Origin: Nocardioides aromaticivorans
GTDB lineage: Bacteria; Actinomycetota; Actinomycetes; Propionibacteriales; Nocardioidaceae
Length of the DNA stretch: 64,000 nt
Direction of reading: 5' to 3'
Assembly (NCBI RefSeq): GCF_013408525.1
Contig: NZ_JACBZM010000001.1
Span: forward strand, 1,798,001 to 1,862,000
Under the pieces are notes generated by a model. It saw only the letters and a program-made list of their open reading frames with translations. It was not told the DNA's origin and ran no database searches. Of this stretch, positions 1 to 64,000 are shown piece by piece. Both the position numbers and the translations under genes were made by a program. Positions within the stretch are counted from its first letter, which is position 1, and each line of letters begins with the position of its first letter.

Positions 1-1498
1 TGCGGATCAGCAGGCCGGCCTGGAAGACGACCGCGATCTGCTCCACCAGCCGGCGGGCGCGCAGCTCGATGTCGTCGAACTGGGTGAGCTCCTTCTTCAG
101 CGAGGTCACCGCGTCGTCGTACCGCTGGTCGCTGCCGAGGGCCAGCTCGGCCTCGGTGAAGAACGCGTCGAGCGACTCCGGCTCGCGGCCGATGGCGCGC
201 AGCGCGTCGAGCGCGGCGACATTGCCGGAGCCCTCCCAGATGGAGAGCAGCGGCAGCTCGCGGTAGATCCGGGCCAGGTCGAAGTCCTCGATGTAGCCGT
301 TGCCGCCCAGGCACTCGAGCGCCTCGTTGGCGAGGACCGGGCCGCGCTTGCAGACGTAGTACTTGGTCGCGGCGAGCGCGAGCCGGCGCAGCGCGCCCTC
401 GCCTGCGTCGCCGTGGACCGCGCGGTCGTTGGCGCCGGCCAGCCGCATCATCGCGGTGGTCGCGGCCTCCGACTCGACGGCGAGGTCGGCGAGGACGTTG
501 CGCATCAGCGGCTGGTCGATGAGCAGCTTGCCGAACGCGGCGCGGTGGCGGGCGTGGTGGGCGGCGTACACGAGCGCGGTCCGCATGCCCGACGCCGAGC
601 CGATGACGCAGTCGAGACGGGTCATGTTCACCATCTCGACGATGGTCTTGACGCCCTTGCCCTCCTCGCCGACGAGCCAGCCGACGGCGTTGTCGTACTC
701 GATCTCCGAGGACGCGTTGGACTTGTTGCCCAGCTTGTCCTTGAGCCGCATGAACCGGATCGGGTTGGCCTCGCCGCCGGGCAGCACGCGCGGCAGCAGG
801 AAGCAGGACAGGCCGCCCGGCGCCTGGGCGAGGGTCAGGAACATGTCGGACATCGGTGCCGAGGTGAACCACTTGTGCCCGACGACCCGGTAGCTGCCGT
901 CGGCCTGCGGGGTCGCGGTCGTGGTGTTGGCGCGGACGTCGGAGCCGCCCTGCTTCTCGGTCATCGACATGCCGGCGATCAGGCCGCGCTTGGTCTCCGG
1001 GTCGCGCAGGCCGAAGTCGTAGGCACGGTTGGTGAGCAGCGGCTCGAAGCGAGCGGCCAGCTCGGGGTTCGCCCGCAGGGCCGGTACGACGGCGTAGGTC
1101 ATCGAGATCGGGCAGCCGTGGCCGGCGTCGACGTTCCAGGCGTAGAACTTCGCGGCGCGGGCGACGTGCGCGCCGGGACGGTCGTCGGCCCACGGGGCGG
1201 CATGGATGCCGTGGCTGACGGCGGTCTCCATGAGCTGGTGGTACGACGGCACGTACTCGACCTCGTCGATGCGGCGCCCGTAGCGGTCGTGCGTCAGCAG
1301 CCGCGGCGGCACCCGCTCGGCCAGGCGGCCCCAGTCCATCGCCTCCGGGGTGCCGGCGAGGCGGCCGACCTCGCGGATCTCCGGCAGCGCCCAGCCGGCG
1401 CCCTCGCGCTCGATGCCCTCGAGCAGGGCGGGGTCGGCGGAGGTGTCGTGGCCGACGAGCGGCGGGACCTGGTTGGTGACCTCGTGCGTGCTGCTCAT
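1..1498 (-). CDS. aidB: AidB-like acyl-CoA dehydrogenase, 3' end cut by window edge
   Basis: About 499 codons are visible, read from the ATG at 1498 to the left edge. The C-terminus lies outside the window. The protein resembles E. coli AidB along its length: an N-terminal REGAGW stretch, TEKQGGSDV and GHKWFTSAPMSD in the flavin-binding part, RLKDKLGNKSNAS, and the LGGNGYIED and IWEGSGNVAALD motifs near the C-terminus. AidB proteins are FAD-containing members of the acyl-CoA dehydrogenase family linked to the alkylation response, and their physiological substrate is unclear. The gene starts 5 bp after the crotonase stop, so the two are probably one transcript. The family call is firm. Whether this copy serves DNA protection or acyl-CoA oxidation cannot be told from sequence. 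Confidence 0.9.
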   Translation of the reverse strand, partial: MSSTHEVTNQVPPLVGHDTSADPALLEGIEREGAGWALPEIREVGRLAGTPEAMDWGRLAERVPPRLLTHDRYGRRIDEVEYVPSYHQLMETAVSHGIHAAPWADDRPGAHVARAAKFYAWNVDAGHGCPISMTYAVVPALRANPELAARFEPLLTNRAYDFGLRDPETKRGLIAGMSMTEKQGGSDVRANTTTATPQADGSYRVVGHKWFTSAPMSDMFLTLAQAPGGLSCFLLPRVLPGGEANPIRFMRLKDKLGNKSNASSEIEYDNAVGWLVGEEGKGVKTIVEMVNMTRLDCVIGSASGMRTALVYAAHHARHRAAFGKLLIDQPLMRNVLADLAVESEAATTAMMRLAGANDRAVHGDAGEGALRRLALAATKYYVCKRGPVLANEALECLGGNGYIEDFDLARIYRELPLLSIWEGSGNVAALDALRAIGREPESLDAFFTEAELALGSDQRYDDAVTSLKKELTQFDDIELRARRLVEQIAVVFQAGLLIR

Positions 1499-1503
1499 CG
1501 CTC

Positions 1504-2532
1504 TCATCCCCTGTCGGTGGGCTGGTTCGTGACATTGCTGGTCCGCGGGCCGCCGTCGTCGTACGGCGCCCCGTCGCGCTCGCGGACCGCCTGCCGGAAG
1601 CCGGCCTCGGCGGCGCGCTGCTGGAAGGCGTAGCCCTCGCGGGTGTGGCGCGAGATCCCGTCGAAGACGGTGCTGATCATCTGGCTGTTCTGCACGCCCT
1701 GCGCGAGGAGCGCGGAGTTGAGGGCGAGCTTGACCATCATCAGCTGGTTGAGCGGCATCGCGGCGATCCGCTGCACCAGTGCCTCGGTGCGCTCCTCGAG
1801 GTCCTCGGGCTCGGGCGCCTCGATGGCGAGGCCCCACTCGACGGCCTCGCGCCCGGTGAGGGTGTCGCCGGTGAGCAGGAGCCGCTTGGCGCGCTGGTCG
1901 CCGAGCCGGTGCGCCCACAGGCCGGCGGACGGGACGCCCCACACGCGGGTGGGCGGGTAGCCGATCTTGGCATCGGCGGCGATCACGATCTGGTCGCAGT
2001 GCAGGGCGATGTCGGTGCCGCCGGCGACGCAGAAGCCGTGGATGCTCGCCACCGTGGGCTTGTCGGCGTGCAGCAGGCTCGCGAAGCCGCGGGTGAACCG
2101 GCTCATCATCGCGTAGTCGACCATCGGGTCCCACGTGCCGGCGGGATCGTGGTTGTGCATCTGGACGGTGGGGTCGAGGACGGTGCCCTCGCGGGGAGTC
2201 GCTCCCGTCATCTGCCCATCCAGGAGTCCTTCGGCAGAGGCGGCGAGGTCGTAGCCGCCGCAGAATCCCTTGCCGCGGCCGCTCAGCACGATCACGTGCA
2301 CCCGCGGGTCGAGGTCGGCGCGCTCGACCGCATCGGCGAGCTCGACCGGGGTGTCGGGGGTGATCGAGTTGCCCTGCTCGGGGCGGTTGAAGGTCAGCCG
2401 CGCGACGCGGCCGTCGACCTCGTAGGTCAGCGTCCGGTAGGCCGGGACGTCGTCGCTGCGGGGAGCCGCCGAGCGGTACGGCGAGTCGGGGCCCTCGTGC
2501 GCGGGACGGCGCCAGCCGGCGGCATCGGTCAT
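1504..2532 (-). CDS. Crotonase / enoyl-CoA hydratase family protein
   Basis: This 342-residue protein has the crotonase fold: the RLTFNRPEQGNSI start, GRGKGFCGGYDL (oxyanion-hole loop) and HGFCVAGGTDIALHCD (second oxyanion glycine region). Family members hydrate, isomerise or hydrolyse acyl-CoA thioesters. At 342 aa it is longer than the usual 260, with a roughly 40-residue N-terminal extension and an insertion after the first oxyanion loop. The ATG at 2532 was chosen because upstream in-frame sequence runs into the divergent PaaX-like gene. It is followed after 5 bp by the AidB-like dehydrogenase, which suggests a small fatty or aromatic acyl-CoA operon controlled by the divergent regulator. 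The substrate is unknown. Confidence 0.88.
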   Translation of the reverse strand: MTDAAGWRRPAHEGPDSPYRSAAPRSDDVPAYRTLTYEVDGRVARLTFNRPEQGNSITPDTPVELADAVERADLDPRVHVIVLSGRGKGFCGGYDLAASAEGLLDGQMTGATPREGTVLDPTVQMHNHDPAGTWDPMVDYAMMSRFTRGFASLLHADKPTVASIHGFCVAGGTDIALHCDQIVIAADAKIGYPPTRVWGVPSAGLWAHRLGDQRAKRLLLTGDTLTGREAVEWGLAIEAPEPEDLEERTEALVQRIAAMPLNQLMMVKLALNSALLAQGVQNSQMISTVFDGISRHTREGYAFQQRAAEAGFRQAVRERDGAPYDDGGPRTSNVTNQPTDRG

Positions 2533-2596
2533 GACGGCGACGTTACATCTTTGGCGACGGTTGTGTCGAGATCTGTAGCGTGGCAGGATCCTGCGC

Positions 2597-3313
2597 GTGG
2601 TGGTCCTCGCTCCGCTCCCGGCGCGCTCGGTGGTACTGAGCCTGCTGCTGGGGTCCCACCCCGACCGGATGGCGGCCGCCGACCTGGTCCGCGCCGGCGA
2701 GCACTTCGGCATCCCCGCCTCCACCACGCGCGTCGCGCTCACCCGCGCCGTCGCGGCCGGCGACCTGCACCGCGACGCCGGCGACTACCTGCTCGGCGAA
2801 CGGCTCGCGGCACGCCAGCGCCGCCAGGACGAGGCGGTCCTCGACGCCGAGACCCCCTGGGACGGCGGGTGGGAGCTCGCGGTCGTGGTCGTCGCCGGCC
2901 GACCCGGCCCCGAGCGGGCCGCGCTGCGGGAGCGGCTGGCGTCGTACCGGCTGACAGAGCTGCGCGAAGGCGTCTGGACCCGGCCCGCCAACCTGCGCCG
3001 GCCGCGGTCGTACGCCGACGACGCCGTCCTCAGCACCTTCACCGCCACCCCCGACGAGGACCCGGTCGCCCTCGCCGCCGGGCTCTGGGACCTGCGCGCC
3101 TGGGCTGCCTCCGGCCGGCAGCTGGTCGACCTCCTGGCGGTCACGACCGACCCGGCCCCGCGGCTCGCGGTCGCCGCGCAGGTCGTGCGCCACCTCGCCT
3201 CGGACCCCCTCCTCCCCGCCGCGCTGCTCCCCCGCGACTGGCCGGCGGCGGCGATGCGGGCGGCGTACGCGGACTACCAGGCGGAGCTGCGGGCGCTGGC
3301 GATCGGACGCTGA
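2597..3313 (+). CDS. PaaX-like transcriptional regulator
   Basis: This 238-residue protein begins with a winged-helix region (about residues 8-60, containing FGIPASTTRVALTRAVAAGDL), followed by the PaaX-type central and C-terminal regions (WELAVVVV, YRLTELREGVWTRPANL). PaaX proteins repress phenylacetate and related acyl-CoA catabolic genes and respond to a CoA thioester. The GTG at 2597 is 64 bp from the divergent crotonase start, so control of the crotonase-aidB operon is the simplest reading. No clear operator dyad was found in the 64-bp gap, although it is short enough for both promoters to be co-controlled. Confidence 0.82.
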   Translation: MVVLAPLPARSVVLSLLLGSHPDRMAAADLVRAGEHFGIPASTTRVALTRAVAAGDLHRDAGDYLLGERLAARQRRQDEAVLDAETPWDGGWELAVVVVAGRPGPERAALRERLASYRLTELREGVWTRPANLRRPRSYADDAVLSTFTATPDEDPVALAAGLWDLRAWAASGRQLVDLLAVTTDPAPRLAVAAQVVRHLASDPLLPAALLPRDWPAAAMRAAYADYQAELRALAIGR

Positions 3314-3349
3314 CCGGTCCCGTGGCTGGTCGGCCTGCCCCGGGCCGGG

Positions 3350-3463
3350 GATGTAACACGCTGTCGGCCGAACTGGGCGGCGGTTGTCAGGGCCGACACG
3401 CCGTCTCCGGGCAGGAATTGTCCTGAGAATCGCCGGGTAGATCGGCGAACAGCGTGTTACATC
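3350..3463. repeat. 114-bp intergenic element with perfect 15-bp terminal inverted repeats
   Basis: GATGTAACACGCTGT at 3350-3364 is exactly reverse-complemented at 3449-3463. Three smaller hairpins lie inside: TGTCGGCC/GGCCGACA, CAGGA/TCCTG around 3411-3424, and TCGCCG/CGGCGA near 3430-3447. The element sits between two convergent genes. It could be a bidirectional terminator or a MITE/REP-like palindrome. No second copy was found in the window. Confidence 0.6.
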
Positions 3464-3487
3464 AGCAGGCGGCGAGCGGCCGCGGCA

Positions 3488-4171
3488 TCAGCCGCCAGCA
3501 CCGTCGGCGTCGGACTCGAACGCCTCGATCATCGCCCGCGCCCGGAGCGCCGCGTCGACGGCGAGCTCGACGTCGTCAGCAAGGTCGCCCACGCGCTCCT
3601 CGCCGGGGGCCGTGCCGGACCCGCCGACGGCGTGGGCGTGGAGGGCGGCGAGCAGCGCCTCGCGGTCCAGGCCGCGCAGCGCGAGCAGGACGAGCGGGTC
3701 GGCGTCGACCAGCCAGCCGGCCTGCACCAGCACCGCGATCGCGTGCGGACAGGGGTCCAGGTAGTGGGGGCAGGTGCAGGTCGCCACCAGCTCGCCGCCG
3801 TACGGGAGCAGCTCGACGCCCACCTCCTCGGCGTGCTCGACGAGGTCGTGCGGCAGGTTGCCGGCGAGCAGCTCCGCGATCCGCCCGGACTCGGCGGCGA
3901 CCGCCTCGACGAATGCGCGGCGGCCGTCCTCGTCGAGGACCGGAACCGCGACCTCGACCGTCCACGCATCGTCGCCGTCGCGCACGGCGGCGACCAGGGC
4001 GCCGGTGTCGACGGTGATCCCGCCGACGTCGCCGCGGCGGGCGTGGGCGCGGCCGGGGCGCAGCTCGGCATCGGAGTACGCCGCCTCCTCGGCCGCGCGC
4101 TGCCAGGCCTTGCCCCACCAGGTGCGGACCCCGCGGGGAGGCTGGGTACGACGCGCGTAGGTCGTGCGCAT
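3488..4171 (-). CDS. SWIM zinc-finger protein, partner of the SNF2 helicase
   Basis: This 227-residue protein carries one SWIM motif, CTCPHYLDPCPHAIAVL (CxC...CxH), at about residues 133-150. The N-terminus contains RTWWGKAWQRA, typical of the SWIM proteins that accompany bacterial SNF2 helicases. SWIM fingers bind zinc and usually mediate DNA or protein contacts. Its ATG (4169-4171) shares one base with the TGA of the helicase gene (TGATG), so translation is probably coupled and the two products likely act as a pair. The role is inferred from this pairing. Confidence 0.88.
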   Translation of the reverse strand: MRTTYARRTQPPRGVRTWWGKAWQRAAEEAAYSDAELRPGRAHARRGDVGGITVDTGALVAAVRDGDDAWTVEVAVPVLDEDGRRAFVEAVAAESGRIAELLAGNLPHDLVEHAEEVGVELLPYGGELVATCTCPHYLDPCPHAIAVLVQAGWLVDADPLVLLALRGLDREALLAALHAHAVGGSGTAPGEERVGDLADDVELAVDAALRARAMIEAFESDADGAGG

Positions 4172-7101
4172 CACTCGGCGTCCTGCTCGGCCTCGGCCGC
4201 CTCGGCGGCTTCGGCTGCCTCGCGCGCGGAGCGGCGCAGGGTGACCAGGTCGCGCAGCTCCTCGTTGCTCAGCTCGGTCAGCGCCGCGTCGCCGCGGGCC
4301 AGGACGGCGTCGGCGAGCTGGCGCTTGCGGGTGAGCAGCTGGGCGACCCGCTCCTCGATGGTGCCCTGGGTGATCATCCGGTGCACCTGCACCGGCTTGG
4401 TCTGCCCGATCCGGTAGGCGCGATCGGTCGCCTGCTCCTCGACGGCGGGGTTCCACCAGCGGTCGACGTGGATGACGTGGTCGGCGCGGGTGAGGTTGAG
4501 GCCCGTGCCACCGGCCTTGAGGGAGAGCAGGAACACCGGCACGCCGTGCTCGTCGTCGGCCGCCTGGAAGCGGCGCACCATGGCCTCGCGCTGCGCGACG
4601 GGCGTTCCGCCGTGGAGGAACTGGTGGGGCACGCCCGCCGCCGAGAGGTGCTGCTCGATCAGGCGGGCCATGGCGACGTACTGGGTGAAGACGAGCACCG
4701 CACCGCCCTCGGCGAGGACGGTGGCGACCAGCTCGTCGAGCAGCTCGAGCTTCTCCGAGCGTCCCTGCAGGCGCACCGCTCCGGACCCGCCGGCAGCGCG
4801 GCGGGAGGAAGTCGCCACGAGCTTGCTCGCCCCTGACGCCGGAGACGCGCTCGGCTCCAAATTCTGGCGTAGGAACTGCGCGGGGTGGTTGCAGATCTGC
4901 TTGAGGCCGGTGAGCAGCGCGAGCACCAGGCCGCGGCGGGTCTCGGGGTCGGCGCGCTCGATGCGCTCCATCGAGTCGCGCACGAACGCCTCGTAGAGCA
5001 CCACCTGCTCGCGGGTCAGCCCGAGCAGGTGGTCGGTCTCGGTCTTGGGCGGCAGCTCCGGCGCGATGCCCGGGTCGGACTTGCGGCGGCGCAGCAGGAA
5101 CGGCCCGATCAGGTCGGCGAACTGGCGCGCCTTCGTCGGCTCCGTGCCGGACTCGATCGGGGCGCCCCACACCCGCCGGAACGCCTGGCGGCTGCCGAGC
5201 AGGCCCGGCACGCACCAGTCGAGGATCGACCACAGCTCGGTGAGGTCGTTCTCGACCGGGGTGCCGGTCAGGGCGACCCGGGCGCGGTTGGGCAGCTGGC
5301 GCAGGGCGCGGGCGGTCGTCGTCCGGGAGTTCTTGACGTGCTGCGCCTCGTCGGCCACGACGAGGTCCCACTCGACGGCGGCGAGGGTGGCGGCGTCGCG
5401 GCGGAGGGTGCCGTACGTCGTCAGGACGAACCCCCCGCGGAGGTCGTCGAGCGAGCGCGACCCGCCGTGGAAGCGGCGCACGGCGACGCCGGGCGCGAAG
5501 CGGTGCACCTCGCTCTCCCAGTTGCCGAGCAGACTGGCCGGGCACACGACGAGGGTCGGCGCGTCACCGGTGAGGCCGGCCGACCGGCGGTGCAGGTGGA
5601 GCGCGATCAGGGTGATCGTCTTGCCGAGGCCCATGTCGTCGGCCAGGCAGGCGCCGAGCCCGAGGCCGGTCAGGTCGGCCAGCCAGGTCAGCCCGTGGCG
5701 TTGGTAGTCGCGCAGCCGGGCATCGAGCCCGGGCGGCTCCCGAAGGGGCTCGCGGGTCGCCGCGGCGAGGACCTGCTCGCGCACCCGGAGCAGGCTCGCT
5801 CCGACGATGACCTCGGCCGTGCCGGGGTCCTCGTCGGCGGCGGGAACCTCGGTGGTGCCGGTCAGCGCCGCGGCGAGCGCCTGGGCACCGGTGGCCTTGC
5901 GGATCAGCCGCTTGCGGGCCCGCAGCGCGGTGGTCGGGTCGACGATCGTCCACGCCCCGCGCAGCTTGACGACCGGGCTCGCGGCACGCGCCAGCTCGGC
6001 CATCTCCTCGTCGGTCAGGGGCTCGCCGTGCAGCGCGACCTGCCACGAGAACGCGAACAGCCCCTCGGCCGAGAACGGGCTCTCCTGCAGCGGCAGCTCG
6101 GGGTTGCGCGGCCCCGGGTCGCCCTTGTCGCGCTGCCGGTCGAGGACCGCACGGGTGGTGAGCTCGGGGCCGAGGGCGCGCGGCCAGTGCACGTCGACGC
6201 CGATCTCGCGCAGGGCGCCGACCTGGGTGAGCAGGCTGGAGATCTCGTCGCCGTCGAGGGTCAGCTGGTCGGGCACGGCCAGGCCGAGGAAGCGGTCGGC
6301 CACCGGCCACACGTCGGCCGCGCCACGCAACGCGATGCTCGCGTGGATCCTCGCCCGCGGCCCGAAGCCGTGCTCCTCCTCGGAGCCCGTCCACAGCACC
6401 GCCGCGTCACAGACGTGCAGCGGGTCCCGCTCGTCGTGGACCTGCAGCACGACGCGGACCGAGCCCGCGACCAGCTCCTCCTCGTCGGCCTCGACGCGGA
6501 GCGAGACCCGCACCAGCTCGGGCAGGTCGGCGACGCGCTTGCGGCTGCGGGCCGCCTCCTCCTCGCGGGCCGTGCGCTCGGCGAGCCGGCGGCGGACCCG
6601 GTCGGCGAAGTCATCGGGCCCGCGCCCGGGCTCGTCGCTGCCGGCGTCCGGCGCGGACGTCGTGCGACGGGTGGCGGTCCGCACCGCCGGGGCCGCGCGG
6701 GGCATCGCGTCGGCGACGGCGTCGAGCACCCGGCGGACCAGCCCCGCCGCCTCGTCGGCGCCCAGGTCGTCGTGCGCGCGGGCGGCGGCCAGGCGTCGTA
6801 CGGCGTCGTGGTCGCGGTCGTCGAGGCCGTCGACCCGCCATCCCGCGCGCCCGTCACCGCTCGTCGGCGCCACCTTGCCGGCGGCGACCAGCCGGAGCCC
6901 GAGCAGCGCGGCGCCGCTGAGCAGGGCGACGCTCGGGTGCGCGTCGTCCGCGGTGTGGGCGCGGCTCAGCACGGGCAGCGCGGCGCGGACCGGGAGGGCG
7001 ACCGTGCGGCGCGCCGGCACCGCGTCGGTGAACTCGATCAGCGGCTCGCCCTCGTCACCGGACCGGAAGGTCGCCGGGCCGGAGACGGGAACGAAGCTCA
7101 C
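4171..7101 (-). CDS. SNF2-family DEAD/DEAH-box helicase
   Basis: This 976-residue protein has an N-terminal accessory region (about 1-470) followed by an SNF2 ATPase. Motif I is DDMGLGKTITLIAL, motif II is ADEAQHVKN, motif III is ALTGTPVEN, and the C-terminal RecA lobe ends with DRAYRIGQTKPVQVHR (motif VI) and GTIEERV. SNF2 enzymes translocate on double-stranded DNA and remodel protein-DNA complexes, and bacterial members are also recruited to repair or defence. The start is a GTG at 7101, 21 bp after the upstream membrane-protein gene. The 3' end overlaps the SWIM gene by one base. No nuclease or methylase sits nearby, so a housekeeping DNA-metabolism role is more likely than a defence island. 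Confidence 0.92.
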   Translation of the reverse strand: MSFVPVSGPATFRSGDEGEPLIEFTDAVPARRTVALPVRAALPVLSRAHTADDAHPSVALLSGAALLGLRLVAAGKVAPTSGDGRAGWRVDGLDDRDHDAVRRLAAARAHDDLGADEAAGLVRRVLDAVADAMPRAAPAVRTATRRTTSAPDAGSDEPGRGPDDFADRVRRRLAERTAREEEAARSRKRVADLPELVRVSLRVEADEEELVAGSVRVVLQVHDERDPLHVCDAAVLWTGSEEEHGFGPRARIHASIALRGAADVWPVADRFLGLAVPDQLTLDGDEISSLLTQVGALREIGVDVHWPRALGPELTTRAVLDRQRDKGDPGPRNPELPLQESPFSAEGLFAFSWQVALHGEPLTDEEMAELARAASPVVKLRGAWTIVDPTTALRARKRLIRKATGAQALAAALTGTTEVPAADEDPGTAEVIVGASLLRVREQVLAAATREPLREPPGLDARLRDYQRHGLTWLADLTGLGLGACLADDMGLGKTITLIALHLHRRSAGLTGDAPTLVVCPASLLGNWESEVHRFAPGVAVRRFHGGSRSLDDLRGGFVLTTYGTLRRDAATLAAVEWDLVVADEAQHVKNSRTTTARALRQLPNRARVALTGTPVENDLTELWSILDWCVPGLLGSRQAFRRVWGAPIESGTEPTKARQFADLIGPFLLRRRKSDPGIAPELPPKTETDHLLGLTREQVVLYEAFVRDSMERIERADPETRRGLVLALLTGLKQICNHPAQFLRQNLEPSASPASGASKLVATSSRRAAGGSGAVRLQGRSEKLELLDELVATVLAEGGAVLVFTQYVAMARLIEQHLSAAGVPHQFLHGGTPVAQREAMVRRFQAADDEHGVPVFLLSLKAGGTGLNLTRADHVIHVDRWWNPAVEEQATDRAYRIGQTKPVQVHRMITQGTIEERVAQLLTRKRQLADAVLARGDAALTELSNEELRDLVTLRRSAREAAEAAEAAEAEQDAE

Positions 7102-7122
7102 ACGGGGACGTTAACGGGTGGG

Positions 7123-8502
7123 TCAGACAGAGGGGTCCGGGCTCAGCTCGTTGGCCGTACGACGACCGCGGAGCCGCGCGAGGACGACCCCGCCCAGGAG
7201 CACCACACCACCGGCGCCGGCCAGGACGCCCGCCCACACCGACGGGTGCTCGGCCGCGAGCGCCGCGGTGGCGAGCGGGACGAGGATCGCCGGCGCGGCG
7301 ATGGCGAGGATGGTGAAGCCGGAGTGGTTGGAGACCGCGGCGGCCAGGGCCCACAGGACCGTGAGTACGGCGGCGAAGGCCAGCACCCACCACACGTCGC
7401 TCTCGTGGAAGGTGACGGCGAACCAGCCAGGGCCCCCGTCGGCACCGTCGGGTCCGCCGGGCTCCTCGCCGAAGCCGCCCACCGCGCCGAAGAAGAACGG
7501 GACGAAGTAGCGCGCCGCGATGAAGCTCAGCATGATCCCGACCAGCCCGACCAACCCGAAGACCCCCACGACCACGCCGGTGACCGCCCGGCTGGGCAGC
7601 GCCCACCCGAGCAGCGTCACCACGACGACGAAGACCGAGACCAGGACCGCGCCGGTGACCTCCGGGTGCCCGTCGCCGATGCTGTCGGCGACGAAGTCGT
7701 CGAACGCGAGGCCGTAGATCAGCGCCAGACCGGCGATCGCGACCACCACGAAGGCGGCGCGGCGTGCGGCGACGTACCCGATCGCGGCGAGCACCACGAC
7801 CACGGAGCCGATGAGGTAGCCGACCCAGTTGCCGTCGTCGTCGATCCCGATGCCGATGCAGACCGCGACGCCGAGGATGCCGACGACGCCCGGCCAGGTG
7901 ACGACGTCCTCGCGCGCCCGGCCGCCGGTCTTCCTGCTGGACAGCGCGCCGAGGAGCGCGATCGCGAGCAGGCCACCGGTGGCCGCGAGGGCGATGCCGT
8001 AGTTGGACCAGTCCAGGTCGCCGTCGCTGCGCGCCCGGACCGCCGCGATGACGACGGCCGCGGCGAGCAGGCCGGTGCCGATCGCGACGACCGCGCCGGT
8101 GAACCCGGCCCGCGAGGCGCGCATCGGGAACTCCGGCTCGGTCGGGCCGCCTGGCTGCGCCGGGGGCTCCCCGGCGAAGCCGCCGAGCGGGATGCCGTCG
8201 TTGCCGGTGGGGATCGCGGTCGTCACCGGCGAGGCCGGCGCGAACTCCGTGGACGGGGCGTCCGCGGGCGTCATGGTCGGCGGGGGCGGCGGCGGGCCGT
8301 CCGCGCGCAGCGGCTGGGTCTCCCCCGGGTCGCCGGCGCTGTCGCCGGCGCTGTCCCCGTCGTCCCCGTCACCGTCGTAGAAGGCGTCCGCCGGGGGCTG
8401 CGGGTCGCGGGGGCGCATCACCGTCCTGTCCGGCTCGAACGGCGGCGGGGTGTCGCTGCTGCCGGCTGCCGGCTGGTCCGGGGACGGGGAGTCGTCGGTC
8501 AT
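7123..8502 (-). CDS. Polytopic membrane protein with acidic, proline-rich N-terminus
   Basis: This protein of about 459 residues was not recognised as a named family. Residues 1-130 are low-complexity and hydrophilic (runs of D, P, G). The rest holds about ten hydrophobic segments, starting with GAVVAIGTGLLAAAVVIAAV and ending with a helix followed by a short basic tail. An alternative TTG start lies 9 bp upstream, and the ATG at 8502 was preferred. The SNF2 helicase gene follows after 21 bp, so the genes may be co-transcribed, though no functional link is evident. Confidence 0.7.
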   Translation of the reverse strand: MTDDSPSPDQPAAGSSDTPPPFEPDRTVMRPRDPQPPADAFYDGDGDDGDSAGDSAGDPGETQPLRADGPPPPPPTMTPADAPSTEFAPASPVTTAIPTGNDGIPLGGFAGEPPAQPGGPTEPEFPMRASRAGFTGAVVAIGTGLLAAAVVIAAVRARSDGDLDWSNYGIALAATGGLLAIALLGALSSRKTGGRAREDVVTWPGVVGILGVAVCIGIGIDDDGNWVGYLIGSVVVVLAAIGYVAARRAAFVVVAIAGLALIYGLAFDDFVADSIGDGHPEVTGAVLVSVFVVVVTLLGWALPSRAVTGVVVGVFGLVGLVGIMLSFIAARYFVPFFFGAVGGFGEEPGGPDGADGGPGWFAVTFHESDVWWVLAFAAVLTVLWALAAAVSNHSGFTILAIAAPAILVPLATAALAAEHPSVWAGVLAGAGGVVLLGGVVLARLRGRRTANELSPDPSV

Positions 8503-8544
8503 ACCGGCCAATCTAGGCCCGCGAACGCCCGGATCCGGGGAGGC

Positions 8545-9603
8545 TCAGACCACCAGCCGCCCGGTGATGGGCGGCAGGTCGGCGAGGGTGACGATGCCGG
8601 GATCGGCCGCGACGACGTACGGGACCGCATTGGTCACGGGCAGCGCCGTGTAGATCATGCCGAGCCCCATGAAGCCGGGCTCGGTCCAGTCCTCCGGCGG
8701 CAGGCAGTGCAGGACGGTACGCATGTTGGGGCGGCCGAAGACCTGGATGACGTGGCCGTGCGCGAGCGGCTTCGGCGGGGTGACATGGCTGCCCATCGTC
8801 CAGTTGAAGCCCACGCTGACGACATTGCGCTCGCCCACCCAGCCGCGGTGGTAGCCCATCACGCCGCCGACGGTTCCTGCCGGGATCGTCATGAAGCCGA
8901 GGTCGGAGTCGCCCGTCGCGGGGGTGAAGGTGACGTCGAAGGTCATCCGGTCCAGCTGGACGCCGAGGGCGTCGGCCATCATCGCCGCCGACTCGGCGAA
9001 GACCTCGCTCTCGCGACGCACCGACTCCGCGAGGCCGGGGGTGTCCGGGTCCTGCGAGAAGCCCATCGCGATCTGGGTGCCGGCCGACTCGTACGTCGAG
9101 CAGTCGACCGACTCGGTGATCCGGATCTCGTCCACCCGGTCGCACGAGCCGCTGAGCACCATCCCCACCAGGTTGGTCATGCCCGGGTGCGCCCCACTGC
9201 CGAAGATCGTCGACCGCCCCTGCTCGCAGGCCTTCTCGATCCGGGCCCGGTCGTCCGGGGTCTGCTTGCCGCCCGTGATCCAGGCGGCGCTGGTGCACAC
9301 GTTGATCCCGGCCTCGAGCAAGCGGACCAGCTCGTCGACGTCGGGCCAGAGCGGGTTGTAGCAGCACGCGTCGGGCTGCAACGCGAGCAGCGCGTCGACG
9401 TCGTCGGTGGCGATCACCCCCGTCGGCTCGGGCCAGCCGCACAGCTCGGCCGCGTCCTTGCCGACCTTCTCAGCGCCGTGGGCGTAGACGCCGACGAGCT
9501 CCATGTCCGGCCGGGCGAGGATCGCGTACGCCGACCTGCTGCCGATGTTGCCGGTGGTCCACTGGATCACGCGGAGGGGACGGTCGAACCGGGGGGCGCT
9601 CAT
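8545..9603 (-). CDS. Dihydrodipicolinate reductase-like NAD(P)-dependent dehydrogenase
   Basis: This 352-residue protein has an N-terminal Rossmann fold (RVIQWTTGNIGSRSAYAIL, residues 11-29) of the type found in 2,4-diaminopentanoate dehydrogenase and the dihydrodipicolinate reductase N-terminal family. A conserved GSGAHPGMTNLVG follows near residue 140. Actinobacteria carry many such proteins of uncharacterised substrate, often near lipid or sterol catabolism genes. The start codon lies 10 bp from a perfect 14-bp palindrome matching the KstR consensus, which points to lipid or steroid metabolism. The family is clear, the reaction unknown. Confidence 0.82.
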   Translation of the reverse strand: MSAPRFDRPLRVIQWTTGNIGSRSAYAILARPDMELVGVYAHGAEKVGKDAAELCGWPEPTGVIATDDVDALLALQPDACCYNPLWPDVDELVRLLEAGINVCTSAAWITGGKQTPDDRARIEKACEQGRSTIFGSGAHPGMTNLVGMVLSGSCDRVDEIRITESVDCSTYESAGTQIAMGFSQDPDTPGLAESVRRESEVFAESAAMMADALGVQLDRMTFDVTFTPATGDSDLGFMTIPAGTVGGVMGYHRGWVGERNVVSVGFNWTMGSHVTPPKPLAHGHVIQVFGRPNMRTVLHCLPPEDWTEPGFMGLGMIYTALPVTNAVPYVVAADPGIVTLADLPPITGRLVV

Positions 9604-9613
9604 GGCGCGAGGG

Positions 9614-9627
9614 TAGAACGCGTTCTA
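9614..9627. promoter_or_regulatory. KstR-like operator
   Basis: TAGAACGCGTTCTA is a perfect palindrome and fits the KstR consensus TnnAACnnGTTnnA. It lies 10 bp upstream of the start codon of the dehydrogenase at 8545-9603, so a bound repressor would cover the transcription start. KstR itself is not in the window. Confidence 0.65.
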
Positions 9628-9652
9628 GTTCGTGTCGAGGACCGTTGTCGAG

Positions 9653-9733
9653 CCTGGACGACGAAACTCACGCCTGGACGATGAAACTTCGTCGTCCAAC
9701 CATGAGTTTCACCGGCCGGCCGGTGAAACTCCC
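9653..9733. repeat. Dispersed palindromic repeat family A, copy 1
   Basis: This 81-bp element is built of inverted modules: GGACGACGAAACTCACG pairs loosely with CATGAGTTTC, and the end is a palindrome centred on CCGGCCGGCCGG flanked by GTTTCA/TGAAAC. A second, longer copy is at 26137-26252. It lies between the divergent regulatory region of the 8545-9603 gene and the 3' end of recQ. Confidence 0.8.
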
Positions 9734-9743
9734 ACCCACCCGC

Positions 9744-11870
9744 TCACCCGCTCGTCGCCAGCACCAGCGGTACGACGCCCGCCGCTCCGGCGTCGTACAA
9801 CGCCACCACGGCGAGCGTCATCGACCACCCGGTCACCGTGCGGTCGTCGACCAGGAGCACCCGGGCCCCGTCGACCGTGGCGTGCTCGTCGAGGCGGAGG
9901 GCGCAGCGGCGCTGGACGGCGGCGACCCGCTGGGCGGAGTTGGTGGCGCCGCGGTCGGGACCCACGGTCGGGTCGACGACCGCCCACCGCCCGACGACCG
10001 GCACCTGCAGGAACCGCGACAGCCCGGCGGCGAGGTCGGCGGTGAGCTGGGGGCGCTGCTCGGACTCGGCGACGACGATCGCGTCGACCTCGGGCCGCCA
10101 GTCCTGCAGCATGCCGACCATCGCCCGGGCTATGCCGTCGGGCACCGGGCCGTCCTCGGCACCGGCCGCGAAGAGCGCGCGCAGCGCGGGCCCGTGGCCC
10201 AGGTCGGTGAACCGGGCGATCGCACGGCCCTCCTCGGCGGGCGGGTTGATCTTGCCGGAGAGGCCGATGCCGATCGCGGCCATGCCCGTGGGCCACAGCT
10301 TGCGCGGCTCGATCGGCACGCCGGGGCGGGCGAGCCGGTCGGCAGCCTGCGAGACCGCCTCCGTCGACACCTCGGCGGACAGGGTCAGGCCGCCGCAGTT
10401 GTCGCACCGTCCGCAGCGCCAGCCCGGGTCGGCGAGGACCTCGGGGTCGTCGAGCTGGCGGCGGAGGTAGAGCATGCGGCACTCCTCGCTCATGAGGTAG
10501 TCGAGCATCGCCCGCTGCTCGACCTCGCGCGCGGCGGCGACGCGGGCGTAGCGCTCCGCGTCGTAGTCCCACGGCCGGCCGGTCGACTCCCAGCCGCCGC
10601 GCACCCGCCGGACCGCGCCGTCGACGTCGAGCACCTTGAGCATCGTCTCCAGGCGGTTGCGGGACAGGTCGACGCGCGGCTCGAGCGCGGCCGTGCTCAG
10701 TGGTCGGCCCTCCTCCGCCAGGGCGGCCAGGGTCTCGCGGACCAGCTCCTCGCGCGGGAAGGCGAGCGAGGCGAAGTAGGCCCAGATGTCGCGGTCCTCG
10801 ATCGCCGGCAGCAGCACCACGGACGCGCCCTCGGGCGGCAGGTCGCCGCCGCGACCCGCGCGGCCGACCTGCTGGTAGTAGGCCACCGGGCTGTTGGGCG
10901 CCCCGAGGTTGACCACGAACCCGAGCGAGGCGTCGAAGCCCATCCCGAGCGCGCTGGTCGCGACGAGCGCCTTGACCTCGCCGTCGATCAGCGCCTGCTC
11001 GAGGGCCAGCCGCTCGGTCTGCTCCGTCTGCCCCGAGTACGCCGCCACCGCGTGGCCACGACTGCGCAGGTAGTCGGCCACCTCCTGGGTCGCGGCGACC
11101 GTCAGGCAGTAGACGATGCCGCTGCCGAGCTGCTCGGAGAGGTGGTCGGCCAGCCACGCGAGCCGCTGCTCGGCGGTCTTCAGGCGCACCACGCCGAGCC
11201 GCAGCGACTCGCGGTCGAGCGATCCCCTGAGCACGAGTGTGTCCGCTCCGAGCTGCTCCGAGACGTCGTCGGTGACCCGCTGGTTGGCGGTCGCCGTCGT
11301 GGCCAGCACGGGGATGCCCGCCGGCAGGTCCTGCAGGAGGGTGCGGATCCGGCGGTAGTCGGGGCGGAAGTCGTGCCCCCAGTCGGAGATGCAGTGCGCC
11401 TCGTCGACGACGAGCAGCCCGCAGGTCGCGGCCAGCCGGGGCAGCACCTCGTCGCGGAAGCCGGGGTTGTTGAGCCGCTCGGGGCTCACCAGCAGGACGT
11501 CGACCTGGCCGTCGCCGATCTCGGCGTGCAGCTGGTCCCACTGCTCCACGTTGGTGGAGTTGACCGTGACCGCACGGATGCCGGCGCGCTCGGCCGCCGC
11601 GATCTGGTTGCGCATCAGCGCGAGGAGCGGGGAGATGATCACCGTCGGCCCGCTCCCCTGCTCGCGCAGCAGCAGGGTCGCCACGAAGTAGACCGCCGAC
11701 TTGCCCCATCCGGTGCGCTGCACCACCAGCGCCCGGCGCCGGTCGACGACCAGCGCGGCGATGGCGGCCCACTGGTCGTCGTACAGGCGCGCGTCGGGAC
11801 GGCCGACCAGGGCGCGGAGGTGCTCCTCGGCGCGGTCGCGGGTGGCCGTGGACGCGGCTTCGGTGGTCAT
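9744..11870 (-). CDS. recQ: RecQ-family ATP-dependent helicase with C-terminal phosphoribosyltransferase-like domain
   Basis: This 708-residue protein has RecQ helicase motifs: QRTGWGKSAVYFVA (I), DEAHCISDWGHDFRPDY (II and the RecQ loop), ATTATAN (III) and QQVGRAGRGG (VI). A cysteine cluster follows near residue 495 (CRMLYL, CGRCDNCGG), the RecQ-Ct zinc site. The last 200 residues lack an HRDC domain and instead contain VLLVDDRTVTGWSM, the PRPP-binding loop of type I phosphoribosyltransferases (ComF-like), preceded by VDAIVVAES. Such fusions are known in actinobacteria and the PRTase part has no proven substrate. The ATG at 11870 is used. A role in recombinational repair is inferred from the family. 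Confidence 0.9.
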   Translation of the reverse strand: MTTEAASTATRDRAEEHLRALVGRPDARLYDDQWAAIAALVVDRRRALVVQRTGWGKSAVYFVATLLLREQGSGPTVIISPLLALMRNQIAAAERAGIRAVTVNSTNVEQWDQLHAEIGDGQVDVLLVSPERLNNPGFRDEVLPRLAATCGLLVVDEAHCISDWGHDFRPDYRRIRTLLQDLPAGIPVLATTATANQRVTDDVSEQLGADTLVLRGSLDRESLRLGVVRLKTAEQRLAWLADHLSEQLGSGIVYCLTVAATQEVADYLRSRGHAVAAYSGQTEQTERLALEQALIDGEVKALVATSALGMGFDASLGFVVNLGAPNSPVAYYQQVGRAGRGGDLPPEGASVVLLPAIEDRDIWAYFASLAFPREELVRETLAALAEEGRPLSTAALEPRVDLSRNRLETMLKVLDVDGAVRRVRGGWESTGRPWDYDAERYARVAAAREVEQRAMLDYLMSEECRMLYLRRQLDDPEVLADPGWRCGRCDNCGGLTLSAEVSTEAVSQAADRLARPGVPIEPRKLWPTGMAAIGIGLSGKINPPAEEGRAIARFTDLGHGPALRALFAAGAEDGPVPDGIARAMVGMLQDWRPEVDAIVVAESEQRPQLTADLAAGLSRFLQVPVVGRWAVVDPTVGPDRGATNSAQRVAAVQRRCALRLDEHATVDGARVLLVDDRTVTGWSMTLAVVALYDAGAAGVVPLVLATSG

Positions 11871-11986
11871 GGCTCGTGTCTACCAGCGGAGCCCGACACT
11901 CCCCGAACCCCTGTCCACAGATCCGATGGTCGGCGACTTTTCGGGATTTCGCGCACACGACCCGACCGGCCCGCTAATGTCTTCCT

Positions 11987-12022
11987 TGCAACCGCTGGTG
12001 ACCCGAGACGCCAGCGGTTGCA
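11987..12022. repeat. Perfect 12-bp inverted repeat in the recQ / membrane-protein divergent region
   Basis: TGCAACCGCTGG at 11987-11998 is exactly reverse-complemented at 12011-12022, with a 12-nt loop. It lies about 80 bp upstream of the membrane-protein start at 12105. It could be a leader hairpin or an operator, and it lacks a T-tract. Confidence 0.55.
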
Positions 12023-12104
12023 CCTATTTCCGGGCAGATCTGCGGACAGGTCGACGGGCAGGACAGCAGGCATGGAATCCCACCCGGCCGGACATCATGG
12101 GCCC

Positions 12105-13109
12105 ATGACCACGGGCGAGCAGGACTACACCACCTACACCCCGCCCGTCGCCGTCGAGGCCGAGCCGACGCCCCGGAAGACGCCGGCAGCCGACCCCGAG
12201 CCCGTGGCGTGGCTGCTCTGGCCGGCCCGGGTCGTCGCCTTCTGCGTCGTCCTGCCCGTCCGCGCCGTGTGGGAGGTGCTGCGCGGCGCGGCGCTGGAGA
12301 GGGCCTTCGGCGCCCTCGGTCGCGCCCTCCTCGCGGTTCTCCGACCCGTCACCACCGTCCTCCTCGCTCCGCTGCGCTGGATCGGCCGCGCGCTGCTCCC
12401 TCCCCTGGCGGCCGCCGTGGGCGCCGTCCTCGCCTGGCTGGTCGACCGCCTCCTCCGGCCGGTGACGCGCGCCCTCGCGCACGCCCTGCGCCTGCTGGGC
12501 CGTGGCCTCGGCGCCGCGTGGAGGGCCGTCACCGGCGCGATCGCCGCGGTCGTCTCGGCGATCGGCCGCGGGCTCCGGGCGCTCGGCCGCGGCGTCGGCA
12601 GGATCCTGCGGGCACTGGTCGTCCGGCCCCTCGAGGTCGTCCTCGGCCTGCTCGCGGCCGGGACCGGCCTGCTGGCCCGGGCCCTGGCCGCACCCCTCCA
12701 GCTGATCTGGCGCGCGGTCCTCAAGCCCGTCGGTACCGCCCTCGTGGTCGCGGTCGTCGCGCTCGTCATGGGGGTGGGCCGCTTCCTCCTCCAGCCGCTG
12801 CTGCGCGCGATCGGCGCGGTGCTGCGGGGCGCCGGCGACGTCATCGGGTGGGCGTGGCACGCGGCCGGCCGCGTCCTCGCCCTCCTCGGCCGGGCCCTCG
12901 TCTGGCCCTTCGTGTGGCTCTACCGCCGCGTCCTCACGCCGCTCGGGCATGCGATCCGCGGCCTCTGGCGCGCGGTCGTCCTCGCTCCCTGGCGCGCCGT
13001 CCGTCGTACGACGTCAGCGGCTCTCGCCGCGGTGCGGGCATCGGTCCGCGACGCGCGCCGGCACGTCGCCGACCAGGTCCGGCGTGCGGTCGGCCGACCG
13101 CCCCGCTGA
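12105..13109 (+). CDS. Arg/Ala/Leu-rich amphipathic membrane protein of unknown function
   Basis: This 334-residue protein was not recognised. After a hydrophilic N-terminus (about 45 residues), nearly the whole chain repeats a pattern of hydrophobic stretches of 15-20 residues divided by RxLGR-like basic turns (GALGRALLAVLRPV, LRLLGRGLGAAWRAV, GRGLRALGRGVGRILRALV). This looks like successive re-entrant or amphipathic helices lying on the membrane rather than ordinary polytopic helices. One stretch (VGTALVVAVVALVMGVGRFLL) could be a true transmembrane helix. An in-frame ATG at 12072 is an alternative start. No neighbour suggests a role. Confidence 0.6.
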   Translation: MTTGEQDYTTYTPPVAVEAEPTPRKTPAADPEPVAWLLWPARVVAFCVVLPVRAVWEVLRGAALERAFGALGRALLAVLRPVTTVLLAPLRWIGRALLPPLAAAVGAVLAWLVDRLLRPVTRALAHALRLLGRGLGAAWRAVTGAIAAVVSAIGRGLRALGRGVGRILRALVVRPLEVVLGLLAAGTGLLARALAAPLQLIWRAVLKPVGTALVVAVVALVMGVGRFLLQPLLRAIGAVLRGAGDVIGWAWHAAGRVLALLGRALVWPFVWLYRRVLTPLGHAIRGLWRAVVLAPWRAVRRTTSAALAAVRASVRDARRHVADQVRRAVGRPPR

Positions 13110-13133
13110 CCCCGCTCCGCGCTGGGCGCCGAC

Positions 13134-14759
13134 TCAGGCCTCCGCGGCCCGACCCGCCCACCAGGTCCGCGCGAGGTCGAACCGGGAGCCGACGTCCCAG
13201 CGGACCAGGATGTCGGCGACGTGCTTCTCGACGCCCTTGACCGAGATGCCGATCTCCGCGGCGACCTGCCTGTTGGTCCGGCCGGCGGCGACCAGGGCGG
13301 CCACCTCCTCCTGCCGGGGGCTCAGGGTCGGCCGGGCCGCCGGCTCCACGGCATCGACGCCGACGGCGGCGAGCAGGCCGACGCGGGTCGCGACGCCGAA
13401 TGCGCACAGCACCCGCGAGACGTGGGCGCGGACCGTGCCCGGCGAGAGGAACAGCGCCGCCGCGATCTCCTCGACGTCCTGGCCGGCGAGCACCGCGCGC
13501 GCGACCTCGGCCTCCCGCGCGGACAGCACGGCCCAGCCGCCGCCGGCGATCGGCGGCAACCGCCGGCCCGACGCGGCGAGGGCGGCGCCGGCCGAGCGTC
13601 GTACGGCGGCGTGGCCGGTCGCATCGCTCCCGGTGACGAGGTCGCGCAGCCGCCGGGACGCGGCGCCGACCTCACGGCGGGCCAGCTCGGCCCGGGCGAC
13701 GAGGATCTCGCCCTCCGCCACCTCGAACTGGCGGCCGTCGTCGGCCGAGACCTCGACGCTGCGCGTCGCCAGCTCCACGGCGGCGTCGGCGTCGCCCGCG
13801 GCGAGGGCGTGGCGGGCCCGGGCACGCAGCACGACGGTGTCGGCGATCGGGTGACCCGCGAGCTCCTCCAGCCCGGCGAGCCAGGCCGCCGCGGCCTCGA
13901 GGTCCTGGCCGTCGAGCGCCGCCGTCAGCAGGATCTCCAGCCCGAGCGCGCGGTCGATGATCGTGCAGCGGCTGAGCCCCTCGTCGGCGCCCGCGCGCAG
14001 GGTCATCACGGCGGCCGTCGCGGTGTCGCCGACGGCCATCGCGCTGTAGGCCAGCAGCATCAGCACGCCGCGGTCCACGAAGTCGCGAGGCGTCTCCGGC
14101 ACGTGGGAGGCCACGGCGAGGGACGCCGCGACACCGTCGCCGTCGCCGCCGTACCCCTGGACCAGCGCCACCACCGACCCGACCAGCGTCTCGAGCCGGC
14201 TGCCCGGCACGACCGCGGCCAGCATCGGCTCGACCAGCGCCATGGCGTCGTCCACCCGACCCGAGAAGGCAGCGACCCGGACCTGGCAGACCACCATCAG
14301 GACGGCGAACGGATGACCCGACCAGACGTCGGCAGGCACCGGCGGCTCAGCGAGGACCGCGCCCGTGTCCTCCATGCGCACCGCGACCATCGCGGCCTCG
14401 GCGACGACATAGCGCGTCCCCGCCCACCAGCGTTCGCGGAGGTCGGCGGCGGCGACGAGGTCGCGGGCCGTGCTCCAGGCCTCGCCGGGATCCGCCTCGA
14501 CGTCGCCGTCGGCGGCGAGGGCCACGGCGGCGGCACAGATCGCCGTGGCCTCGTCGTCGGCCGCCGCGGCGAGCCCGGCCCGCGCGTACGCCGTCGCGTC
14601 GGCGAAGTCACCGAGCCAGAACCCCGCCAGCGCGGCCAGGCCCAGGGCCGCCGGGTCGTCGTCCTGCTCCCAGGCCGCGAGGCAGGCGCTGACCGCGGTC
14701 TCCGGGGTGCCCTCGGCGAGGTGCCGCAGCACGTCCCCCATCAGCCCCGAGCGGTCCAT
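13134..14759 (-). CDS. LuxR-family regulator with two tandem HTH domains
   Basis: This 541-residue protein has a long alpha-helical N-terminal region (residues 1-400, TPR-like helical pairs such as AALGLAALAGFWLGDFADATAYARAGL). It then carries two separate LuxR-type HTH domains: LSAREAEVARAVLAGQDVEE to SPGTVRAHVSRVL at about 415-470, and LSPRQEEVAALVAAGRTNRQ to SVKGVEKHVADIL at about 482-535. Most LuxR regulators have one HTH. No Walker A motif is present, so it is not a full LAL/MalT-type ATPase. The ATG at 14759 is preferred over an in-frame TTG upstream. Target genes are unknown. Confidence 0.85.
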   Translation of the reverse strand: MDRSGLMGDVLRHLAEGTPETAVSACLAAWEQDDDPAALGLAALAGFWLGDFADATAYARAGLAAAADDEATAICAAAVALAADGDVEADPGEAWSTARDLVAAADLRERWWAGTRYVVAEAAMVAVRMEDTGAVLAEPPVPADVWSGHPFAVLMVVCQVRVAAFSGRVDDAMALVEPMLAAVVPGSRLETLVGSVVALVQGYGGDGDGVAASLAVASHVPETPRDFVDRGVLMLLAYSAMAVGDTATAAVMTLRAGADEGLSRCTIIDRALGLEILLTAALDGQDLEAAAAWLAGLEELAGHPIADTVVLRARARHALAAGDADAAVELATRSVEVSADDGRQFEVAEGEILVARAELARREVGAASRRLRDLVTGSDATGHAAVRRSAGAALAASGRRLPPIAGGGWAVLSAREAEVARAVLAGQDVEEIAAALFLSPGTVRAHVSRVLCAFGVATRVGLLAAVGVDAVEPAARPTLSPRQEEVAALVAAGRTNRQVAAEIGISVKGVEKHVADILVRWDVGSRFDLARTWWAGRAAEA

Positions 14760-14890
14760 GTCCCTCAAATTGCCATGCCATCGGGCGGGTGTCTGCGACC
14801 TGGTGTCCTCAATTACGACAAATCACCATCGCGCGGAGACCCCGGCAGTCGCGATATTCGTGGTCCGGTGGGCGGTCTCGCCTCGGGCAA

Positions 14891-14911
14891 CCGCAATTGT
14901 GGGGATTGCGG
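14891..14911 (-). terminator. Hairpin downstream of the M13 peptidase operon
   Basis: CCGCAAT at 14891-14897 and ATTGCGG at 14905-14911 form a 7-bp stem with a 7-nt loop about 40 bp past the stop of the gene at 14950. No U-tract is visible, so terminator function is tentative. Nothing else was recognised in 14760-14949. Confidence 0.35.
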
Positions 14912-14949
14912 TGGAGCCCGGTGGCGAACCAGCCCCCGGCCACCGGCCC

Positions 14950-15678
14950 TCAGTCGTCGCGCCAGCTCTCGTTGACGAGGTCGGCCTCGACGTTGCCGCG
15001 CAGGTCGGTCCACAGGACGACGCCACCGTGGTCGACCTCGTCCACCTTCAGGTAGATCCAGTGCCCACCGTCGGCGACCGGCCGCACGACGTGCGCACGG
15101 CTGGCGCTGATGTCCCCGTCGCTGCGGTCGCGCGCCTCCTCGTCGACGGCCACCAGGACCGCAGGGTCGAGGGAGGTCAGGTCGAAGGGCACCCGGTCGC
15201 CGGGATCCTCGGCCGACCACTTCGCGAGCCGCTCGCCGTCCCAGCGCCACAGCTCGGCGAGGTCGCCCGCCTGCTCCGGGGGCACCGACATCCGGATCGC
15301 GTCGTCGCCCTCGAACCACACGTCGAGGACCTGGGTCGAGCCGGTCCTCGCCTCGAGCGCGGCTGCGACCTCGGCGAGGCCGCGCCCGGTGACGATCGGG
15401 ACGTGGACCTTCTCGCGGGGGTACGGGTCGGGGGCGTCCTCGCCGCGCGTGGCGTAGAGGAAGCCACCCGTGGCGATCGCGACGCCGCCGACCACGCACG
15501 CAGCGACCTGTCCACGGCTCAGCGGCGAGCGGGCCCGTACGACGGCCGGCGGGTCGCCGGCGAGCGGGCGCCCGTCGCGGCCGCGGCTCTCCCGCTCGAC
15601 CTCGTCGGCGACGGGTCGGCGGTAGGTCCGCCAGCGCGGCTTCGGCGCCGGCCGGTCCTCCCGAGACTGCTGGCTCAC
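14950..15678 (-). CDS. Single-pass membrane protein of unknown function
   Basis: This protein of about 242 residues was not recognised as a family. A basic, hydrophilic N-terminus (about 50 residues) precedes one hydrophobic helix (GQVAACVVGGVAIATGGFLY). The rest is a hydrophilic domain of about 170 residues, likely outside the cell, containing VLDVWFEGDDAIRMSVPPEQ. The GTG at 15678 follows the M13 peptidase stop by 7 bp. Another GTG at 15708 would overlap that gene by 23 bp and was judged less likely. It is probably co-transcribed with the peptidase, but a functional tie is not shown. Confidence 0.6.
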   Translation of the reverse strand: MSQQSREDRPAPKPRWRTYRRPVADEVERESRGRDGRPLAGDPPAVVRARSPLSRGQVAACVVGGVAIATGGFLYATRGEDAPDPYPREKVHVPIVTGRGLAEVAAALEARTGSTQVLDVWFEGDDAIRMSVPPEQAGDLAELWRWDGERLAKWSAEDPGDRVPFDLTSLDPAVLVAVDEEARDRSDGDISASRAHVVRPVADGGHWIYLKVDEVDHGGVVLWTDLRGNVEADLVNESWRDD

Positions 15679-15685
15679 CCGGCGA

Positions 15686-17635
15686 TCACCAGATGCGGAC
15701 CCGGTCACCCGGCTCGAGCCAGAGGCCGTCGCCGGGCGCGGTGCCGAAGACCTCGTGGAACTCGTCGAGGTTGCGCACGATGTTGGCGCGGAACTCGGGC
15801 GGGCTGTGCGGGTCGATCGTGAGGTACTGCTGCTCCTGCTCGAGGCGCCGCTTGGTCCGCCACACGTAGGCCCAGTTGAAGAAGAGCTTCTCGCGGTCCT
15901 CGACGCTCGCCTCGCCGCCCTGCGCGATGAGGAAGGCGGTGTGGGCGATGGTCAGGCCGCCGAGGTCGCCGATGTTCTCGCCGACGGTGAGCGCGCCGTT
16001 GACCTTCTCGTCGGGCAGGTTGCGCGGCGAGAAGCCGTCGTACTGCTCGACGAGCGCCTTCGACTTCACCTCGAAGGCGGCCTTGTCGTCGGGGGTCCAC
16101 CAGTCGTTGAGGTTGCCCTCGCCGTCGTACTGGGCGCCCTGGTCGTCGAAGCCGTGGCCGACCTCGTGACCGATGACGGCGCCGATGCCGCCGTAGTTCT
16201 CGGCCGGCAGCGCGTCCGGGCTGAAGAACGGCTTCTGCAGGATGCCCGCGGGGAAGCAGATCTCGTTGGTCCCGGGGTTGTAGTAGGCGTTGACCGTCTG
16301 CGGCAGCATGAACCACTCGTCGCGGTCGACCGGCGCGCCGATCTTGGCGAGCTGGCGGTCGGTCTCGAAGCCCGCCGCGGACTGCGCGTTGGCGACCAGG
16401 TCGTCGGGCACGACCACCAGCGCGCTGTAGTCGCGGAAGCGCACCGGGTAGCCGATCTTGGGCCGGAAGGTGTCGAGCTTCTCGTAGGCCCGCTCCTTCG
16501 TCTCCTCGGTCATCCAGTCGAGCTTGCTGATGGACTGGCGGTACGCCGCCAGCAGGTTGGCGACCAGCTCGTCCATCATCGCCTTCGACGACGGCGGGAA
16601 GTGCCGGGCGACGTACTCCTTGCCGACGGCCTCGCCCATCGCGCCCTCGACGAAGGACACCGCGCGCTTCCAGCGCGCCCGCAGCTCGGGCGTGCCGGAC
16701 AGCGTGCGGCCGTAGAAGTCGAAGTTGGTCTGCACGAAGTCGTCGGAGAGGTACGGCGCGGCGGAGCGCAGCACGCGCGAGAGGAACCAGTCGCGCCAGG
16801 CCTCGATCGGCGTGGCCTCGAGGACGCCCGACAGGTGCTGGAGGTACGACGGCTGGCGGACCACGACCTCCGCGATCGTCGCCTGCGGGCCGCTCAGGTG
16901 GCCGCCGAGGTTGGTGATGTAGGCGTCCCAGTCGAAGCCCGGGCACAGCGCCTTGAGCTCGTCGGCGGTCAGCCGGTTGTAGGTCTTCTGGACGTCGCGC
17001 GTCTCGGCCCGCTCCCAGTGGCCCTTGGCGAGGTCGGTGTCGAGCTCGAGGATCCGCTGCGCCGCACCGGCCGGGTCCTCGTGGCCGCCGAGGGTCAGCA
17101 GGCGGGTGAGGTAGGCGACATAGGCGTCGCGGACCTCCGCGAACTTCTCCTCGCGGTAGTAGGACTCGTCCGGCAGCCCCAGGCCGCCCTGGACCACGTG
17201 GAAGAGGTAGCGGTCGGACTGGCGGTCGTCGGTGTCGACGTACGAGCCGAACAGGCCGTAGCCGCCGATCCGCTCGAACTCGCCGAGGAAGGCGGCGACG
17301 TCGCGCACGTCGCGCAGCCCGGCAACGGCGTCGACCAGCGGCTGCGCCGGGGCCAGGCCGGCGGCCTCGACCCGGTCGGTGTCCATGAAGGAGTTGTAGA
17401 GGTCGGCGATCTTGCGGGCGTCCTCGTCACCGTCGCCGGACGCGGCGAGCTCGGTGATGATCGCCCGCACGTCCTCCTCGGCCTGGTCGGCGAGCTGGAC
17501 GAACGGGCCCCAGCTGGACCGGTCCGAGGGGATCTCCGCGTCGCGGAGCCAGGTGCCGTTGACGTGGCCGAACAGGTCGTCCTGCGGGCGGATGGCGGGG
17601 TCCATGCCGGGACGGGCGTCGTCGAGGATGCTCAC
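15686..17635 (-). CDS. M13-family (neprilysin-like) zinc metallopeptidase
   Basis: This 649-residue protein has the M13 zinc site VIGHEVGHGFDDQGAQYD (HExxH) followed by ENIGDLGG (ExxxD), and the substrate-binding NAYYNP motif. The N-terminal M13 domain begins at RPQDDLFGHVNGTWL. There is no signal peptide or transmembrane helix at the chosen GTG start (17635), as in actinobacterial PepO/Zmp1-type proteins, which cleave short peptides. Further in-frame sequence upstream to 17998 looks non-coding (low complexity and across the divergent promoter). The downstream membrane protein follows by 7 bp. Confidence 0.93.
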   Translation of the reverse strand: MSILDDARPGMDPAIRPQDDLFGHVNGTWLRDAEIPSDRSSWGPFVQLADQAEEDVRAIITELAASGDGDEDARKIADLYNSFMDTDRVEAAGLAPAQPLVDAVAGLRDVRDVAAFLGEFERIGGYGLFGSYVDTDDRQSDRYLFHVVQGGLGLPDESYYREEKFAEVRDAYVAYLTRLLTLGGHEDPAGAAQRILELDTDLAKGHWERAETRDVQKTYNRLTADELKALCPGFDWDAYITNLGGHLSGPQATIAEVVVRQPSYLQHLSGVLEATPIEAWRDWFLSRVLRSAAPYLSDDFVQTNFDFYGRTLSGTPELRARWKRAVSFVEGAMGEAVGKEYVARHFPPSSKAMMDELVANLLAAYRQSISKLDWMTEETKERAYEKLDTFRPKIGYPVRFRDYSALVVVPDDLVANAQSAAGFETDRQLAKIGAPVDRDEWFMLPQTVNAYYNPGTNEICFPAGILQKPFFSPDALPAENYGGIGAVIGHEVGHGFDDQGAQYDGEGNLNDWWTPDDKAAFEVKSKALVEQYDGFSPRNLPDEKVNGALTVGENIGDLGGLTIAHTAFLIAQGGEASVEDREKLFFNWAYVWRTKRRLEQEQQYLTIDPHSPPEFRANIVRNLDEFHEVFGTAPGDGLWLEPGDRVRIW

Positions 17636-17789
17636 GGGATCGAGCCTAGGACCCGGGTCAATCACCGGCTCCAGCTGGTCGGCCGGGCTGGTCGGCCGGG
17701 CTGGCCGGTCGGTCGGACACGCCGGGACCTTGGGCCCATTTCCCCGCTCCGCGCTCATCCGGGTACGCCGCCGGGCCGATCCGCCAGCC

Positions 17790-18305
17790 ATGGCAAGACT
17801 CCTGGGGCTGGTGCCCTGCATCGTGCTGGGCCTCGTGCTCGCCGCGCTGCCCGCCCCCTCCGAGGCCGCGTCCACGGCGGGGGTGCAGGACGTCGTACCG
17901 ACGCGGGTGCTGGTGCAGCGGCTGCTCGAGGACCGGGTGCTCGCGCTGACCAACGTCGAGCGCCGCCGCCACGGCTGCCCATCGCTGCGGGCGAACACCT
18001 ACCTGCGCAAGTCGGCGCGGGGCCACACGGTGACCATGGCGCTGCACGACCTGATGTCCCACCAGCTGCCCGGCGAGCCGTACTTCAGCAAGCGGATCAC
18101 GCGCGCCGGCTACCGCAACTGGAGCCTGGTCGCGGAGAACGTCGCCCGCGGCTTCAGCGGTCCCGCGGCCGTGGTCCGGGCATGGATGGCCAGCCCCAGC
18201 CACCGCCGCAACATCCTCAACTGCCGGCTGCGCGACCTGGGCGTCGGCGTGGTCCTCGACGGGGGCCAGCTGTGGTGGACCCAGAACTTCGGACGGAAGT
18301 GGTGA
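17790..18305 (+). CDS. Secreted CAP-domain (SCP/PR1) protein, paralogue 1
   Basis: This 171-residue protein starts with a signal peptide (LLGLVPCIVLGLVLAAL, cleavage near SEA-AS). One CAP domain follows, with LTNVERRRHGCPSL, the SHQLPGE histidine region, AENVARG (CAP glutamate) and ASPSHRRNILN (second histidine). Bacterial CAP proteins are extracellular with mostly unknown activity. It is the first of three tandem paralogues, 145 bp before the next. The upstream 154 bp contain a short tandem run of GCTGGTCGGCCGG. Confidence 0.85.
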   Translation: MARLLGLVPCIVLGLVLAALPAPSEAASTAGVQDVVPTRVLVQRLLEDRVLALTNVERRRHGCPSLRANTYLRKSARGHTVTMALHDLMSHQLPGEPYFSKRITRAGYRNWSLVAENVARGFSGPAAVVRAWMASPSHRRNILNCRLRDLGVGVVLDGGQLWWTQNFGRKW

Positions 18306-18374
18306 GCGTGCACGACACCCCTGCGACCGGATCCGGCCTCGCGACCGCGGACGCGGTCCGGACGCCGCGTAACG

Positions 18375-18392
18375 CTAGTCAGTTCGGACTAG
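18375..18392. promoter_or_regulatory. Inverted repeat upstream of the second CAP gene
   Basis: CTAGTC and GACTAG arms around a 6-nt spacer, about 58 bp upstream of the ATG at 18451. This is AT-richer than its surroundings and could be an operator or promoter element. No regulator is assigned. Confidence 0.35.
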
Positions 18393-18450
18393 TGAATGGC
18401 GGACGGAGCATCGATGTGACGACCTCCCCGACTCACGGACCATCGTTGTC

Positions 18451-18978
18451 ATGAACCGGGGGATTCAGAAGCTCTTCATCGCTGCCATCGTCGTCCTGGC
18501 CGCCGCTGTCGCGGCCAGCGCCACGCCGGCAGCCACGGCCACCACCGTGACGTCCACGCAGCTGCGGGGTGCGTCGCTCACGCTGACGGTCAACAACATC
18601 CTGGAGAACACGGTGGTGGTGCTGACCAACACGCAGCGCGCACTCGCCGGCTGCCGGCCGCTCAAGGTCAACAGCGACCTGCGCCAGGCAGCCCGCACCC
18701 ACTCCAAGAAGATGGCGGCCGCCAGCACCATGTCGCACCAACTCCCCGGCGAGCTGAGCCTGGGCCGCCGGATCACCCAGACCGGGTACGTCGGCTGGAC
18801 CCGCGTCGCCGAGAACATCGCCGCCGGCTACACGACCGCCGGCTCCGTGACCCGCGCCTGGTGGGCGAGCGCCAGCCACAAGCGCAACATCACCGACTGC
18901 ACGCTGCGCGAGGTCGGCGTGGGCGTGGTGTTCAACGGCCTGCGGATGTACTGGACCGTCGACTTCGGCCGCCGCTGA
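18451..18978 (+). CDS. Secreted CAP-domain protein, paralogue 2
   Basis: This 175-residue protein has a signal peptide (KLFIAAIVVLAAAVAASA, cleavage near ATA) and a CAP domain like paralogue 1: LTNTQRALAGCRPL, TMSHQLPGE, AENIAAG and ASASHKRNITD. The key CAP His/Glu/His positions are retained. The closing WTVDFGRR matches its neighbours' WTQNFGRK and WTVDLGRR, which indicates tandem duplication. No function beyond an extracellular location can be deduced. Confidence 0.85.
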   Translation: MNRGIQKLFIAAIVVLAAAVAASATPAATATTVTSTQLRGASLTLTVNNILENTVVVLTNTQRALAGCRPLKVNSDLRQAARTHSKKMAAASTMSHQLPGELSLGRRITQTGYVGWTRVAENIAAGYTTAGSVTRAWWASASHKRNITDCTLREVGVGVVFNGLRMYWTVDFGRR

Positions 18979-19015
18979 CCGAGCGGTCCGTGCCCGGGTG
19001 GTTGACACCGCCACC

Positions 19016-19603
19016 ATGATGAGCCCCGTGCGCCCCACCGCTCTCGGGACCTTGATGAACAAGTCCAAGCTCTCGCACGCTGAGCCCCGATCCCTTGGAC
19101 TTGCTCCTCTCGTGGTCCTGGCCGCCCTGGCCGGCCTGCTCGCCGGCCCCGCCACGCCCTCCGCCGTCGCGTCCGAGGCGACCACCGGCCCCACACCGAC
19201 CCGGTCGACGCTGACGCTGACGATGGAGGGCGACGCCATGAAGGCCATCAACCGGGCCCGGATGCAGTCCGGCTGTCCGACGCTGAAGGTCACCACCGCA
19301 CTACGGGTCTCCGCCCGCCGCCACAGCGCCCGGATGGCCCGCCAGGGCACGTTGAGCCACCGGGTGGCCGGCGAGGCGACGCTGTCGCGCAGGGTGGCCG
19401 ACTCCGGGTACGCCGGCGCGAGCATGCTCGGCGAGGTCATCGCTCTCGGCCCGACCACCGGTTCCGCGGTCGTGCGGATGTGGCTGGCCAGCTCGCTGCA
19501 CCGCGGCATCCTGCTGGACTGCCGCTACCGCGACTTCGGCGCGGGCGTGGTCCGGGGCGGCAACGGCCGCTACTGGTGGACCGTGGACCTCGGCCGGCGC
19601 TGA
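19016..19603 (+). CDS. Secreted CAP-domain protein, divergent paralogue 3
   Basis: This protein of about 195 residues has an extended N-terminus before a hydrophobic signal segment (LVVLAALAGLLAGPA). The CAP domain is recognisable (INRARMQSGCPTL, LSHRVAGE, ASSLHRGILLD) but the usual AEN motif has become GEVIALG and the spacing around it differs, so it is the most divergent of the three. A GTG at 18998 or an ATG at 19052 are alternative starts. It is followed by repeat C and a convergent oxidoreductase gene. Confidence 0.78.
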   Translation: MMSPVRPTALGTLMNKSKLSHAEPRSLGLAPLVVLAALAGLLAGPATPSAVASEATTGPTPTRSTLTLTMEGDAMKAINRARMQSGCPTLKVTTALRVSARRHSARMARQGTLSHRVAGEATLSRRVADSGYAGASMLGEVIALGPTTGSAVVRMWLASSLHRGILLDCRYRDFGAGVVRGGNGRYWWTVDLGRR

Positions 19604-19614
19604 GGGGACGACCG

Positions 19615-19654
19615 GGGGTCTCGTGACGGTCGCTGCGCGACCTCCTCGACCACC
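19615..19654. repeat. Palindromic repeat family C, copy 1
   Basis: This 40-bp element is the reverse complement of 29118-29157 with one mismatch. Its core is the hairpin GGTCGC-n3-GCGACC. It is intergenic here, between convergent genes. A very similar element is, from memory, frequent in Nocardioides genomes. Confidence 0.85.
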
Positions 19655-19661
19655 GCGTGCG

Positions 19662-20627
19662 TCAGTCGCGGATGCGGACGACCGACTTGCCGAGCGTCGC
19701 CCGCGCGTCCATGTCGAGCAGCGCCTGGCCGAACCCGTCGATCGGGTAGACCTTGCCGATCGGCGGCTTCACGACGCCCGCCTCGATCATCGGCACCAGC
19801 TGCGCCCACTGCCGGGCCATGTAGCCCGGGTTGGCGAAGGCGTACGCGCCCCACCCGACGCCGCGGACGTCCGCGTTGTTGAGCAGCAGCCGGTTGACCT
19901 TGACCTCCGGGATGCCCTCGCCCGCGGCGAACCCGACCACCAGCAGGCGGCCCAGGGGTGCCAGGGAGCGCAGCGAGTCGGTGAACAGCGAGCCGCCGAC
20001 GACGTCGAGGACGACGTCGACGCCACGGCCGCCGGTGATCTCGCGGGCGGCGTCCTTGAAGCCCTCGACGGCGATCGCGTGGTCCGCCCCGGCCGCGAGC
20101 GCGAACGCCCGCTTCTCCTCCGTGCTGGCGACCGCGATCGTGGTGGCGCCCAGGCCCTTGGCGACCTGGAGGGTCGCGGTGCCCACCCCACCCGCGGCGC
20201 CGTGCACCAGGACGGTCTCGCCGGCCTTCAGGCCACCGCGCTCGTCGAGGGCGAACAGGGCGGTCAGGTAGTTCATCGGGAGCGCGACGGCCTCGTCGAA
20301 CGAGATCGCGTCGGGGAGCACGAAGACGTTCTCCGTCGAGCCGACGACCAGCTCCGCGGCGCCGCCGTACCCACCGACGCCGGCGACCCGCTGGCCGGGC
20401 TCGAAGCCGTCGCCGGAGACCACGACGCCGGCGAAGTCGACGCCGAGCGTGAACGGCGGCTCCGGGCGCAGCTGGTACTCGCCCCGACTGAGGAGCAGGT
20501 CCGGGAAGGAGATGCCGACGGTGTGGACCTCGACCAGCACCTGCCCCGGCGCGGCCACCGCGTCGGGGACCTCGGTGACGACGATGTCGGAGGGACCGGT
20601 GGTGGTGAGGACCTGGACGGCGCGCAT
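19662..20627 (-). CDS. NADPH:quinone oxidoreductase-like MDR protein
   Basis: This 321-residue zinc-free medium-chain dehydrogenase/reductase of the QOR type has PFTLGVDFAGVVV, the cofactor loop VLVHGAAGGVGTATLQVAKGLG (AxxGxxG, about residue 145) and GRGVDVVLDVVGG. The catalytic-zinc cysteine motif of alcohol dehydrogenases is absent. Family members reduce quinones or enoyl compounds with NADPH. The gene stands alone between convergent CAP and co-directional GH1 genes. The substrate is unknown. Confidence 0.9.
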   Translation of the reverse strand: MRAVQVLTTTGPSDIVVTEVPDAVAAPGQVLVEVHTVGISFPDLLLSRGEYQLRPEPPFTLGVDFAGVVVSGDGFEPGQRVAGVGGYGGAAELVVGSTENVFVLPDAISFDEAVALPMNYLTALFALDERGGLKAGETVLVHGAAGGVGTATLQVAKGLGATTIAVASTEEKRAFALAAGADHAIAVEGFKDAAREITGGRGVDVVLDVVGGSLFTDSLRSLAPLGRLLVVGFAAGEGIPEVKVNRLLLNNADVRGVGWGAYAFANPGYMARQWAQLVPMIEAGVVKPPIGKVYPIDGFGQALLDMDARATLGKSVVRIRD

Positions 20628-20657
20628 GGATCGCAGGCTACACAGCCGGGAGCACGC

Positions 20658-22019
20658 TCAGACGGGGTGCTCCACGCGGTGCCGGGCCACCAGGTCGGCG
20701 TACCAGCTGAAGGAGCGCTTGGGGGTGCGCACCTGGGTCTCGAAGTCGACGTGCACCAGCCCGAAGCGCTGCGTGTAGCCCTCGGCCCACTCGAAGTTGT
20801 CGACCAGCGACCACGCGTAGTAGCCGCGCACGTCGACGCCGCGCTCGACGGCCTCGGCGACCGCTGCGAGGTGGGCGGCGTGGTAATCGACGCGCTCGTG
20901 GTCGTCGACGATGCCGTTCTCGTCGGGCCCCTTGTTGTAGGAGCAGCCGGACTCGGTGATCACGATGGGGGGTACGGCGGCGCGGAGCCGCGCGCGGAAC
21001 ATGATCAGCCACTCGCGCAGCGCGTCGGGCACGACCGGCCAGCCGAAGTCGGTGAGCGGGTAGCCGAGCACGTCGCGGAACTCGAAGGGCAGCTCGGAGG
21101 TCTCGTCGGCCGCCCCGATCCGCATCGGGTTGTAGTAGTTGACGCCGTAGAAGTCGAGGGGCTGGCGCATCGTGGCGAAGTCGCCGTCGCGGACGTGGTC
21201 CTCGAGCAGCATCATCATCTCGTCGGAGTAGCGCCCCAGCAGCATGCCCTCGAGGTAGTGGCCGTTCCAGAGGGCGTCGAACAGCTTGGCGGCCCCGACG
21301 TCGGCGGGGTCGTCGCTGGCCGGCCAGATCGGGGCGTGGTTGTTGGCGCAGCCGACGCTGGTCGCACCGGCCGCACGGAGCGCGATCGCGGCACGGCCGT
21401 GGGCGACGAGGAGGTGGTGGCCCACGGGCAGCGCGTCGAACATGAGCGCCTTGCCGGGTGCGTGCATGCCGACGGCGTGGCCCATCAGGGTGACCACGTT
21501 CGGCTCGTTGACGGGGACCCAGTCGGCGACCCGGTCGCCGAGGCGTGCCCCGACGATCGCGGCGTAGTCGGCGAACCGCTCGATCGTGATCCGGTTGAGC
21601 CACCCGCCGTCGTCCTCGAGCACCTGGGGCAGGTCCCAGTGGAAGAGGGTCGCCATCGGCTTGATGCCGGCCTCGAGGAGCCCGTCGACGAGGCGGTCGT
21701 AGAAGTCGAGACCCTTCTCGTTGGCCGGTCCGGAGCCGGTCGGCTGGATCCGCGGCCACGCGATCGAGAAGCGGTAGCCCTCGGCGCCGAGGCGGCGCAT
21801 CAGCTCGATGTCCTCGGCGTAGCGGTGGTAGTGGTCGCACGCCACCGCACCGCTCGATCCGTCCACGATCCGCCCGGGCTCGGACGCGAAGGTGTCCCAG
21901 ACCGACGGCCCGCGGCCGTCCTCGGCCACCGCTCCCTCGATCTGGTACGACGCCGTGCTGGTCCCGAAGCGGAATCCCTTCGGCAACCGGCCGGCCAGGT
22001 CCCTCACCCTGTCCGCCAT
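20658..22019 (-). CDS. Glycoside hydrolase family 1 (beta-glucosidase-like)
   Basis: This 453-residue cytosolic GH1 enzyme has the N-terminal signature FRFGTSTASYQIEGA, the acid/base glutamate in VPVNEPN (about residue 168) and the nucleophile glutamate in IVITESGCSYN (about residue 363). The usual TENG is here TESG, with the glutamate kept. Family members hydrolyse beta-glucosides or beta-galactosides with retention. The ATG at 22019 lies 78 bp from the divergent pirin gene. No sugar transporter or LacI regulator is adjacent, so the natural substrate cannot be guessed. Confidence 0.93.
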   Translation of the reverse strand: MADRVRDLAGRLPKGFRFGTSTASYQIEGAVAEDGRGPSVWDTFASEPGRIVDGSSGAVACDHYHRYAEDIELMRRLGAEGYRFSIAWPRIQPTGSGPANEKGLDFYDRLVDGLLEAGIKPMATLFHWDLPQVLEDDGGWLNRITIERFADYAAIVGARLGDRVADWVPVNEPNVVTLMGHAVGMHAPGKALMFDALPVGHHLLVAHGRAAIALRAAGATSVGCANNHAPIWPASDDPADVGAAKLFDALWNGHYLEGMLLGRYSDEMMMLLEDHVRDGDFATMRQPLDFYGVNYYNPMRIGAADETSELPFEFRDVLGYPLTDFGWPVVPDALREWLIMFRARLRAAVPPIVITESGCSYNKGPDENGIVDDHERVDYHAAHLAAVAEAVERGVDVRGYYAWSLVDNFEWAEGYTQRFGLVHVDFETQVRTPKRSFSWYADLVARHRVEHPV

Positions 22020-22097
22020 TGGGACCACCCTCCCATGACTCCCACGATGGCGCCCGGACGACGGCCTGCCGCGCGTGCGCCATCGGACACAGCCACA

Positions 22098-22811
22098 ATG
22101 TCGCACGTGAACGTCGAGATCCGCAGGGGAACTGACCGGTTCGTCGAGCGCGCCCCCGGGCGGCTCACGCGCCACGCCTTCTCGTTCGGTCCGCACCTGG
22201 ACCCCGACCGGCTCTCGTTCGGTCCGATGGTGTGCCACGACGACCACGTGCTGGGTCGCGGGGCCGGCTTCGAGGAGCACCCGCACGCCGCTCTCGAGAT
22301 CGTCACGTGGGTCGTCTCGGGGGCCCTCGAGCACCGCGACGGCACCGGCGCGTCGGCCGTCCTGGAGGCCGGCGAGTGCGGCGTGCTGAGCGCCGGCTCG
22401 GGGGTGCGTCACTCGGAGATCGCCGGTCAGGACGGGCCGGCCCGCTTCGTCCAGGTCTGGCTCACGCCCGACTCCCCCGACGCCGCCCCCCGGCACGCGA
22501 AGGCGGCCGTCCCCGCCGCGCCCGGCGAGGGGCTGGTCCGCGCGGTCGGCCCCGACGGACCGCTCCCCGTGGGCGTCGCCGGCGCGACGCTCGACGTCGC
22601 ACGGCTCGCCGCCGGGGAGTCGCTGGCGCTGCCCGCCGCCCCGCTCGTCCACGCCTTCGTCGCCACCGGTGCGCTGCTGCGCTCCTCGCTGGCCGAGCCG
22701 CTCAGCGCGGGCGACGCGTTCTGCCTGGCCGACGGGGCGTCGTACACGGTGACGGCGGGGGTGCCGACCGAGATGCTGGTCTGGTCGTTCCACCGCGCCG
22801 GTGATGACTGA
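22098..22811 (+). CDS. Pirin-family cupin protein
   Basis: This 237-residue bicupin has the pirin N-terminal metal site EEHPHAALEIVTWVVSG, the downstream SGVRHSE and the FVQVWLTPD strand. Pirins bind iron, and some have quercetinase activity or act as redox-sensitive cofactors. The C-terminal cupin half is degenerate (ALPAAPLVHAFVATGAL). The ATG at 22098 (frame supported by the MSHVNVEIRRG start) is divergent from the GH1 gene. The 3' end is followed by repeat B copy 1. Confidence 0.88.
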   Translation: MSHVNVEIRRGTDRFVERAPGRLTRHAFSFGPHLDPDRLSFGPMVCHDDHVLGRGAGFEEHPHAALEIVTWVVSGALEHRDGTGASAVLEAGECGVLSAGSGVRHSEIAGQDGPARFVQVWLTPDSPDAAPRHAKAAVPAAPGEGLVRAVGPDGPLPVGVAGATLDVARLAAGESLALPAAPLVHAFVATGALLRSSLAEPLSAGDAFCLADGASYTVTAGVPTEMLVWSFHRAGDD

Positions 22812-22833
22812 CGAGAGTGCGGCCGGGTGGGGT

Positions 22834-22901
22834 TGCAGGAATCCCCGGCTGACCGGGGATTCCCGCGCTTGCTGACCGTTGCACGCGTCAACAAGCGCAG
22901 G
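22834..22901. repeat. Palindromic repeat family B, copy 1 (left part)
   Basis: TGCAGGAATCCCCG, a GGGGATTCC-type return, then CGCGCTT and ACAAGCGCAG match the left two-thirds of the 96-bp element at 31257-31352. The right end is diverged or missing. It lies between convergent pirin and marR genes. Confidence 0.7.
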
Positions 22902-22922
22902 TTTCGGCCACCAAGCCGGCGC

Positions 22923-23381
22923 TCAGGCCTCGCCGAGCTCCGCGTTGCCCACGATCGCGCTGCCGATCGCGGCGAGCTGGCGGACCTGCTCGGGCGTGAG
23001 CCGGTCGAAGACGAGCTGGCGCACGTGCGCGACGTGGCTCGGCGCGACCTCCTCGAGCATGGCGAGACCGTCGTCGGTCAGCGTCACGAACTGTCGCCGC
23101 TTGTCCTCACCGCACTGCCGCCGCGCGACCCAGCCGCGCTGCTCGAGCGCGGTGATCGCGTGGCTGAGCCGGGACGGGCTGGACGCGGTCAGCCGGGCGA
23201 GGTCGCCCATCGTCAGCGTGCGGTCGGGCTGCGACGAGAGGGTGGCCAGCATCCCGTAGTAGTTGTGCGGGATGCCGACCTCCTCGCGCAGCTTCCTGTC
23301 GAGCTCCTGCGGGAGGGCGTGCACGATCCGGATGAGCGGCAGCCAGGCCGCCATCTCGTCCTCGTCGAGCCACTGGGTCAC
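22923..23381 (-). CDS. MarR-family regulator
   Basis: This 152-residue winged-helix protein has the MarR core (MGDLARLTASSPSRLSHAITALEQRGWVARRQC, wing CGEDKRRQFVTLTDDG). The GTG start overlaps the ribA stop by 4 bp (GTGA), so it is translated from the ribA message. A dyad of TTGAAA-type sequence lies upstream of ribA and is the likely autoregulatory site. MarR proteins respond to phenolics or oxidants, and the ligand here is unknown. Confidence 0.9.
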   Translation of the reverse strand: MTQWLDEDEMAAWLPLIRIVHALPQELDRKLREEVGIPHNYYGMLATLSSQPDRTLTMGDLARLTASSPSRLSHAITALEQRGWVARRQCGEDKRRQFVTLTDDGLAMLEEVAPSHVAHVRQLVFDRLTPEQVRQLAAIGSAIVGNAELGEA

Positions 23382-24094
23382 GCGGTCAATTCTCCCAGAT
23401 CACCGAGGTCCAGCGTGTGGGAAGTGTGGTCGCGCTTGACCGCCAGGTAGCGGTGGTTGGCCTCGGACAGGTGGACGCCGGTGGGCACCCGCTCGTCGAC
23501 GGCGACGCCGTACGCCTCGAGCTGGGCGGCCTTGTCGGGGTTGTTGCTCAGCAGCCGGATCCGCTCGGCGCCGACCGCACGCAGCATCTGGGCGGCGGCG
23601 CGGTAGTCGCGCTCGTCCTCGCCGCGACCCAGCGCGAGGTTGGCCTCGTAGGTGTCCAGGCCCGCGTCCTGCAGCGCGTAGGCGTCGAGCTTGGCGTAGA
23701 GCCCGATCCCCCGCCCCTCCTGACGCAGGTAGAGCAGGAAGCCGCCCTCGTCGGCGATCCGCTCGACGGCCTCGCGCAGCTGGGGGCCGCAGTCGCAGCG
23801 CTCGGAGCCGAAGACGTCGCCGGTCAGGCACTCGCTGTGGGGACGCACGAGCGGCGGCGTACCACCGTCGGGGAGGGCGGCCAGGCGTCCGCGCCAGTCG
23901 CCGAGCCCGAGCAGCAGGTGCTCCTTCCCGTCGACCAGGCCGTGGAAGGTGACGACGTCCGCCGTGGTGGAGTAGCCGTCCGGGAAGCGCAGGGGTACGA
24001 CGACGCGGGTCCGCACCTCGGCGGCCGGTGCGGCGGCGCGCGGGACCTCGGGGACGGCGGTCGCGCGCGGCGCGCGGGTGAGGCAGGTCGTCAT
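23378..24094 (-). CDS. ribA: GTP cyclohydrolase II
   Basis: This 238-residue protein has the zinc-binding signature HSECLTGDVFGSERCDCGPQL (residues about 86-107, three cysteines), the catalytic region LRQEGRGIGLYAKLDAYALQ and the C-terminal LLSNNPDKAAQLEAYGV. It opens GTP and releases formate and pyrophosphate to give the first riboflavin-pathway pyrimidine. The ATG at 24094 is preceded by GGAG at 5 nt, better than the GTG 6 bp upstream. It stands apart from other rib genes and is coupled to marR, so it may supply the pyrimidine for another flavin or deazaflavin product or for inducible flavin demand. Confidence 0.95.
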   Translation of the reverse strand: MTTCLTRAPRATAVPEVPRAAAPAAEVRTRVVVPLRFPDGYSTTADVVTFHGLVDGKEHLLLGLGDWRGRLAALPDGGTPPLVRPHSECLTGDVFGSERCDCGPQLREAVERIADEGGFLLYLRQEGRGIGLYAKLDAYALQDAGLDTYEANLALGRGEDERDYRAAAQMLRAVGAERIRLLSNNPDKAAQLEAYGVAVDERVPTGVHLSEANHRYLAVKRDHTSHTLDLGDLGELTA

Positions 24095-24103
24095 GGCCAC
24101 TCC

Positions 24104-24125
24104 ATCATTTGAAAGTTGAAATGAT
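24104..24125. promoter_or_regulatory. Probable MarR operator of ribA-marR
   Basis: ATCATTT and AAATGAT arms (24104-24110, 24119-24125) flank GAAAGTTG, and the block also contains two TTGAAA direct repeats. It lies 10 bp upstream of the ribA ATG, in a rare AT-rich patch. Position and symmetry suggest autoregulation by the downstream MarR protein. Confidence 0.6.
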
Positions 24126-24143
24126 GAAGGGAGAAGGCGGTGG

Positions 24144-24167
24144 AGCGACCCGGTATTCCGGGTCGCT
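24144..24167 (-). terminator. Hairpin between tetR and ribA
   Basis: AGCGACCCGG-TATT-CCGGGTCGCT is a perfect 10-bp stem just downstream of the tetR stop. No T-run follows in the minus direction, so its efficiency is uncertain. Confidence 0.55.
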
Positions 24168-24178
24168 GCGAAAAAGAT

Positions 24179-24856
24179 TCAGGCCTCGGGCCGGAACACC
24201 ATGTCGTCGGGCACCACGACGCCGAACTGCCCGAGGGTGTCGACGAGCACGGCCGCGACCTGCCGGGTCAGCCGCTCGACGAGCTGCTCCTGGGTCTCGT
24301 CGTGGTGGTCGAACCACCAGATGATGCTGGCGTCGACCATCCCCATCACGCCGACGAGGACCCCCTCGGGCGGGTCGGCCGAGAGCGGGGTCTCGTGCAG
24401 GTAGGAGCGCGCCGCGTCGACGATCTCGCTCAGCAGCCGGGTCCGCCCGAGGCGCGCGCGGTGCAGCGCCTTGGTCTGCTGCTGGGCGGCGAGGAACCGG
24501 AACAGGTGCGGGTGCTCGGCGGCCCACGCGACGCACGGGGCGATCAGCCCGCGGATGATCTTGACGGGCGTGCCGGGCGTCGACAGGTACGGGCGCACCC
24601 GGCGCAGGAGCTCGGTGGCGGCGTACCGCGCGACCTCGGCGTCGAGCTGCTCCTTGCTCGCGAAGTGGCGGTAGACGTTGGGGCGAGGGATGCCGGCGCG
24701 CTCGGCGATCTGGCCCATGCCGACCGCCGCCCCGCCCTCCTCGATCGCGTCGATGGCCGCCTGCACGACCTGGGCGCGGCGCGCGTCGCTCTCCAGCGCC
24801 TCCTTGGCGTTGCGCCGGCGCACGGTCGAGTCGACCCACTTCACCACGTCCACCAC
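24179..24856 (-). CDS. TetR-family repressor
   Basis: This 225-residue protein has an N-terminal TetR HTH (MGQIAERAGIPRPNVYRHFASKEQL, about residues 46-72) and an all-helical ligand domain. A GTG at 24856 starts it. The 111-bp gap to the divergent acyl-CoA dehydrogenase carries two similar dyads of the GATACAC/TGTAtCc type, 44 bp apart centre to centre. These make this protein a likely regulator of both genes, with an acyl-CoA as a plausible ligand. Confidence 0.9.
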   Translation of the reverse strand: MVDVVKWVDSTVRRRNAKEALESDARRAQVVQAAIDAIEEGGAAVGMGQIAERAGIPRPNVYRHFASKEQLDAEVARYAATELLRRVRPYLSTPGTPVKIIRGLIAPCVAWAAEHPHLFRFLAAQQQTKALHRARLGRTRLLSEIVDAARSYLHETPLSADPPEGVLVGVMGMVDASIIWWFDHHDETQEQLVERLTRQVAAVLVDTLGQFGVVVPDDMVFRPEA

Positions 24857-24874
24857 AGGTCGAGGCTAGCGTGC

Positions 24875-24891
24875 GGATACACCTTGTATCC
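24875..24891. promoter_or_regulatory. TetR operator site 1
   Basis: GGATACA-CCT-TGTATCC is a perfect 7-bp inverted repeat located 19 bp upstream of the tetR start. A related dyad follows at 24919-24935. Confidence 0.6.
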
Positions 24892-24918
24892 ATGGTCGTC
24901 CGCGTGGCACCCTGTGTG

Positions 24919-24935
24919 TGATACACGGTGTACCC
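24919..24935. promoter_or_regulatory. TetR operator site 2
   Basis: TGATACACGGTGTACCC is an imperfect dyad of the same type as the 24875-24891 site, 44 bp from it centre to centre (about four helical turns) and 33 bp upstream of the acyl-CoA dehydrogenase ATG. Confidence 0.55.
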
Positions 24936-24967
24936 AGCGCCGTACCCGACCTCTGGACAGGATCACC

Positions 24968-26122
24968 ATGGCCCGCCGCTCTCCCTGGATGAACCAGGAT
25001 CTCGACGACTTCCGCGACCTCGCCCGCACCTTCTGCGAGAAGGAGATCAAGCCGAACGTCGAGAACTACATCGCCAACAAGCAGGTCGACCGCGACCTGT
25101 GGAACAAGGCCGGCGAGGTCGGCCTGCTGTGCCTGTCGATCCCCGAGGAGTACGGCGGGGGCGGCGGGACCTTCGCCCACGAGGCGATCCTCATCGAGGA
25201 GCAGGCCCGGGTCGGCGACAGCTCGTGGGGCGTCTCGCTCCACAACGGGATCGTGGCGCACTACATCCTCAACTACGGCACCGAGGAGCAGAAGCACGAG
25301 TGGCTCCCCAAGATGGCCAGCGGTGAGGCCGTCGCCGCCATCGCGATGACCGAGCCCGGCACCGGCTCCGACCTGCAGAACGTGCGCACCAAGGCGATCC
25401 GCGAGGGCGACGAGTACGTCATCAACGGCTCCAAGACCTTCATCACCAACGGCGCGCAGGCCGACGTCGTCGTCGTGGTCGTGAAGACCAACCCGGAGGA
25501 GGCGGCCGCCGGCATCTCGCTGGTGATCGTCCCGACCGACACCCCCGGCTTCTCCCGCGGTCGCGTGCTCGACAAGATCGGCATGAAGGGCCAGGACACC
25601 TCCGAGCTCAACTTCGCGGACGTCCGCGTCCCGGTGACCAACCTGCTCGGCAGCGAGGAGGGCCAGGGCTTCATCCAGCTCATGGAGCAGCTCCCGCAGG
25701 AGCGCCTCATCGTCGCCGTCTCCAATGTCGCCGCGATGGAGCTCTGCTTCGAGGAGACCATGCGCTACGTCCACGACCGGCACGCCTTCAACCGGCCGAT
25801 CTGGGGTTTCCAGAACACCAAGTTCAAGATGGCCGAGGTCGCCACCGAGGCCCGCGTCGCGCGCTCCTTCGTCGACGAGTGCATCGGCCTGCACCTCGAG
25901 AAGCAGCTCGACATCCCGACCGTGGCGATGGCGAAGCTGTGGTGCTCCGAGCGGGCCCAGAAGGTGGCCGACACGTGCCTCCAGCTGCACGGCGGCTACG
26001 GCTACATGAACGAGTACCCGATCGCGCGGGCCTGGGCCGACCTCCGGGTCTCGCAGATCTACGCCGGGACGAGCGAGATCATGAAGGAGATCATCAGCCG
26101 GTCGTTGCCGGCTCCGAGCTGA
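24968..26122 (+). CDS. Acyl-CoA dehydrogenase
   Basis: This 384-residue FAD-dependent acyl-CoA dehydrogenase has AIAMTEPGTGSDLQNVRTKA (flavin-binding signature), GSKTFITNGAQADVVVVV and the C-terminal LQLHGGYGYMNEYPIARAWADLRV. It ends with IYAGTSEIMKEII, the region carrying the substrate-side glutamate in this subfamily. It oxidises acyl-CoA to enoyl-CoA, passing electrons to ETF. The ATG at 24968 was chosen since upstream sequence is the operator region. It lies divergent from the TetR gene and is likely repressed by it. Confidence 0.94.
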   Translation: MARRSPWMNQDLDDFRDLARTFCEKEIKPNVENYIANKQVDRDLWNKAGEVGLLCLSIPEEYGGGGGTFAHEAILIEEQARVGDSSWGVSLHNGIVAHYILNYGTEEQKHEWLPKMASGEAVAAIAMTEPGTGSDLQNVRTKAIREGDEYVINGSKTFITNGAQADVVVVVVKTNPEEAAAGISLVIVPTDTPGFSRGRVLDKIGMKGQDTSELNFADVRVPVTNLLGSEEGQGFIQLMEQLPQERLIVAVSNVAAMELCFEETMRYVHDRHAFNRPIWGFQNTKFKMAEVATEARVARSFVDECIGLHLEKQLDIPTVAMAKLWCSERAQKVADTCLQLHGGYGYMNEYPIARAWADLRVSQIYAGTSEIMKEIISRSLPAPS

Positions 26123-26136
26123 GCCCGTAGCAGGGT

Positions 26137-26252
26137 GGGAGTTTCACCGGCCGGCCGGTGATTCTCCCGTCCTTGGACGACAAAACTCACGCTTGGACGA
26201 TGAAGCTCCGTCGTCCAAGCGTGAGTTTCACCGGCCGGCCGGTGAAACTCCC
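26137..26252. repeat. Dispersed palindromic repeat family A, copy 2
   Basis: This is the full element: a palindrome centred on CCGGCCGGCCGG at each end (26137-26168 and about 26225-26252) and, between them, TTGGACGACAAAACTCACG inverted against CGTCGTCCAAGCGTGAG. The right 82 bp closely match copy 1 at 9653-9733. It lies between convergent genes and may also terminate transcription. Confidence 0.85.
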
Positions 26253-26272
26253 AGACGCCGCCGAACAGGCCC

Positions 26273-26506
26273 TCAGCCGTCGCAGGTCACGGTGAAGTAC
26301 GTCGCGTAGGAGTCGCCGGACCAGTCGGACGGGTCCGTCGAACCAATCAGCTTCCCGAGTTCGCGCACGTACCGCTGCCCCTCCTCGGAGCGCAGGTAGG
26401 CGTCCGAGAGAGGCGCAGGGCAGTCCTCGGGGTCGTCCTCGCGACTGCTCCATGGCGCCACGAGCAGCGCCAGCAGCAGCGCCACCATTCCTGTCCGCAC
26501 CCGCAC
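26273..26506 (-). CDS. Small secreted protein of unknown function
   Basis: This protein of about 77 residues has a short basic start, a hydrophobic segment (GMVALLLALLVAPW) resembling a signal peptide, then an acidic mature part with two cysteines (DPEDCPAP and TVTCDG at the extreme C-terminus) that could pair. The GTG at 26506 has GGAGGG about 7 nt upstream, better than the internal ATG at 26488. It follows the lipid kinase gene by 37 bp on the same strand, so it may be the last gene of that operon. No family was recognised. Confidence 0.6.
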   Translation of the reverse strand: MRVRTGMVALLLALLVAPWSSREDDPEDCPAPLSDAYLRSEEGQRYVRELGKLIGSTDPSDWSGDSYATYFTVTCDG

Positions 26507-26543
26507 CCGAGCTCCCTCCGCCGGAGCCGAAACGGTACGACGC

Positions 26544-27458
26544 TCAGGCGATGATCCGCAGCGCTTCCGGCAGGAGCTCCACGACCATCGGCGCACCCGA
26601 CGCGGGCAGCGGCCCCAGCGCCTCCCCGTCGGCGCCGACGGGCACCGCCCCACCGCCGGCGTAGGCGCCGGAGAGGGTGACCCGGCGCCCGGTCAGCACC
26701 TTCACCTCGTCGAGGTCGACGTGCCGGCCGTCGTACACCTTGGGAAGGGAGCGGATCAGGCCGGAGCGCGAGGCGGCCTCGATGACGATGACGTCGAGGA
26801 GGCCGTCGGAGACCGAGGCGGCGGGCGCGATGGCCATGCCCTTGCCGTAGTAGCGCGAGTTGGCGACGACGACCGTCGCCGCGAGGTGCCGCGACGTGAC
26901 GCCGTCGACCTCGAGCGCGCACTCCATCGGGCGGTAGGTCGCCAGGGCGCGGACGGCGGCGACGGGGTACTGCAGCTTCGACGGCAGCCAGTGGGAGCGG
27001 TCGACGATCTCGCCGGCGCGGGCATCGACGCCGGCGTAGACGGAGCCGGCGACGACGTGCGTCGTACCGTCCCCGGAGGTGGCGCGCAGCAGGTCGACCC
27101 GGCGCTCGGCACCCTCCAGCAGTAGCGCGGCCTGCTCGGCCGTCGTGTGCGGGACCCCGAGCATCCGGGCGAAGTCGTTGCCCCGTCCCGCGGGTACGAC
27201 GGCCAGCACCCCGTCACGCGCGGCGACCGCGCCCGCGACCGACGACAGCATGCCGTCGCCGCCGACGGCGACGACGACCGCACCGGACGCGACCGCCGCA
27301 TCGACCAGGGCGGGCGTCTCGGCGACGGAGGTCGTGTAGGTGACCTCGACCGACGCGCCGGCCTCGCGCAGCGCCCGCGTCAGCGGTACGACGACCTTCG
27401 GCGCCGACCCGCCGCCGGAGTTCGGGTTGACGAGGAACGCGAAGCTGCGGGTGCTCAC
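26544..27458 (-). CDS. Diacylglycerol/lipid kinase family protein
   Basis: This 304-residue protein of the DAGK catalytic family has FLVNPNSGGG, the nucleotide motif VVAVGGDGMLSSVAGA, and PAGRGNDFARMLG. Family members phosphorylate diacylglycerol or other lipid alcohols with ATP. Its GTG overlaps the flavoprotein stop by 4 bp (GTGA). Gene order with the flavoprotein, TetR and glpD matches M. tuberculosis Rv2249c-Rv2252, where Rv2252 is a lipid kinase. Confidence 0.92.
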   Translation of the reverse strand: MSTRSFAFLVNPNSGGGSAPKVVVPLTRALREAGASVEVTYTTSVAETPALVDAAVASGAVVVAVGGDGMLSSVAGAVAARDGVLAVVPAGRGNDFARMLGVPHTTAEQAALLLEGAERRVDLLRATSGDGTTHVVAGSVYAGVDARAGEIVDRSHWLPSKLQYPVAAVRALATYRPMECALEVDGVTSRHLAATVVVANSRYYGKGMAIAPAASVSDGLLDVIVIEAASRSGLIRSLPKVYDGRHVDLDEVKVLTGRRVTLSGAYAGGGAVPVGADGEALGPLPASGAPMVVELLPEALRIIA

Positions 27459-29065
27459 GGGATCAACACCCCGGGGTTGAGGATGCCCGTCGGGTCGACC
27501 GCCTTCTTGACGGCGCGCAGCACCTCGGCGCCGACCTCGCCGATCTCGGCGGTCAGGTAGGGCTTGTGGTCGGTGCCGACCGCGTGGTGGTGCGTGATCG
27601 AGGCGCCGGCGGCGACGATCGCCTCGCAGGCGGCGGCCTTCGCCGGGAGCCAGGCGGCCAGCGGGTCCTCGCCACCCGGGGCGGCGACGGTGAAGTAGAG
27701 CGAGCAGCCGGTGGCGTACACGTGCGAGACGTGGCAGAGCACCATCGCCCCGGGGAGCGCCTGCTCGAGCGCGGTCTTCACGCGGGTGTAGAGGTTCTCG
27801 CGGTTGCTCCAGAAGGCGACCGTCTCGAGGGTCTCCACGAGCACGCCGTTGTCGAGCAGGCTGTCACGCAGGTACGGCGCGTCGAAGCGCCCGTGCGCCC
27901 AGGCCTCGCCCGGCCCGGAGCCCTGCGGGGCACCGCCGAGCGCGGTGAGCGCGGCGGTGACGGCGGCCTTCTTCGCGGCGACCGCGGCGGGGGTGCCCTC
28001 GTAGCCGACGACCATCAGGCAGCCCGGGCCCTCACCATCGGCACCGCCCTCGCCACCGATCGCCTCGGGGTCGGCGAGGTTGATCGCGGTCTCGTTCTCG
28101 TCGGAGAGGCGGAGGACCGTGGGCAGCAGGTCGGCCTGGGCCAGCTGCCGCATCGCGTCGGCGCCCTCGGCGAAGGACCGCCAGCGCCAGCCCTCGTACT
28201 CCTTGACCTCCGGCAGCGGCCGCACCCGGACGGTGACCTCGGTGATCACGCCGAAGGCACCCTCCGAACCGAGGAAGAGCTCGCGCAGGTCGGGGCCGGA
28301 GGCGTTCGCCGGCGAGACGCCGAGGCGGACCTCGCCGACCGGCGTGGCGACGCGGAGCGCGACGACCATCGCGTCGAAGCGGCCGTATCCGGCGCTGGAC
28401 TGGCCGCTGGAGCGGGTGGCCGCGAAGCCGCCGATCGTGGCGTACTCGAACGACTGCGGGAAGTGGCCGAGCATCAGGCCGTGCTGGGCGAGCAGCGCCT
28501 CGGCCTCGGGACCGCGCAGACCGGGCTCGAACGTCGCGGTCGAGGAGACGGCATCGAGGGCGAGCAGGCCGCGCATCCGGCCGAGGTCGAGCGAGACCAC
28601 GCCGGCCAGCCCGGCGGCGTCCGGGTCCGCGACGAGGCCGCCGGTGACCGCCGTACCGCCGCCGAAGGGGACGACCGCGACCCGGTTCTCCTGGGCCCAC
28701 GCGAGGACGGCGACGACGTCGTCGTGCCCGCCGGGTCGTACGACGACGTCCGGCGCGTCGCCCAGGTCGCCGGCCCGCTGGCGGAGCAGGTCGGGGGTGG
28801 ACTTGCCGCGGGTGCGGAGGCGGCGGACCCCGTCGTCGGTGACCACGTTGTCCTCGCCGAGGAGCTCGCGCAGCCCGGCGACCAGCTCGTCCGCCAGGCG
28901 CGAGGCCGGCACGGCCACGTCCTCGCGGGCAGGGGTGTCCTTGATCGGGAAGACCAGGCCGACGAGGTCGCGGACGCCGTCCGGCAGGCCGGTCGCGTGG
29001 GCCGGGTCGCCCCAGCGGGTGGCGGGCATCTCGGGCTGGAGGACGGTGGGTCGCTCGGTCGTCAT
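27455..29065 (-). CDS. FAD-linked oxidase, alkyl-DHAP synthase-like
   Basis: This 536-residue VAO/PCMH-type flavoprotein has the FAD-binding PFGGGTAVTGG loop, GHFPQSFEYATIGGFAATRSSG and, near the C-terminus, ASITHHHAVGTDHKPYL. The HHH...H block matches the active-site histidines of alkyldihydroxyacetonephosphate synthase (AGPS), which exchanges an acyl for an alkyl chain in ether-lipid synthesis. AGPS-like bacterial proteins may instead oxidise hydroxy acids, so this is not proof of ether lipids. The ATG at 29065 lies inside the operator palindrome shared with tetR, so its mRNA is probably leaderless or nearly so. Confidence 0.88.
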   Translation of the reverse strand: MTTERPTVLQPEMPATRWGDPAHATGLPDGVRDLVGLVFPIKDTPAREDVAVPASRLADELVAGLRELLGEDNVVTDDGVRRLRTRGKSTPDLLRQRAGDLGDAPDVVVRPGGHDDVVAVLAWAQENRVAVVPFGGGTAVTGGLVADPDAAGLAGVVSLDLGRMRGLLALDAVSSTATFEPGLRGPEAEALLAQHGLMLGHFPQSFEYATIGGFAATRSSGQSSAGYGRFDAMVVALRVATPVGEVRLGVSPANASGPDLRELFLGSEGAFGVITEVTVRVRPLPEVKEYEGWRWRSFAEGADAMRQLAQADLLPTVLRLSDENETAINLADPEAIGGEGGADGEGPGCLMVVGYEGTPAAVAAKKAAVTAALTALGGAPQGSGPGEAWAHGRFDAPYLRDSLLDNGVLVETLETVAFWSNRENLYTRVKTALEQALPGAMVLCHVSHVYATGCSLYFTVAAPGGEDPLAAWLPAKAAACEAIVAAGASITHHHAVGTDHKPYLTAEIGEVGAEVLRAVKKAVDPTGILNPGVLIP

Positions 29066-29086
29066 GTGTTACAGTGTTACACATGA
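29062..29086. promoter_or_regulatory. Operator overlapping both start codons of the flavoprotein/tetR divergon
   Basis: TCATGTGT (29062-29069) and ACACATGA (29079-29086) form 8-bp arms around a 9-bp spacer, and GTGTTACA occurs twice in tandem within. The flavoprotein ATG (29065, minus) and tetR ATG (29083, plus) lie in the two arms, only 17 bp apart. Confidence 0.7.
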
Positions 29087-29718
29087 CGTCACATCGTCAC
29101 AACCACGAGTCTGACCCGGTGGTCGAGGAGGTCGCGCAGCGACCGTCCCGAGACCCCGGCACCCAGAACGCCTACCTCGACGCCGCCCGCGAGTGCATCC
29201 TCGACGTCGGCTGGCGGCGTACGACGCTGACCGAGGTCGCGCGCCGGGCCGGCGTCTCGCGGATGACGATCTACCGCGCGTGGTCCGACATGCCCGCCCT
29301 GCTGGGCGACCTGATGACGCGCGAGTGGACCGGGCTGGTCGCCGGCCAGGTCGACCTCGCCGGTGAGCCGACGCCTGTCCGCGTCGCCGACGCCGTGGCC
29401 GCCACGGTCGAGGCGCTGCGCGACAACGAGCTGTTCACGCGCATCGTCGAGCTCGACCCCGAGCTGATCCTCCCCTACCTGCTCGCCCGGCGCGGCCGCT
29501 CGCAGGAGCTGATCATCGGCGTCCTCGCGGGCGCCGTCACCGAGGGCCAGCGCCGCGGCACCATCCGCGACGGCGATCCCGTCGCGATCGCGCGTGGGCT
29601 CGTGCTCGCCGCCCACGGCTTCGTCCTCTCGGCCCACACCATGCTCGACGAGGCCGTGGACGCCACCGCCCTCGACGCCGAGCTCCACACCCTCATCGTC
29701 CGGAGCCTCACGCCATGA
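29083..29718 (+). CDS. TetR-family regulator with repeat-derived N-terminal insert
   Basis: This 211-residue protein has its HTH at LTEVARRAGVSRMTIYRAWSDMPALL (about residues 49-74). Residues about 12-25 (DPVVEEVAQRPSRDPG) are encoded by repeat C, a 40-bp intergenic-type palindrome found elsewhere in the window, so the linker before the HTH is probably a recent in-frame insertion. The ATG at 29083 sits in the operator, and a GTG at 29074 is an alternative. The stop overlaps glpD (ATGA). It is the positional equivalent of M. tuberculosis Rv2250c. Confidence 0.88.
   Translation: MTSHRHNHESDPVVEEVAQRPSRDPGTQNAYLDAARECILDVGWRRTTLTEVARRAGVSRMTIYRAWSDMPALLGDLMTREWTGLVAGQVDLAGEPTPVRVADAVAATVEALRDNELFTRIVELDPELILPYLLARRGRSQELIIGVLAGAVTEGQRRGTIRDGDPVAIARGLVLAAHGFVLSAHTMLDEAVDATALDAELHTLIVRSLTP
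29118..29157. repeat. Palindromic repeat family C, copy 2, inside tetR
   Basis: These 40 bp match the reverse complement of 19615-19654 at 39 positions. Here the element lies in the coding region of the TetR regulator and is read in frame. Confidence 0.85.
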
Positions 29719-31295
29719 CCCCTCGCAGGATCACCCCCGGCCTCGCCGGCGCACCCACCGACGTCGACGTCGTCGTGATCGGCCTCGGCGTCACCGGCGC
29801 CGGCGTCGCCCTCGACGCCGCCTCCCGCGGCCTCAGTGTGCTCGCGGTCGACGCCCACGACCTGGCGTTCGGTACGTCGCGCTTCTCCTCCAAGCTGGTG
29901 CACGGCGGCCTGCGCTATCTCGCCTCCGGGCAGGTCGCGATCGCCCACGAGAGCGCCGTCGAGCGCGGGATCCTGATGGAGACCACCGCGCCGCACCTCA
30001 CCCGGCCGCTGCCCTCGCTCATCCCGCTCGCCCCCGGCGTGAGCCGTCCGATGGGCCTGCTGGCCGGCGCCGGCTTCCTCGGTGGCGACCTGCTCCGCCG
30101 GGCGGCGCGCACCAGCGCCGACACCCTCCCCCGGCCGCGCCGGCTCACGGCCGCCGAGGCTCGTCGTCTCGCGCCCCCGCTGCGGACCGACGGCCTGCGC
30201 GGCGGGCTGCTCGGCTGGGACGGACAGCTCGAGGACGACGCCCGGCTGGTCACGACCATCGCCCGGACGGCGGCCGAGCGCGGCGCCGCCGTCCACACCC
30301 ACGCGCGGGTCCTGTCCGCGACCGGCACCGCGGTCGAGCTCCGCGACGAGCTGACCGGTGCGCCGCTGTCGGTGACCTGCCGGACCGTCGTCAACGCGGC
30401 CGGCGTCTGGGCAGGCGACCTCGTCGACGACGTACGGCTGCGACCCTCGCGGGGCACCCACCTGGTGCTGCGCGCCGAGGCGCTGCCGAAGCTGTCGGTC
30501 GCGGTCTTCGCGCCGATCCCGGGCGAGACCAACCGGTTCGTGCTCGTCCTGCCGCAGCCCGACGGCCAGTTCTACGTCGGCCTGACCGACGAGCCGGTCG
30601 ACGGCCCCGTCCCCGACGTCGCCGAGCCCACCGAGGTCGAGATCGGCTTCCTGCTGGACGTGGTCTCGGCGTCCTTCTCGCGTCAGCTGCGCCGCTCCGA
30701 CGTCGTCGGCGCCTTCGCCGGCCTCCGCCCGCTGCTCGACGGCGGCGAGGGCTCGACCGCCGACCTGTCGCGCAAGCACGCCGTCCTCACCTCGCGCACC
30801 GGCGTCGTGACGATCGTCGGCGGCAAGCTGACGACCTACCGCCGGATGGCCGAGGACGCCGTCGATGCCGCCGTCGCCTCGGCCGGCCTCGCCGCCGGCC
30901 CCTGCGTGACCGCGACGCTCCCCCTGCTCGGCGCCGCCCCGCGCGAAGCCCTCGCCGAGGAGGCGGCTCGCGCCGGCTCGCCCGGTGCGGCCCGCCTGGT
31001 CCGCCGGTACGGCGCCGACGCCGGCCTCGCACTGACCGCGGCCGTCGAGGCGTCCGGCTGGTCGGAGGCCGAGCTGCTCGCGCCCATCGCGCCCGGCCAC
31101 CCGACGATCCCGACCGTCTGGGCCGAGCTCTTCTTCGGCATCACCCACGAGGGGGCCGCCGACGTCGCGGACCTGCTCGACCGTCGTACCCGCATCGGGC
31201 TCGTGCCCGACGACCGCGCCGTGGCCCTGCCTGCCGCGGAGCGGGTGCTGGAGGCGTGCAGGAATCCCCGCCGGAGCGGGGAAACTCGCGCTTAG
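29715..31295 (+). CDS. glpD: Aerobic glycerol-3-phosphate dehydrogenase
   Basis: This 526-residue FAD enzyme has the Rossmann start VVVIGLGVTGAGVALDAASRG, GlpD signatures FGTSRFSSKLVHGGLRYLASG and TIVGGKLTTYRRMAEDAVD, and the C-terminal all-helical domain. It oxidises sn-glycerol-3-phosphate to DHAP at the membrane, donating electrons to quinone. The ATG overlaps the tetR stop (ATGA), so the two are co-translated. The last 13 or so residues (ACRNPRRSGETRA) come from repeat B, so the native stop has been displaced or replaced by the element. With the AGPS-like and kinase genes it suggests glycerolipid turnover. Confidence 0.93.
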   Translation: MTPRRITPGLAGAPTDVDVVVIGLGVTGAGVALDAASRGLSVLAVDAHDLAFGTSRFSSKLVHGGLRYLASGQVAIAHESAVERGILMETTAPHLTRPLPSLIPLAPGVSRPMGLLAGAGFLGGDLLRRAARTSADTLPRPRRLTAAEARRLAPPLRTDGLRGGLLGWDGQLEDDARLVTTIARTAAERGAAVHTHARVLSATGTAVELRDELTGAPLSVTCRTVVNAAGVWAGDLVDDVRLRPSRGTHLVLRAEALPKLSVAVFAPIPGETNRFVLVLPQPDGQFYVGLTDEPVDGPVPDVAEPTEVEIGFLLDVVSASFSRQLRRSDVVGAFAGLRPLLDGGEGSTADLSRKHAVLTSRTGVVTIVGGKLTTYRRMAEDAVDAAVASAGLAAGPCVTATLPLLGAAPREALAEEAARAGSPGAARLVRRYGADAGLALTAAVEASGWSEAELLAPIAPGHPTIPTVWAELFFGITHEGAADVADLLDRRTRIGLVPDDRAVALPAAERVLEACRNPRRSGETRA

Positions 31296-31352
31296 TGCCG
31301 GTTGCAACCGTCACCAAGCGCAGGAACACCCGCTCAGGCGGGGATTCCTGCA
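31257..31352. repeat. Palindromic repeat family B, copy 2 (complete, 96 bp)
   Basis: TGCAGGAATCCCCGCC at 31257-31272 is exactly reverse-complemented at 31337-31352. The interior contains GGTTGCAACC and ACCAAGCGCAGG as in copy 1 (22834-22901). The left 39 bp lie in the glpD coding sequence and supply its stop. The long stem may also serve as terminator. Confidence 0.85.
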
Positions 31353-31423
31353 TCCCCACCGATGAGTTTTCGGGATGCCCCCGGTCAGCAGATCAGGCAC
31401 ACTGGCGAGACACGGGGGCAGCG

Positions 31424-32458
31424 ATGGGAACGATGGTGACCGAACAGAAGACCGAGCAGGCCGACCCGACCACACAGAAGGCGCCGGCGAGCGACGAGCT
31501 CGCCGACTTCGACACCCTCACCGGGCGCTACCAGCGCGAGCTGATGGCCCACTGCTACCGGATGAGCGGGTCGGTCCACGAGGCGGAGGACCTCGTCCAG
31601 GAGACCTTCCTGCGCGCGTGGAAGGCCTCCGCCAGCTTCCAGGGCCGCAGCTCCGTGCGCACCTGGCTCTACAAGATCGCCACCAACGTCTGCCTCACCA
31701 ACCTGGAGAGCAAGCCGCGCCGGCCGCTCCCCACCGGCCTGGGCACCGCCGACTCGGCGCCGTCCGACGAGCTGCTCGAGGACCACGAGGTGCCGTGGCT
31801 GGAGCCGATCCCGGACGCCGCGGTCGAGGTGGCCGAGCGCGACACGATCCGGCTCGCGTTCGTCGCCGCCCTGCAGCACCTCCCGGCCCGCCAGCGCGCG
31901 GTCCTGATCCTGCGCGACGTGCTGCGCTGGTCGGCCGCCGAGACCGCGACGGCGCTCGACACGACGACCGCCGCCGTGAACTCCGCGCTCCAGCGCGCCC
32001 ACGCCCAGGTCGCCGAGCGGGGGCTGACGCCCGACACCGTCGAGCCCGACCTCGACCAGGCCCAGCGGACCCTGCTCGACGCCTACCTGCAGGCGTTCTG
32101 GCGCAAGGACATCGACCAGATCGTCCAGCTGCTCAAGTACGACGCCACCTGGGACATGCCGCCGTTCCTCAACCACTTCCGCGGCTGCGACGCGATCGGC
32201 GAGCTGATCGGCACCAAGTGCCCCGGCGGCACCAACGACATGCCGATGGTCGAGACGGTCGCCAACGGCCAGCCCGCCTTCGGCCTCTACATGCGCCAGC
32301 CCGACGGCCACTTCGAGCCGTTCCACCTGCAGGTGCTGCAGATGACCGGCTCCGGCGACGACCTGCGGGTGGAGCACGTGACCGCGTTCTTCGACCACCG
32401 GCTGTTCGCGCGGTTCGGGCTGCCCGAGCGGCTGCCTGCCGATTACGTGCCGGCCTGA
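31424..32458 (+). CDS. ECF-type RNA polymerase sigma factor with SnoaL-like C-terminus (SigG/SigJ-like)
   Basis: This 344-residue protein has sigma region 2 (FDTLTGRYQRELMAHCYRMSGSVHEAEDLVQETFLRAWK, about residues 29-68) and region 4 (LPARQRAVLILRDVLRWSAAETATALDTTTAAVNSALQRAHAQV, about 148-191). It then has a C-terminal domain of about 130 residues of the SnoaL/NTF2-like type (LDAYLQAFWRKDIDQIVQLLKYDATWDMPP). Such fused sigma factors usually lack a separate anti-sigma factor, and none is seen here. The ATG at 31424 is used, with a second at 31433 possible. A TIGR03086-family gene follows by 12 bp. Confidence 0.9.
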   Translation: MGTMVTEQKTEQADPTTQKAPASDELADFDTLTGRYQRELMAHCYRMSGSVHEAEDLVQETFLRAWKASASFQGRSSVRTWLYKIATNVCLTNLESKPRRPLPTGLGTADSAPSDELLEDHEVPWLEPIPDAAVEVAERDTIRLAFVAALQHLPARQRAVLILRDVLRWSAAETATALDTTTAAVNSALQRAHAQVAERGLTPDTVEPDLDQAQRTLLDAYLQAFWRKDIDQIVQLLKYDATWDMPPFLNHFRGCDAIGELIGTKCPGGTNDMPMVETVANGQPAFGLYMRQPDGHFEPFHLQVLQMTGSGDDLRVEHVTAFFDHRLFARFGLPERLPADYVPA

Positions 32459-32470
32459 CCGGGCGACGAC

Positions 32471-33064
32471 ATGACCGCCGAGCCCGCCCCGGACGGACTC
32501 GTCGCGGGACTCGACGTGCTGCAGCGCGCGCTCGACTACACCCGTGCCGCGCTCGCCACGATCACCTGCGCCGACGTCGACCGGCCCACGCCCTGCGCCG
32601 GCTGGACCCTCGCCGACCTGCTCGCCCACATGGAGGACGCCCTCGACGCGTTCGCCGAGGCAGCCGACGGCGCGGTCGGACTCAGCAGCGCCGCCCCCTC
32701 ACCGCTCGAGCAGCGCGTCCAGCGGCTGCAGGCGAAGGCGTGCGCGCTGCTGACCGCCTGGCTCTCAGCGGCCTCGCCGGTCGTCGACGTCGCGGGGCAC
32801 CCGCTCCCCGTCGACACGGTCGCCCGGATCGCCGCCCTCGAGATCACCGTCCACGGCTGGGACGTCGGTCGTACGACGACCAGGGGCACGCCGATCCCCG
32901 AACGGCTCGCCGCCGACCTGCTCCCCACCGCGCTCCAGGTCGCGCTCAGCGACGACCCGCGGTTCGCTCCGCCCGTCCCGGTGCCGGTGGAGGCCCCCGC
33001 CGGGGTGCACGTGCTGGCGCTGCTGGGTCGCCGGTCGTCGTACCCGGGTAGCTCGTCCTCCTAG
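32471..33064 (+). CDS. DinB/MDMPI-like TIGR03086-family protein
   Basis: This 197-residue protein has the mycothiol-dependent maleylpyruvate isomerase-like four-helix fold: PTPCAGWTLADLLAHMED carries the first metal histidine and EITVHGWDVGR the second. Family members bind a metal ion and are thought to act in thiol-dependent reactions. It lies 12 bp after the sigma factor gene, an arrangement I recall from other actinobacteria, so it may be a target or partner of it. The C-terminal GRRSSYPGSSSS is low complexity. Confidence 0.8.
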   Translation: MTAEPAPDGLVAGLDVLQRALDYTRAALATITCADVDRPTPCAGWTLADLLAHMEDALDAFAEAADGAVGLSSAAPSPLEQRVQRLQAKACALLTAWLSAASPVVDVAGHPLPVDTVARIAALEITVHGWDVGRTTTRGTPIPERLAADLLPTALQVALSDDPRFAPPVPVPVEAPAGVHVLALLGRRSSYPGSSSS

Positions 33065-33074
33065 ACTGCGCGGC

Positions 33075-34325
33075 ATGCCGGAGCCGCAGGAGCACGCTGT
33101 CCGCCACCGCAGCCGCCGGATGACCGGCCGCGACCCGCACGAGTCGCACCGGGTCGCGACACCGCTGGAGCTGCTGTTCGACCTGACCTTCGTGGTCGCC
33201 TTCGGCACCGCGGCCAACGAGCTGGCGCACGCGCTGGCGGCCGACCACGTCGGCAGCGGGATCGCGGCGTTCGCGTTCGCGACCTTCGGCATCTCGTGGG
33301 CGTGGATCAACTTCACCTGGTTCGCCTCGGCCTACGACACCGACGACTGGATCTACCGGCTGACCACCATGCTGCAGATGGTCGGCGTGCTGATCTTCGC
33401 GCTCGGCATCCACCCGATGTTCGAGTCCGTCACCGAGCACGGCGAGACCCTCGACAACGACGTCATCGTCTGGGGCTACGTCGTGATGCGGGTCGCGATG
33501 CTCTTCCAGTGGTGGCGCGCCGGGCGGCACGACCCCGACCGCGGCCCCGCCTGCCGGACCTACATCGTCTCGATCGCCGCCGCCCAGGTCCTGTGGTGCG
33601 TGCTGGCGCTGGTCGACCTGCCCGTGGGTACGACGTTCGCGCTGATCATCGTGCCCTTCCTGATCGAGGTCGGCGGGCCGGCGTACGCGGAGAACCGCCG
33701 GGGCGGCACCCCGTGGCACGCCCACCACATCGCCGAGCGCTACGGCCTGATGGTCATCATCACGCTCGGCGAGGGGATGATCGGCACGATGGCCGCCATC
33801 AACGTCCTGGCGGAGGGCGGCCTGACCTGGGAGATCGGCCTGTTCACCGTCGCCGGCACGGCCCTCACCTTCGGCACCTGGTGGTGCTACTTCGTGGTGC
33901 CGACGGGCGAGATCCTGCATGCCCGCCGCGAGCGCTCCTTCGGCTTCGGGTACGGCGCCATCGGGCTCTTCGGCAGCATCGTGGCCATCGGCGCGGGACT
34001 GCACGTGGCGGCGTACTTCCTCGACCACCACGCCGAGATCGGGCTGACCGCCACGGTGCTGACCGTGGTCGTCCCCGTCGCCCTGTTCATCGCGGTCTTC
34101 TACACCGGCTACACCGTGCTGACCCGGTCGTTCCACCTGTTCCACCTGGTCCTGCTGCTGATCACCGCGGCGACGCTGGTCGCACCGGTGCTGATGGCGC
34201 AGGCCGAGGTCGACCTGGAGTGGTGCCTGCTCGTCCTCTCCCTCGCACCGTGGGTGTCGGTCGTCGGCTACGAGACGGTCGGCTACCGCCACAACGTCGA
34301 GGTGCTCGAGAGGCTCAGGGACTGA
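33075..34325 (+). CDS. Low temperature requirement A (LtrA) family membrane protein
   Basis: This 416-residue protein has the LtrA signature TPLELLFDLTFVVAFG near the N-terminus, FGISWAWINFTWFASAYDTDDW, and HIAERYGLMVIITLGEGMIG. About ten to twelve transmembrane helices cover the rest. The family was named from a Listeria cold-sensitive mutant and its biochemical role is unknown. The ATG at 33075 is 10 bp after the preceding gene. Its 3' end overlaps the convergent MFS gene by 11 bp. Confidence 0.9.
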   Translation: MPEPQEHAVRHRSRRMTGRDPHESHRVATPLELLFDLTFVVAFGTAANELAHALAADHVGSGIAAFAFATFGISWAWINFTWFASAYDTDDWIYRLTTMLQMVGVLIFALGIHPMFESVTEHGETLDNDVIVWGYVVMRVAMLFQWWRAGRHDPDRGPACRTYIVSIAAAQVLWCVLALVDLPVGTTFALIIVPFLIEVGGPAYAENRRGGTPWHAHHIAERYGLMVIITLGEGMIGTMAAINVLAEGGLTWEIGLFTVAGTALTFGTWWCYFVVPTGEILHARRERSFGFGYGAIGLFGSIVAIGAGLHVAAYFLDHHAEIGLTATVLTVVVPVALFIAVFYTGYTVLTRSFHLFHLVLLLITAATLVAPVLMAQAEVDLEWCLLVLSLAPWVSVVGYETVGYRHNVEVLERLRD

Positions 34326-35655
34326 CGGCGGCCGGCTCCTCGCGCAGCGGGTGGGCCAGCTCGTCGGCGGGCAGGCGCGCCCAGACGATGGCGACCGCCG
34401 CGGTCACGCCGGGCACGACCGCGGCGATCGCGAAGGTCCACTGCAACCCGATCAGGTCGGCCACCGGGCCGGCGAGCGCCATCGAGACCGGCATCAGGCT
34501 GATCGAGACGAAGAAGTCGAGCGAGGCGACCCGGCCGAGCAGCTCCGGCGGCACCCGCCGCTGCAGCAGGGTGCCACAGATGACCATCGGCGCCGAGAAG
34601 AGCACGCCGATCACGAAGGCGGCGGCCGCCACCTGCCAGACCGCCGTCGCGAAGCCGATCGCCAGGAAGGGCAGGCAGCCGACGCCCCACATCAGGTTCA
34701 TCCAGGTCAGGTAGCGCCGGGGCATCGGGAGCGAGCCGACCACGAGCGAGCCGACGGCGCCACCGATGCCGAAGCAGGCCATCACCACGGCGTGGTCGCC
34801 GGGGCCGCCGCCCAGCTCGTCCTTCATCAGGAACGGGACGAGGACCTCGAGCGGGCCCATCATCACCAGGATCATGATCGACGCGAAGAGCAGCGTGGCC
34901 AGCAACCACGGCGTGCGCACCATGTAGGCGAAGCCCTCGCGCATGTCCGCGACCGCGCTCGCCACCGCGTGCGCCGCCCCTCCCGCCCCGGCCTCGCGGT
35001 CGGGAGTGGGGAGGTCGCGTCGTACGGCGGTCAGGGGGACCCGCGCCAGGACGGCCAGCCCGAGCAGGTAGGCGCCCGCCGCCACCGCGATCGCGGCCGA
35101 CGAGGACGCCGCACCGACCACGGCACCGGCGACAGCGGGTCCGAGCGCCTGCCCGATCGTCGGCCGCACCATGCCCTCGAAGCCGTTGACGGCGAGCAGG
35201 TCCTCCTCGGGCACGAGCGCCGGCAGCCAGGCCGAGTAGGCCGGGTAGTAGAAGGCCATGGCACAGCCGGCGGTGAACGCGACGGCGGCGAGGTGCCAGA
35301 GCTGGGTGAGGTCCGCGAACGAGAGCACCGCGACGAGCGCCATGCCCGCGAGCTCGACCGACGTGGTGACGAGCAGGATGAGCTTCTGCGGGACCCGGTC
35401 GGCGACCACGCCGCCGAGCAGCGCGGGCAACAGGACACCCACGGCGCCGGCCGTGCTGACGACGGAGAGCGCGCTCGCGCCACCGCCGATCCGGATGACC
35501 TCCCACACCAGGGCCACGACCCAGACGCCGCCACCGAAGGAGGTCAGCAGCAGCGCCGTCCCCAGCCACCGGTACGACGCGTGCCGGAACGGCATGAACG
35601 CGCGCGGCAGCCGCCGCGCCCGGGTCGGGGGAAGGGGGGTGAGCTGATCGGTCAT
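34315..35655 (-). CDS. MFS transporter, drug-efflux type
   Basis: This 446-residue protein has twelve predicted helices. It begins PFRHASYRWLGTALLLTSFGGGVWVVALVW, typical of the macrolide-efflux/enterobactin exporter (MFS_3) branch, with GGVVADRVPQKLIL as the loop 2-3 motif. A proton-driven exporter is likely and the substrate unknown. The ATG at 35655 has a good SD (GGAGG, 7 nt upstream), but that SD is locked in a 7-bp hairpin, suggesting translational control. Confidence 0.88.
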   Translation of the reverse strand: MTDQLTPLPPTRARRLPRAFMPFRHASYRWLGTALLLTSFGGGVWVVALVWEVIRIGGGASALSVVSTAGAVGVLLPALLGGVVADRVPQKLILLVTTSVELAGMALVAVLSFADLTQLWHLAAVAFTAGCAMAFYYPAYSAWLPALVPEEDLLAVNGFEGMVRPTIGQALGPAVAGAVVGAASSSAAIAVAAGAYLLGLAVLARVPLTAVRRDLPTPDREAGAGGAAHAVASAVADMREGFAYMVRTPWLLATLLFASIMILVMMGPLEVLVPFLMKDELGGGPGDHAVVMACFGIGGAVGSLVVGSLPMPRRYLTWMNLMWGVGCLPFLAIGFATAVWQVAAAAFVIGVLFSAPMVICGTLLQRRVPPELLGRVASLDFFVSISLMPVSMALAGPVADLIGLQWTFAIAAVVPGVTAAVAIVWARLPADELAHPLREEPAAVSP

Positions 35656-35659
35656 GGTC

Positions 35660-35683
35660 GTCCTCCAGTGTGCAGAGGAGGAC
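35660..35683 (-). promoter_or_regulatory. Hairpin that sequesters the Shine-Dalgarno of the MFS gene
   Basis: On the minus strand GTCCTCC (35683-35677) pairs with GGAGGAC (35666-35660) around a 10-nt loop. The 3' arm is the SD, ending 4 nt before the ATG at 35655. Opening of the stem would be needed for efficient initiation. Confidence 0.55.
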
Positions 35684-35737
35684 CGACAGCAGCCATCGAT
35701 TTCATCGGCCCGGCTCCCGCGCCGGCGCCGACCGCGG

Positions 35738-37207
35738 TCAGGAGACCGGCAGGGCGACGTACGTCGTGTCGAGGTACTCCTCGATCCCCTCGAAGCCACC
35801 CTCCCGGCCGAACCCGCTCGCCTTCACCCCGCCGAACGGCGCCGCCGGGTTGGACACCAGGCCGGTGTTGATGCCGAGCATCCCGGTCTCGAGTCGCTCC
35901 GCCAGCCGGATCGTGCGGGCGAGGTCGCGGGTGTAGGCGTAGGCCGCGAGCCCGTACTCCGTCGCGTTCGCCAGCGCGATCGCCTGGTCCTCACTGGTGA
36001 AGGTCGTGATCGGCGCGACCGGCCCGAAGGTCTCCTTGGTCACCGCGTCCGCGTCCGCCGGTACGTCGACCAGGACGGTCGGCGGGAAGAAGTAGCCGTC
36101 GCCCGCCGGGGCCTCGCCGCCGGTCAGCACGCGGGCACCCCGCTCGACCGCGTCAGCCACCGTCGCGGACACCGAGGCGACGGCCTTCGCGTCGATGAGC
36201 GGACCGACCTGCACCCCGACGTCCTGGCCCCGCCCGACGCGGAGCGCGCCCATCCGCTGCGCGAGCCGCTCGGCGAAGTCCGCCGCGACGGACTCCTCCA
36301 CGAGGAAGCGGTTGGCCGACGTACAGGCCTCACCCATGTTGCGCATCTTGGCGACCATCGCGCCCTCGACGGCCGCGTCCAGGTCGGCGTCGGCGAAGAC
36401 GAGGAAGGGCGCATTGCCGCCCAGCTCCATCGACACCCGCTGCAGCTGGCCCGCGGACTGCTCGACGATCTTCTTGCCGACGACGGTGGACCCGGTGAAG
36501 CTCACCTTCCGCAGCCGCGCGTCGGCCTGCAGCGTGCTGCTCAACCCGCCCGAGTCGCTGGTCGTCACGACGTTGAGCACCCCGGCGGGCAGCCCGGCCT
36601 CCGCCAGCAGCGCCGCCAGGTAGAGCATGGTCAGCGGCGTCTGCGCCGCCGGCTTGACCACCATCGTGCAGCCGGCCGCGATCGCCGGACCGATCTTGCG
36701 GGTCCCCATCGCGAGCGGGAAGTTCCACGGGGTGATGAACAGGCACGGACCGACCGGCTTGCGCACCGTCAGCAGGCGACTGCCGCCGGCCGGGTTCTGC
36801 ATCCACCGGCCGTGGATCCGGACCGCCTCCTCCGAGAACCAGCGCAGGAACTCCGCACCGTAGGTGACCTCCCCCTTCGCCTCCGCGATGGGCTTGCCCA
36901 TCTCCAGGCTCATCACCAGAGCGAGGTCGTCGGCATGCTGGGTCACCAGCGCGAACGCCCGTCGCAGGATCTCGCCCCGCTCGCGCGGCGCCGTCGCCGC
37001 CCAGTCCGCCTGCGCCGCGACCGCCGCGTCGAGGGCCGCCCGCGCATCGTCGAGCGTCCCGTCGGCGACATCGGTGAGCACCGACCCGTCCGCCGGGTCG
37101 ATGACGTCGATCCGGCCACCGCCGCTCCCGGGGACCCACGCGCCCCCGACGTACAGCTGACGGTGCGACTCCGGGAGCAGGTGGCCGAGGCGTTCGCGGA
37201 AGCTCAT
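35738..37207 (-). CDS. gabD: NAD(P)-dependent succinate-semialdehyde dehydrogenase
   Basis: This 489-residue aldehyde dehydrogenase resembles GabD: ITPWNFPLAMGTRKIGPAIAAGCTMVVKPA, FTGSTVVGKKI, the general base in SMELGGNAPFLVF (about residue 257) and the catalytic cysteine in MGEACTSANRF (about residue 291). The cysteine context is usually GQxC and here is GEAC. The C-terminus has PFGGVKASGFGREGG. It oxidises succinate semialdehyde or a similar aldehyde. The ATG at 37207 is used, since upstream in-frame sequence is repeat DNA. Confidence 0.92.
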   Translation of the reverse strand: MSFRERLGHLLPESHRQLYVGGAWVPGSGGGRIDVIDPADGSVLTDVADGTLDDARAALDAAVAAQADWAATAPRERGEILRRAFALVTQHADDLALVMSLEMGKPIAEAKGEVTYGAEFLRWFSEEAVRIHGRWMQNPAGGSRLLTVRKPVGPCLFITPWNFPLAMGTRKIGPAIAAGCTMVVKPAAQTPLTMLYLAALLAEAGLPAGVLNVVTTSDSGGLSSTLQADARLRKVSFTGSTVVGKKIVEQSAGQLQRVSMELGGNAPFLVFADADLDAAVEGAMVAKMRNMGEACTSANRFLVEESVAADFAERLAQRMGALRVGRGQDVGVQVGPLIDAKAVASVSATVADAVERGARVLTGGEAPAGDGYFFPPTVLVDVPADADAVTKETFGPVAPITTFTSEDQAIALANATEYGLAAYAYTRDLARTIRLAERLETGMLGINTGLVSNPAAPFGGVKASGFGREGGFEGIEEYLDTTYVALPVS

Positions 37208-37308
37208 GACCTCACTCTGGCACCTCACCGGCTGGATCGGCAGGGTGGCCGAGCGGGACCTTGGTCCCGGGTCCGCCGACCGAACGGAGGATTCTCCGAT
37301 GATCCCCC

Positions 37309-37336
37309 TTGACCCGCTTGAGCACGGGGTTAGAGT
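37309..37336 (+). promoter_or_regulatory. Strong sigma-70-like promoter
   Basis: TTGACC at 37309-37314 and TAGAGT at 37331-37336 with a 16-bp spacer. It reads toward a short terminator-ended segment with no obvious ORF. Confidence 0.6.
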
Positions 37337-37342
37337 TGTCCT

Positions 37343-37421
37343 GTCGTACTTCGGAGGGAGCACCGATAACGACAAGAGCCCCTCGTCGACCCCATGCGAT
37401 GAGGGGCTCGCTCCATTTTTC
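37343..37421 (+). ncRNA. Candidate small RNA of about 80 nt
   Basis: The stretch from the expected start of the 37309-37336 promoter to the T-tract at 37416-37420 contains no ATG or GTG with a usable SD, although a GGAGGGAG occurs at 37353-37360. It ends in a strong Rho-independent terminator. It could be a regulatory RNA, or the remains of a mobile gene's leader and terminator after deletion of the coding part. Confidence 0.4.
37376..37420 (+). terminator. Rho-independent terminator of the candidate small RNA
   Basis: GAGCCCCTC (37376-37384) pairs with GAGGGGCTC (37401-37409). TCG/CGA and a G-U pair extend the stem to 13 pairs with an 8-nt loop, followed by GCTCCA and five T. Confidence 0.7.
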
Positions 37422-37423
37422 TT

Positions 37424-37519
37424 GCGCGAGCTCGGCTTCGCCGTAGAGCGGGCAGCAAGCTGCCGGAGACGGCTCTCGCCGCGCTGCCGCGCCGCAGTTG
37501 TCTTCCGTAGGCCAAGCCT
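37424..37519. repeat. 96-bp direct repeat, unit 1
   Basis: The 96 bp starting GCGCGAGCTCGGCTTCGC and ending GGCCAAGCCT recur at 37555-37650 with three mismatches. The 35-bp stretch between them is unique. No gene was recognised in either copy. Confidence 0.85.
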
Positions 37520-37554
37520 TGGAATGGCGGCAAGCCGACACTGCATGGTCGGGG

Positions 37555-37650
37555 GCGCGAGCGCGGCTTCGCCGTAGAGCGGGCAGCAAGCTGCCGGAGA
37601 CGGCTCTCGCCGCGCTGCCGCGCCGCAGTCGACTTCCGTAGGCCAAGCCT
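37555..37650. repeat. 96-bp direct repeat, unit 2
   Basis: This is the second copy of the 37424-37519 unit, 131 bp downstream start to start. It is followed by two shorter, related direct repeats of about 28 bp (CCGACACCGACCACG cores near 37673 and 37714) up to the stop of the PBP gene. Confidence 0.85.
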
Positions 37651-37739
37651 CGGCGGATAAGCGCGCGGCCGCCCGACACCGACCACGCGCAAGACCTCCC
37701 AGCGCACGGCCGTCCGACACCGACCACGATCAAGGCCCC

Positions 37740-39665
37740 TCAGCGAGCCGCGCGCAGGAACTCCTCCAGCAGCGGACCCGCCGTCCGCGAGCCCGACTCA
37801 CCGGTCTGCACGAAGACCGCGACCGCGAGGTCGCCCTGGGCGGCGATCATCCACGCGTGCGTGCGGATGGTGCCGCCGTCGGCGTACTCGGCCGTGCCGG
37901 TCTTGGCGATGACCGGACCGCCGGGGAGGTCGGCCAGGCCGCGGCCGCTGCCGTTGGTGACCACCCGGCGCAGCATCGCCTTGAGCTGCCGTGCCTCGGC
38001 GGCCGAGAGCGGCTCGGCCTCCGACGGCACGGAGACATCGACCCCGTCCACGAGGTGGGGTACGACGGTCGTGCCGGCCTGCACGCTCGCGATCACCGTG
38101 GCCATCGCCATCGGCGAGGCGAGCACCTTGCCCTGGCCGATCAGGTCGGCGGCGCCCTCGGTCTCGCTCGCCGGCGGCGGGACCTCGCCGAAGTAGGCGG
38201 GGAAGCCGAGGTCGTGGTCGATGCCGAGGCCGAGGCTCGCGGCCGCGTCGGCGAGGTCACCGTCCTTCACCTTCGCGCGGGCACCGATCAGGGCGGTGTT
38301 GCACGACTGCGCGATCGCCTCCTCGAGCGGGATCGTGCCGATCGCGGACGACGGGTAGTCGGAGTAGTTCTTGAACCGCTTGCCGTTGACCGTGACGGTC
38401 GGCGTGCACTGCACCTGCGTCTGGGGGGTGAGGCCGGCGCGCAGCAGCGCGAGGGAGGTGACCGACTTGAAGGTGGAGCCGGGGGCGAACTGGCCGAAGG
38501 TGGCGTAGTTCTGGCCGCCGGTGCCGGCGCCGTTGGCGGCCGCCAGGATCGAGCCGTCGCTGGGGCGGATCGCCACGAGGGCGCTGGCGGGCGTGACTCC
38601 GCCGAGCACCCGCTCGGCGAGGGTCTGCAGCCGACGGTCGAGGGTGAGCGCCAGCGGCTTGCCGGCGGCCGGCTCGGCGAGGAAGAGCTCGCGCTCCTCG
38701 CCGCCATCGGCCGGGACGGCGTGGACCGAGCGGCCGGTGGTGCCGCGCAGCTGCTCGTCGTAGCGGGCCTGGAGGCCGGAGACACCAGCGACGTCGCCCG
38801 GGCGGTAGGCGTCGGGATCCTTCTCGACCATCTCGGCGGTGACCGGGCCGACCCGACCGAGGATCGGGGCGGCGAAGTCGCGGGTCGGCGCGAGCGCCTG
38901 CTCGCCGGTGACCCGGTGGGCGCCGGCGATGCCCTCGATCCCCGTCCGGACCGCTGCGGGAATATCGTTCGCACGGTAGGTGATCGCCTCGACGAACGCC
39001 TTGTCCCCGGCCCCCTTCACGGCCTTCACGAACGGCGCGACCTCGATGTCGACCAGCTCGGCCAGCGCCCGCGCGGACGCCGGCGCCGCGGCGGCCGTCA
39101 CCTTGGTGCGGTCGATCCCGATCCGGACGACGGGCCGCTCGGTGACCAGCTTCTCGCCGCCGGCGCCGGTGATCTCGCCACGCTGCGCGAGGAGCGTGGT
39201 CGCGTCGAGCGTCTCCCCGTCGGCGAGGCTGGGCTCGACGATGCTCGGTGCCCACGCGACGGCCCACCCGTCGCCGTCCGCCAGCGCGACGGTCGTGTCG
39301 TAGGTCCACGGGTCGCCTCCGGCGACGACGGGCCAGGTCCAGGTCAGGGTCGCCGTCGGCTTGTCCGCCTCGCCGTCGACCTCGGCGACCTCGACGCTCG
39401 GCGCGATCCCGTCCATGCCGTCGATGACGGCGGCGTACTCCTTCGCGACGGTGGCGGGGTCCGTGCCGGTCCAGGTCACCGCGGCCAGCGGATCGCTCGC
39501 CGTGCTGGCACCGTCGGCCGGCGCGGCCGCCGTGGCCAGGGCGGTGGCAAGCCCCTCCGCGGCCTTGCGCGCGCCGTCGTCACCGTCGGAGCCGCCGCCG
39601 GAGCAGGCCGTCAGGCCGAGCGCCGAGACGAGCAGGAAGGAGGTGGCCACCGAGGATCGCCGCAT
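37740..39665 (-). CDS. Lipoprotein penicillin-binding transpeptidase (MecA-N type)
   Basis: This 641-residue protein has a lipobox (LGLTAC, Cys21), then an NTF2-like MecA N-terminal region (about 30-140), a PBP dimerisation part (about 160-330) and a transpeptidase domain with GSTFK (catalytic serine), SCN and KTGTAEY. It cross-links peptidoglycan outside the membrane and resembles low-affinity class B PBPs. The usual N-terminal transmembrane anchor is replaced by a lipid anchor. It stands alone, with repeat DNA downstream. Confidence 0.92.
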   Translation of the reverse strand: MRRSSVATSFLLVSALGLTACSGGGSDGDDGARKAAEGLATALATAAAPADGASTASDPLAAVTWTGTDPATVAKEYAAVIDGMDGIAPSVEVAEVDGEADKPTATLTWTWPVVAGGDPWTYDTTVALADGDGWAVAWAPSIVEPSLADGETLDATTLLAQRGEITGAGGEKLVTERPVVRIGIDRTKVTAAAAPASARALAELVDIEVAPFVKAVKGAGDKAFVEAITYRANDIPAAVRTGIEGIAGAHRVTGEQALAPTRDFAAPILGRVGPVTAEMVEKDPDAYRPGDVAGVSGLQARYDEQLRGTTGRSVHAVPADGGEERELFLAEPAAGKPLALTLDRRLQTLAERVLGGVTPASALVAIRPSDGSILAAANGAGTGGQNYATFGQFAPGSTFKSVTSLALLRAGLTPQTQVQCTPTVTVNGKRFKNYSDYPSSAIGTIPLEEAIAQSCNTALIGARAKVKDGDLADAAASLGLGIDHDLGFPAYFGEVPPPASETEGAADLIGQGKVLASPMAMATVIASVQAGTTVVPHLVDGVDVSVPSEAEPLSAAEARQLKAMLRRVVTNGSGRGLADLPGGPVIAKTGTAEYADGGTIRTHAWMIAAQGDLAVAVFVQTGESGSRTAGPLLEEFLRAAR

Positions 39666-39842
39666 GCGGCTGTTCTACCAGCCACACCCGACGGTCCCGG
39701 TCGCGCAAGGGCCGCAGGGACCAGCGGCCATCCACAGGATCTGAGGGGTCCTCCGCCCGTGCCCGCGGGCGTACGACGTCGTTGAACAGAACACTCGGGG
39801 GACCGGTTCGATATCACCCGGGCGTCAGTCGGCGCCTCGACC

Positions 39843-40271
39843 ATGGGGGTTTCCGTGAAGCATCGACCCACTCACCGCAAGTCAACGCGCACGCGTTCCA
39901 GGTTCGTCGCCGTGGCGGCGACAGCCCTGGCCGCGGGCTTCCTGGCCACGCCTTCTTCCCAGGCGTGGGACGACGACCCGCACGTCGTCGTCAAGGGGGG
40001 AGGCGGCTGCCAGCAGCTGTTCTTCCAGGCCAGCGCCGTGCAGTTCTACCTCGACAACGGCGAGACCTCATCCAGCGCCTTCGTCAAGGGCTCCTACAAG
40101 GTGGACTTCTACAACATCTCCGGCACGCCCGCCAACGGCAACGCGGGCTACGCCGTCGTGGAGTGCTCCAACGTGTTCAAACCCGCCCAGAAGTACTACT
40201 GGTACCGCGCCGTCTCGATCCAGAGGCCGCGCGTCGGCAACGCCCAGACGATCAACCTCGGTGGCGGATGA
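39843..40271 (+). CDS. Secreted protein of unknown function
   Basis: This 142-residue protein has a basic N-region (KHRPTHRKSTRTRSR) and hydrophobic signal peptide (FVAVAATALAAGFLA, cleavage near SQA-WD). The mature part of about 100 residues has two cysteines (GGCQQLF, VECSNVF) and strand-rich aromatic stretches (YKVDFYNISG, YYWYRAVSIQR), suggesting a small disulfide-bonded beta domain. No family was recognised. It has its own strong terminator downstream. Confidence 0.7.
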   Translation: MGVSVKHRPTHRKSTRTRSRFVAVAATALAAGFLATPSSQAWDDDPHVVVKGGGGCQQLFFQASAVQFYLDNGETSSSAFVKGSYKVDFYNISGTPANGNAGYAVVECSNVFKPAQKYYWYRAVSIQRPRVGNAQTINLGGG

Positions 40272-40298
40272 TCCCGACCACCCCGATCCTGTGAAAGG

Positions 40299-40338
40299 CG
40301 TCGGGTGCGGCTGCTCGCAGCCGCACCCGACGTCTTTT
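40299..40338 (+). terminator. Rho-independent terminator
   Basis: A perfect 15-bp stem, CGTCGGGTGCGGCTG at 40299-40313 and its complement at 40318-40332, loop CTCG, then TCTTTTT. It serves the secreted protein on the plus strand and could also work for the convergent SGNH gene. Confidence 0.9.
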
Positions 40339-40344
40339 TGTCCG

Positions 40345-41157
40345 TCAGCCGACGAGCAGCCCCGCCACCAGCGGCTTGTAGCCGGACGAGTGTCCGAGCC
40401 GGTTCGGGTGGTAGCTCTCGCTGACCGGGTTGGACAGGCCGTTGAGCCACTCGACGTCGTCACAGACCGCGTGGCCGACGAAGCGGGAGGTGGGGTTGGC
40501 CCACTTGAAGCCCTTGGCGCTCGCGGCCGCCGACAGCTTGCTGTTCAGCAGGTCCGCCGTCTGGTTCAGCCGGGTCTCCTCGGCGGGGCTGAACCAGGTC
40601 GCCGCATTGCAGTCCTCGCCCATGAACAGCCGCGGATAGCCGACGACCACGACGACGGCGTTCGGGGCCTTGCTCCTGATGGACGCGTAGAGGGTGCCCA
40701 GCCGGCCGGGCAGCGTGTTGTTGATGAACGACTGGGCCGTGTTGATCGCTCCGTCGCAGTCCGACATCCACCCCGGCTGGGCGCACTCCGTGATGACACC
40801 GGTGAAGCCGGCGTCGTTGCCGCCGACCGAGATCGTGACGTACGACGTCGACGAGCTCAGCGCGCTCAGTTGGCTGTTGGTGACGGTGCTCGTGGTGGCG
40901 CCGGAGCAGGCCTTGAAGCTCAGGCTGTAGCCCTTCGCGGAGGCGACCAGCTTGGGGTAGGCGTAGTTCGACCGCTGGCAGCTCGTGCCGTCGTCGATGT
41001 AGCTGCGGGTGCCGACGCCCGAGGAGTAGGAGTCGCCGAGAGCGACGTACACGGGTGCGGCGGCGTGCGCGGCGGGCGGTATGGCGACCAGGCCGACCAG
41101 CGCCGCGGAGAGGACCGAGCCGAGGGAGAGGAGCAGGCGGAGCGACGACCGAGACAT
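40345..41157 (-). CDS. Secreted SGNH/GDSL hydrolase
   Basis: This 270-residue protein has a signal peptide (LRLLLSLGSVLSAALVGLVAI, cleavage near AHA-AA), block I YVALGDSYSSGVG (catalytic serine), block III VGGNDAGF (Asn) and block V SESYHPNRLGH (Asp/His region). It resembles actinobacterial extracellular lipase/esterases with paired cysteines (TSCQRS, KACSG, TECAQPGWMSDCDG). It probably cleaves esters of lipids or wall polysaccharides. A CRP/GlxR-like site lies 24 bp upstream of the ATG at 41157. Confidence 0.92.
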   Translation of the reverse strand: MSRSSLRLLLSLGSVLSAALVGLVAIPPAAHAAAPVYVALGDSYSSGVGTRSYIDDGTSCQRSNYAYPKLVASAKGYSLSFKACSGATTSTVTNSQLSALSSSTSYVTISVGGNDAGFTGVITECAQPGWMSDCDGAINTAQSFINNTLPGRLGTLYASIRSKAPNAVVVVVGYPRLFMGEDCNAATWFSPAEETRLNQTADLLNSKLSAAASAKGFKWANPTSRFVGHAVCDDVEWLNGLSNPVSESYHPNRLGHSSGYKPLVAGLLVG

Positions 41158-41180
41158 GGAACCACCTTCGGGAGAGCCAG

Positions 41181-41196
41181 TGTGATCTGGGTCACT
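41181..41196. promoter_or_regulatory. CRP/GlxR-like binding site
   Basis: TGTGA-TCTGGG-TCACT fits the TGTGA-n6-TCACA consensus with one mismatch. It lies 24 bp upstream of the SGNH hydrolase start. Confidence 0.55.
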
Positions 41197-41382
41197 ACAC
41201 CATGAAGTGGTGACGTCGTCACCCGCCCGCGACGAACGCCCTGCCAATGCACCGCGAAGGTCCGGACGCCTCGGACGGGCCCGGCACCACATCCGAGAAC
41301 AGGCGGGCAACCCGCAGGCACAGGGCTGTCAACCCGTTGGTAGCGTCGGCGATGCGTCGGGACGATGTCCCGGAGTGCACCC

Positions 41383-41423
41383 CCGCGGCCGGCCCGGCGA
41401 CTCGGATGTCAGGCCGGCCGCGG
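41383..41423. repeat. Perfect 12-bp inverted repeat
   Basis: CCGCGGCCGGCC at 41383-41394 and its complement at 41412-41423 with a 17-nt loop, in the 348-bp divergent region between the SGNH and TetR genes. Apart from the CRP-like site, this hairpin and the 41450 dyad, nothing was recognised in 41158-41505. Confidence 0.5.
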
Positions 41424-41449
41424 GAGGGAGCACCGCAGGGCCCGTCAGG

Positions 41450-41464
41450 GCGAACGGTGTTCGC
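41450..41464. promoter_or_regulatory. Probable TetR autoregulatory operator
   Basis: GCGAAC-GGT-GTTCGC is a perfect 6-bp inverted repeat 41 bp upstream of the tetR ATG at 41506. Confidence 0.5.
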
Positions 41465-41505
41465 ACTCGAGCGTACGACCACCGCATCGGGGCGGGAGGG
41501 CACGG

Positions 41506-42234
41506 ATGGGCACAGGGGTCCGCGGAGCGCACCCGAACCGTCAGGCGCAGCAACGCGCCGCGACGTACGACGCGATGGTGAACACTGCTCGCACCCTCCT
41601 GGCCGAGGGTCACGACCTGACCCTGCGCGGCGTCGCCGCGGCGATGGGCGTGAGTCCGGCCGGTCTCTACCGCTACGTCACGAACCTCGACGAGCTCCTG
41701 GACCTGGTGGCCGCGTCGATCGACGAGAGCGTGGCCGCCGACCTCGTCGCGGCCGTCGAGGCGATCTCGGCGGACGACGTGACCAAGCGCTGGCTCGTCG
41801 CCTGGGTCCGGCTGCGTCGCTGGGCGCTGCGCCACCAGGACGAGTTCCGCCTGGTCCTGGCGCGACCCCGCAGTGGCGAGGTGTCGATCCGCGAGGTCTC
41901 CGATGCGTTCCTCGGCACGTGCCTGTGCGCCCTCACGACCCACCAGGACGTCCGGATGCCTCCCGTCCCTCCGGCCGCCGAGCAGACCGTCGTCGCCCTG
42001 GCCGAGCGACCGGGATCCAGCCCCTGGCCGGCCACCCTGGCCTGGCTGCACACGCGCGTGCTCGCCTCGCTCCACGGGGTGGTCGCCCTCGAGGTGACGG
42101 GCTACCTCGACCCGGCACTGGTCCGGAGCGCCGCGGTGTTCCGCGCGACGATGGTCGAGTGGCTGGCGCGCCTCGTCCGGGCCGACGAGCTCGGCGCCCT
42201 GCTGGCCGTGCTCGATGCCGAGCTCGCGGGCTGA
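41506..42234 (+). CDS. TetR-family regulator
   Basis: This 242-residue protein has its HTH at LTLRGVAAAMGVSPAGLYRYVTNLDELLDLV (about residues 38-69), with a C-terminal domain of the TetR WHG type. The ATG at 41506 has GGGAGGG upstream. It is the last gene before the surface-protein cluster on the same strand, 262 bp from it, so it is a candidate regulator of that cluster, of the divergent SGNH gene or of itself. Confidence 0.85.
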   Translation: MGTGVRGAHPNRQAQQRAATYDAMVNTARTLLAEGHDLTLRGVAAAMGVSPAGLYRYVTNLDELLDLVAASIDESVAADLVAAVEAISADDVTKRWLVAWVRLRRWALRHQDEFRLVLARPRSGEVSIREVSDAFLGTCLCALTTHQDVRMPPVPPAAEQTVVALAERPGSSPWPATLAWLHTRVLASLHGVVALEVTGYLDPALVRSAAVFRATMVEWLARLVRADELGALLAVLDAELAG

Positions 42235-42328
42235 GCTCCGGGCCGACACCGAAAATTCTCCCGGAAGCTTCTGGACAGTTGCCAAGACCCGGGTGCAGGA
42301 TGACCACAGATTGACAGCCGTTTGACAG

Positions 42329-42349
42329 CCGGGATCCCCCAGATCCCGG
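42329..42349 (+). terminator. Hairpin between tetR and the surface-protein cluster
   Basis: CCGGGATC-CCCCA-GATCCCGG, a perfect 8-bp stem 95 bp after the tetR stop with no clear T-tract. Two TTTGACAGCC-like direct repeats (near 42311 and 42322) precede it. It may be a terminator or part of the cluster's promoter region. Confidence 0.45.
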
Positions 42350-42496
42350 ACTGGTTGATCGTCTGAGGTGGCGACTGATGTCGCATTCCGAGCACCGAGG
42401 GCAGCAGAACGGTTCGCCTCTTCCACGTCAGGGCCCGGCATCACGGACCCGAGGTGGCGCGGCGGACTCACCCCCCTTGAGCTCCGGGAGACCGAG

Positions 42497-43678
42497 ATGG
42501 CAGCAGCCACTGCGACCGCCGTGGGCGGTCAGGTGCGCTCGCGGGCCGTGCGCCGCACCTGCTGGCGCCTCACCGTCCTCCTCGGCCTGTCCTGGGCCGC
42601 GCTGCTCCTCCTCGGCGGCACCGCCCATGCCGCGTGCGACGACGCCACCTGCGAGCAGCCCGCCGCTCCCGCGCAGCCCGGGGCCGAGGTGCCGATGGTC
42701 GGCGAGCTCCTTGCGAACGCCGACGAGCCCACGACACCGCAGCCCCTCCGCCAGGTCGCAGACCTGACCGCCACTGCCCTCGACGGCCTCCGCGGTACGA
42801 CGCCCGCGCACACGCCGGACCCGGCCGCCGCCGTCGACGCCCTGCCCGCCCTCCCGGCCGCAGGGGCCCACACTCCGGCCGCTGCGGCGCCGAGCACCGG
42901 CATCGACGCGGCCGGCCTCCTGACGAACACCGTTCGCGACACCGTCGAGGCCACCGGCGAGAAGCTGACGCTGAAGGACGTTCCCTCGATCCGCGCCACC
43001 GTCACCCCGCTCGTCGACTCCCTCACCCGCCAGGTCGTCGGCACCGCGGACGACGCGGTCGACACCGTCGAGACCCTCGCCGCGCCCCTGCCCCTGGCCG
43101 GCGGGCTGGCGCAGACGCTGCGCACCGCGGTCGGCACGCTCAGCCTGGCCAGCCAGCTCGCCGTCGACGCGACCGATGCGGTGACCGGCTCCGTCGACGA
43201 GGTCGTCGGTACGACGGCCGCCGTCATCGCGCCGGTCGTGGAGCAGGTGACCCACCCGGCCGGCACCGGCGACTCCGCCGGACCGACCACCGGCGCCGGG
43301 CCGGCCCCCTCCGCCGCGGACGCCGCGACGGGTCCCGCCCTCGGCGTGGTGACGGTCCGCCTCGACGCGCCGCACGCGGACCTGGCCTCCGGCACGCGCA
43401 CCCTGTCCGGGCCGGCGGTCCCGCCGCCCGACGCCGTCGCCCTCACGCCCGTGGCGCAGCCCGCAGCGGACACCGTCACCGCCCTCCCGGTTCCGGTGTC
43501 CGGCGCAGGCTTCACCCCCGGCACCGGCGGCGCCGCCTCGGCGCCCCGGCCCGACCACCCGCTGGCGCGGGTCGCACCCGAGCCCCTGGCGGCTCGTCCC
43601 GCGACCGCTCCGGTGGCGTGCCCCGCCGGTCCGATGCCGGGCACCCCGGCCGCCGACCCGGCCTTCTCACCGGACTGA
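42497..43678 (+). CDS. Ala/Pro/Thr-rich secreted protein, first gene of the surface cluster
   Basis: This 393-residue protein has a signal peptide (RLTVLLGLSWAALLLLGGTAHA-AC) right before two cysteines (ACDDATCEQP). The rest is low-complexity, rich in A, T, P and V, with a predicted amphipathic helical section (about 130-260: TNTVRDTVEATGEKL, SLTRQVVGTADDAVDTVETL, LASQLAVDATDAVTGSVDEVV). There is no LPxTG-type tail. GGGAG precedes the ATG at 42497. Its position suggests a partner of the two repeat proteins downstream. No family was recognised. Confidence 0.72.
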   Translation: MAAATATAVGGQVRSRAVRRTCWRLTVLLGLSWAALLLLGGTAHAACDDATCEQPAAPAQPGAEVPMVGELLANADEPTTPQPLRQVADLTATALDGLRGTTPAHTPDPAAAVDALPALPAAGAHTPAAAAPSTGIDAAGLLTNTVRDTVEATGEKLTLKDVPSIRATVTPLVDSLTRQVVGTADDAVDTVETLAAPLPLAGGLAQTLRTAVGTLSLASQLAVDATDAVTGSVDEVVGTTAAVIAPVVEQVTHPAGTGDSAGPTTGAGPAPSAADAATGPALGVVTVRLDAPHADLASGTRTLSGPAVPPPDAVALTPVAQPAADTVTALPVPVSGAGFTPGTGGAASAPRPDHPLARVAPEPLAARPATAPVACPAGPMPGTPAADPAFSPD

Positions 43679-43688
43679 ACCAGGGACG

Positions 43689-43710
43689 CCACGTCCTCTG
43701 AGTGACGTGG
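43689..43710 (+). terminator. Hairpin after the first cluster gene
   Basis: CCACGTC-n8-GACGTGG stem 10 bp after the stop, with no T-tract. It is followed by two GACGTACGG-containing dyads (43720-43736 and 43748-43760) in the 167-bp gap before the next gene. These could be operators of an internal promoter. Confidence 0.4.
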
Positions 43711-43845
43711 CAGCCGGCACCGCCGACGTACGGCGGAGGGCCCACCTCCCGACGTACGGGCCGGCCTTCGAAGGACAACCGCTCTGCTCGCTCGACCGTT
43801 CGCAGTCGCACTTTCTTCGAACTTCCCTGAACCAGGAGAACCAGC

Positions 43846-46797
43846 ATGTCCATGCAACCCCGCGCTTCGCGCAACACGGGCTGGCAGCCCATCGGGCTCG
43901 CCACGCCCCTGGAGCCTGACGCCACCGTCCGCAGCATCGCGGTCGCTCGCGCCAGCCGGTCCGCCCGGACCCTCATCGCCCCCGGTGTCGCGCTCGCCGC
44001 GACCCTCGGCGTCGTCTCGTCGGCCGCCGCTCAGGTCGGTGTGATGCCGACCCCGGGCGCCGACGTCTCGGTCACCTCGACGCCGCACGCGGACGCCGGT
44101 GGCGCCGGTACGACGCCGACCACGACCTCGACCAAGACCTCCACGAAGACCTCCACGAAGACCTCCACGAAGACCTCGACGACACTGTCCGGGTCCGCAC
44201 TCTCGGGCCTGCCGATCGTCGGCGGCTTCCTCGGCACCGACGTCCTCGGCGGAGGGATCTTCACCGGCGGCCTGTTCGGTGGGGAGACCGTCCAGACCTC
44301 GGCGAGCAACGGCTCGACCAGCTCCTCGGGGGGCCACTCCGGCGGCCACACCCAGGGCGGCGACGCCTGCGACTTCTTCCTCGACCACATGTGGAAGAAC
44401 GAGGACGGCATCCCCGTCATCGGCACCAACCAGCACTTCCTGACGTTCCACACCGACCCCGACTACAAGAACCTGATCCTGTCGCTCGCGAGCGGTGCGA
44501 TCGGGAACTCGGAGATGCCGATCATCGACATCTACGGCGGGCCGCTCGGCTGGATCCCGATCTTCAACCCGTCGCACGTCCGCGGCCACGGCACGGACTA
44601 CGTCACGCTGCTCACGGGCTGCGGCGGCATGGGGATCCCGATCGACCCGAAGACCCTCAGCGTCGACCTCGACAAGCTGCCCACGCCGGAGAAGGTGACC
44701 GCCCTCATCCAGGACGGCCTGCCGACCCTGCCGTCGCTGCCGAAGCTGCTCGACCCGAACTACCTCTACGACACCCTCGCGATCACCGAGATCATGAACC
44801 GCCTCGGGCCCGAGACCGTGCTGACGCCGGACGAGTACCTCGCCTTCGCCGGCAACAACTTCGACGCCTTCCGCCTGCTCTGGCAGACGGCGCTCGAGAA
44901 GGTCGGCAGCGGCGATCCCGCCGCCGTCCTCGAGGTCCTGCAGATCACCGACAACATCAAGACCCTCGAGTCGCTCGGACTCCCCGGCCTGCCCGGGAGC
45001 GACTCGCCGAACGGCGACCTCACCGGTGACATCCCGGTCGTCGGCGACCTGCTCGCCGGGGTCATGACCGGAGACGTCGAAGGGGCGCTGCCGACCGGCG
45101 ACCTCACCAGCGGCATCCCGGTCCTGGGCGGCATCCTCGGCGGCGGTACGAAGGCCCCGGCCGGCTCGATCGTCATCGGCGGCAAGACCTACCCGGTCGA
45201 GGGCGACACCGTCACCGTCGACGGGGTCAAGTACGCCGTGCGCGACGGCAAGGTGACCATCGGCGGCAAGACCTACACCGTGACGGTGCCCGACGGCGAC
45301 GACCCGGCGGGATCCCCGACGGCCGGACTGCCGGTCCTGGGCGACCTCCTCGGCGGCGGATCGTCGCCCGTCGCGGGCCTGCCGATCGTCGGCGACCTGC
45401 TGGGCGGATCCCCGTCCGGCGACGAGCCCGGCGACGAGCCCGGTGACGAGCCCGGTGACGAGCCCGGTGACGAGCCCGGTGACGAGCCCGGTGACGAGCC
45501 CGGCGACGAGCCCGGCGACGAGCCCGGCGACGAGCCCGCTGGCGGTCTCCCGATCCTGGGCGACCTCCTCGGCGGCGGTTCCTCGCCCGTTGCGGGCCTG
45601 CCGATCGTCGGCGACCTGCTGGGCGGAGCCCCGTCCGACAACCCCGGCGACAACCCCGGCGACAACCCCGGCGACAACCCCGGCGACAACCCCGGCGACA
45701 ACCCGGGCGACAACCCGGGCGACAACCCGGGCGACAACCCCGGTGACGACGACCCGTCCGACAACCCCGGCGACAACCCCGGTGACGACGACCCGTCCGA
45801 CAACCCCGGCGACAACCCCGGTGACGACGACCCGTCCGACAACCCCGGCGACAACCCCGGCGACGACCCCGGTGACGACGACCCGTCCGACAACCCCGGC
45901 GACAACCCCGGTGGTTCCGGCGGTCACGCGACCGGCACCGTCACCGTGGGCGGCGTGACCTACCAGGTCCGCGGCGGCACCGTGACCATCAACGGCGCCC
46001 AGTACCCGGTCCGCAACGGCACCGTGACCGTCAACGGCGTCGCCTACCCGGTCACGCCGAGGACGCCGGGCAGCCCGCCCGTCGACACCCCGCAGGGCAC
46101 GGTGACGTTCAGCCTCGGCTCGCCCAAGGTGAACGGCCAGAGCTCGCCGAACGCTCCCGGAGCCGTGATCCCGGTGGGCGGGCAGGTGACCTACACGGTC
46201 CCGGTGACCAACACCGGCACCCTCCCGATCACCACGCTGACCGCCAAGGCGTCGGACGGCGGCACGCTGACCGGCGGCCGGCTCCCGCTCCGGCCGGGAC
46301 AGACCACGACGCTCACCTACACGACGACGGCCAAGCCCGGCGCGCAGGCGGTGACCTTCTCGATCGTGGCCTCGAACCCGAACGGGCAGCAGCAGGGCAA
46401 GACGTGCTCGGCGGTCTACACCGGCACCGTCCAGCACGGTCAGCTCGTGTCGACCGACGGCCTGATGGTCGACGGGAAGGCCACCAGTGACGCCGTTCGC
46501 TACACCTTCCACTCGACCGACCCCGCCAAGGTGTCCTTCCAGGTCACCAACTCCGGGGACGCCCCGCTGCGCAACGTCAGCGCGTCGTCGCCGGCCGGCC
46601 AGGTCACCGGGGGCAAGGCCACGCTGCAGCCCGGCGAGTCCGCCTGGTACACGGTCGTCGTCCAGCCGCGGTCCGGCCTGAACTCGGTGCCGGTCAGCTT
46701 CAGCGGCACCGACGCGAGCGGCAAGACCACCACCGTGAAGGAGTCGTTCGACTACACGCTCTGCACCTGCGCGTCGCCGGCGACCCCCGAGGCCTGA
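43846..46797 (+). CDS. Large secreted repeat protein 1 of the surface cluster
   Basis: This 983-residue protein has an unusually long N-region (about 35 residues) before the hydrophobic signal segment (LIAPGVALAATLGVVSSAAA). In order come a TSTKTSTK tract (about 93-110), a unique domain (about 170-390, DACDFFLDHMWKNEDGIPVI, HVRGHGTDYVTLLTGCGG) and repeated GLPVLGDLLGGG-type stretches. Then come ten GDEP units (about 525-564), a GDNP/GDDDPSDNP tract (about 598-690), one three-unit YPV module (GTVTVNGVAYPV, about 694-738) and two DUF11-like beta domains (about 750-980). An earlier, degenerate YPV module lies at about 440-482. There is no sorting signal, so it may be released or held non-covalently. 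AGGAG precedes the ATG. Function unknown. Confidence 0.78.
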   Translation: MSMQPRASRNTGWQPIGLATPLEPDATVRSIAVARASRSARTLIAPGVALAATLGVVSSAAAQVGVMPTPGADVSVTSTPHADAGGAGTTPTTTSTKTSTKTSTKTSTKTSTTLSGSALSGLPIVGGFLGTDVLGGGIFTGGLFGGETVQTSASNGSTSSSGGHSGGHTQGGDACDFFLDHMWKNEDGIPVIGTNQHFLTFHTDPDYKNLILSLASGAIGNSEMPIIDIYGGPLGWIPIFNPSHVRGHGTDYVTLLTGCGGMGIPIDPKTLSVDLDKLPTPEKVTALIQDGLPTLPSLPKLLDPNYLYDTLAITEIMNRLGPETVLTPDEYLAFAGNNFDAFRLLWQTALEKVGSGDPAAVLEVLQITDNIKTLESLGLPGLPGSDSPNGDLTGDIPVVGDLLAGVMTGDVEGALPTGDLTSGIPVLGGILGGGTKAPAGSIVIGGKTYPVEGDTVTVDGVKYAVRDGKVTIGGKTYTVTVPDGDDPAGSPTAGLPVLGDLLGGGSSPVAGLPIVGDLLGGSPSGDEPGDEPGDEPGDEPGDEPGDEPGDEPGDEPGDEPGDEPAGGLPILGDLLGGGSSPVAGLPIVGDLLGGAPSDNPGDNPGDNPGDNPGDNPGDNPGDNPGDNPGDNPGDDDPSDNPGDNPGDDDPSDNPGDNPGDDDPSDNPGDNPGDDPGDDDPSDNPGDNPGGSGGHATGTVTVGGVTYQVRGGTVTINGAQYPVRNGTVTVNGVAYPVTPRTPGSPPVDTPQGTVTFSLGSPKVNGQSSPNAPGAVIPVGGQVTYTVPVTNTGTLPITTLTAKASDGGTLTGGRLPLRPGQTTTLTYTTTAKPGAQAVTFSIVASNPNGQQQGKTCSAVYTGTVQHGQLVSTDGLMVDGKATSDAVRYTFHSTDPAKVSFQVTNSGDAPLRNVSASSPAGQVTGGKATLQPGESAWYTVVVQPRSGLNSVPVSFSGTDASGKTTTVKESFDYTLCTCASPATPEA
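45418..45537 (+). repeat. 12-bp coding microsatellite (ten GDEP units)
   Basis: Ten consecutive 12-bp units GGYGACGAGCCC encode GDEP. Near-identity at DNA level makes copy-number change by slippage likely. Confidence 0.9.
45637..45915 (+). repeat. 12-bp coding repeat tract (GDNP, then GDDDPSDNP blocks)
   Basis: About nine GDNP units are followed by higher-order blocks of GDDDPSDNPGDNP. A flexible acidic spacer in the protein is expected. Confidence 0.85.
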
Positions 46798-46806
46798 GGA
46801 ATGTCG

Positions 46807-49800
46807 ATGACAACGAAACCCTGGATGAGGCGGTCCGTCGTGACCGGCTTGGCCGTGGGAGGGTTTCTCCTCCTCGGCGTGGGCTCCGCCCACGCCGAGG
46901 ACGGGGACAGTCCCACACCGGTCGAGTCGCTCACCGGGACCGTCACCACGCTGCTCGGCGCGGACGGGCCACTCGGAGGAGACACCTCCGGCCACTCCGC
47001 TCCGACGGACCTGCGTCCGACGCACGGGACCCCGGTCTTCCCCGAGACGAATGTCGAGGCGGAGATCGCCGAGCCCGACCCGATGCCCCTGCCGGAGCCG
47101 GTGGAGCTGACGGAGCCGGAGCAGATCTACACGATCCAGCCGGTGGACGAGGCGACTGACGGGAGTGCTCCCTCGGAGAGCACCTCCGACTCCGACCTCG
47201 CCGCCACGTCGGATCCCGCGCCGGCGACCGTCGCCGACACCGCGTCGGAGGCAGCCCCGCGGCCGGCCGACGGCTGCGCGTGCAACCTCACGATGGGTAC
47301 GCCGACCGTCAACGGCCGGACGGCAGGGGCACCGGGCACCGCCCAGGTCCCCGCGGACCGGGCCGCGACGATCGCCGTACCGGTCTCCAACACGGGCAAC
47401 GTCACCGTGACCAACCTGGCCGTCTCCGGCCCGGGCGGGAGGATGACGTGCGGCAGCACCACGCTCGCCGTCGACGCATCGACGACGTGCACCGGGTCGT
47501 GGACGCCGGGTGCCGGCAGCCGGAGCGCCCCGATCCGTGCCACCGCGTCCACGCCCGGGGGCAGGGTGACGGGCTCGGCACTGCTCTTCGCCACCGGTCT
47601 CGCGACCGGCGGTGGCGTGCCGGGCAACCCGGGCAGCGGTACGCCGGACAAGGGTTGCTCCTGCGACCTGACCTCCGGTACCCCCAGCGTCGGCGGCAAG
47701 GCTGCTGGCGGCGCCGGGACCGCAGAGGTGCCGGTGGGTACGACCACCACGGTGTCGATCCCGGTGTCGAACACGGGCACCAGGACCGTGTCGAACCTGT
47801 CGGCCACCAGCCCGGAGGGCCCGCTCACGTGTGCCGACACCGAGCTGGCGCCGACCGAGTCGACGACCTGCTCCCGCCAGGTGCGGGCCGAGACCGGCGA
47901 CCAGGTCGTGCCCATCACCATCTACGGCACGACCTCCGACGGTCGCCGGACGACTGCCCAGGGCATCGCCCACGTGACCGGTGTGCCGGACGATGACGAC
48001 GGATCGGACAACCCGGGAGGATCGGACGACCCGGGCGACACCACCGACGGCACCATCAAGGTCGGCGGCGTCACCTACCCCGTCACCGACGGCACCGTCA
48101 CCATCGGCGGGGTCAAGTACCCGGTCAAGAACGGCACCGTCACCATCGGCGGAGTGGCCTACCCGGTCACCCCGACCCACGGCGGGACCGACAACCCGGG
48201 CGACACCACCGACGGCACCATCAAGGTCGGCGGCGTCACCTACCCCGTCAAGAACGGCACCGTCACCATCGACGGCGTCAGGTACCCCGTCAAGAACGGC
48301 ACCGTCACCATCGGCGGCGTGGCCTACCCGGTCACCCCGACCCACGGCGGGGCCACGGGCACCATCACCGTGAACGGGGTCACGTACCCGGTCACCGACG
48401 GCACCGTCACCATCGGCGGGGTCAGGTACCCCGTCAAGAACGGCACCGTCACCATCGGCGGCGTGGCCTACCCGGTCACCCCGACCCACGGCGGGGCCAC
48501 GGGCACCATCACCGTGAACGGGGTCACGTACCCGGTCACCGACGGCACCGTCACCATCGGCGGGGTCAAGTACCCCGTCAAGAACGGCACCGTCACCATC
48601 GGCGGCGTGGCCTACCCGGTCACCCCCACCCACGGCGGGGCCACGGGCACCATCACCGTCAACGGGGTCACGTACCCGGTCACCGACGGCACCGTCACCA
48701 TCGGCGGGGTCACGTACCCCGTCAAGAACGGCACCGTCACCATCGGCGGCGTGGCCTACCCGGTCACCCCCACCGACGGCGGGACCGACAACCCGGGCGC
48801 CACCACCGACGGCACCATCAAGGTCGGCGGCGTCACCTACCCCGTCAAGAACGGCACCGTCACCGTCAACGGAGTGAAGTACCCCGTCAAGAACGGCACC
48901 GTCACCATCGGCGGCGTGGCCTACCCGGTCACCCCCACCCACGGGACCGACAACCCGGGCGCCACCACCGACGGCACCATCAAGGTCGGCGGCGTCACCT
49001 ACCCCGTCAAGAACGGCACCGTCACCGTCAACGGAGTGAAGTACCCGGTCAAGAACGGCACCGTCACCATCGGCGGCGTGGCCTACCCGGTCACCCCGAC
49101 CCACGGCGGGGCCACGGGCACCATCACCGTGAACGGGGTCACGTACCCGGTCACCGACGGCACCGTCACCATCGGCGGGGTCAACTACCCGGTCAAGAAC
49201 GGCACCGTCACCATCGGCGGAGTGGCCTACCCGGTCACCCCCACCGACGGCGGGACCGACAACCCGGGCGACACCACCAACGGCACCATCAAGGTCGGCG
49301 GCGTCACCTACCCCGTCAAGAACGGCACCGTCACCATCGACGGCGTCAAGTACCCCGTCAAGAACGGCACCGTCACCATCGGCGGCGTGAGCTACCCGGT
49401 CACCACGTCCGGCGGCACCGACGGGTCTGGGGGGCCCGACGGATCCGACGGCCAGGCGAGCGGGAGCATCACCGTTGACGGCGTGACCTACCCGGTCGCG
49501 GACGGCTCGGCCACCGTGGACGGGGTCGCGTACCCCGTGCACGACGGCACCGTGACGATCGACGGCGTGGCCTACCCGGTGACGCCGAGCGACGACGGTT
49601 CGGACGGCCACGGCTCCGACGGTCACGGGTCCGACGACCCCGGTGGGTCGGACGACCCCGGCGGGTCCGGCGACAACGGTCCGTTGGCGATCACCGACCC
49701 GACCGTCAACGGCAAGGCCGCCGACGCCCCCGGGTCACTGGACGCCGAGGCCCACAAGGCGGCGACGGTGGAGTTCGACGTGACCAACACCGGTGACGTG

Positions 49801-50439
49801 GACGTGACCGGGCTGTCCGGCCAGGTCGGCTCCGGCGACATCCGTTGCACGGAGACCGAGCTCGCCCCGGGCGAGTCGACCACCTGCCGTGGGCGGGTCG
49901 TCCCGCGCGTCGGTGCGCAGACCACACCGGTCCAGGTGTCGGCTGCGACCGCCGACGGCGGGAGTACGACGTCGGTCCGGGCGCTCCGGCTCTCGGGTGT
50001 CGCGCCGAGCACCGGCGGCCACGCCGGTGGTCACGCTGGCCCGTCCGGCGGGACGCCCGGCGGCGGAGCATCCGGCGGCATGCCGGGCGCCCACTCCGGC
50101 GGGATGCCCGGCGCCCACTCCGGTGGGATGTCGGGCGGGGTCCCGGCGGCCCACGCCGGCGGCTCGGTGCACTCCGGCACCGGGACGTCCGACGGCGCGA
50201 TCGTCGGCGGCGTACCGGCTCCGGACGGCATGACCGGCCAGGGCCACGGCCACCCGGCCGACGGCGGCTTCCCCATGCCCCGCGGGGGCGTGGAGGCCGG
50301 CGGCGGCGGCACGGCGGCTGAGCTGCCGGTCGTCGGTCACGAGCAGGACGACGAGGGCAACCTCCTCGTCTGGCTGCTCCTCCTCGCAGGCGCTGGTGTC
50401 GTCGTGGCCCAGCGCGTGCGTACCCGCAGCTCGCGCTGA
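46807..50439 (+). CDS. Large secreted repeat protein 2 with C-terminal sorting-type tail
   Basis: This protein of about 1210 residues has a signal peptide (VVTGLAVGGFLLLGVGSAHA-ED) and an acidic stretch. Two DUF11-like domains follow (about 155-265 and 280-395), each opening with a CxC or CNL motif. Ten YPV modules (about 411-928) each hold three 14-residue units such as GTVTIGGVKYPVKN. Then come a third DUF11-like domain (about 958-1070), a GGMPGAHSGG linker, and the tail ELPVVGHE, a hydrophobic helix and QRVRTRSSR. The tail has the layout of a sortase substrate, but LPVVG departs from LPxTG. GAGGA favours the ATG at 46807 over that at 46801. It starts 9 bp after repeat protein 1. Confidence 0.82.
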   Translation: MTTKPWMRRSVVTGLAVGGFLLLGVGSAHAEDGDSPTPVESLTGTVTTLLGADGPLGGDTSGHSAPTDLRPTHGTPVFPETNVEAEIAEPDPMPLPEPVELTEPEQIYTIQPVDEATDGSAPSESTSDSDLAATSDPAPATVADTASEAAPRPADGCACNLTMGTPTVNGRTAGAPGTAQVPADRAATIAVPVSNTGNVTVTNLAVSGPGGRMTCGSTTLAVDASTTCTGSWTPGAGSRSAPIRATASTPGGRVTGSALLFATGLATGGGVPGNPGSGTPDKGCSCDLTSGTPSVGGKAAGGAGTAEVPVGTTTTVSIPVSNTGTRTVSNLSATSPEGPLTCADTELAPTESTTCSRQVRAETGDQVVPITIYGTTSDGRRTTAQGIAHVTGVPDDDDGSDNPGGSDDPGDTTDGTIKVGGVTYPVTDGTVTIGGVKYPVKNGTVTIGGVAYPVTPTHGGTDNPGDTTDGTIKVGGVTYPVKNGTVTIDGVRYPVKNGTVTIGGVAYPVTPTHGGATGTITVNGVTYPVTDGTVTIGGVRYPVKNGTVTIGGVAYPVTPTHGGATGTITVNGVTYPVTDGTVTIGGVKYPVKNGTVTIGGVAYPVTPTHGGATGTITVNGVTYPVTDGTVTIGGVTYPVKNGTVTIGGVAYPVTPTDGGTDNPGATTDGTIKVGGVTYPVKNGTVTVNGVKYPVKNGTVTIGGVAYPVTPTHGTDNPGATTDGTIKVGGVTYPVKNGTVTVNGVKYPVKNGTVTIGGVAYPVTPTHGGATGTITVNGVTYPVTDGTVTIGGVNYPVKNGTVTIGGVAYPVTPTDGGTDNPGDTTNGTIKVGGVTYPVKNGTVTIDGVKYPVKNGTVTIGGVSYPVTTSGGTDGSGGPDGSDGQASGSITVDGVTYPVADGSATVDGVAYPVHDGTVTIDGVAYPVTPSDDGSDGHGSDGHGSDDPGGSDDPGGSGDNGPLAITDPTVNGKAADAPGSLDAEAHKAATVEFDVTNTGDVDVTGLSGQVGSGDIRCTETELAPGESTTCRGRVVPRVGAQTTPVQVSAATADGGSTTSVRALRLSGVAPSTGGHAGGHAGPSGGTPGGGASGGMPGAHSGGMPGAHSGGMSGGVPAAHAGGSVHSGTGTSDGAIVGGVPAPDGMTGQGHGHPADGGFPMPRGGVEAGGGGTAAELPVVGHEQDDEGNLLVWLLLLAGAGVVVAQRVRTRSSR
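48040..49590 (+). repeat. Coding minisatellite: ten blocks of three 42-bp units
   Basis: Blocks of about 140-165 bp encode three units of the form G-T-V/I-x-V/I-x-G-V-x-Y-P-V-x-x. Units 2 and 3 are nearly identical between blocks at DNA level. Linkers alternate between THGGATGTITVN and THGGTDNPGDTTDG types, showing at least two duplication lineages. The tenth block is diverged. Confidence 0.92.
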
Positions 50440-50456
50440 CCCAGCCCGGGCACCCG

Positions 50457-50500
50457 CTGACGGGGTGCGGCGCCTCCTCCCTTCCGCCGCACCCCGTCAG
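50457..50500 (+). terminator. Strong hairpin between the surface protein and the FAD enzyme gene
   Basis: CTGACGGGGTGCGGCG at 50457-50472 and its exact complement at 50485-50500, 12-nt loop, 17 bp after the stop. A pyrimidine-rich but not T-rich stretch follows. It may set a lower expression level for the downstream enzymes than for the surface proteins. Confidence 0.7.
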
Positions 50501-50535
50501 TCCCCCGCACGTCCCCTCCTTCCGAGAGGCCCCCG

Positions 50536-52014
50536 ATGACCATCTCCCCCGAGAAGCCCGCGACCCAGGACGCCGAACGGCTCGTCAGCGACGAGCAGCT
50601 CGCCGCCACCAACATCCCGGTCACCCGCACGGCGACGGTGGCGACGATCGGCGGCGGCCTCGGGTCGTTCGCGCTGGTCGACCGCCTCCGGGTCGCCGGC
50701 CTGCCCACCGACGAGATCGTGGTCGTCGGCGACGCCACCTCCCCCGGCGCCGCATTCCTCGCACGCTGTGCAGCCCTCGGCCTCGACGACGACAGCCGCC
50801 TGCGCAGCGAGTCCGCGGCCCGCCTCGACAACCTCTGGGGCTTCCCCGGGTACGCCGGCCACGAGGCCCGTCGTACCCGCAGCCTCCGTCCCCTCGCCCA
50901 GCTCCTCCTCGAGGGCGTGTACGGCGACGGGTACCGCCCGACCGTCGGGATCGTCCGCGACGCGCTGGACCGCGAGGCCCGGCGGATCGGCTGGCGTGCG
51001 ATGACGACGCGCGTCCCGGCGGAGTACCTCTTCAAGCGCAGCGGCGGCGGCTACTTCGTCATCGTCCGCGAGCGCGGCGAGCTCGCGGCGATCCGTTGCG
51101 ACCACGTCCACCTGGCGCTCGGCAGCCCCGGGCCGCGGGTCACGCCCGAGGTCGCGGCGTACCGCGAGCAGTTCCCCGACAGCACCCTCCTGACCACCGC
51201 GTACGACGACAACGACGCCGCGCTCGCGACCGTCGCCCGGCGCGGGGGCGACGTGATCGTCCGGGGCGCCGGCGAGGCCGCGCTGCAGCTGCTCCGACGC
51301 CTGACCGAGGCGCGGGAGCGCCACGGCCGCGACCTCCACGTATGGCACGTCGTGCGCAGCTGGCCGGACGGCTCGAGCGGCCGCGACGAGCGCCTGGGCT
51401 TTCGCCACCAGGCGCTCGACTTCCCGCGCTCGGCGTACACCGGGAGCCTGCGCGACGAGCTGGCCACCCTCGACGAGCCCGCCCGCGGCGCGGCCATCGA
51501 GGAGCTCGGCGCCGCGTCCGTGCGCCCCCACCGCCGCGATCCTCTCGCCGCCGCCCGCGCCGAGGGGTGGTACGACGCCGTGGTCGGCGAGGTCGACCGC
51601 ATCACCGAGCAGGACGGCCGGCTCTCGGCGAGCGTCCGGCTGCAGAACGGCAAGCGGATGACGGTGAACGGGGAGCACTTCTTCGACGCCGTCGGCCTCG
51701 ACACCGACACCGCGGCCCACCCGCTCGTCGCGGACCTCGTCGCCTTCAGCCCGGTCACCACCAACGCCCTCGGCGGCCTGCGGGTCGACGAGCAGTGGGC
51801 GGTCGACGGCGGCGCCAGCGGCGACGGGCGGATGTTCGCGACCGGGAGCACCGCCCGTGGGGCGCTGCTCGGCCCGGTCGACTCGTTCCTGGGGCTGCAG
51901 CAGGCGGCGCTGTCCGTCGCCGACACGCTGGCCGCGGCCGGCGTCGGCGCCCCCCTCACCCCGCTGCGGTCGGCCCGCGGCTGGTTCCAGTGGATCGGAG
52001 GGACGTCGCTGTGA
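50536..52014 (+). CDS. FAD/NAD(P)-binding protein of the surface cluster
   Basis: This 492-residue protein has an N-terminal Rossmann dinucleotide site (TVATIGGGLGSFALVDRLRVAGL, about residues 36-58). A second nucleotide-binding region lies near 237 (VIVRGAGEAALQLLRRL), and a late GRMFATGSTARGALLGPVDSFLGLQQA matches the FAD-binding end of such oxidoreductases. There is no signal peptide, so it is cytosolic. Substrate unknown. Its GTGA overlap with the next gene (pseudo-sortase 1) ties it firmly to the sortase-like genes, which is unusual for a flavin enzyme. Confidence 0.78.
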   Translation: MTISPEKPATQDAERLVSDEQLAATNIPVTRTATVATIGGGLGSFALVDRLRVAGLPTDEIVVVGDATSPGAAFLARCAALGLDDDSRLRSESAARLDNLWGFPGYAGHEARRTRSLRPLAQLLLEGVYGDGYRPTVGIVRDALDREARRIGWRAMTTRVPAEYLFKRSGGGYFVIVRERGELAAIRCDHVHLALGSPGPRVTPEVAAYREQFPDSTLLTTAYDDNDAALATVARRGGDVIVRGAGEAALQLLRRLTEARERHGRDLHVWHVVRSWPDGSSGRDERLGFRHQALDFPRSAYTGSLRDELATLDEPARGAAIEELGAASVRPHRRDPLAAARAEGWYDAVVGEVDRITEQDGRLSASVRLQNGKRMTVNGEHFFDAVGLDTDTAAHPLVADLVAFSPVTTNALGGLRVDEQWAVDGGASGDGRMFATGSTARGALLGPVDSFLGLQQAALSVADTLAAAGVGAPLTPLRSARGWFQWIGGTSL

Positions 52015-53150
52015 CCCCCACCCTCGCCGGACGCCTGCAGACCCGGCTGGCGCTCAGCCTCCTCGTCGGCGTCCCCCTGTCCCTGCTCGCGGCGATCCTG
52101 CTCGGCGCACTGGGGTGGGGGGACGCCCTGCGCGGCCTCGCCGCGATCACGGTCCTCGGCTGCGGCTGGGACGCGCTCTTCCAGGCCGTTCAGGAGCGCC
52201 GTTGGGACCGCGACTGGCCGCGGCTGCTGACGCTCCTGTCGTGGCTCCCCGAGGCCGCCGGGTCGTGGCTGGTGCTCCGGGCGTTCGACGCCGCGGCGCC
52301 GCCGGGCACCCACCTGGCCTTCTTCACGCTGGTGTGGGGCGGGATGCTCGCGGCCCGCGCGGCCGTGCTGCCCGTCCTGCTGCCCCGGTGGCGGCACCAG
52401 GGCCAGCGCCTGGCCGGTGCCCTGCCCCTTGCCCGACCGGCCGCCGCGTCGACGCCCGAGCCGGCCAGCCAGCCGGCGCGGACCAGGCTGTCGATCGGCA
52501 CCACCTTCCCCGGCCTGCGCCCGGGCCACCGGCAGCTCGCGATGCTCGCGCTGTTCGTCGGCGTCGTCGGCTCGATCGTCTTCCTCGCGCCGCTCTTCGA
52601 CCGCGAGCCGACGACCTCGGCGGCCAGCGACACCGGGCCGGGCGGCCCCGGCGGCGGGGACGCGATGTCCGCGGACATGGCGCACCACGGCGCCGACGAC
52701 CGCACGTGGAACACCCACCACCGCGTCCGTCCGACGTCGATCGAGTTCCCCGCCGCCCACCTGTCCGCGTCGCTGGCGAAGGTCCGCCAGGACGCCTCGG
52801 GCGTGCTGGTCGCGCCGGATCCAGCGAAGCCCGCCTGGTTCAGCCGGGGCGCCGCTCCGGGGCAGGCGGGTCCGGCCGTGCTCATCGGCTCCGTCGACGG
52901 GGCGTTCGCCGGTCTCGAGAAGGCCGCTCCCGGCCAGTCGCTCCGGATCGTCCGCGCCGACGGCAGCCAGGTCTTCTTCACCGTCGACCGCGTCGCCGAG
53001 GTGGACGCCCGCTCCTTCCCGACCCGGAAGGTGTACGGCGCCGCCGAGGACCCGCTGCTGCGGCTGGTCGGCTACGACGACTCGTCCGGCCGCAACACCA
53101 TCGTCTTCGCCCGCGCGGTGATGATGGTGCAGGCGCCGGCCAAGGGCTGA
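52011..53150 (+). CDS. Polytopic membrane protein with catalytically degenerate sortase domain (pseudo-sortase 1)
   Basis: This 379-residue protein has about five hydrophobic helices in residues 12-195. An extracytoplasmic region then aligns with the class F sortase two genes on: AVLIGSVDG against SVLAGHVDS, FTVDRVAEVDARSFPTRKVYGA against FTVDRVDVVTKSAFPTRRVYGA, and LLRLVGYDDSSGRNTIVFA against ELRLITCGG...NVVVFA. At the two catalytic positions it has Ser294 (for His) and Tyr355 (for Cys), so transpeptidation is not expected. The GTG at 52011 overlaps the FAD gene stop. A scaffold, receptor or regulator of the active sortase is a reasonable guess. Confidence 0.75.
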   Translation: MTPTLAGRLQTRLALSLLVGVPLSLLAAILLGALGWGDALRGLAAITVLGCGWDALFQAVQERRWDRDWPRLLTLLSWLPEAAGSWLVLRAFDAAAPPGTHLAFFTLVWGGMLAARAAVLPVLLPRWRHQGQRLAGALPLARPAAASTPEPASQPARTRLSIGTTFPGLRPGHRQLAMLALFVGVVGSIVFLAPLFDREPTTSAASDTGPGGPGGGDAMSADMAHHGADDRTWNTHHRVRPTSIEFPAAHLSASLAKVRQDASGVLVAPDPAKPAWFSRGAAPGQAGPAVLIGSVDGAFAGLEKAAPGQSLRIVRADGSQVFFTVDRVAEVDARSFPTRKVYGAAEDPLLRLVGYDDSSGRNTIVFARAVMMVQAPAKG

Positions 53151-53151
53151 C

Positions 53152-53790
53152 ATGGGCGCCCGGCGTACCCTTCCGCGGCCCCGGGTCGGGCGGCGCGCCG
53201 CCGTGCTCGCGTCGGGGGTCGCGCTGGGGCTCGCCCTCCTCGCGCTGACGGACGACGACGCGACGACGGCGGACCGCCCGGGCACGGTCGTGGCGGAGCA
53301 GCCCGCCCCCGCCCCGCAAGCGACGGCGGGGCGTCGGCCCGTGCGCTTGCGGGTCCCCCGGATCGGTATCGACACCGGCCTCCTGCGGCTCGGGCTCACG
53401 GCCCGCCGCGAGCTCGAGGTGCCACCCATGCGGAAGGCCGACACCGCGGGTTGGTACGACCGCTCCCCCGTTCCCGGCGACGCCGGGCCCTCGGTCCTGG
53501 CCGGGCACGTCGACTCCCGCTCGGGGCCGGCCGTCTTCTACCGGTTGCGCGAGCTGCGCCGCGGCGACCGGGTCGTGGTCGACCGCGACGACGGCCGGCG
53601 CGCGACCTTCACCGTCGACCGGGTCGACGTGGTGACCAAGTCCGCCTTCCCCACCCGCCGCGTGTACGGCGCCACGACCCGCCCCGAGCTCCGGCTGATC
53701 ACCTGCGGCGGCACCTTCGACCACGCCACCGACGACTACCTCTCCAATGTCGTCGTCTTCGCCCACCTCACCCACCTCACGACCGCCTGA
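53152..53790 (+). CDS. Class F sortase (catalytic residues present)
   Basis: This 212-residue protein has an N-terminal signal/anchor helix (AAVLASGVALGLALLAL), then a sortase beta-barrel with LRVPRIGIDTGLLRLG, LAGHVDS (His119) and LRLITCGGTFD (Cys185), the class F layout in actinobacteria. It would cut a sorting motif and attach the protein to the wall or to another acceptor. It is the only one of three neighbouring sortase-fold proteins with both residues. I cannot place the catalytic arginine with certainty. It lies 1 bp after pseudo-sortase 1. Repeat protein 2 is the only candidate substrate seen in the cluster. Confidence 0.9.
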   Translation: MGARRTLPRPRVGRRAAVLASGVALGLALLALTDDDATTADRPGTVVAEQPAPAPQATAGRRPVRLRVPRIGIDTGLLRLGLTARRELEVPPMRKADTAGWYDRSPVPGDAGPSVLAGHVDSRSGPAVFYRLRELRRGDRVVVDRDDGRRATFTVDRVDVVTKSAFPTRRVYGATTRPELRLITCGGTFDHATDDYLSNVVVFAHLTHLTTA

Positions 53791-53803
53791 ACCGGAGGGC
53801 CCC

Positions 53804-54406
53804 ATGACCAGCACGTCCACCGTCAGCCGCCAGCGACGCGTCGTCGTCGCGGGCTTCGCCGCCTGCCTGGTCCTCGGCGTCGGCGCCGTCGCGTTCGGAG
53901 GCGGTACGACGGCCTCCCCGGAGCCCGAGTCCGCGCCGACGACCGGGGCCACCGCCGCCACGCTGCCCGCGTCGCGCCCGGTGCGGATCCACATCGACCG
54001 GCTCGACGTCACCGCGAAGGTGCGCGTGCTGCGGGCCGCTGACGACGGCGCGACGCTCGCCCTGCCGCCGCTGCGCGCCACCGGCTGGGACGCCACGTCG
54101 GCGACGCCCGGCGAGGCCGGCATCACCGTGGTGACGGGCTACATCGCCCGCACCACCCGTGAGCCGGGCGTGCTGAAGGGGCTGGCCCGGCTGCGCGAGG
54201 GCGACGTGGTGACCCTGCGCCGCAAGGACGGCCGGAGCGTCGACTACCGGGTCACCGGCATCGCCTACTACCCCCAGGGCCGGTTCCCCGCGAAGCACGT
54301 GTTCTCCCGGACCACCCGCCCCGAGCTGCGCCTGATCAGCACCGGCGGCCCGCTGCACCGCGGCGACCCGCTCGGCAACGCGGTCGTCACGGCGGTCGCC
54401 GACTGA
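53804..54406 (+). CDS. Catalytically degenerate sortase-fold protein (pseudo-sortase 2)
   Basis: This 200-residue protein has an N-terminal helix (VVVAGFAACLVLGVGAVAFGG) and a sortase-like domain collinear with the class F enzyme before it: IHIDRLDVTAKV, VVTGYIARTTREPGVL, FPAKHVFSRTTRPELRLISTGGPL. The catalytic His is replaced by Tyr113 and the Cys by Thr180. Overall similarity to the active sortase is clear, so this is a duplicate that lost the active site rather than an unrelated protein. GGAGG precedes the ATG. It is the last gene of the cluster, with a convergent MerR gene following. Confidence 0.82.
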   Translation: MTSTSTVSRQRRVVVAGFAACLVLGVGAVAFGGGTTASPEPESAPTTGATAATLPASRPVRIHIDRLDVTAKVRVLRAADDGATLALPPLRATGWDATSATPGEAGITVVTGYIARTTREPGVLKGLARLREGDVVTLRRKDGRSVDYRVTGIAYYPQGRFPAKHVFSRTTRPELRLISTGGPLHRGDPLGNAVVTAVAD

Positions 54407-54424
54407 GCCTGCGGACCGACCCCG

Positions 54425-54877
54425 TCAGCCGTGGGTCGACGCGTGCCGGGCGAGCAGCGGGAGGCCCCTCGTCGTACCGGCGACGATGTCCTCGACGTGC
54501 GCCTGGAAGCCGGGGCAGGTGGTGATGTCGTGGGCGCGGCACTCCAGCGCGTGCTGGGTGAGGTGGCGTGAGCGCTCGAGCTCGGCCTGGCGCCGGTCGA
54601 GCTCGTCGAGGTGGGCGCGCAGTGCGTCGCGCCGCCCGTCGGTGGAGGCGTCGACGAGCGTCCGGATCTGCTCGAGGCTCATCCCGGAGGCCTTGCTGGC
54701 GATGATCGTCGCCACGCGGTAGGCGTCGTCCTCGCCGTACACGCGACGACCGGCGGCGTCGCGCTCCGGCGCCAGCAGGCCCCGTTCCTCCCAGTGCCGC
54801 AGCACGTGGGGCTCGAGCTCGAAGCGCTCGGCGAGGTCGCCGATCGACCAGCGGATGTCACGACGGCTTGACTTCAT
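54425..54877 (-). CDS. MerR-family regulator
   Basis: This protein of about 150 residues has the MerR winged HTH (WSIGDLAERFELEPHVLRHWEERGLLAPER, wing AGRRVYGEDDAYRVATI), a dimerisation coiled coil (about 85-110) and a C-terminal part with two cysteines (ALECRAHDITTCPGF) that might bind a metal or sense redox state. The ATG at 54877 (or GTG at 54883) lies inside the long palindrome that should be its operator. The divergent FAD disulfide reductase-like gene is the obvious target. Confidence 0.9.
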   Translation of the reverse strand: MKSSRRDIRWSIGDLAERFELEPHVLRHWEERGLLAPERDAAGRRVYGEDDAYRVATIIASKASGMSLEQIRTLVDASTDGRRDALRAHLDELDRRQAELERSRHLTQHALECRAHDITTCPGFQAHVEDIVAGTTRGLPLLARHASTHG

Positions 54878-54892
54878 GTCCACATGAAGTCA
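54869..54892 (+). promoter_or_regulatory. MerR operator
   Basis: TGACTTCATGT and ACATGAAGTCA are perfect 11-bp arms around CC. TTGACT at 54868-54873 can serve as -35 of the divergent reductase gene, so the dyad occupies the promoter spacer, as MerR regulators require. It also covers the merR start codon. Confidence 0.75.
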
Positions 54893-54943
54893 CATGCTCG
54901 TGACCAGCGTCAACCCACGGACTCGTGCAGGAAAGGGATCACC

Positions 54944-55861
54944 ATGAATGACATCCACGACGTCGCCGTCATCGGCGCCGGATCGGCCGGGCTGCAGGCC
55001 GCACAGACCCTCGGCCGGATGCACCAGCGCACCCTGGTGCTCGGCACCGACCGCTACCGCAACGACCCGACCGGCCACATGCACAACTTCCTCGGCCACG
55101 ACGGCGCCCCGCCGGCCGAGCTGCGCACGGCCGCCCGCAAGGACGCCGAGGCGTACGACGACGTCGAGCTCCGCGACGCCGAGGTGCTCCGCATCTCGGG
55201 TGGGCTCGGCGACTTCGTCCTCGAGCTCGCCGGCGAGGAGCCGGTGCGTGCGCGCCGGGTGCTGCTGGCGAGCGGCGTGCGCGACACCCTCCCCGACGTC
55301 CCGGGCGTCGCGGAGGAGTTCGGCGACCTGGTCGCCCACTGCCCGTTCTGCCACGGCCACGAGTTCGCGGGCACCCGCGTCGGCATCCTCGGCTCCGCGC
55401 CGCACGTCGCCGCGATGGCGTCGATGGTCGGGCCGATCGCGCGCGAGGTGGTCGTCCTCGCCCACGGGGGCGAGCTCGACGACGCCACGACGGCGAGCCT
55501 CGCCCGGCTCGGGGTCCCGGTCGTGGCGGGCGCCGTGGTCGCCGTACACCGGGAGGGCGAGGGGCTCCTCGTCGACGTCGCCGGCGAGGAGCCGGTCGCG
55601 CTCGGTGGGCTCTTCGTCAAGACCGACTGGGCGCTGGCCGCACCGTACGCGGGCCAGCTCGGCCTCGAGCTGTCCGAGACGGGCGCGGTCGTGGTCGACG
55701 CCTTCGGCCGGACCAGCGTCCCCGGCGTGTACGCCGCCGGCGACATGGCCCAGGGCCCGGGTCTCCCGATGCCGATGGCCTCGGTGCTGGTGGCCGCGTC
55801 GGGCGGCCTGGTCGCGGCCGCCGCCTGCGTGCAGGACGCCGCGCTGGCCCGGATCGCCTGA
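54944..55861 (+). CDS. Thioredoxin reductase-like FAD/NAD(P) oxidoreductase
   Basis: This 305-residue protein has the FAD site DVAVIGAGSAGLQAAQTL (about residues 6-23), the redox-active CPFC in VAHCPFCHGHEF (about residues 131-142) and the C-terminal FAD motif TSVPGVYAAGDMAQGPG. The NAD(P) site is GILGSAPHVAAMAS, where the usual GxGxxG is weakened. It resembles the single-gene thioredoxin reductase-like proteins in actinobacteria that act on small thiols or a dedicated partner. The ATG has GGAAAGGG upstream. It is likely induced through the MerR protein. Confidence 0.9.
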   Translation: MNDIHDVAVIGAGSAGLQAAQTLGRMHQRTLVLGTDRYRNDPTGHMHNFLGHDGAPPAELRTAARKDAEAYDDVELRDAEVLRISGGLGDFVLELAGEEPVRARRVLLASGVRDTLPDVPGVAEEFGDLVAHCPFCHGHEFAGTRVGILGSAPHVAAMASMVGPIAREVVVLAHGGELDDATTASLARLGVPVVAGAVVAVHREGEGLLVDVAGEEPVALGGLFVKTDWALAAPYAGQLGLELSETGAVVVDAFGRTSVPGVYAAGDMAQGPGLPMPMASVLVAASGGLVAAAACVQDAALARIA

Positions 55862-55869
55862 CGCGCCGC

Positions 55870-55938
55870 CGGGATAGTCCCGGACGAAAAGCACCGAGTC
55901 CCCGGCGATTCTGGTGCTTTTCGTCCGGGACTATCCCG
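55870..55938. terminator. Bidirectional terminator with perfect 26-bp stem
   Basis: CGGGATAGTCCCGGACGAAA and the next six bases (55870-55895) are exactly complementary to 55913-55938. The loop is 17 nt. AAAAG/CTTTT inside the stem gives short T-tracts on both strands. It lies between two convergent stops. Confidence 0.85.
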
Positions 55939-55943
55939 AGCGG

Positions 55944-56510
55944 TCAGTACCAGCCGACGGCCTCGGAGTGCGCCCACGCCTTCTGGGGCGTGCCGTAGCG
56001 GGCGCCGATGTAGGCCAGGCCCCAGTTGATCTGGGTCTCCGGGTTGGTGCGCCAGTCGCTGCCGACGACGGCCATCTTGGTGCCGGGCAGCGACTGGGGG
56101 ATGCCGTAGGCGCCGGAGCTCGGGTTCTCGGCGAGGTGGTTCCAGCCGGACTCGCGCTGCCAGAGCGCGTCGAGGTAGGCCCACTGCTCCTCGGGGAAGC
56201 CGAACTCGATCATCAGCTGGTAGCCGAGCGCCCGGTTGGAGCCGCGGTCCACGTCGGCCGGGATCGGGGCCTGCGGGAGGTTCTTCGCGATCCGCTCGGC
56301 CCGGCGGGCGAGCTGCGCCATGATCTCGACGTCCGGTACGTCGGCCCGGGCACCGGACCGCGAGAGCTCGTCCGTGCGCGGTGTCGGCGTCGGGGTCGGC
56401 GCGGCACTCGTCGGCGGTGCCGGGTCGGGAGTGGCCTCAGGGGTCGCCGCGGTCCCGCACGCGGTCGCGAGCAGCGCGACGGCGGCGCACAGCGCGGACC
56501 GACCCCCCAT
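55944..56510 (-). CDS. Lipoprotein with lytic transglycosylase-like domain
   Basis: This 188-residue protein has a lipobox (ALLATAC, Cys18), a Pro/Thr-rich linker (about 20-45) and a goose-lysozyme/SLT-like C-terminal region: WQRESGWNHLAENPSSGAYGIPQSLPG contains the catalytic glutamate and the AYGIPQ motif. INWGLAYIGARYGTPQKAWAH follows. It is expected to cleave peptidoglycan glycan strands at the outer face of the membrane. The ATG at 56510 was chosen, since the upstream extension is repeat-rich DNA. Confidence 0.85.
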   Translation of the reverse strand: MGGRSALCAAVALLATACGTAATPEATPDPAPPTSAAPTPTPTPRTDELSRSGARADVPDVEIMAQLARRAERIAKNLPQAPIPADVDRGSNRALGYQLMIEFGFPEEQWAYLDALWQRESGWNHLAENPSSGAYGIPQSLPGTKMAVVGSDWRTNPETQINWGLAYIGARYGTPQKAWAHSEAVGWY

Positions 56511-56554
56511 GGGAGTCGACCGTACGTCAGTCGCGGGGCTTGCGCGACCGATTG

Positions 56555-56712
56555 CGGTCACGCGGCTGAGTGGCGCCGTCGCGAGCGCCGTGAGGCGCGT
56601 GCGATGGCAAGGCGCCGTCGCGAAGGCATGCTGGGCGCACGTCGAGCGTCGGCAACGCAGCCGGCGCGCGTGCATCGCGGCGCGCAGCAGGCGCCACTCA
56701 GCCGCGTGACCG
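56555..56712. repeat. Long-range perfect 23-bp inverted repeat
   Basis: CGGTCACGCGGCTGAGTGGC plus GCC at 56555-56577 is exactly reverse-complemented at 56690-56712. The 112-bp interior has two GGCGCCGTCGCGA direct repeats. The right arm covers the last codons of the RNA helicase gene. No gene was recognised inside. Confidence 0.8.
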
Positions 56713-58425
56713 CTTAGGCGGACCGTAGTCCTTCGCCAGCTCGATGAGCTTGCCGCTGATCCGGGTGTTCTTCAGCCGCTCCCACTGGTCCGGGCTGAGC
56801 TGCGCGGGCAGCTCGACGATCGAGTAGTCCGGCCGGATCGTGATCTTGCCGAAGTCGCGACGGTCGAGGCCGCCCTCGTTGGCAAGGGCGCCGACGATCT
56901 GGCGGGGCTCGACGCGGTGCCGCTTGCCGACCTGGATCTTGTAGGCCTGGAAGTTGCCGCCGGAGCGCGGCGCACGGTCGCGTCCGCCCCGGTCGCCGCG
57001 GTCGCCCCGGTCGAAGCGGTCGCCACCGCGACGGTCGTCGCGGTCGTCGTACTCGCGACGGGGGCGGCGCTCCGGCTCGGGCTCGGGCTCGAGGAGGAGC
57101 GGGGTGTCGCCCTGCATCACGATCGCCAGGGCGGCGGCGACGTCGACCTCGGGGACGTCGTGCTCCTTGATGTAGTGGCTCACCACGTCGCGGAAGAAGG
57201 AGATGCTCGGCGACTCGAGCGCGGCGGTGATCTGGTCGTCGAAGCGGCTCAGCCGCGACTCGTTGATCGCGTCGACGCTCGGGAGCTGCATCTGCTCGAG
57301 GGTGGAGCGGGTGGCCTTCTCGATGTGCTTGAGGAGGTAGCGCTCGCGCGGGGTGATGAACGAGATCGCGTCACCGCTGCGGCCGGCACGGCCGGTGCGG
57401 CCGATCCGGTGCACGTAGGCCTCGGTGTCGGTCGGGATGTCGTAGTTGAAGACGTGGCTGATCCGGGGCACGTCGATGCCGCGCGCGGCGACGTCGGTCG
57501 CGACGAGGATGTCGAGCTTGCCGTCCTTGAGCTGGTTGACGGTCCGCTCGCGCTGCGCCTGCACGATGTCGCCGTTGATGGCGGCGGCGCTGTAGCCGCG
57601 GGCGCGCAGCTTCTCGGCGAGGGTCTCGGTCTCGTTCTTCGTGCGGACGAAGACGATGGCGCCCTCGAAGTTCTCGACCTCGAGGATCCGGGTCAGCGCG
57701 TCGACCTTCTGCGGGTAGCTGACGATCAGGTAGCGCTGCCGGATGTTCTCGGCGGTCCGGGTCTTGCGCTCGATGGCGATCTCGACCGGGTCCTTGAGGT
57801 AGGTCTGCGACAGCGCGCGGATCTGCTTCGGCATCGTGGCCGAGAAGAGCGCGACCTGCTTGTCGGCCGGGGTGTCGGCGAGGATCGTCTCGACGTCCTC
57901 CGCGAAGCCCATGTTGAGCATCTCGTCGGCCTCGTCGAGGACGAGGAAGCGCAGCTCGGTGAGGTCGAGCGTGCCCTTCTCGAGGTGGTCCATGATCCGG
58001 CCCGGCGTGCCGACGACGATGTCGACGCCACGGCGCAGCGCGGACAGCTGGACGCCGTAGCCCTGGCCGCCGTAGACGGGGAGGACGCTGACGCCGCGCA
58101 GGTTGGCGGCGTACTTCTCGAACGCCTCGCAGACCTGCAGGGCCAGCTCGCGCGTCGGCGCGAGCACCAGCGCCTGTGGCTGTCCCTCGGTACGACGCTG
58201 GGTGAGGTCGAGCTGGTCGAGGATCGGCAGCGCGAAGGCCGCCGTCTTGCCGGTGCCGGTCTGGGCGAGGCCCATCACGTCGCGCCCCTGGAGCAGGTGC
58301 GGGATCGTCTGCGCCTGGATCGCCGACGGCGTCTCGTAGCCGACGTCGGTCAGCGCCTGCAGGATCCGGTCGCCGAGGCCGAGGTCGGCAAAAGTCGTGG
58401 TCTCGTTCTCAGCGGTCTCACTCAC
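56698..58425 (-). CDS. DEAD-box RNA helicase (DeaD/CsdA-like)
   Basis: This 575-residue protein has the Q motif (YETPSAIQAQTIPHLL), motif I AQTGTGKTAAF, motif II DEADEML, motif III SATMP and motif VI HRIGRTGRAGRSG. A low-complexity Arg/Asp/Gly tail (about 455-495, YDDRDDRRGGDRFDRGDRGD) follows, then a DbpA-type RNA-binding domain (FQAYKIQVGKRHRVEPRQIVGALANEGG). It unwinds RNA in ribosome assembly or mRNA decay and is often cold-induced. The last codons lie in a 23-bp inverted-repeat arm. Confidence 0.96.
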   Translation of the reverse strand: MSETAENETTTFADLGLGDRILQALTDVGYETPSAIQAQTIPHLLQGRDVMGLAQTGTGKTAAFALPILDQLDLTQRRTEGQPQALVLAPTRELALQVCEAFEKYAANLRGVSVLPVYGGQGYGVQLSALRRGVDIVVGTPGRIMDHLEKGTLDLTELRFLVLDEADEMLNMGFAEDVETILADTPADKQVALFSATMPKQIRALSQTYLKDPVEIAIERKTRTAENIRQRYLIVSYPQKVDALTRILEVENFEGAIVFVRTKNETETLAEKLRARGYSAAAINGDIVQAQRERTVNQLKDGKLDILVATDVAARGIDVPRISHVFNYDIPTDTEAYVHRIGRTGRAGRSGDAISFITPRERYLLKHIEKATRSTLEQMQLPSVDAINESRLSRFDDQITAALESPSISFFRDVVSHYIKEHDVPEVDVAAALAIVMQGDTPLLLEPEPEPERRPRREYDDRDDRRGGDRFDRGDRGDRGGRDRAPRSGGNFQAYKIQVGKRHRVEPRQIVGALANEGGLDRRDFGKITIRPDYSIVELPAQLSPDQWERLKNTRISGKLIELAKDYGPPKRSRG

Positions 58426-58439
58426 CCGACAAGGGTAGT

Positions 58440-58459
58440 GGCGTGAGGCATTTCACGCC
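58440..58459 (-). terminator. Hairpin between glmS and the RNA helicase gene
   Basis: GGCGTGA-n6-TCACGCC stem 42 bp after the glmS stop and 15 bp before the helicase start. There is no T-tract. It could also affect helicase translation. Confidence 0.4.
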
Positions 58460-58500
58460 GGATCGTCGGCGCGGTGCCGTGCGTCACGCCCGTGCCGCGC

Positions 58501-60336
58501 TCACTCCACGGTGACGGACTTCGCGAGGTTGCGGGGCTTGTCGATGTCGTGGCCCAGCGACAGCGCGGCGTGGTAGGCGAGCACCTGCAGCGGGATGGTC
58601 AGCAGGATCGGGTCGAGCTCGCGCTCGTTCTTCGGTACGTCGATCCGCTCGACCTTGCCCGCCAGGTCACCCAGGTCGACGCCGGCGTGGGTGACCACCG
58701 TGAGCGGGCCGCCCCGGGCCGCGATCTCGTGCAGGGCGGCCACGTTGCGCTCGACGAGCTCGTCGTCGGGGACGATCGCGACGGTCGGCACCGCGGTGGA
58801 GATCAGCGCGAGCGGGCCGTGCTTGAGCTCGCTGGTCTGGTAGGCCTCGGCGTGGCGGTAGCTGATCTCCTTGAACTTCTGCGCGCCCTCGCGGGCCACG
58901 GGGAAGCCGCGCACCCGCCCGATGAAGAACAGGCTCTCCGCCTCGGCCAGCGACTTCGCGACGACCGCGAGCTCCGGCTCCGCAGCGAGCACCTGGTCGA
59001 TCTGGCCCGGGATCGCGTTGAGGCCGGCGATGAGCCGGCGGCCGTCGGCGATGGAGAGGTCGCGCACCCGGCCGAGCTGGACGGCGAGCATCGCGAAGGC
59101 GAGGTACATGTTGGTCAGGGCCTTGGTCGAGGCGACCGCGACCTCCGGGCCGGCGTGCAGGTAGATGCCGCCGTCGACCTCGCGGGCGATCGCCGAGCCG
59201 ACGACGTTGACCAGGCCGATCACGAAGCCGCCCTTGCGCTGGATCTCCTGGACCGCGAGCAGGGTGTCGATGGTCTCGCCGGACTGGCTCACGGCGACGT
59301 ACAGCGTGTCCGGCTCGACGATCGGGTTGCGGTAGCGGAACTCGCTGGCCGCCTCGGCGTCGGCGGGGATCCGGGCCAGCTCCTCGATGAGCGAGGCGCC
59401 CATCTGACCGACGTAGTACGCCGACCCGCAGCCCAGGATCTTGACCCGCTTGACCGCGCGCAGCTCGCGGGCGTCGAGGTTGAGGCCGCCGAGGTGGCCG
59501 GTGCCGAACTTGTCGTCCAGCCGGCCGCGGAGGACCGCCTCGGCGCGGGCGGGCTGCTCGAGCATCTCCTTGTGCATGAAGGACTCGTGGTCGCCGGCGT
59601 CGTACGCCTCGGGGTCGATGTCGACCTCCTTGGCCCGGCGGTCGGTGGCGGAGAGGCCGGAGGCGTCGATGCGCCAGGTCTTGAAGCCGCCCGCGGTCAC
59701 GGTCGCCATCTCGCCGTCGTCGAGGTGGGCGACGGTGGTCGTGTAGCGGACGACGGCCGCGAGGTCGGACGCGACGTGCATCTCGTGGTCGCCGACGCCG
59801 ATGATCAGCGGGCTTCCGTTGCGGGCCACGACGATCCGGTCCGGGAAGTCGGCGTGGGTGACCGCGATGCCGTAGGTGCCCTCGACCCGGGACAGCGCCT
59901 CGGCGGTCCGCGCCTCGAGGGTCTTGGCACCCGAGCGGGCGATGAGGTGGGCGAGCACCTCGGTGTCGGTGTCGGAGGCCAGCTCGACCCCGGCCCCGGA
60001 CAGCTCGGCCCGCAGCGCGGCGGCGTTGTCGATGATGCCGTTGTGGACGACGGCCACGCGGCCCGCCTCGTCGGTGTGCGGGTGGGCGTTGACGTCGTTG
60101 GCCGGGCCGTGGGTCGCCCAGCGGGTGTGCCCGATGCCGATCTTGCCGCCGAAGCGCTTCGGCAGACCGTCGCCGAGGTCGCGGACGCGGCCGGCCTGCT
60201 TGGCGACCTTGATCCCGCTCGAGCCGAGGACCGCGAGGCCGGCCGAGTCGTAGCCGCGGTGCTCCAGCCGGGTCAGGCCCTCGAGCAGGAGGGGGGCCGC
60301 CTGCTGCCCACCGATGTATCCGACGATGCCGCACAT
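58501..60336 (-). CDS. glmS: Glutamine--fructose-6-phosphate aminotransferase (isomerizing)
   Basis: This 611-residue protein is full-length GlmS. It starts MCGIVGYIGGQQAAPLLLEGL with Cys2 as the glutaminase nucleophile, followed by the class II amidotransferase domain (HTRWATHGPANDVNAHPH) and two SIS domains (SQSGETIDTLLAVQE, near residue 350). It ends NLAKSVTVE. It makes glucosamine-6-phosphate for peptidoglycan and mycothiol. No glmS ribozyme-like structure was recognised in the short leader. The upstream 87-codon gene ends 12 bp before it. Confidence 0.97.
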   Translation of the reverse strand: MCGIVGYIGGQQAAPLLLEGLTRLEHRGYDSAGLAVLGSSGIKVAKQAGRVRDLGDGLPKRFGGKIGIGHTRWATHGPANDVNAHPHTDEAGRVAVVHNGIIDNAAALRAELSGAGVELASDTDTEVLAHLIARSGAKTLEARTAEALSRVEGTYGIAVTHADFPDRIVVARNGSPLIIGVGDHEMHVASDLAAVVRYTTTVAHLDDGEMATVTAGGFKTWRIDASGLSATDRRAKEVDIDPEAYDAGDHESFMHKEMLEQPARAEAVLRGRLDDKFGTGHLGGLNLDARELRAVKRVKILGCGSAYYVGQMGASLIEELARIPADAEAASEFRYRNPIVEPDTLYVAVSQSGETIDTLLAVQEIQRKGGFVIGLVNVVGSAIAREVDGGIYLHAGPEVAVASTKALTNMYLAFAMLAVQLGRVRDLSIADGRRLIAGLNAIPGQIDQVLAAEPELAVVAKSLAEAESLFFIGRVRGFPVAREGAQKFKEISYRHAEAYQTSELKHGPLALISTAVPTVAIVPDDELVERNVAALHEIAARGGPLTVVTHAGVDLGDLAGKVERIDVPKNERELDPILLTIPLQVLAYHAALSLGHDIDKPRNLAKSVTVE

Positions 60337-60348
60337 GTGAATCCGCCT

Positions 60349-60612
60349 CTATCCGTAGATCATCCGGCGCAGTTGGCGCTCGGAGAGTTCGGGCGCGGCC
60401 ACGACGTGGCCGCGCAGCTCCTCCTGGAGTCGAGCGAAGATCTCGGCGTTCCTGCCGCCGTAGGTCTTCAGCTCCGCGTGCCGTCGCCGGACCCACTCCT
60501 CGACCGGCTCGTCGTGGAAGGACAGGACGTCCTCGACGAGCCGTGACGCCTCGGCGGTGGTGAGCCCGCTGCTCTCCTCCACGTGGCGGACGAGCCGCGG
60601 GTCGACGTACAC
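60349..60612 (-). CDS. Small conserved-looking protein upstream of glmS
   Basis: This 87-residue protein starts at a GTG (VYVDPRLVRHVEESSGLTTAEASRLVEDVL) and is strongly helical and charged, with two clear helices separated by HDEPVEEW. It ends SERQLRRMIYG. No named family was recognised, though similar short proteins of this look occur beside glmS in actinobacteria (memory, not checked). The 12-bp gap to glmS suggests co-transcription. Confidence 0.65.
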   Translation of the reverse strand: MYVDPRLVRHVEESSGLTTAEASRLVEDVLSFHDEPVEEWVRRRHAELKTYGGRNAEIFARLQEELRGHVVAAPELSERQLRRMIYG

Positions 60613-60647
60613 ATCGCCGAGCGTGCATCCAGAACGGGTGAAACTCA

Positions 60648-60675
60648 AGTTCCTGCCCGAAATCGGGCAGGAACT
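60648..60675. terminator. Perfect 13-bp hairpin in the 60613-60849 divergent region
   Basis: AGTTCCTGCCCGA and TCGGGCAGGAACT with AA between them, 36 bp upstream of the small glmS-linked gene. It lies between divergent genes, so it is a leader structure, operator or palindromic repeat rather than an ordinary terminator. Confidence 0.45.
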
Positions 60676-60849
60676 GACCGCACCGAAAGCGGGCCCCGGG
60701 CAGCGGACACCCGGGGTGGAGCGGGCAGCCCTCGCGAGAGGGCTCATTCGTGGTCCAGGTGGAGCAGGGAGGGGCTGGATCCCCATTCCGGTGGCGCGGG
60801 GTGGAGAACGTGCTACTCTGGTGAACACAAGGTGAACAGGAGGTGTCTC

Positions 60850-60981
60850 ATGACCAACACCGAAGTGTCGACCCGGCTCGAGATGCGCTGGGTTCCCGTG
60901 ACCGACGCCAGCGGCCGCACCCACATGGAGGCCGTGTGGATCGAGGTCGGCCAGCCGACCACGGCAGCTCACGCCGCCTGA
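60850..60981 (+). CDS. 43-residue small protein of unknown function
   Basis: The product is short and compact: MTNTEVSTRLEMRWVPVTDA, then a segment with GRTHMEAVWIEVG and an Ala-rich end. It reads like a single beta-hairpin (MRWVPV and MEAVWIEV). Support for a real gene: a near-ideal SD (AGGAGGTG, 5 nt before the ATG) and its own strong terminator 19 bp after the stop. A TACTCT element lies upstream at a plausible -10 position. It has no signal peptide. Function unknown. Confidence 0.75.
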   Translation: MTNTEVSTRLEMRWVPVTDASGRTHMEAVWIEVGQPTTAAHAA

Positions 60982-61000
60982 CACACCCCCCAGACAGCCC

Positions 61001-61038
61001 GAAGGCGCCCCGCACTCGCGGGGCGCCTTCGCTGTTTT
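61001..61038 (+). terminator. Rho-independent terminator
   Basis: GAAGGCGCCCCGC at 61001-61013 and its complement at 61018-61030, loop ACTC, then GCTGTTTT. Confidence 0.9.
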
Positions 61039-61078
61039 CCCGGGGCCGATCGGGTACCGACCACAGATGTTCACCTCC

Positions 61079-61092
61079 GTGACCCAGGTCAC
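61079..61092. promoter_or_regulatory. CRP-like dyad upstream of yceI
   Basis: GTGAC-CCAG-GTCAC is a perfect palindrome compatible with the CRP/GlxR half-site GTGA. It lies 84 bp upstream of the yceI ATG. Confidence 0.45.
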
Positions 61093-61135
61093 CCCTTGCC
61101 ACGGAATGGTTGACGTGTCACCATTGCTCTATTGC

Positions 61136-61149
61136 TTGACGTTTCAAAC
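61136..61149. promoter_or_regulatory. TTGACGTTTCAAAC element, possible MarR operator or -35
   Basis: TTGA/TCAA half sites in an AT-rich patch 27 bp upstream of the yceI start. Similar elements precede yceI genes paired with MarR regulators elsewhere (memory). Confidence 0.4.
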
Positions 61150-61176
61150 ATCCACGACAGCACCCAAGGAGTCCCC

Positions 61177-61731
61177 ATGACCGAGAACGCAGCCCTCACC
61201 GACATCTCCGGCGACTACACCCTCGACGTCGCCCACAGCCGCCTCGGCTTCGTGGCCCGCCACGCGGTCGTCACCAAGGTCCGCGGCCAGTTCAGCGACT
61301 GGAGCGCCACCGCCCACATCGACACCGCCAACCCCGCCGCCTCCTCGGTCACGCTGACCATCAACCCGGCCAGCGTCAGCACCGGCAGCGCCGACCGCGA
61401 CGGTCACCTGCAGTCCCCCGACTTCTTCGACGTGGCGCAGTACCCCGAGTGGAAGTTCGTCTCCACCGAGGTCAGCCGCGACGGCAACGAGTGGACCATC
61501 ACCGGCGACCTGACCATCAAGGACGTCACCAAGCCGGTCACCATCGAGTTCGAGGAGAACGGCTCCGCCAAGGACCCGTTCGGCAACGTCCGCGTGGGCT
61601 TCGAGGGTGACGTCACCGTCAACCGCAAGGACTGGGGCCTGACCTGGAACGCCGCGCTCGAGACCGGCGGCGTCCTCGTCTCCGAGAAGATCAAGCTCGA
61701 GTTCGACATCTCGGCGATCAAGACCGCCTGA
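61177..61731 (+). CDS. YceI-family lipid-binding protein
   Basis: This 184-residue protein has the YceI beta-barrel: YTLDVAHSRLGFVARHAVVTKVRGQF at the start, then SADRDGHLQSPDFFDVAQYPEWKFVS and GDLTIKDVTKPVTIEFE. YceI proteins bind polyprenoid-like lipids in the barrel. No signal peptide is present, so this one is cytosolic, as in many actinobacteria. AAGGAG precedes the ATG at 61177. It is monocistronic with its own terminator. Confidence 0.93.
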   Translation: MTENAALTDISGDYTLDVAHSRLGFVARHAVVTKVRGQFSDWSATAHIDTANPAASSVTLTINPASVSTGSADRDGHLQSPDFFDVAQYPEWKFVSTEVSRDGNEWTITGDLTIKDVTKPVTIEFEENGSAKDPFGNVRVGFEGDVTVNRKDWGLTWNAALETGGVLVSEKIKLEFDISAIKTA

Positions 61732-61759
61732 CGCCCCGGGGCTCACCCCCTGCGTCGTA

Positions 61760-61797
61760 CGACGCCCGGCCGGATCTGCGGATCCAGCCGGGCGTCG
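61760..61797 (+). terminator. Hairpin terminator after yceI
   Basis: CGACGCCCGGC (61760-61770) pairs with GCCGGGCGTCG (61787-61797), and GGATC/GATCC extends the fold inside. T-poor. Confidence 0.65.
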
Positions 61798-61822
61798 TCG
61801 CGTTCGGGCCTAGGGTCGGACC

Positions 61823-62605
61823 ATGACATTGCTCGCGGTCCTCGTCCAGGACGCCCCCGAGCCCGACCGGGAGCGGATCAGCAGCACGGCGCTCGCCGTG
61901 CGGCTGCTGACCGACTGGCGCGACCTCGACAACGCGCGGCTGGTGCCGAGCGACGGCTCGCTCGCCTACGACGGCCTCTCGGTCCTGTGGTCCACGATCG
62001 ACGCGCCCTACCCGGACGACCTCACGGCGTACTGCGCCCACAGCCGGCTCTGGCCGCCGACCGTCCCGCCGCCGCTCGACCACACCCGCCACACACTGGT
62101 GACGACCTTCCCCACCGACGCCGGCCGGGCCGGCGCCGCGCTGCTCACGAAGGCCGTCGCGTCGATGGTCGCGCTCGACCCGACGATCCGCGCCGTGCTG
62201 TGGGCGCCGGCCGACCACGTGGTCCTGCCGGCCGCCTTCCGTGAGCTCGCCCTCGACGGGCAACCCTCCTCGCTGATGCTCACGTGGGTCGCGTGCAACG
62301 TCGACGCCCACCCCGACGGGCACCTGACGGGCCACACCCGCGGGCTCGGCGCCCTCGGCCTGATGGACGTGGAGATCCCGTCGACCGGCCGCGACGCGGG
62401 CGAGACGCTCGAGCAGCTCCACGGGCTGGCGCAGTACCAGCTCGCCGACGGCGGGGTGATCGCCGACGGCGACACCGTCGGCGGCAGCGCCCGGGAGCAG
62501 ATCGTCGTCCGGCACGCCCCGTCGGCGTACGACCCCGGCGTGACCGTGCTGCGCCTCGAGCCCGGTGCGAGCCCGCGCAGGCGCGGCCTGTTCCGGCGCG
62601 CCTGA
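61823..62605 (+). CDS. DUF4261-like protein
   Basis: This 260-residue cytosolic protein resembles the DUF4261 family: LLAVLVQDAPEPD, a central ALLTKAVASMVALDPTIRAVLWAPADHVVLPAAF, and LTGHTRGLGALGLMDVEIPSTGRDAGE. The last part is a known feature of that family in my reading. No catalytic motif was identified. The C-terminus is basic (PRRRGLFRRA). The gene is 33 bp upstream of the ligase-like gene and on the same strand. Confidence 0.65.
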   Translation: MTLLAVLVQDAPEPDRERISSTALAVRLLTDWRDLDNARLVPSDGSLAYDGLSVLWSTIDAPYPDDLTAYCAHSRLWPPTVPPPLDHTRHTLVTTFPTDAGRAGAALLTKAVASMVALDPTIRAVLWAPADHVVLPAAFRELALDGQPSSLMLTWVACNVDAHPDGHLTGHTRGLGALGLMDVEIPSTGRDAGETLEQLHGLAQYQLADGGVIADGDTVGGSAREQIVVRHAPSAYDPGVTVLRLEPGASPRRRGLFRRA

Positions 62606-62638
62606 CCCGCCGCCACGAGCCTGCGGCACAATCCGCCC

Positions 62639-63319
62639 ATGCGGCTGCTCGAGCTCACCGGGTCGATCGCGGACTTCCACGCCCGCCCGATCCCCGACGA
62701 CCTGCCGGAGGCCGAGGCCTGGTCCTACCGGCCGCCCGGCCGCGGCCTCGTGCTCGGGAGCGCGCAGCAGGAGTCGATCGCCGACCTCGCCGCCGCCGAG
62801 CGGGCCGGCATCGCCGTCGCCAAGCGGCGCAGCGGCGGTGGGGCGGTGTACGTCGACCCGGCGCGCTGCGTGTGGGTGGACGTCGTGCTGCCGCCCCACG
62901 ACGAGCGGTGGAGCGACGACGTGCGGGAGGCGACGTACTGGCTGGGCGAAGCCTGGCAGCGCGCGCTCGCCTCGCTCGGGATCGACACCCGCCTCTACCG
63001 CGGCGGCCTGGAGCAGACGCCGTGGGGACGGCTGGTCTGCTTCGCGGCGCTCGGGCCCGGCGAGGTGCTGGTCGGCGACCGCAAGCTCGTCGGCATCTCC
63101 CAGCGCCGCACCCGCGCCGGGGCGCGCTTCCAGTGCATCGCCTACGACCGGTGGGACGCGCACGACGTCCTCGACCTGCTCGACCTCTCCGACGCCGACC
63201 GGACCGCCGCGGCCGCGGACCTCGCCACCCGCGCCACGGGCGTGGGCGACCACCTCGACGCGCTCCGCGCCGCGATCGTCGCCGAGCTGCTCGGGTCCGG
63301 GCGCACGCCGGTCGAGTAG
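62639..63319 (+). CDS. Lipoate/biotin-protein ligase A/B family protein
   Basis: This 226-residue protein has the BPL/LplA catalytic core: SYRPPGRGLVLGSAQQ, the RRSGGGAVYVDP motif (about residues 62-73), GDRKLVGISQRRTRAGARFQ (the lysine that contacts the acyl-adenylate) and FQCIAYDRWD. It probably attaches lipoate or an octanoyl group to an E2 or GcvH domain, though distant family members have other substrates. The short length and lack of a C-terminal domain fit the LplA-N type. Confidence 0.82.
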   Translation: MRLLELTGSIADFHARPIPDDLPEAEAWSYRPPGRGLVLGSAQQESIADLAAAERAGIAVAKRRSGGGAVYVDPARCVWVDVVLPPHDERWSDDVREATYWLGEAWQRALASLGIDTRLYRGGLEQTPWGRLVCFAALGPGEVLVGDRKLVGISQRRTRAGARFQCIAYDRWDAHDVLDLLDLSDADRTAAAADLATRATGVGDHLDALRAAIVAELLGSGRTPVE

Positions 63320-63467
63320 CCGCGCGCGAGGGGACGTCATGCGAACCGTGCGCGATGACGCTCGATTCGTATGACGTCATCGGCGGCGACCCCGTGCAAC
63401 CGACCACGCTCGACCAGCAGGGAAAGTGCCCCTCGCCTGACGACCCATGCGCTGACAACATGGATGG

Positions 63468-64000
63468 GTGGACCTCGACACCATCCGTGCATTCCTCGCG
63501 GTCGCCGACGGGCAGACCGTCACCGAGACGGCCGAGCGCGCGCACCGCACGCAGCCGGCGGTGTCGCGGGCGCTGGCCCGCCTCGAGCGGGACGTGGGTA
63601 CGCCGCTGCTGCAGCGCGTCGGCCGCGGCCTCGTCCTCACCCCGGCCGGGCGGGAGCTGGTGCGGCACGCCCGGGACACCCTCGACGCCTACGAGCGCGG
63701 GGTCCGCTCGGTGCAGGACGCCACGGCCCCGGACGGCGGGTTCGTGCCGCTGGCCTTCCTGCACACGCTGGGCACGTGGCTGGTCCCGGAGCTGATCCGG
63801 GAGTTCCGCACGCAGCGGCCGAACGTCCGCTTCGACCTGCGCCAGCACGGCGACGCCGGCCTCGTCGACGACCTGCTCAACGGCGTGGTCGACCTGGCGG
63901 TCACCGGCGACCGCCCGCAGCTCGCGCCGCTGGAGGGCCGGCGGCTCTTCCTGGAGCCGCTGCGGCTGGTGGTCCCGCCGGACCACCGGCTCGCCACCCG
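63468..64000 (+). CDS. LysR-family regulator, 3' end cut by window edge
   Basis: 177 codons are visible from a GTG at 63468. The N-terminal winged HTH is clear (LDTIRAFLAVADGQTVTETAERAHRTQPAVSRALARLERDVGTPLLQR). The effector domain starts at GFVPLAFLHTLGTWLVPELIREF and runs off the window in PDHRLATR. The upstream 148 bp contain the palindrome ATGACGTCAT near 63372. Its target is probably the next gene, which is not visible. Confidence 0.9.
   Translation, partial: MDLDTIRAFLAVADGQTVTETAERAHRTQPAVSRALARLERDVGTPLLQRVGRGLVLTPAGRELVRHARDTLDAYERGVRSVQDATAPDGGFVPLAFLHTLGTWLVPELIREFRTQRPNVRFDLRQHGDAGLVDDLLNGVVDLAVTGDRPQLAPLEGRRLFLEPLRLVVPPDHRLAT

Follow-up and report, generated by a model that had tools for sequence, protein, structure and literature searches.

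The window, that is, the whole stretch of 64,000 nucleotides of Nocardioides aromaticivorans DNA that was analyzed, encodes a surface protein (SURF), a FAD/NAD(P)-binding-type protein (FAD) and three consecutive sortase-like proteins, P1, P2 and P3 (Table 1). Substrate-like genes upstream of the trio span 43846–50439. The gene of the large 983-residue protein is separated from SURF by 3 bases; no C-terminal anchor was seen in the sequence of this protein, and its relatives are encoded upstream of SURF in two loci of the genus (L070, L072) and also in a locus of another genus (L168). No Pfam family matched the 492-residue FAD-type protein at E ≤ 1. P1 starts with GTG and shares 4 bases with the end of the FAD gene, and the start of P3 was placed at the ATG at 53804, which gives the same 200-residue protein as in its homologues, rather than at 53747, the start from the mechanical frame call.

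Table 1. Genes, sorting box and active-site positions of the sortase locus in the window.
Feature	Position	Strand	Description
Large 983 aa protein	43846..46797	+	single hydrophobic stretch 43-61; Ig-like/CARDB-like and GTVTVNGVxYPV-type repeats
SURF	46801..50439	+	1212 aa surface protein; hydrophobic stretch 12-30 at the N-terminus and a long stalk of repeats
Sorting box PRGGVEAGGGG	50278..50310	+	SURF residues 1160-1170; followed by helix 1188-1206 and basic tail RTRSSR
FAD/NAD(P)-binding-type protein	50536..52014	+	492 aa; Rossmann-like start, assignment by eye
P1	52011..53150	+	membrane module (~1-200) fused to pseudo-sortase domain (~229-379)
P1 Ser294	52890..52892		in place of His
P1 Tyr355	53073..53075		in place of Cys
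P2	53152..53790	+	class F sortase; N-terminal hydrophobic helix 16-34
P2 His119	53506..53508		catalytic pair
P2 Cys185	53704..53706		catalytic pair
P3	53804..54406	+	pseudo-sortase, 200 aa, membrane-anchored; hydrophobic helix 13-31
P3 Tyr113	54140..54142		in place of His
P3 Thr180	54341..54343		in place of Cys

Three consecutive sortase relatives had been claimed by a sequence-only reading of the DNA, and profile comparisons bear this out. The Pfam model Sortase (PF04203, cut-off 26.6 bits) scored 28.4 bits for P1, 92.9 for P2 and 48.5 for P3, all above the cut-off. The NCBIfam class F model NF033748 was the top model for each protein; P2 passed its cut-off of 166 bits with 210.1, whereas P1 (92.8) and P3 (108.6) remained below. 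Profile–profile comparison (hhalign) against 18 intact class F sequences returned E values of 1.6e-34 for P3 and 1e-32 for P1. Judged by these scores, P1 and P3 are homologous to sortases over the domain, and all three proteins are relatives of class F sortases: P2 is a member by both score and His/Cys pair, whereas P1 and P3 lack the catalytic residues and P1 is in addition fused to a membrane module. Searches of solved structures gave no match for P2 alone or for a P1 profile and chance matches only for a P3 profile, while a profile of the 18 intact sequences retrieved sortases of class C and others (best E of 2.9e-4).

The catalytic His and Cys were found together only in the middle protein, and the residues replacing them in P1 and P3 are those named in that reading. 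The change in P1 exceeds two substitutions: P1 also lacks the CGG loop and some five residues that follow the His position. In P2, residues 197–199 are Leu-Ser-Asn where the strand-8 catalytic Arg is expected, a column that was placed by eye; among 46 aligned His/Cys rows, Arg occupies column 197 in only 4, while Asn199 is found in all 46. Because of this Leu-Ser-Asn, P2 is best described as a presumptive enzyme.

Distribution and gene order in related genomes

The window shares the order SURF–FAD–P1–P2–P3 with three further genomes of the genus (L070, L071 and L072), with only the end of SURF present at the contig start in L071. The four-gene set FAD–P1–P2–P3 thus recurs elsewhere, and none of the trio loci read had all three sortases intact. 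Still, the minimal unit is smaller than the full trio, since P1 with P2 and P3 with P2 also occur alone. FAD–P1–P2 without P3 is found in two more genomes of the genus (L073, L074), and surface protein–P3–P2 in three more genomes of the family, one of them of another genus (L168); the arrangement is SURF–P3–P2 in L080 and L081, whose short contigs show neither P1 nor FAD. In L080, L081 and L168, the P3 gene lies between the substrate and sortase genes, directly so in the simplest relatives. As each is absent from otherwise similar loci, neither P1 nor P3 is strictly required.

An intact class F sortase was present in all eight foreign loci with P1 or P3 that were read with their flanks (L070–L074, L080, L081 and L168), and it directly adjoins P1 or P3 in seven of them. 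In the eighth, L168, all parts lie within 13 kb and the membrane-fused dead domain is ~10 kb from the intact sortase. These distances bear on the view that P1 and P3 act independently of P2 and bind wall precursors or sorting signals, using the fold as a receptor or wall anchor. The distant fusion of L168 would suit such a role, as would the occurrence of P1 and P3 each without the other and the deletion of the active-site loops of P1, which therefore has a remodeled surface. However, the company of an intact class F sortase in the same stretch in 8/8 loci, adjacent in seven, speaks against it, and we regard this explanation as unlikely.

Among database proteins, 14 of 32 P1 clusters and 14 of 38 P3 clusters pair up by identical size of the longest contig, and the paired clusters probably lie on one contig. 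A scan of named genomes with the single P1 protein gave no match; the alignment-based scan gave 50 loci, comprising four of Nocardioides in which P1 has its sortase domain, 45 limited to the membrane module and one of Streptomyces limited to the sortase part. The membrane part of P1 is kin to a stand-alone protein family. A phylum-wide search with the dead-type profile matched 130 of 396 genomes; no dead type was found outside the family in the 29 foreign top loci of this search, where 29/29 rows were of the His/Cys kind. Fifty-six of 64 distinct His/Cys domains in the fetched loci, many of which are short, had no dead partner; by this count, a class F sortase usually functions alone. In one further genome (G120), a 49-residue P3 fragment was found in 16 kb that gave no match to P1, FAD or SURF.

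Conservation and origin of the residue losses

Loss of the catalytic residues proved common to all database proteins of both types: all 32 of P1 type (the window's own P1 entry included) and all 38 of P3 type lack both His and Cys, so that 0/70 keep either. As judged from these homologues, the losses are old. Divergence from three orthologues was expressed as pN, with dN/dS set aside because a third-position GC of ~0.95 distorts dS. The values were 0.14/0.16/0.25 for the P3 domain, 0.14/0.17/0.19 for P2 and 0.20/0.30/0.32 for the P1 domain. The non-synonymous divergence of P3 is therefore close to that of P2, whereas the P1 domain diverges faster than P2. With both residues lost in 70/70 proteins and P3 diverging much as P2 does, the earlier suggestion of selected non-enzymatic roles is well supported; substrate capture, scaffolding and inhibition, the particular roles named there, are candidates.

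The same data weigh on neutral decay of duplicated sortases. As the P3 fragment of G120 shows, this locus can decay, and broken copies would go unlisted, since only whole frames enter the database by construction; yet 70/70 share the same kind of loss in whole frames, and the pN of P3 is close to that of P2. We consider decay, already disfavored, to be barely credible here.

Beyond the active site, much of the domain is kept. There are 47 columns conserved in at least 75% of the 46 His/Cys rows. Counting a column as kept when half or more of a group's rows retain it, the 17 P3-clade rows keep 32 and the 12 P1 rows 30; the lost columns fall at 119–126 or 184–187, around His119 and Cys185, in 5 of 15 cases for P3 and 8 of 17 for P1. 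The Gly-Gly after the Cys position is kept in 17/17 P3-clade rows, and 33 of 38 P3 homologues have Thr for the Cys, as might be expected if P3 or P1 were still an enzyme using other residues, with Thr180 as nucleophile or Tyr as base. Against this, the Cys position is Leu in 4/38 and Val in 1/38, with Gly and Ala also found in the wider clade, Phe replaces the Tyr at the His position in 13/38, and P1 has lost the loop itself. Such residual catalysis seems very improbable.

P3-type domains form one clade (support 100/100). Two of its members retain Cys with Tyr for His, and in this line His was therefore probably lost first. P1-type and P3-type domains may have lost activity independently, although a single origin of all dead domains was not rejected (p-AU 0.44). 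Similarly, the membrane module may have joined a dead sortase on two occasions, but a topology uniting the L168 fusion with the remaining P1 proteins was not rejected either (p-AU 0.118), so that both the double loss and the double fusion are suggestions.

The candidate sorting box of SURF

The C-terminus of SURF, where the box PRGGVEAGGGG precedes a helix and a basic tail, has the layout of a sortase substrate, without a canonical LPXTG-type pentapeptide as sorting motif. The pentapeptide LPVVG was considered as the sorting signal and rejected: it follows the box and is absent in three trio relatives, which share the GGV box. For 36 of 64 distinct His/Cys sortase domains, a similar box of the form P-x-G-x-x-x-[TA]-G was found nearby, as counted on the same data on which the motif was defined, vs. 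1 of 1608 control frames. Among the 56 domains without a dead partner, 22 had no box-bearing gene in reach. As a candidate sorting signal of class F sortases, the box is specific enough to be tested.

The roles of class F sortases have been called unknown in the available text on SrtF1-4 of Actinoplanes missouriensis, which belong to this class (PMC13251363). There, secreted proteins encoded next to two class F genes (AMIS_11010 and AMIS_36440) carry a C-terminal helix and a basic tail, as SURF does, and no recognized pentapeptide. The box might explain why these two neighbors were set aside for want of a known pentapeptide. Unlike the window, no dead sortase is mentioned in the accessible part of that source (PMC13251363). 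SrtE1 of Streptomyces coelicolor resembles P2 as an actinobacterial sortase with its own sorting signal (LAXTG), but it is an active enzyme of class E with a His251-Cys320-Arg329 triad, and the accessible text mentions no pseudo-sortase partner (PMC5148588).

A model with non-catalytic partners

The arrangement had been put forward as undescribed, in agreement with our literature search, which found neither such an arrangement nor pseudo-sortases of this kind, most subscription papers lying outside its reach. Of two partly accessible papers that matched by wording, one concerned a degenerate cleavage motif and the other a mutated srtC, rather than pseudo-sortases. Sortases are usually treated as lone enzymes, and a conserved dead pair flanking a live copy would bring subunit control into the family; a dead/live set would also be a natural test of separating substrate choice from chemistry. 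A parallel exists in prozymes, dead paralogues that activate a live partner, for example in trypanosome AdoMetDC and deoxyhypusine synthase, as described in the portions of those reports available (PMC6221367, PMC5201418, PMC3663545). In both cases, an inactive paralogue is conserved beside an active one, as P1 and P3 are beside P2. However, the enzymes and organisms are unrelated, and activation was measured there, whereas for P1 and P3 it is a proposal.

Homology, residue loss, conservation, common gene order and the sorting box were established by calculation, and that relatives keep the dead copies suggests that these help the live sortase do its job. With middling confidence, we propose a dedicated surface-anchoring module in which P2 would be the transpeptidase for SURF, with P3 and, via the FAD-linked membrane module, P1 as non-catalytic partners. 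P2 would cleave SURF within the C-terminal box, probably at the Ala-Gly bond (PRGGVEA|G), and join it to the wall. P3, held by a single helix, would most likely be an adaptor or an activating subunit, binding either the sorting signal or P2. P1, with a similar dead domain on its membrane module, is paired with the cytoplasmic FAD-type protein; it would most likely couple the complex to the FAD-linked module, the least certain step. We infer complex formation, the cleavage site and the direction of regulation.

The direction could also be the reverse, with P1 and P3 as negative regulators that bind the sorting signal or P2 and block anchoring until a signal arrives, e.g., through the FAD module. 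Conservation and gene order fit this equally well, P1 is tied to the FAD-type protein, and stand-alone FAD-type relatives in the genus adjoin kinase-, vWA- and FHA-like genes, as assigned by eye. However, an inhibitor gene between substrate and sortase, the position of P3 in L080, L081 and L168, is no more expected than an adaptor gene, and we think such inhibition doubtful.

Within the preferred reading of P1 and P3 as partners of P2, we tentatively suggest a hetero-oligomeric sortase, in which they, P1 on its FAD-linked membrane module, would be the substrate-recognition and control parts of a class F transpeptidase adapted to a signal with Ala for Thr. Ala in place of Thr before the Gly of the box was found in 5 of 8 dead-partner loci vs. 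1 of 34 other box loci.

An intact and two catalytically substituted sortases in one gene cluster

Di Girolamo 2019 is reportedly the first class F sortase paper. PMC13251363 describes the physiological roles of these enzymes as unknown; according to it, deleting four class F genes together in Actinoplanes caused no visible phenotypic change, and the neighbours of two of the four, without a recognised pentapeptide, were left without further analysis. No pseudo-sortase paper was found in the literature searched, many subscription papers being outside its reach. The sequence-only reading had proposed three consecutive sortase-fold proteins in one operon, one active enzyme between two pseudo-sortases; their closely spaced frames (P1, P2 and P3) were confirmed at the stated place. 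All three proteins scored above the Pfam Sortase cut-off in a family scan, and the NCBIfam class F sortase was the top model for each, its threshold being passed by P2 only. Profile–profile comparison with 18 intact class F sequences gave E-values of 1.6e-34 for P3 and 1e-32 for P1. Since both align with the class F profile and match Pfam Sortase, their predicted sortase fold is supported by homology.

Coordinates of the features discussed
Feature	Position	Strand	Remarks
Three tandem frames	17412-19603	+	Alike end motifs SPSHRRNILNCRLRDLGVGV, KRNITDCTLREVGVGV, LHRGILLDCRYRDFGAGV
Antisense open frame	42529-49626	-	2365 aa; faces the 983-aa and SURF genes
983-aa protein gene	43846-46797	+
SURF gene	46801-50439	+	1212-aa surface protein, proposed P2 substrate
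SURF C-terminal box	50278-50310		PRGGVEAGGGG
FAD gene	50536-52014	+	Type assigned by eye; overlaps P1 start
P1	52011-53150	+	GTG start
P2	53152-53790	+
P3	53804-54406	+	GGAGG ahead of ATG start
P3 remnant, L079 (G120:C1:1730000-1746000)	7407-7553	-	49 residues, 80% identical
Second class F sortase locus, L233	G151:C22:105500-114500
Sortase-fold protein, L005	G000:C1:4257953-4259002
Sortase-fold protein, L007	G000:C1:979190-980218
Streptomyces toyocaensis sortase, L137	9716-10411

The residues at the catalytic positions are also those originally described: His119 and Cys185 in P2, Ser294 and Tyr355 in P1, and Tyr113 and Thr180 in P3. PMC5148588 gives the triads His120-Cys184-Arg197 for S. aureus SrtA and His251-Cys320-Arg329 for SrtE1.

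Residue loss and sequence constraint among homologues

P1 was searched against 5.8 billion proteins. Among the best 8000 candidates scored, 35 matched: 32 (P0001–P0032, P0001 being the window's own entry) carry a domain lacking the catalytic residues, two correspond to its membrane portion alone, and the remaining one, P0034, is an ordinary sortase. The P3 search returned 39 matches, 38 of P3 type and one ordinary (P0074). Aligned to a single class F model, P1-type proteins show Ser and a gap (29/32), Asp and a gap (2/32) or Ala and Phe (1/32) in place of His and Cys, and P3-type proteins show Tyr/Thr (25/38), Phe/Thr (8/38), Phe/Leu (4/38) or Phe/Val (1/38); neither catalytic residue was retained in any of the 32 or the 38. 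P1 also lacks the CGG loop and the residues following the His position.

A 12-row alignment of the substituted types retrieved 124 proteins, the best 120 of which include 87 new ones (P0075–P0161): 82 with His/Cys, one His/Tyr, two Tyr/Cys, one Tyr/Gly and one Tyr/Thr. The Tyr/Cys proteins, P0077 and P0078, are possible intermediates, and their early branching within the P3 clade, at unstarred forks (92/82 and 89/70), suggests that His was replaced by Tyr ahead of the Cys loss.

For the sortase domain, comparison of the window with G171 (probably N. cavernaquae), N. phosphati (G103) and N. jejuensis (G137) gave pN values of 0.14, 0.16 and 0.25 for P3, 0.14, 0.17 and 0.19 for P2, and 0.20, 0.30 and 0.32 for P1. 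The reference set was 46 rows picked for possessing His and Cys, and 47 columns are conserved in 75% or more of them. Of these columns, 32 are unchanged in half or more of the 17 P3-clade rows and 30 in half or more of the 12 P1 rows; positions 119–126 or 184–187 hold 5 of the 15 columns lost in P3 and 8 of the 17 lost in P1. Tyr196 is gone from all rows of both groups, and Asn199, invariant in the reference set, is kept in 16/17 and 12/12. Together with the uniform absence of both catalytic residues, this constraint lends good support to the earlier proposal of selected non-catalytic roles for P1 and P3.

Genomic context, sorting box and proposed roles

The order FAD-P1-P2-P3 recurs in N. phosphati, N. 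jejuensis and G171, and FAD-P1-P2 is found in N. luteus (G011) and N. turkmenicus (G015). These five and the window's genome are the 6 of 196 genus genomes in which P1 was found with both membrane and sortase parts, at most the best 10 candidates per genome being scored. P3-type proteins occur in at least seven of 341 family genomes (the window's, G171, G103, G137, G151, G186 and G340), a minimum because 30 loci were fetched. SURF-P3-P2 occurs in G151 and G186, whose contigs there are 12 and 14 kb long. In G340, from another genus, SURF, a P3-type protein (Tyr, Gly) and an intact P2-type protein share one stretch with the FAD gene, a relative of the 983-aa protein and what by eye is an MFS-like gene; a membrane module fused to a substituted domain (Ser, Ala) lies there too, about 10 kb from the P2-type gene. 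Fourteen P1 and 14 P3 database clusters pair up by equal length of their longest contig, probably each pair on one contig, N. maradonensis included. In G120, which carries the P3 remnant, the 16-kb stretch gave no match to FAD, P1 or SURF, and the P2 query matched only the place of the remnant; the locus seems decayed.

In a tree of 142 columns and 75 rows, the G340 membrane-fused domain falls together with the P3-type proteins (17 rows, 100/100), twelve P1 make up a separate group (98/94) and the four trio P2 another (100/98). Backbone support is weak. Neither joining all substituted domains (p-AU 0.44) nor placing the G340 fusion with P1 instead (p-AU 0.118) was rejected.

Residues 1 to 130–170 of P1 resemble stand-alone small membrane proteins of many Nocardioides, other actinobacteria, Acidimicrobiia and two proteobacteria, so P1 looks like such a module plus an added substituted sortase. 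A hydropathy scan at one threshold placed helices at 13–31, 102–120 and 178–196, a provisional count; the last lies ahead of the sortase domain, which would fit an outside location. A FAD gene relative lies beside the stand-alone module in 11 of 13 loci examined. The FAD gene and the small MTPTLAGRLQTR membrane protein form a widespread pair (L078, L075–L086, L097, L123), found also in a Rhodobacterales genome; in several Nocardioides loci its neighbours include genes judged by eye to be kinase-, vWA- and FHA-like, and the window's genome has its own such pair, L078, with these neighbours.

In SURF, encoded directly upstream in the window, a hydrophobic stretch near the N-terminus is followed by a long repeat region and, at the C-terminus, by the box, a helix and a basic tail. 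Its relatives in the three other trio genomes carry the box as PLGGVGTG, PLGGVGTG and PRGGVGTG and lack the LPVVG of the window's SURF; neighbours of ordinary class F sortases have PxGGVDTG, PxGHPxTG and similar at the corresponding place. A frame with box (P-x-G-x-x-x-[TA]-G), helix and tail lies within 2.5 kb of 36 of 64 distinct His/Cys domains, a strict count on P2-model matches in which many loci span just 1.5 kb per side and trio loci are misses because SURF lies farther away. The controls were unvetted frames from loci retrieved for the membrane module, two of these loci also carrying a sortase; here the count was 1 of 1608, or 1 of the 40 showing both basic residues and a C-terminal helix. 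Because these data also served to define the motif, the enrichment counts as supporting evidence, short of an independent test. Before the final Gly, loci without a substituted partner have Thr (33) or Ala (1), and loci with one have Thr in 3 (G103, G137, G171) and Ala in 5 (window, G186, G151, G340, G015; Fisher p 0.0004, uncorrected for kinship). In G151, L233 holds a second, intact class F sortase, whose adjoining frame ends PRGGVDTGGGGLASH with no helix past the box.

As the simplest relatives are SURF-P3-P2, P3 may serve the P2 reaction on SURF. With GG still following the Cys position and many of the conserved columns intact, P3 may have kept the ability to bind a sorting signal; P1 has lost the loops at the two catalytic positions, so a partner or tether seems more likely. 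An adaptor or activator role is weakly preferred to that of an inhibitor.

Other sortase-fold proteins and frames

Four of nine sortase matches in the window's genome lack both residues: P1, P3 and the L005 and L007 proteins. The latter two, closest to class E and below its cut-off, have Arg for His, Ser or Ala for Cys, and C-terminal hydrophobic stretches; all nine distinct proteins of this type read (these two and seven from other genomes) have the same change, and their neighbours resemble phosphate-transport genes (by eye). In the S. toyocaensis class F-like sortase, Trp replaces His and Cys is retained. The antisense frame is most probably an artefact caused by GC-rich repeats, and the three tandem frames are presumably CAP/SCP-like.
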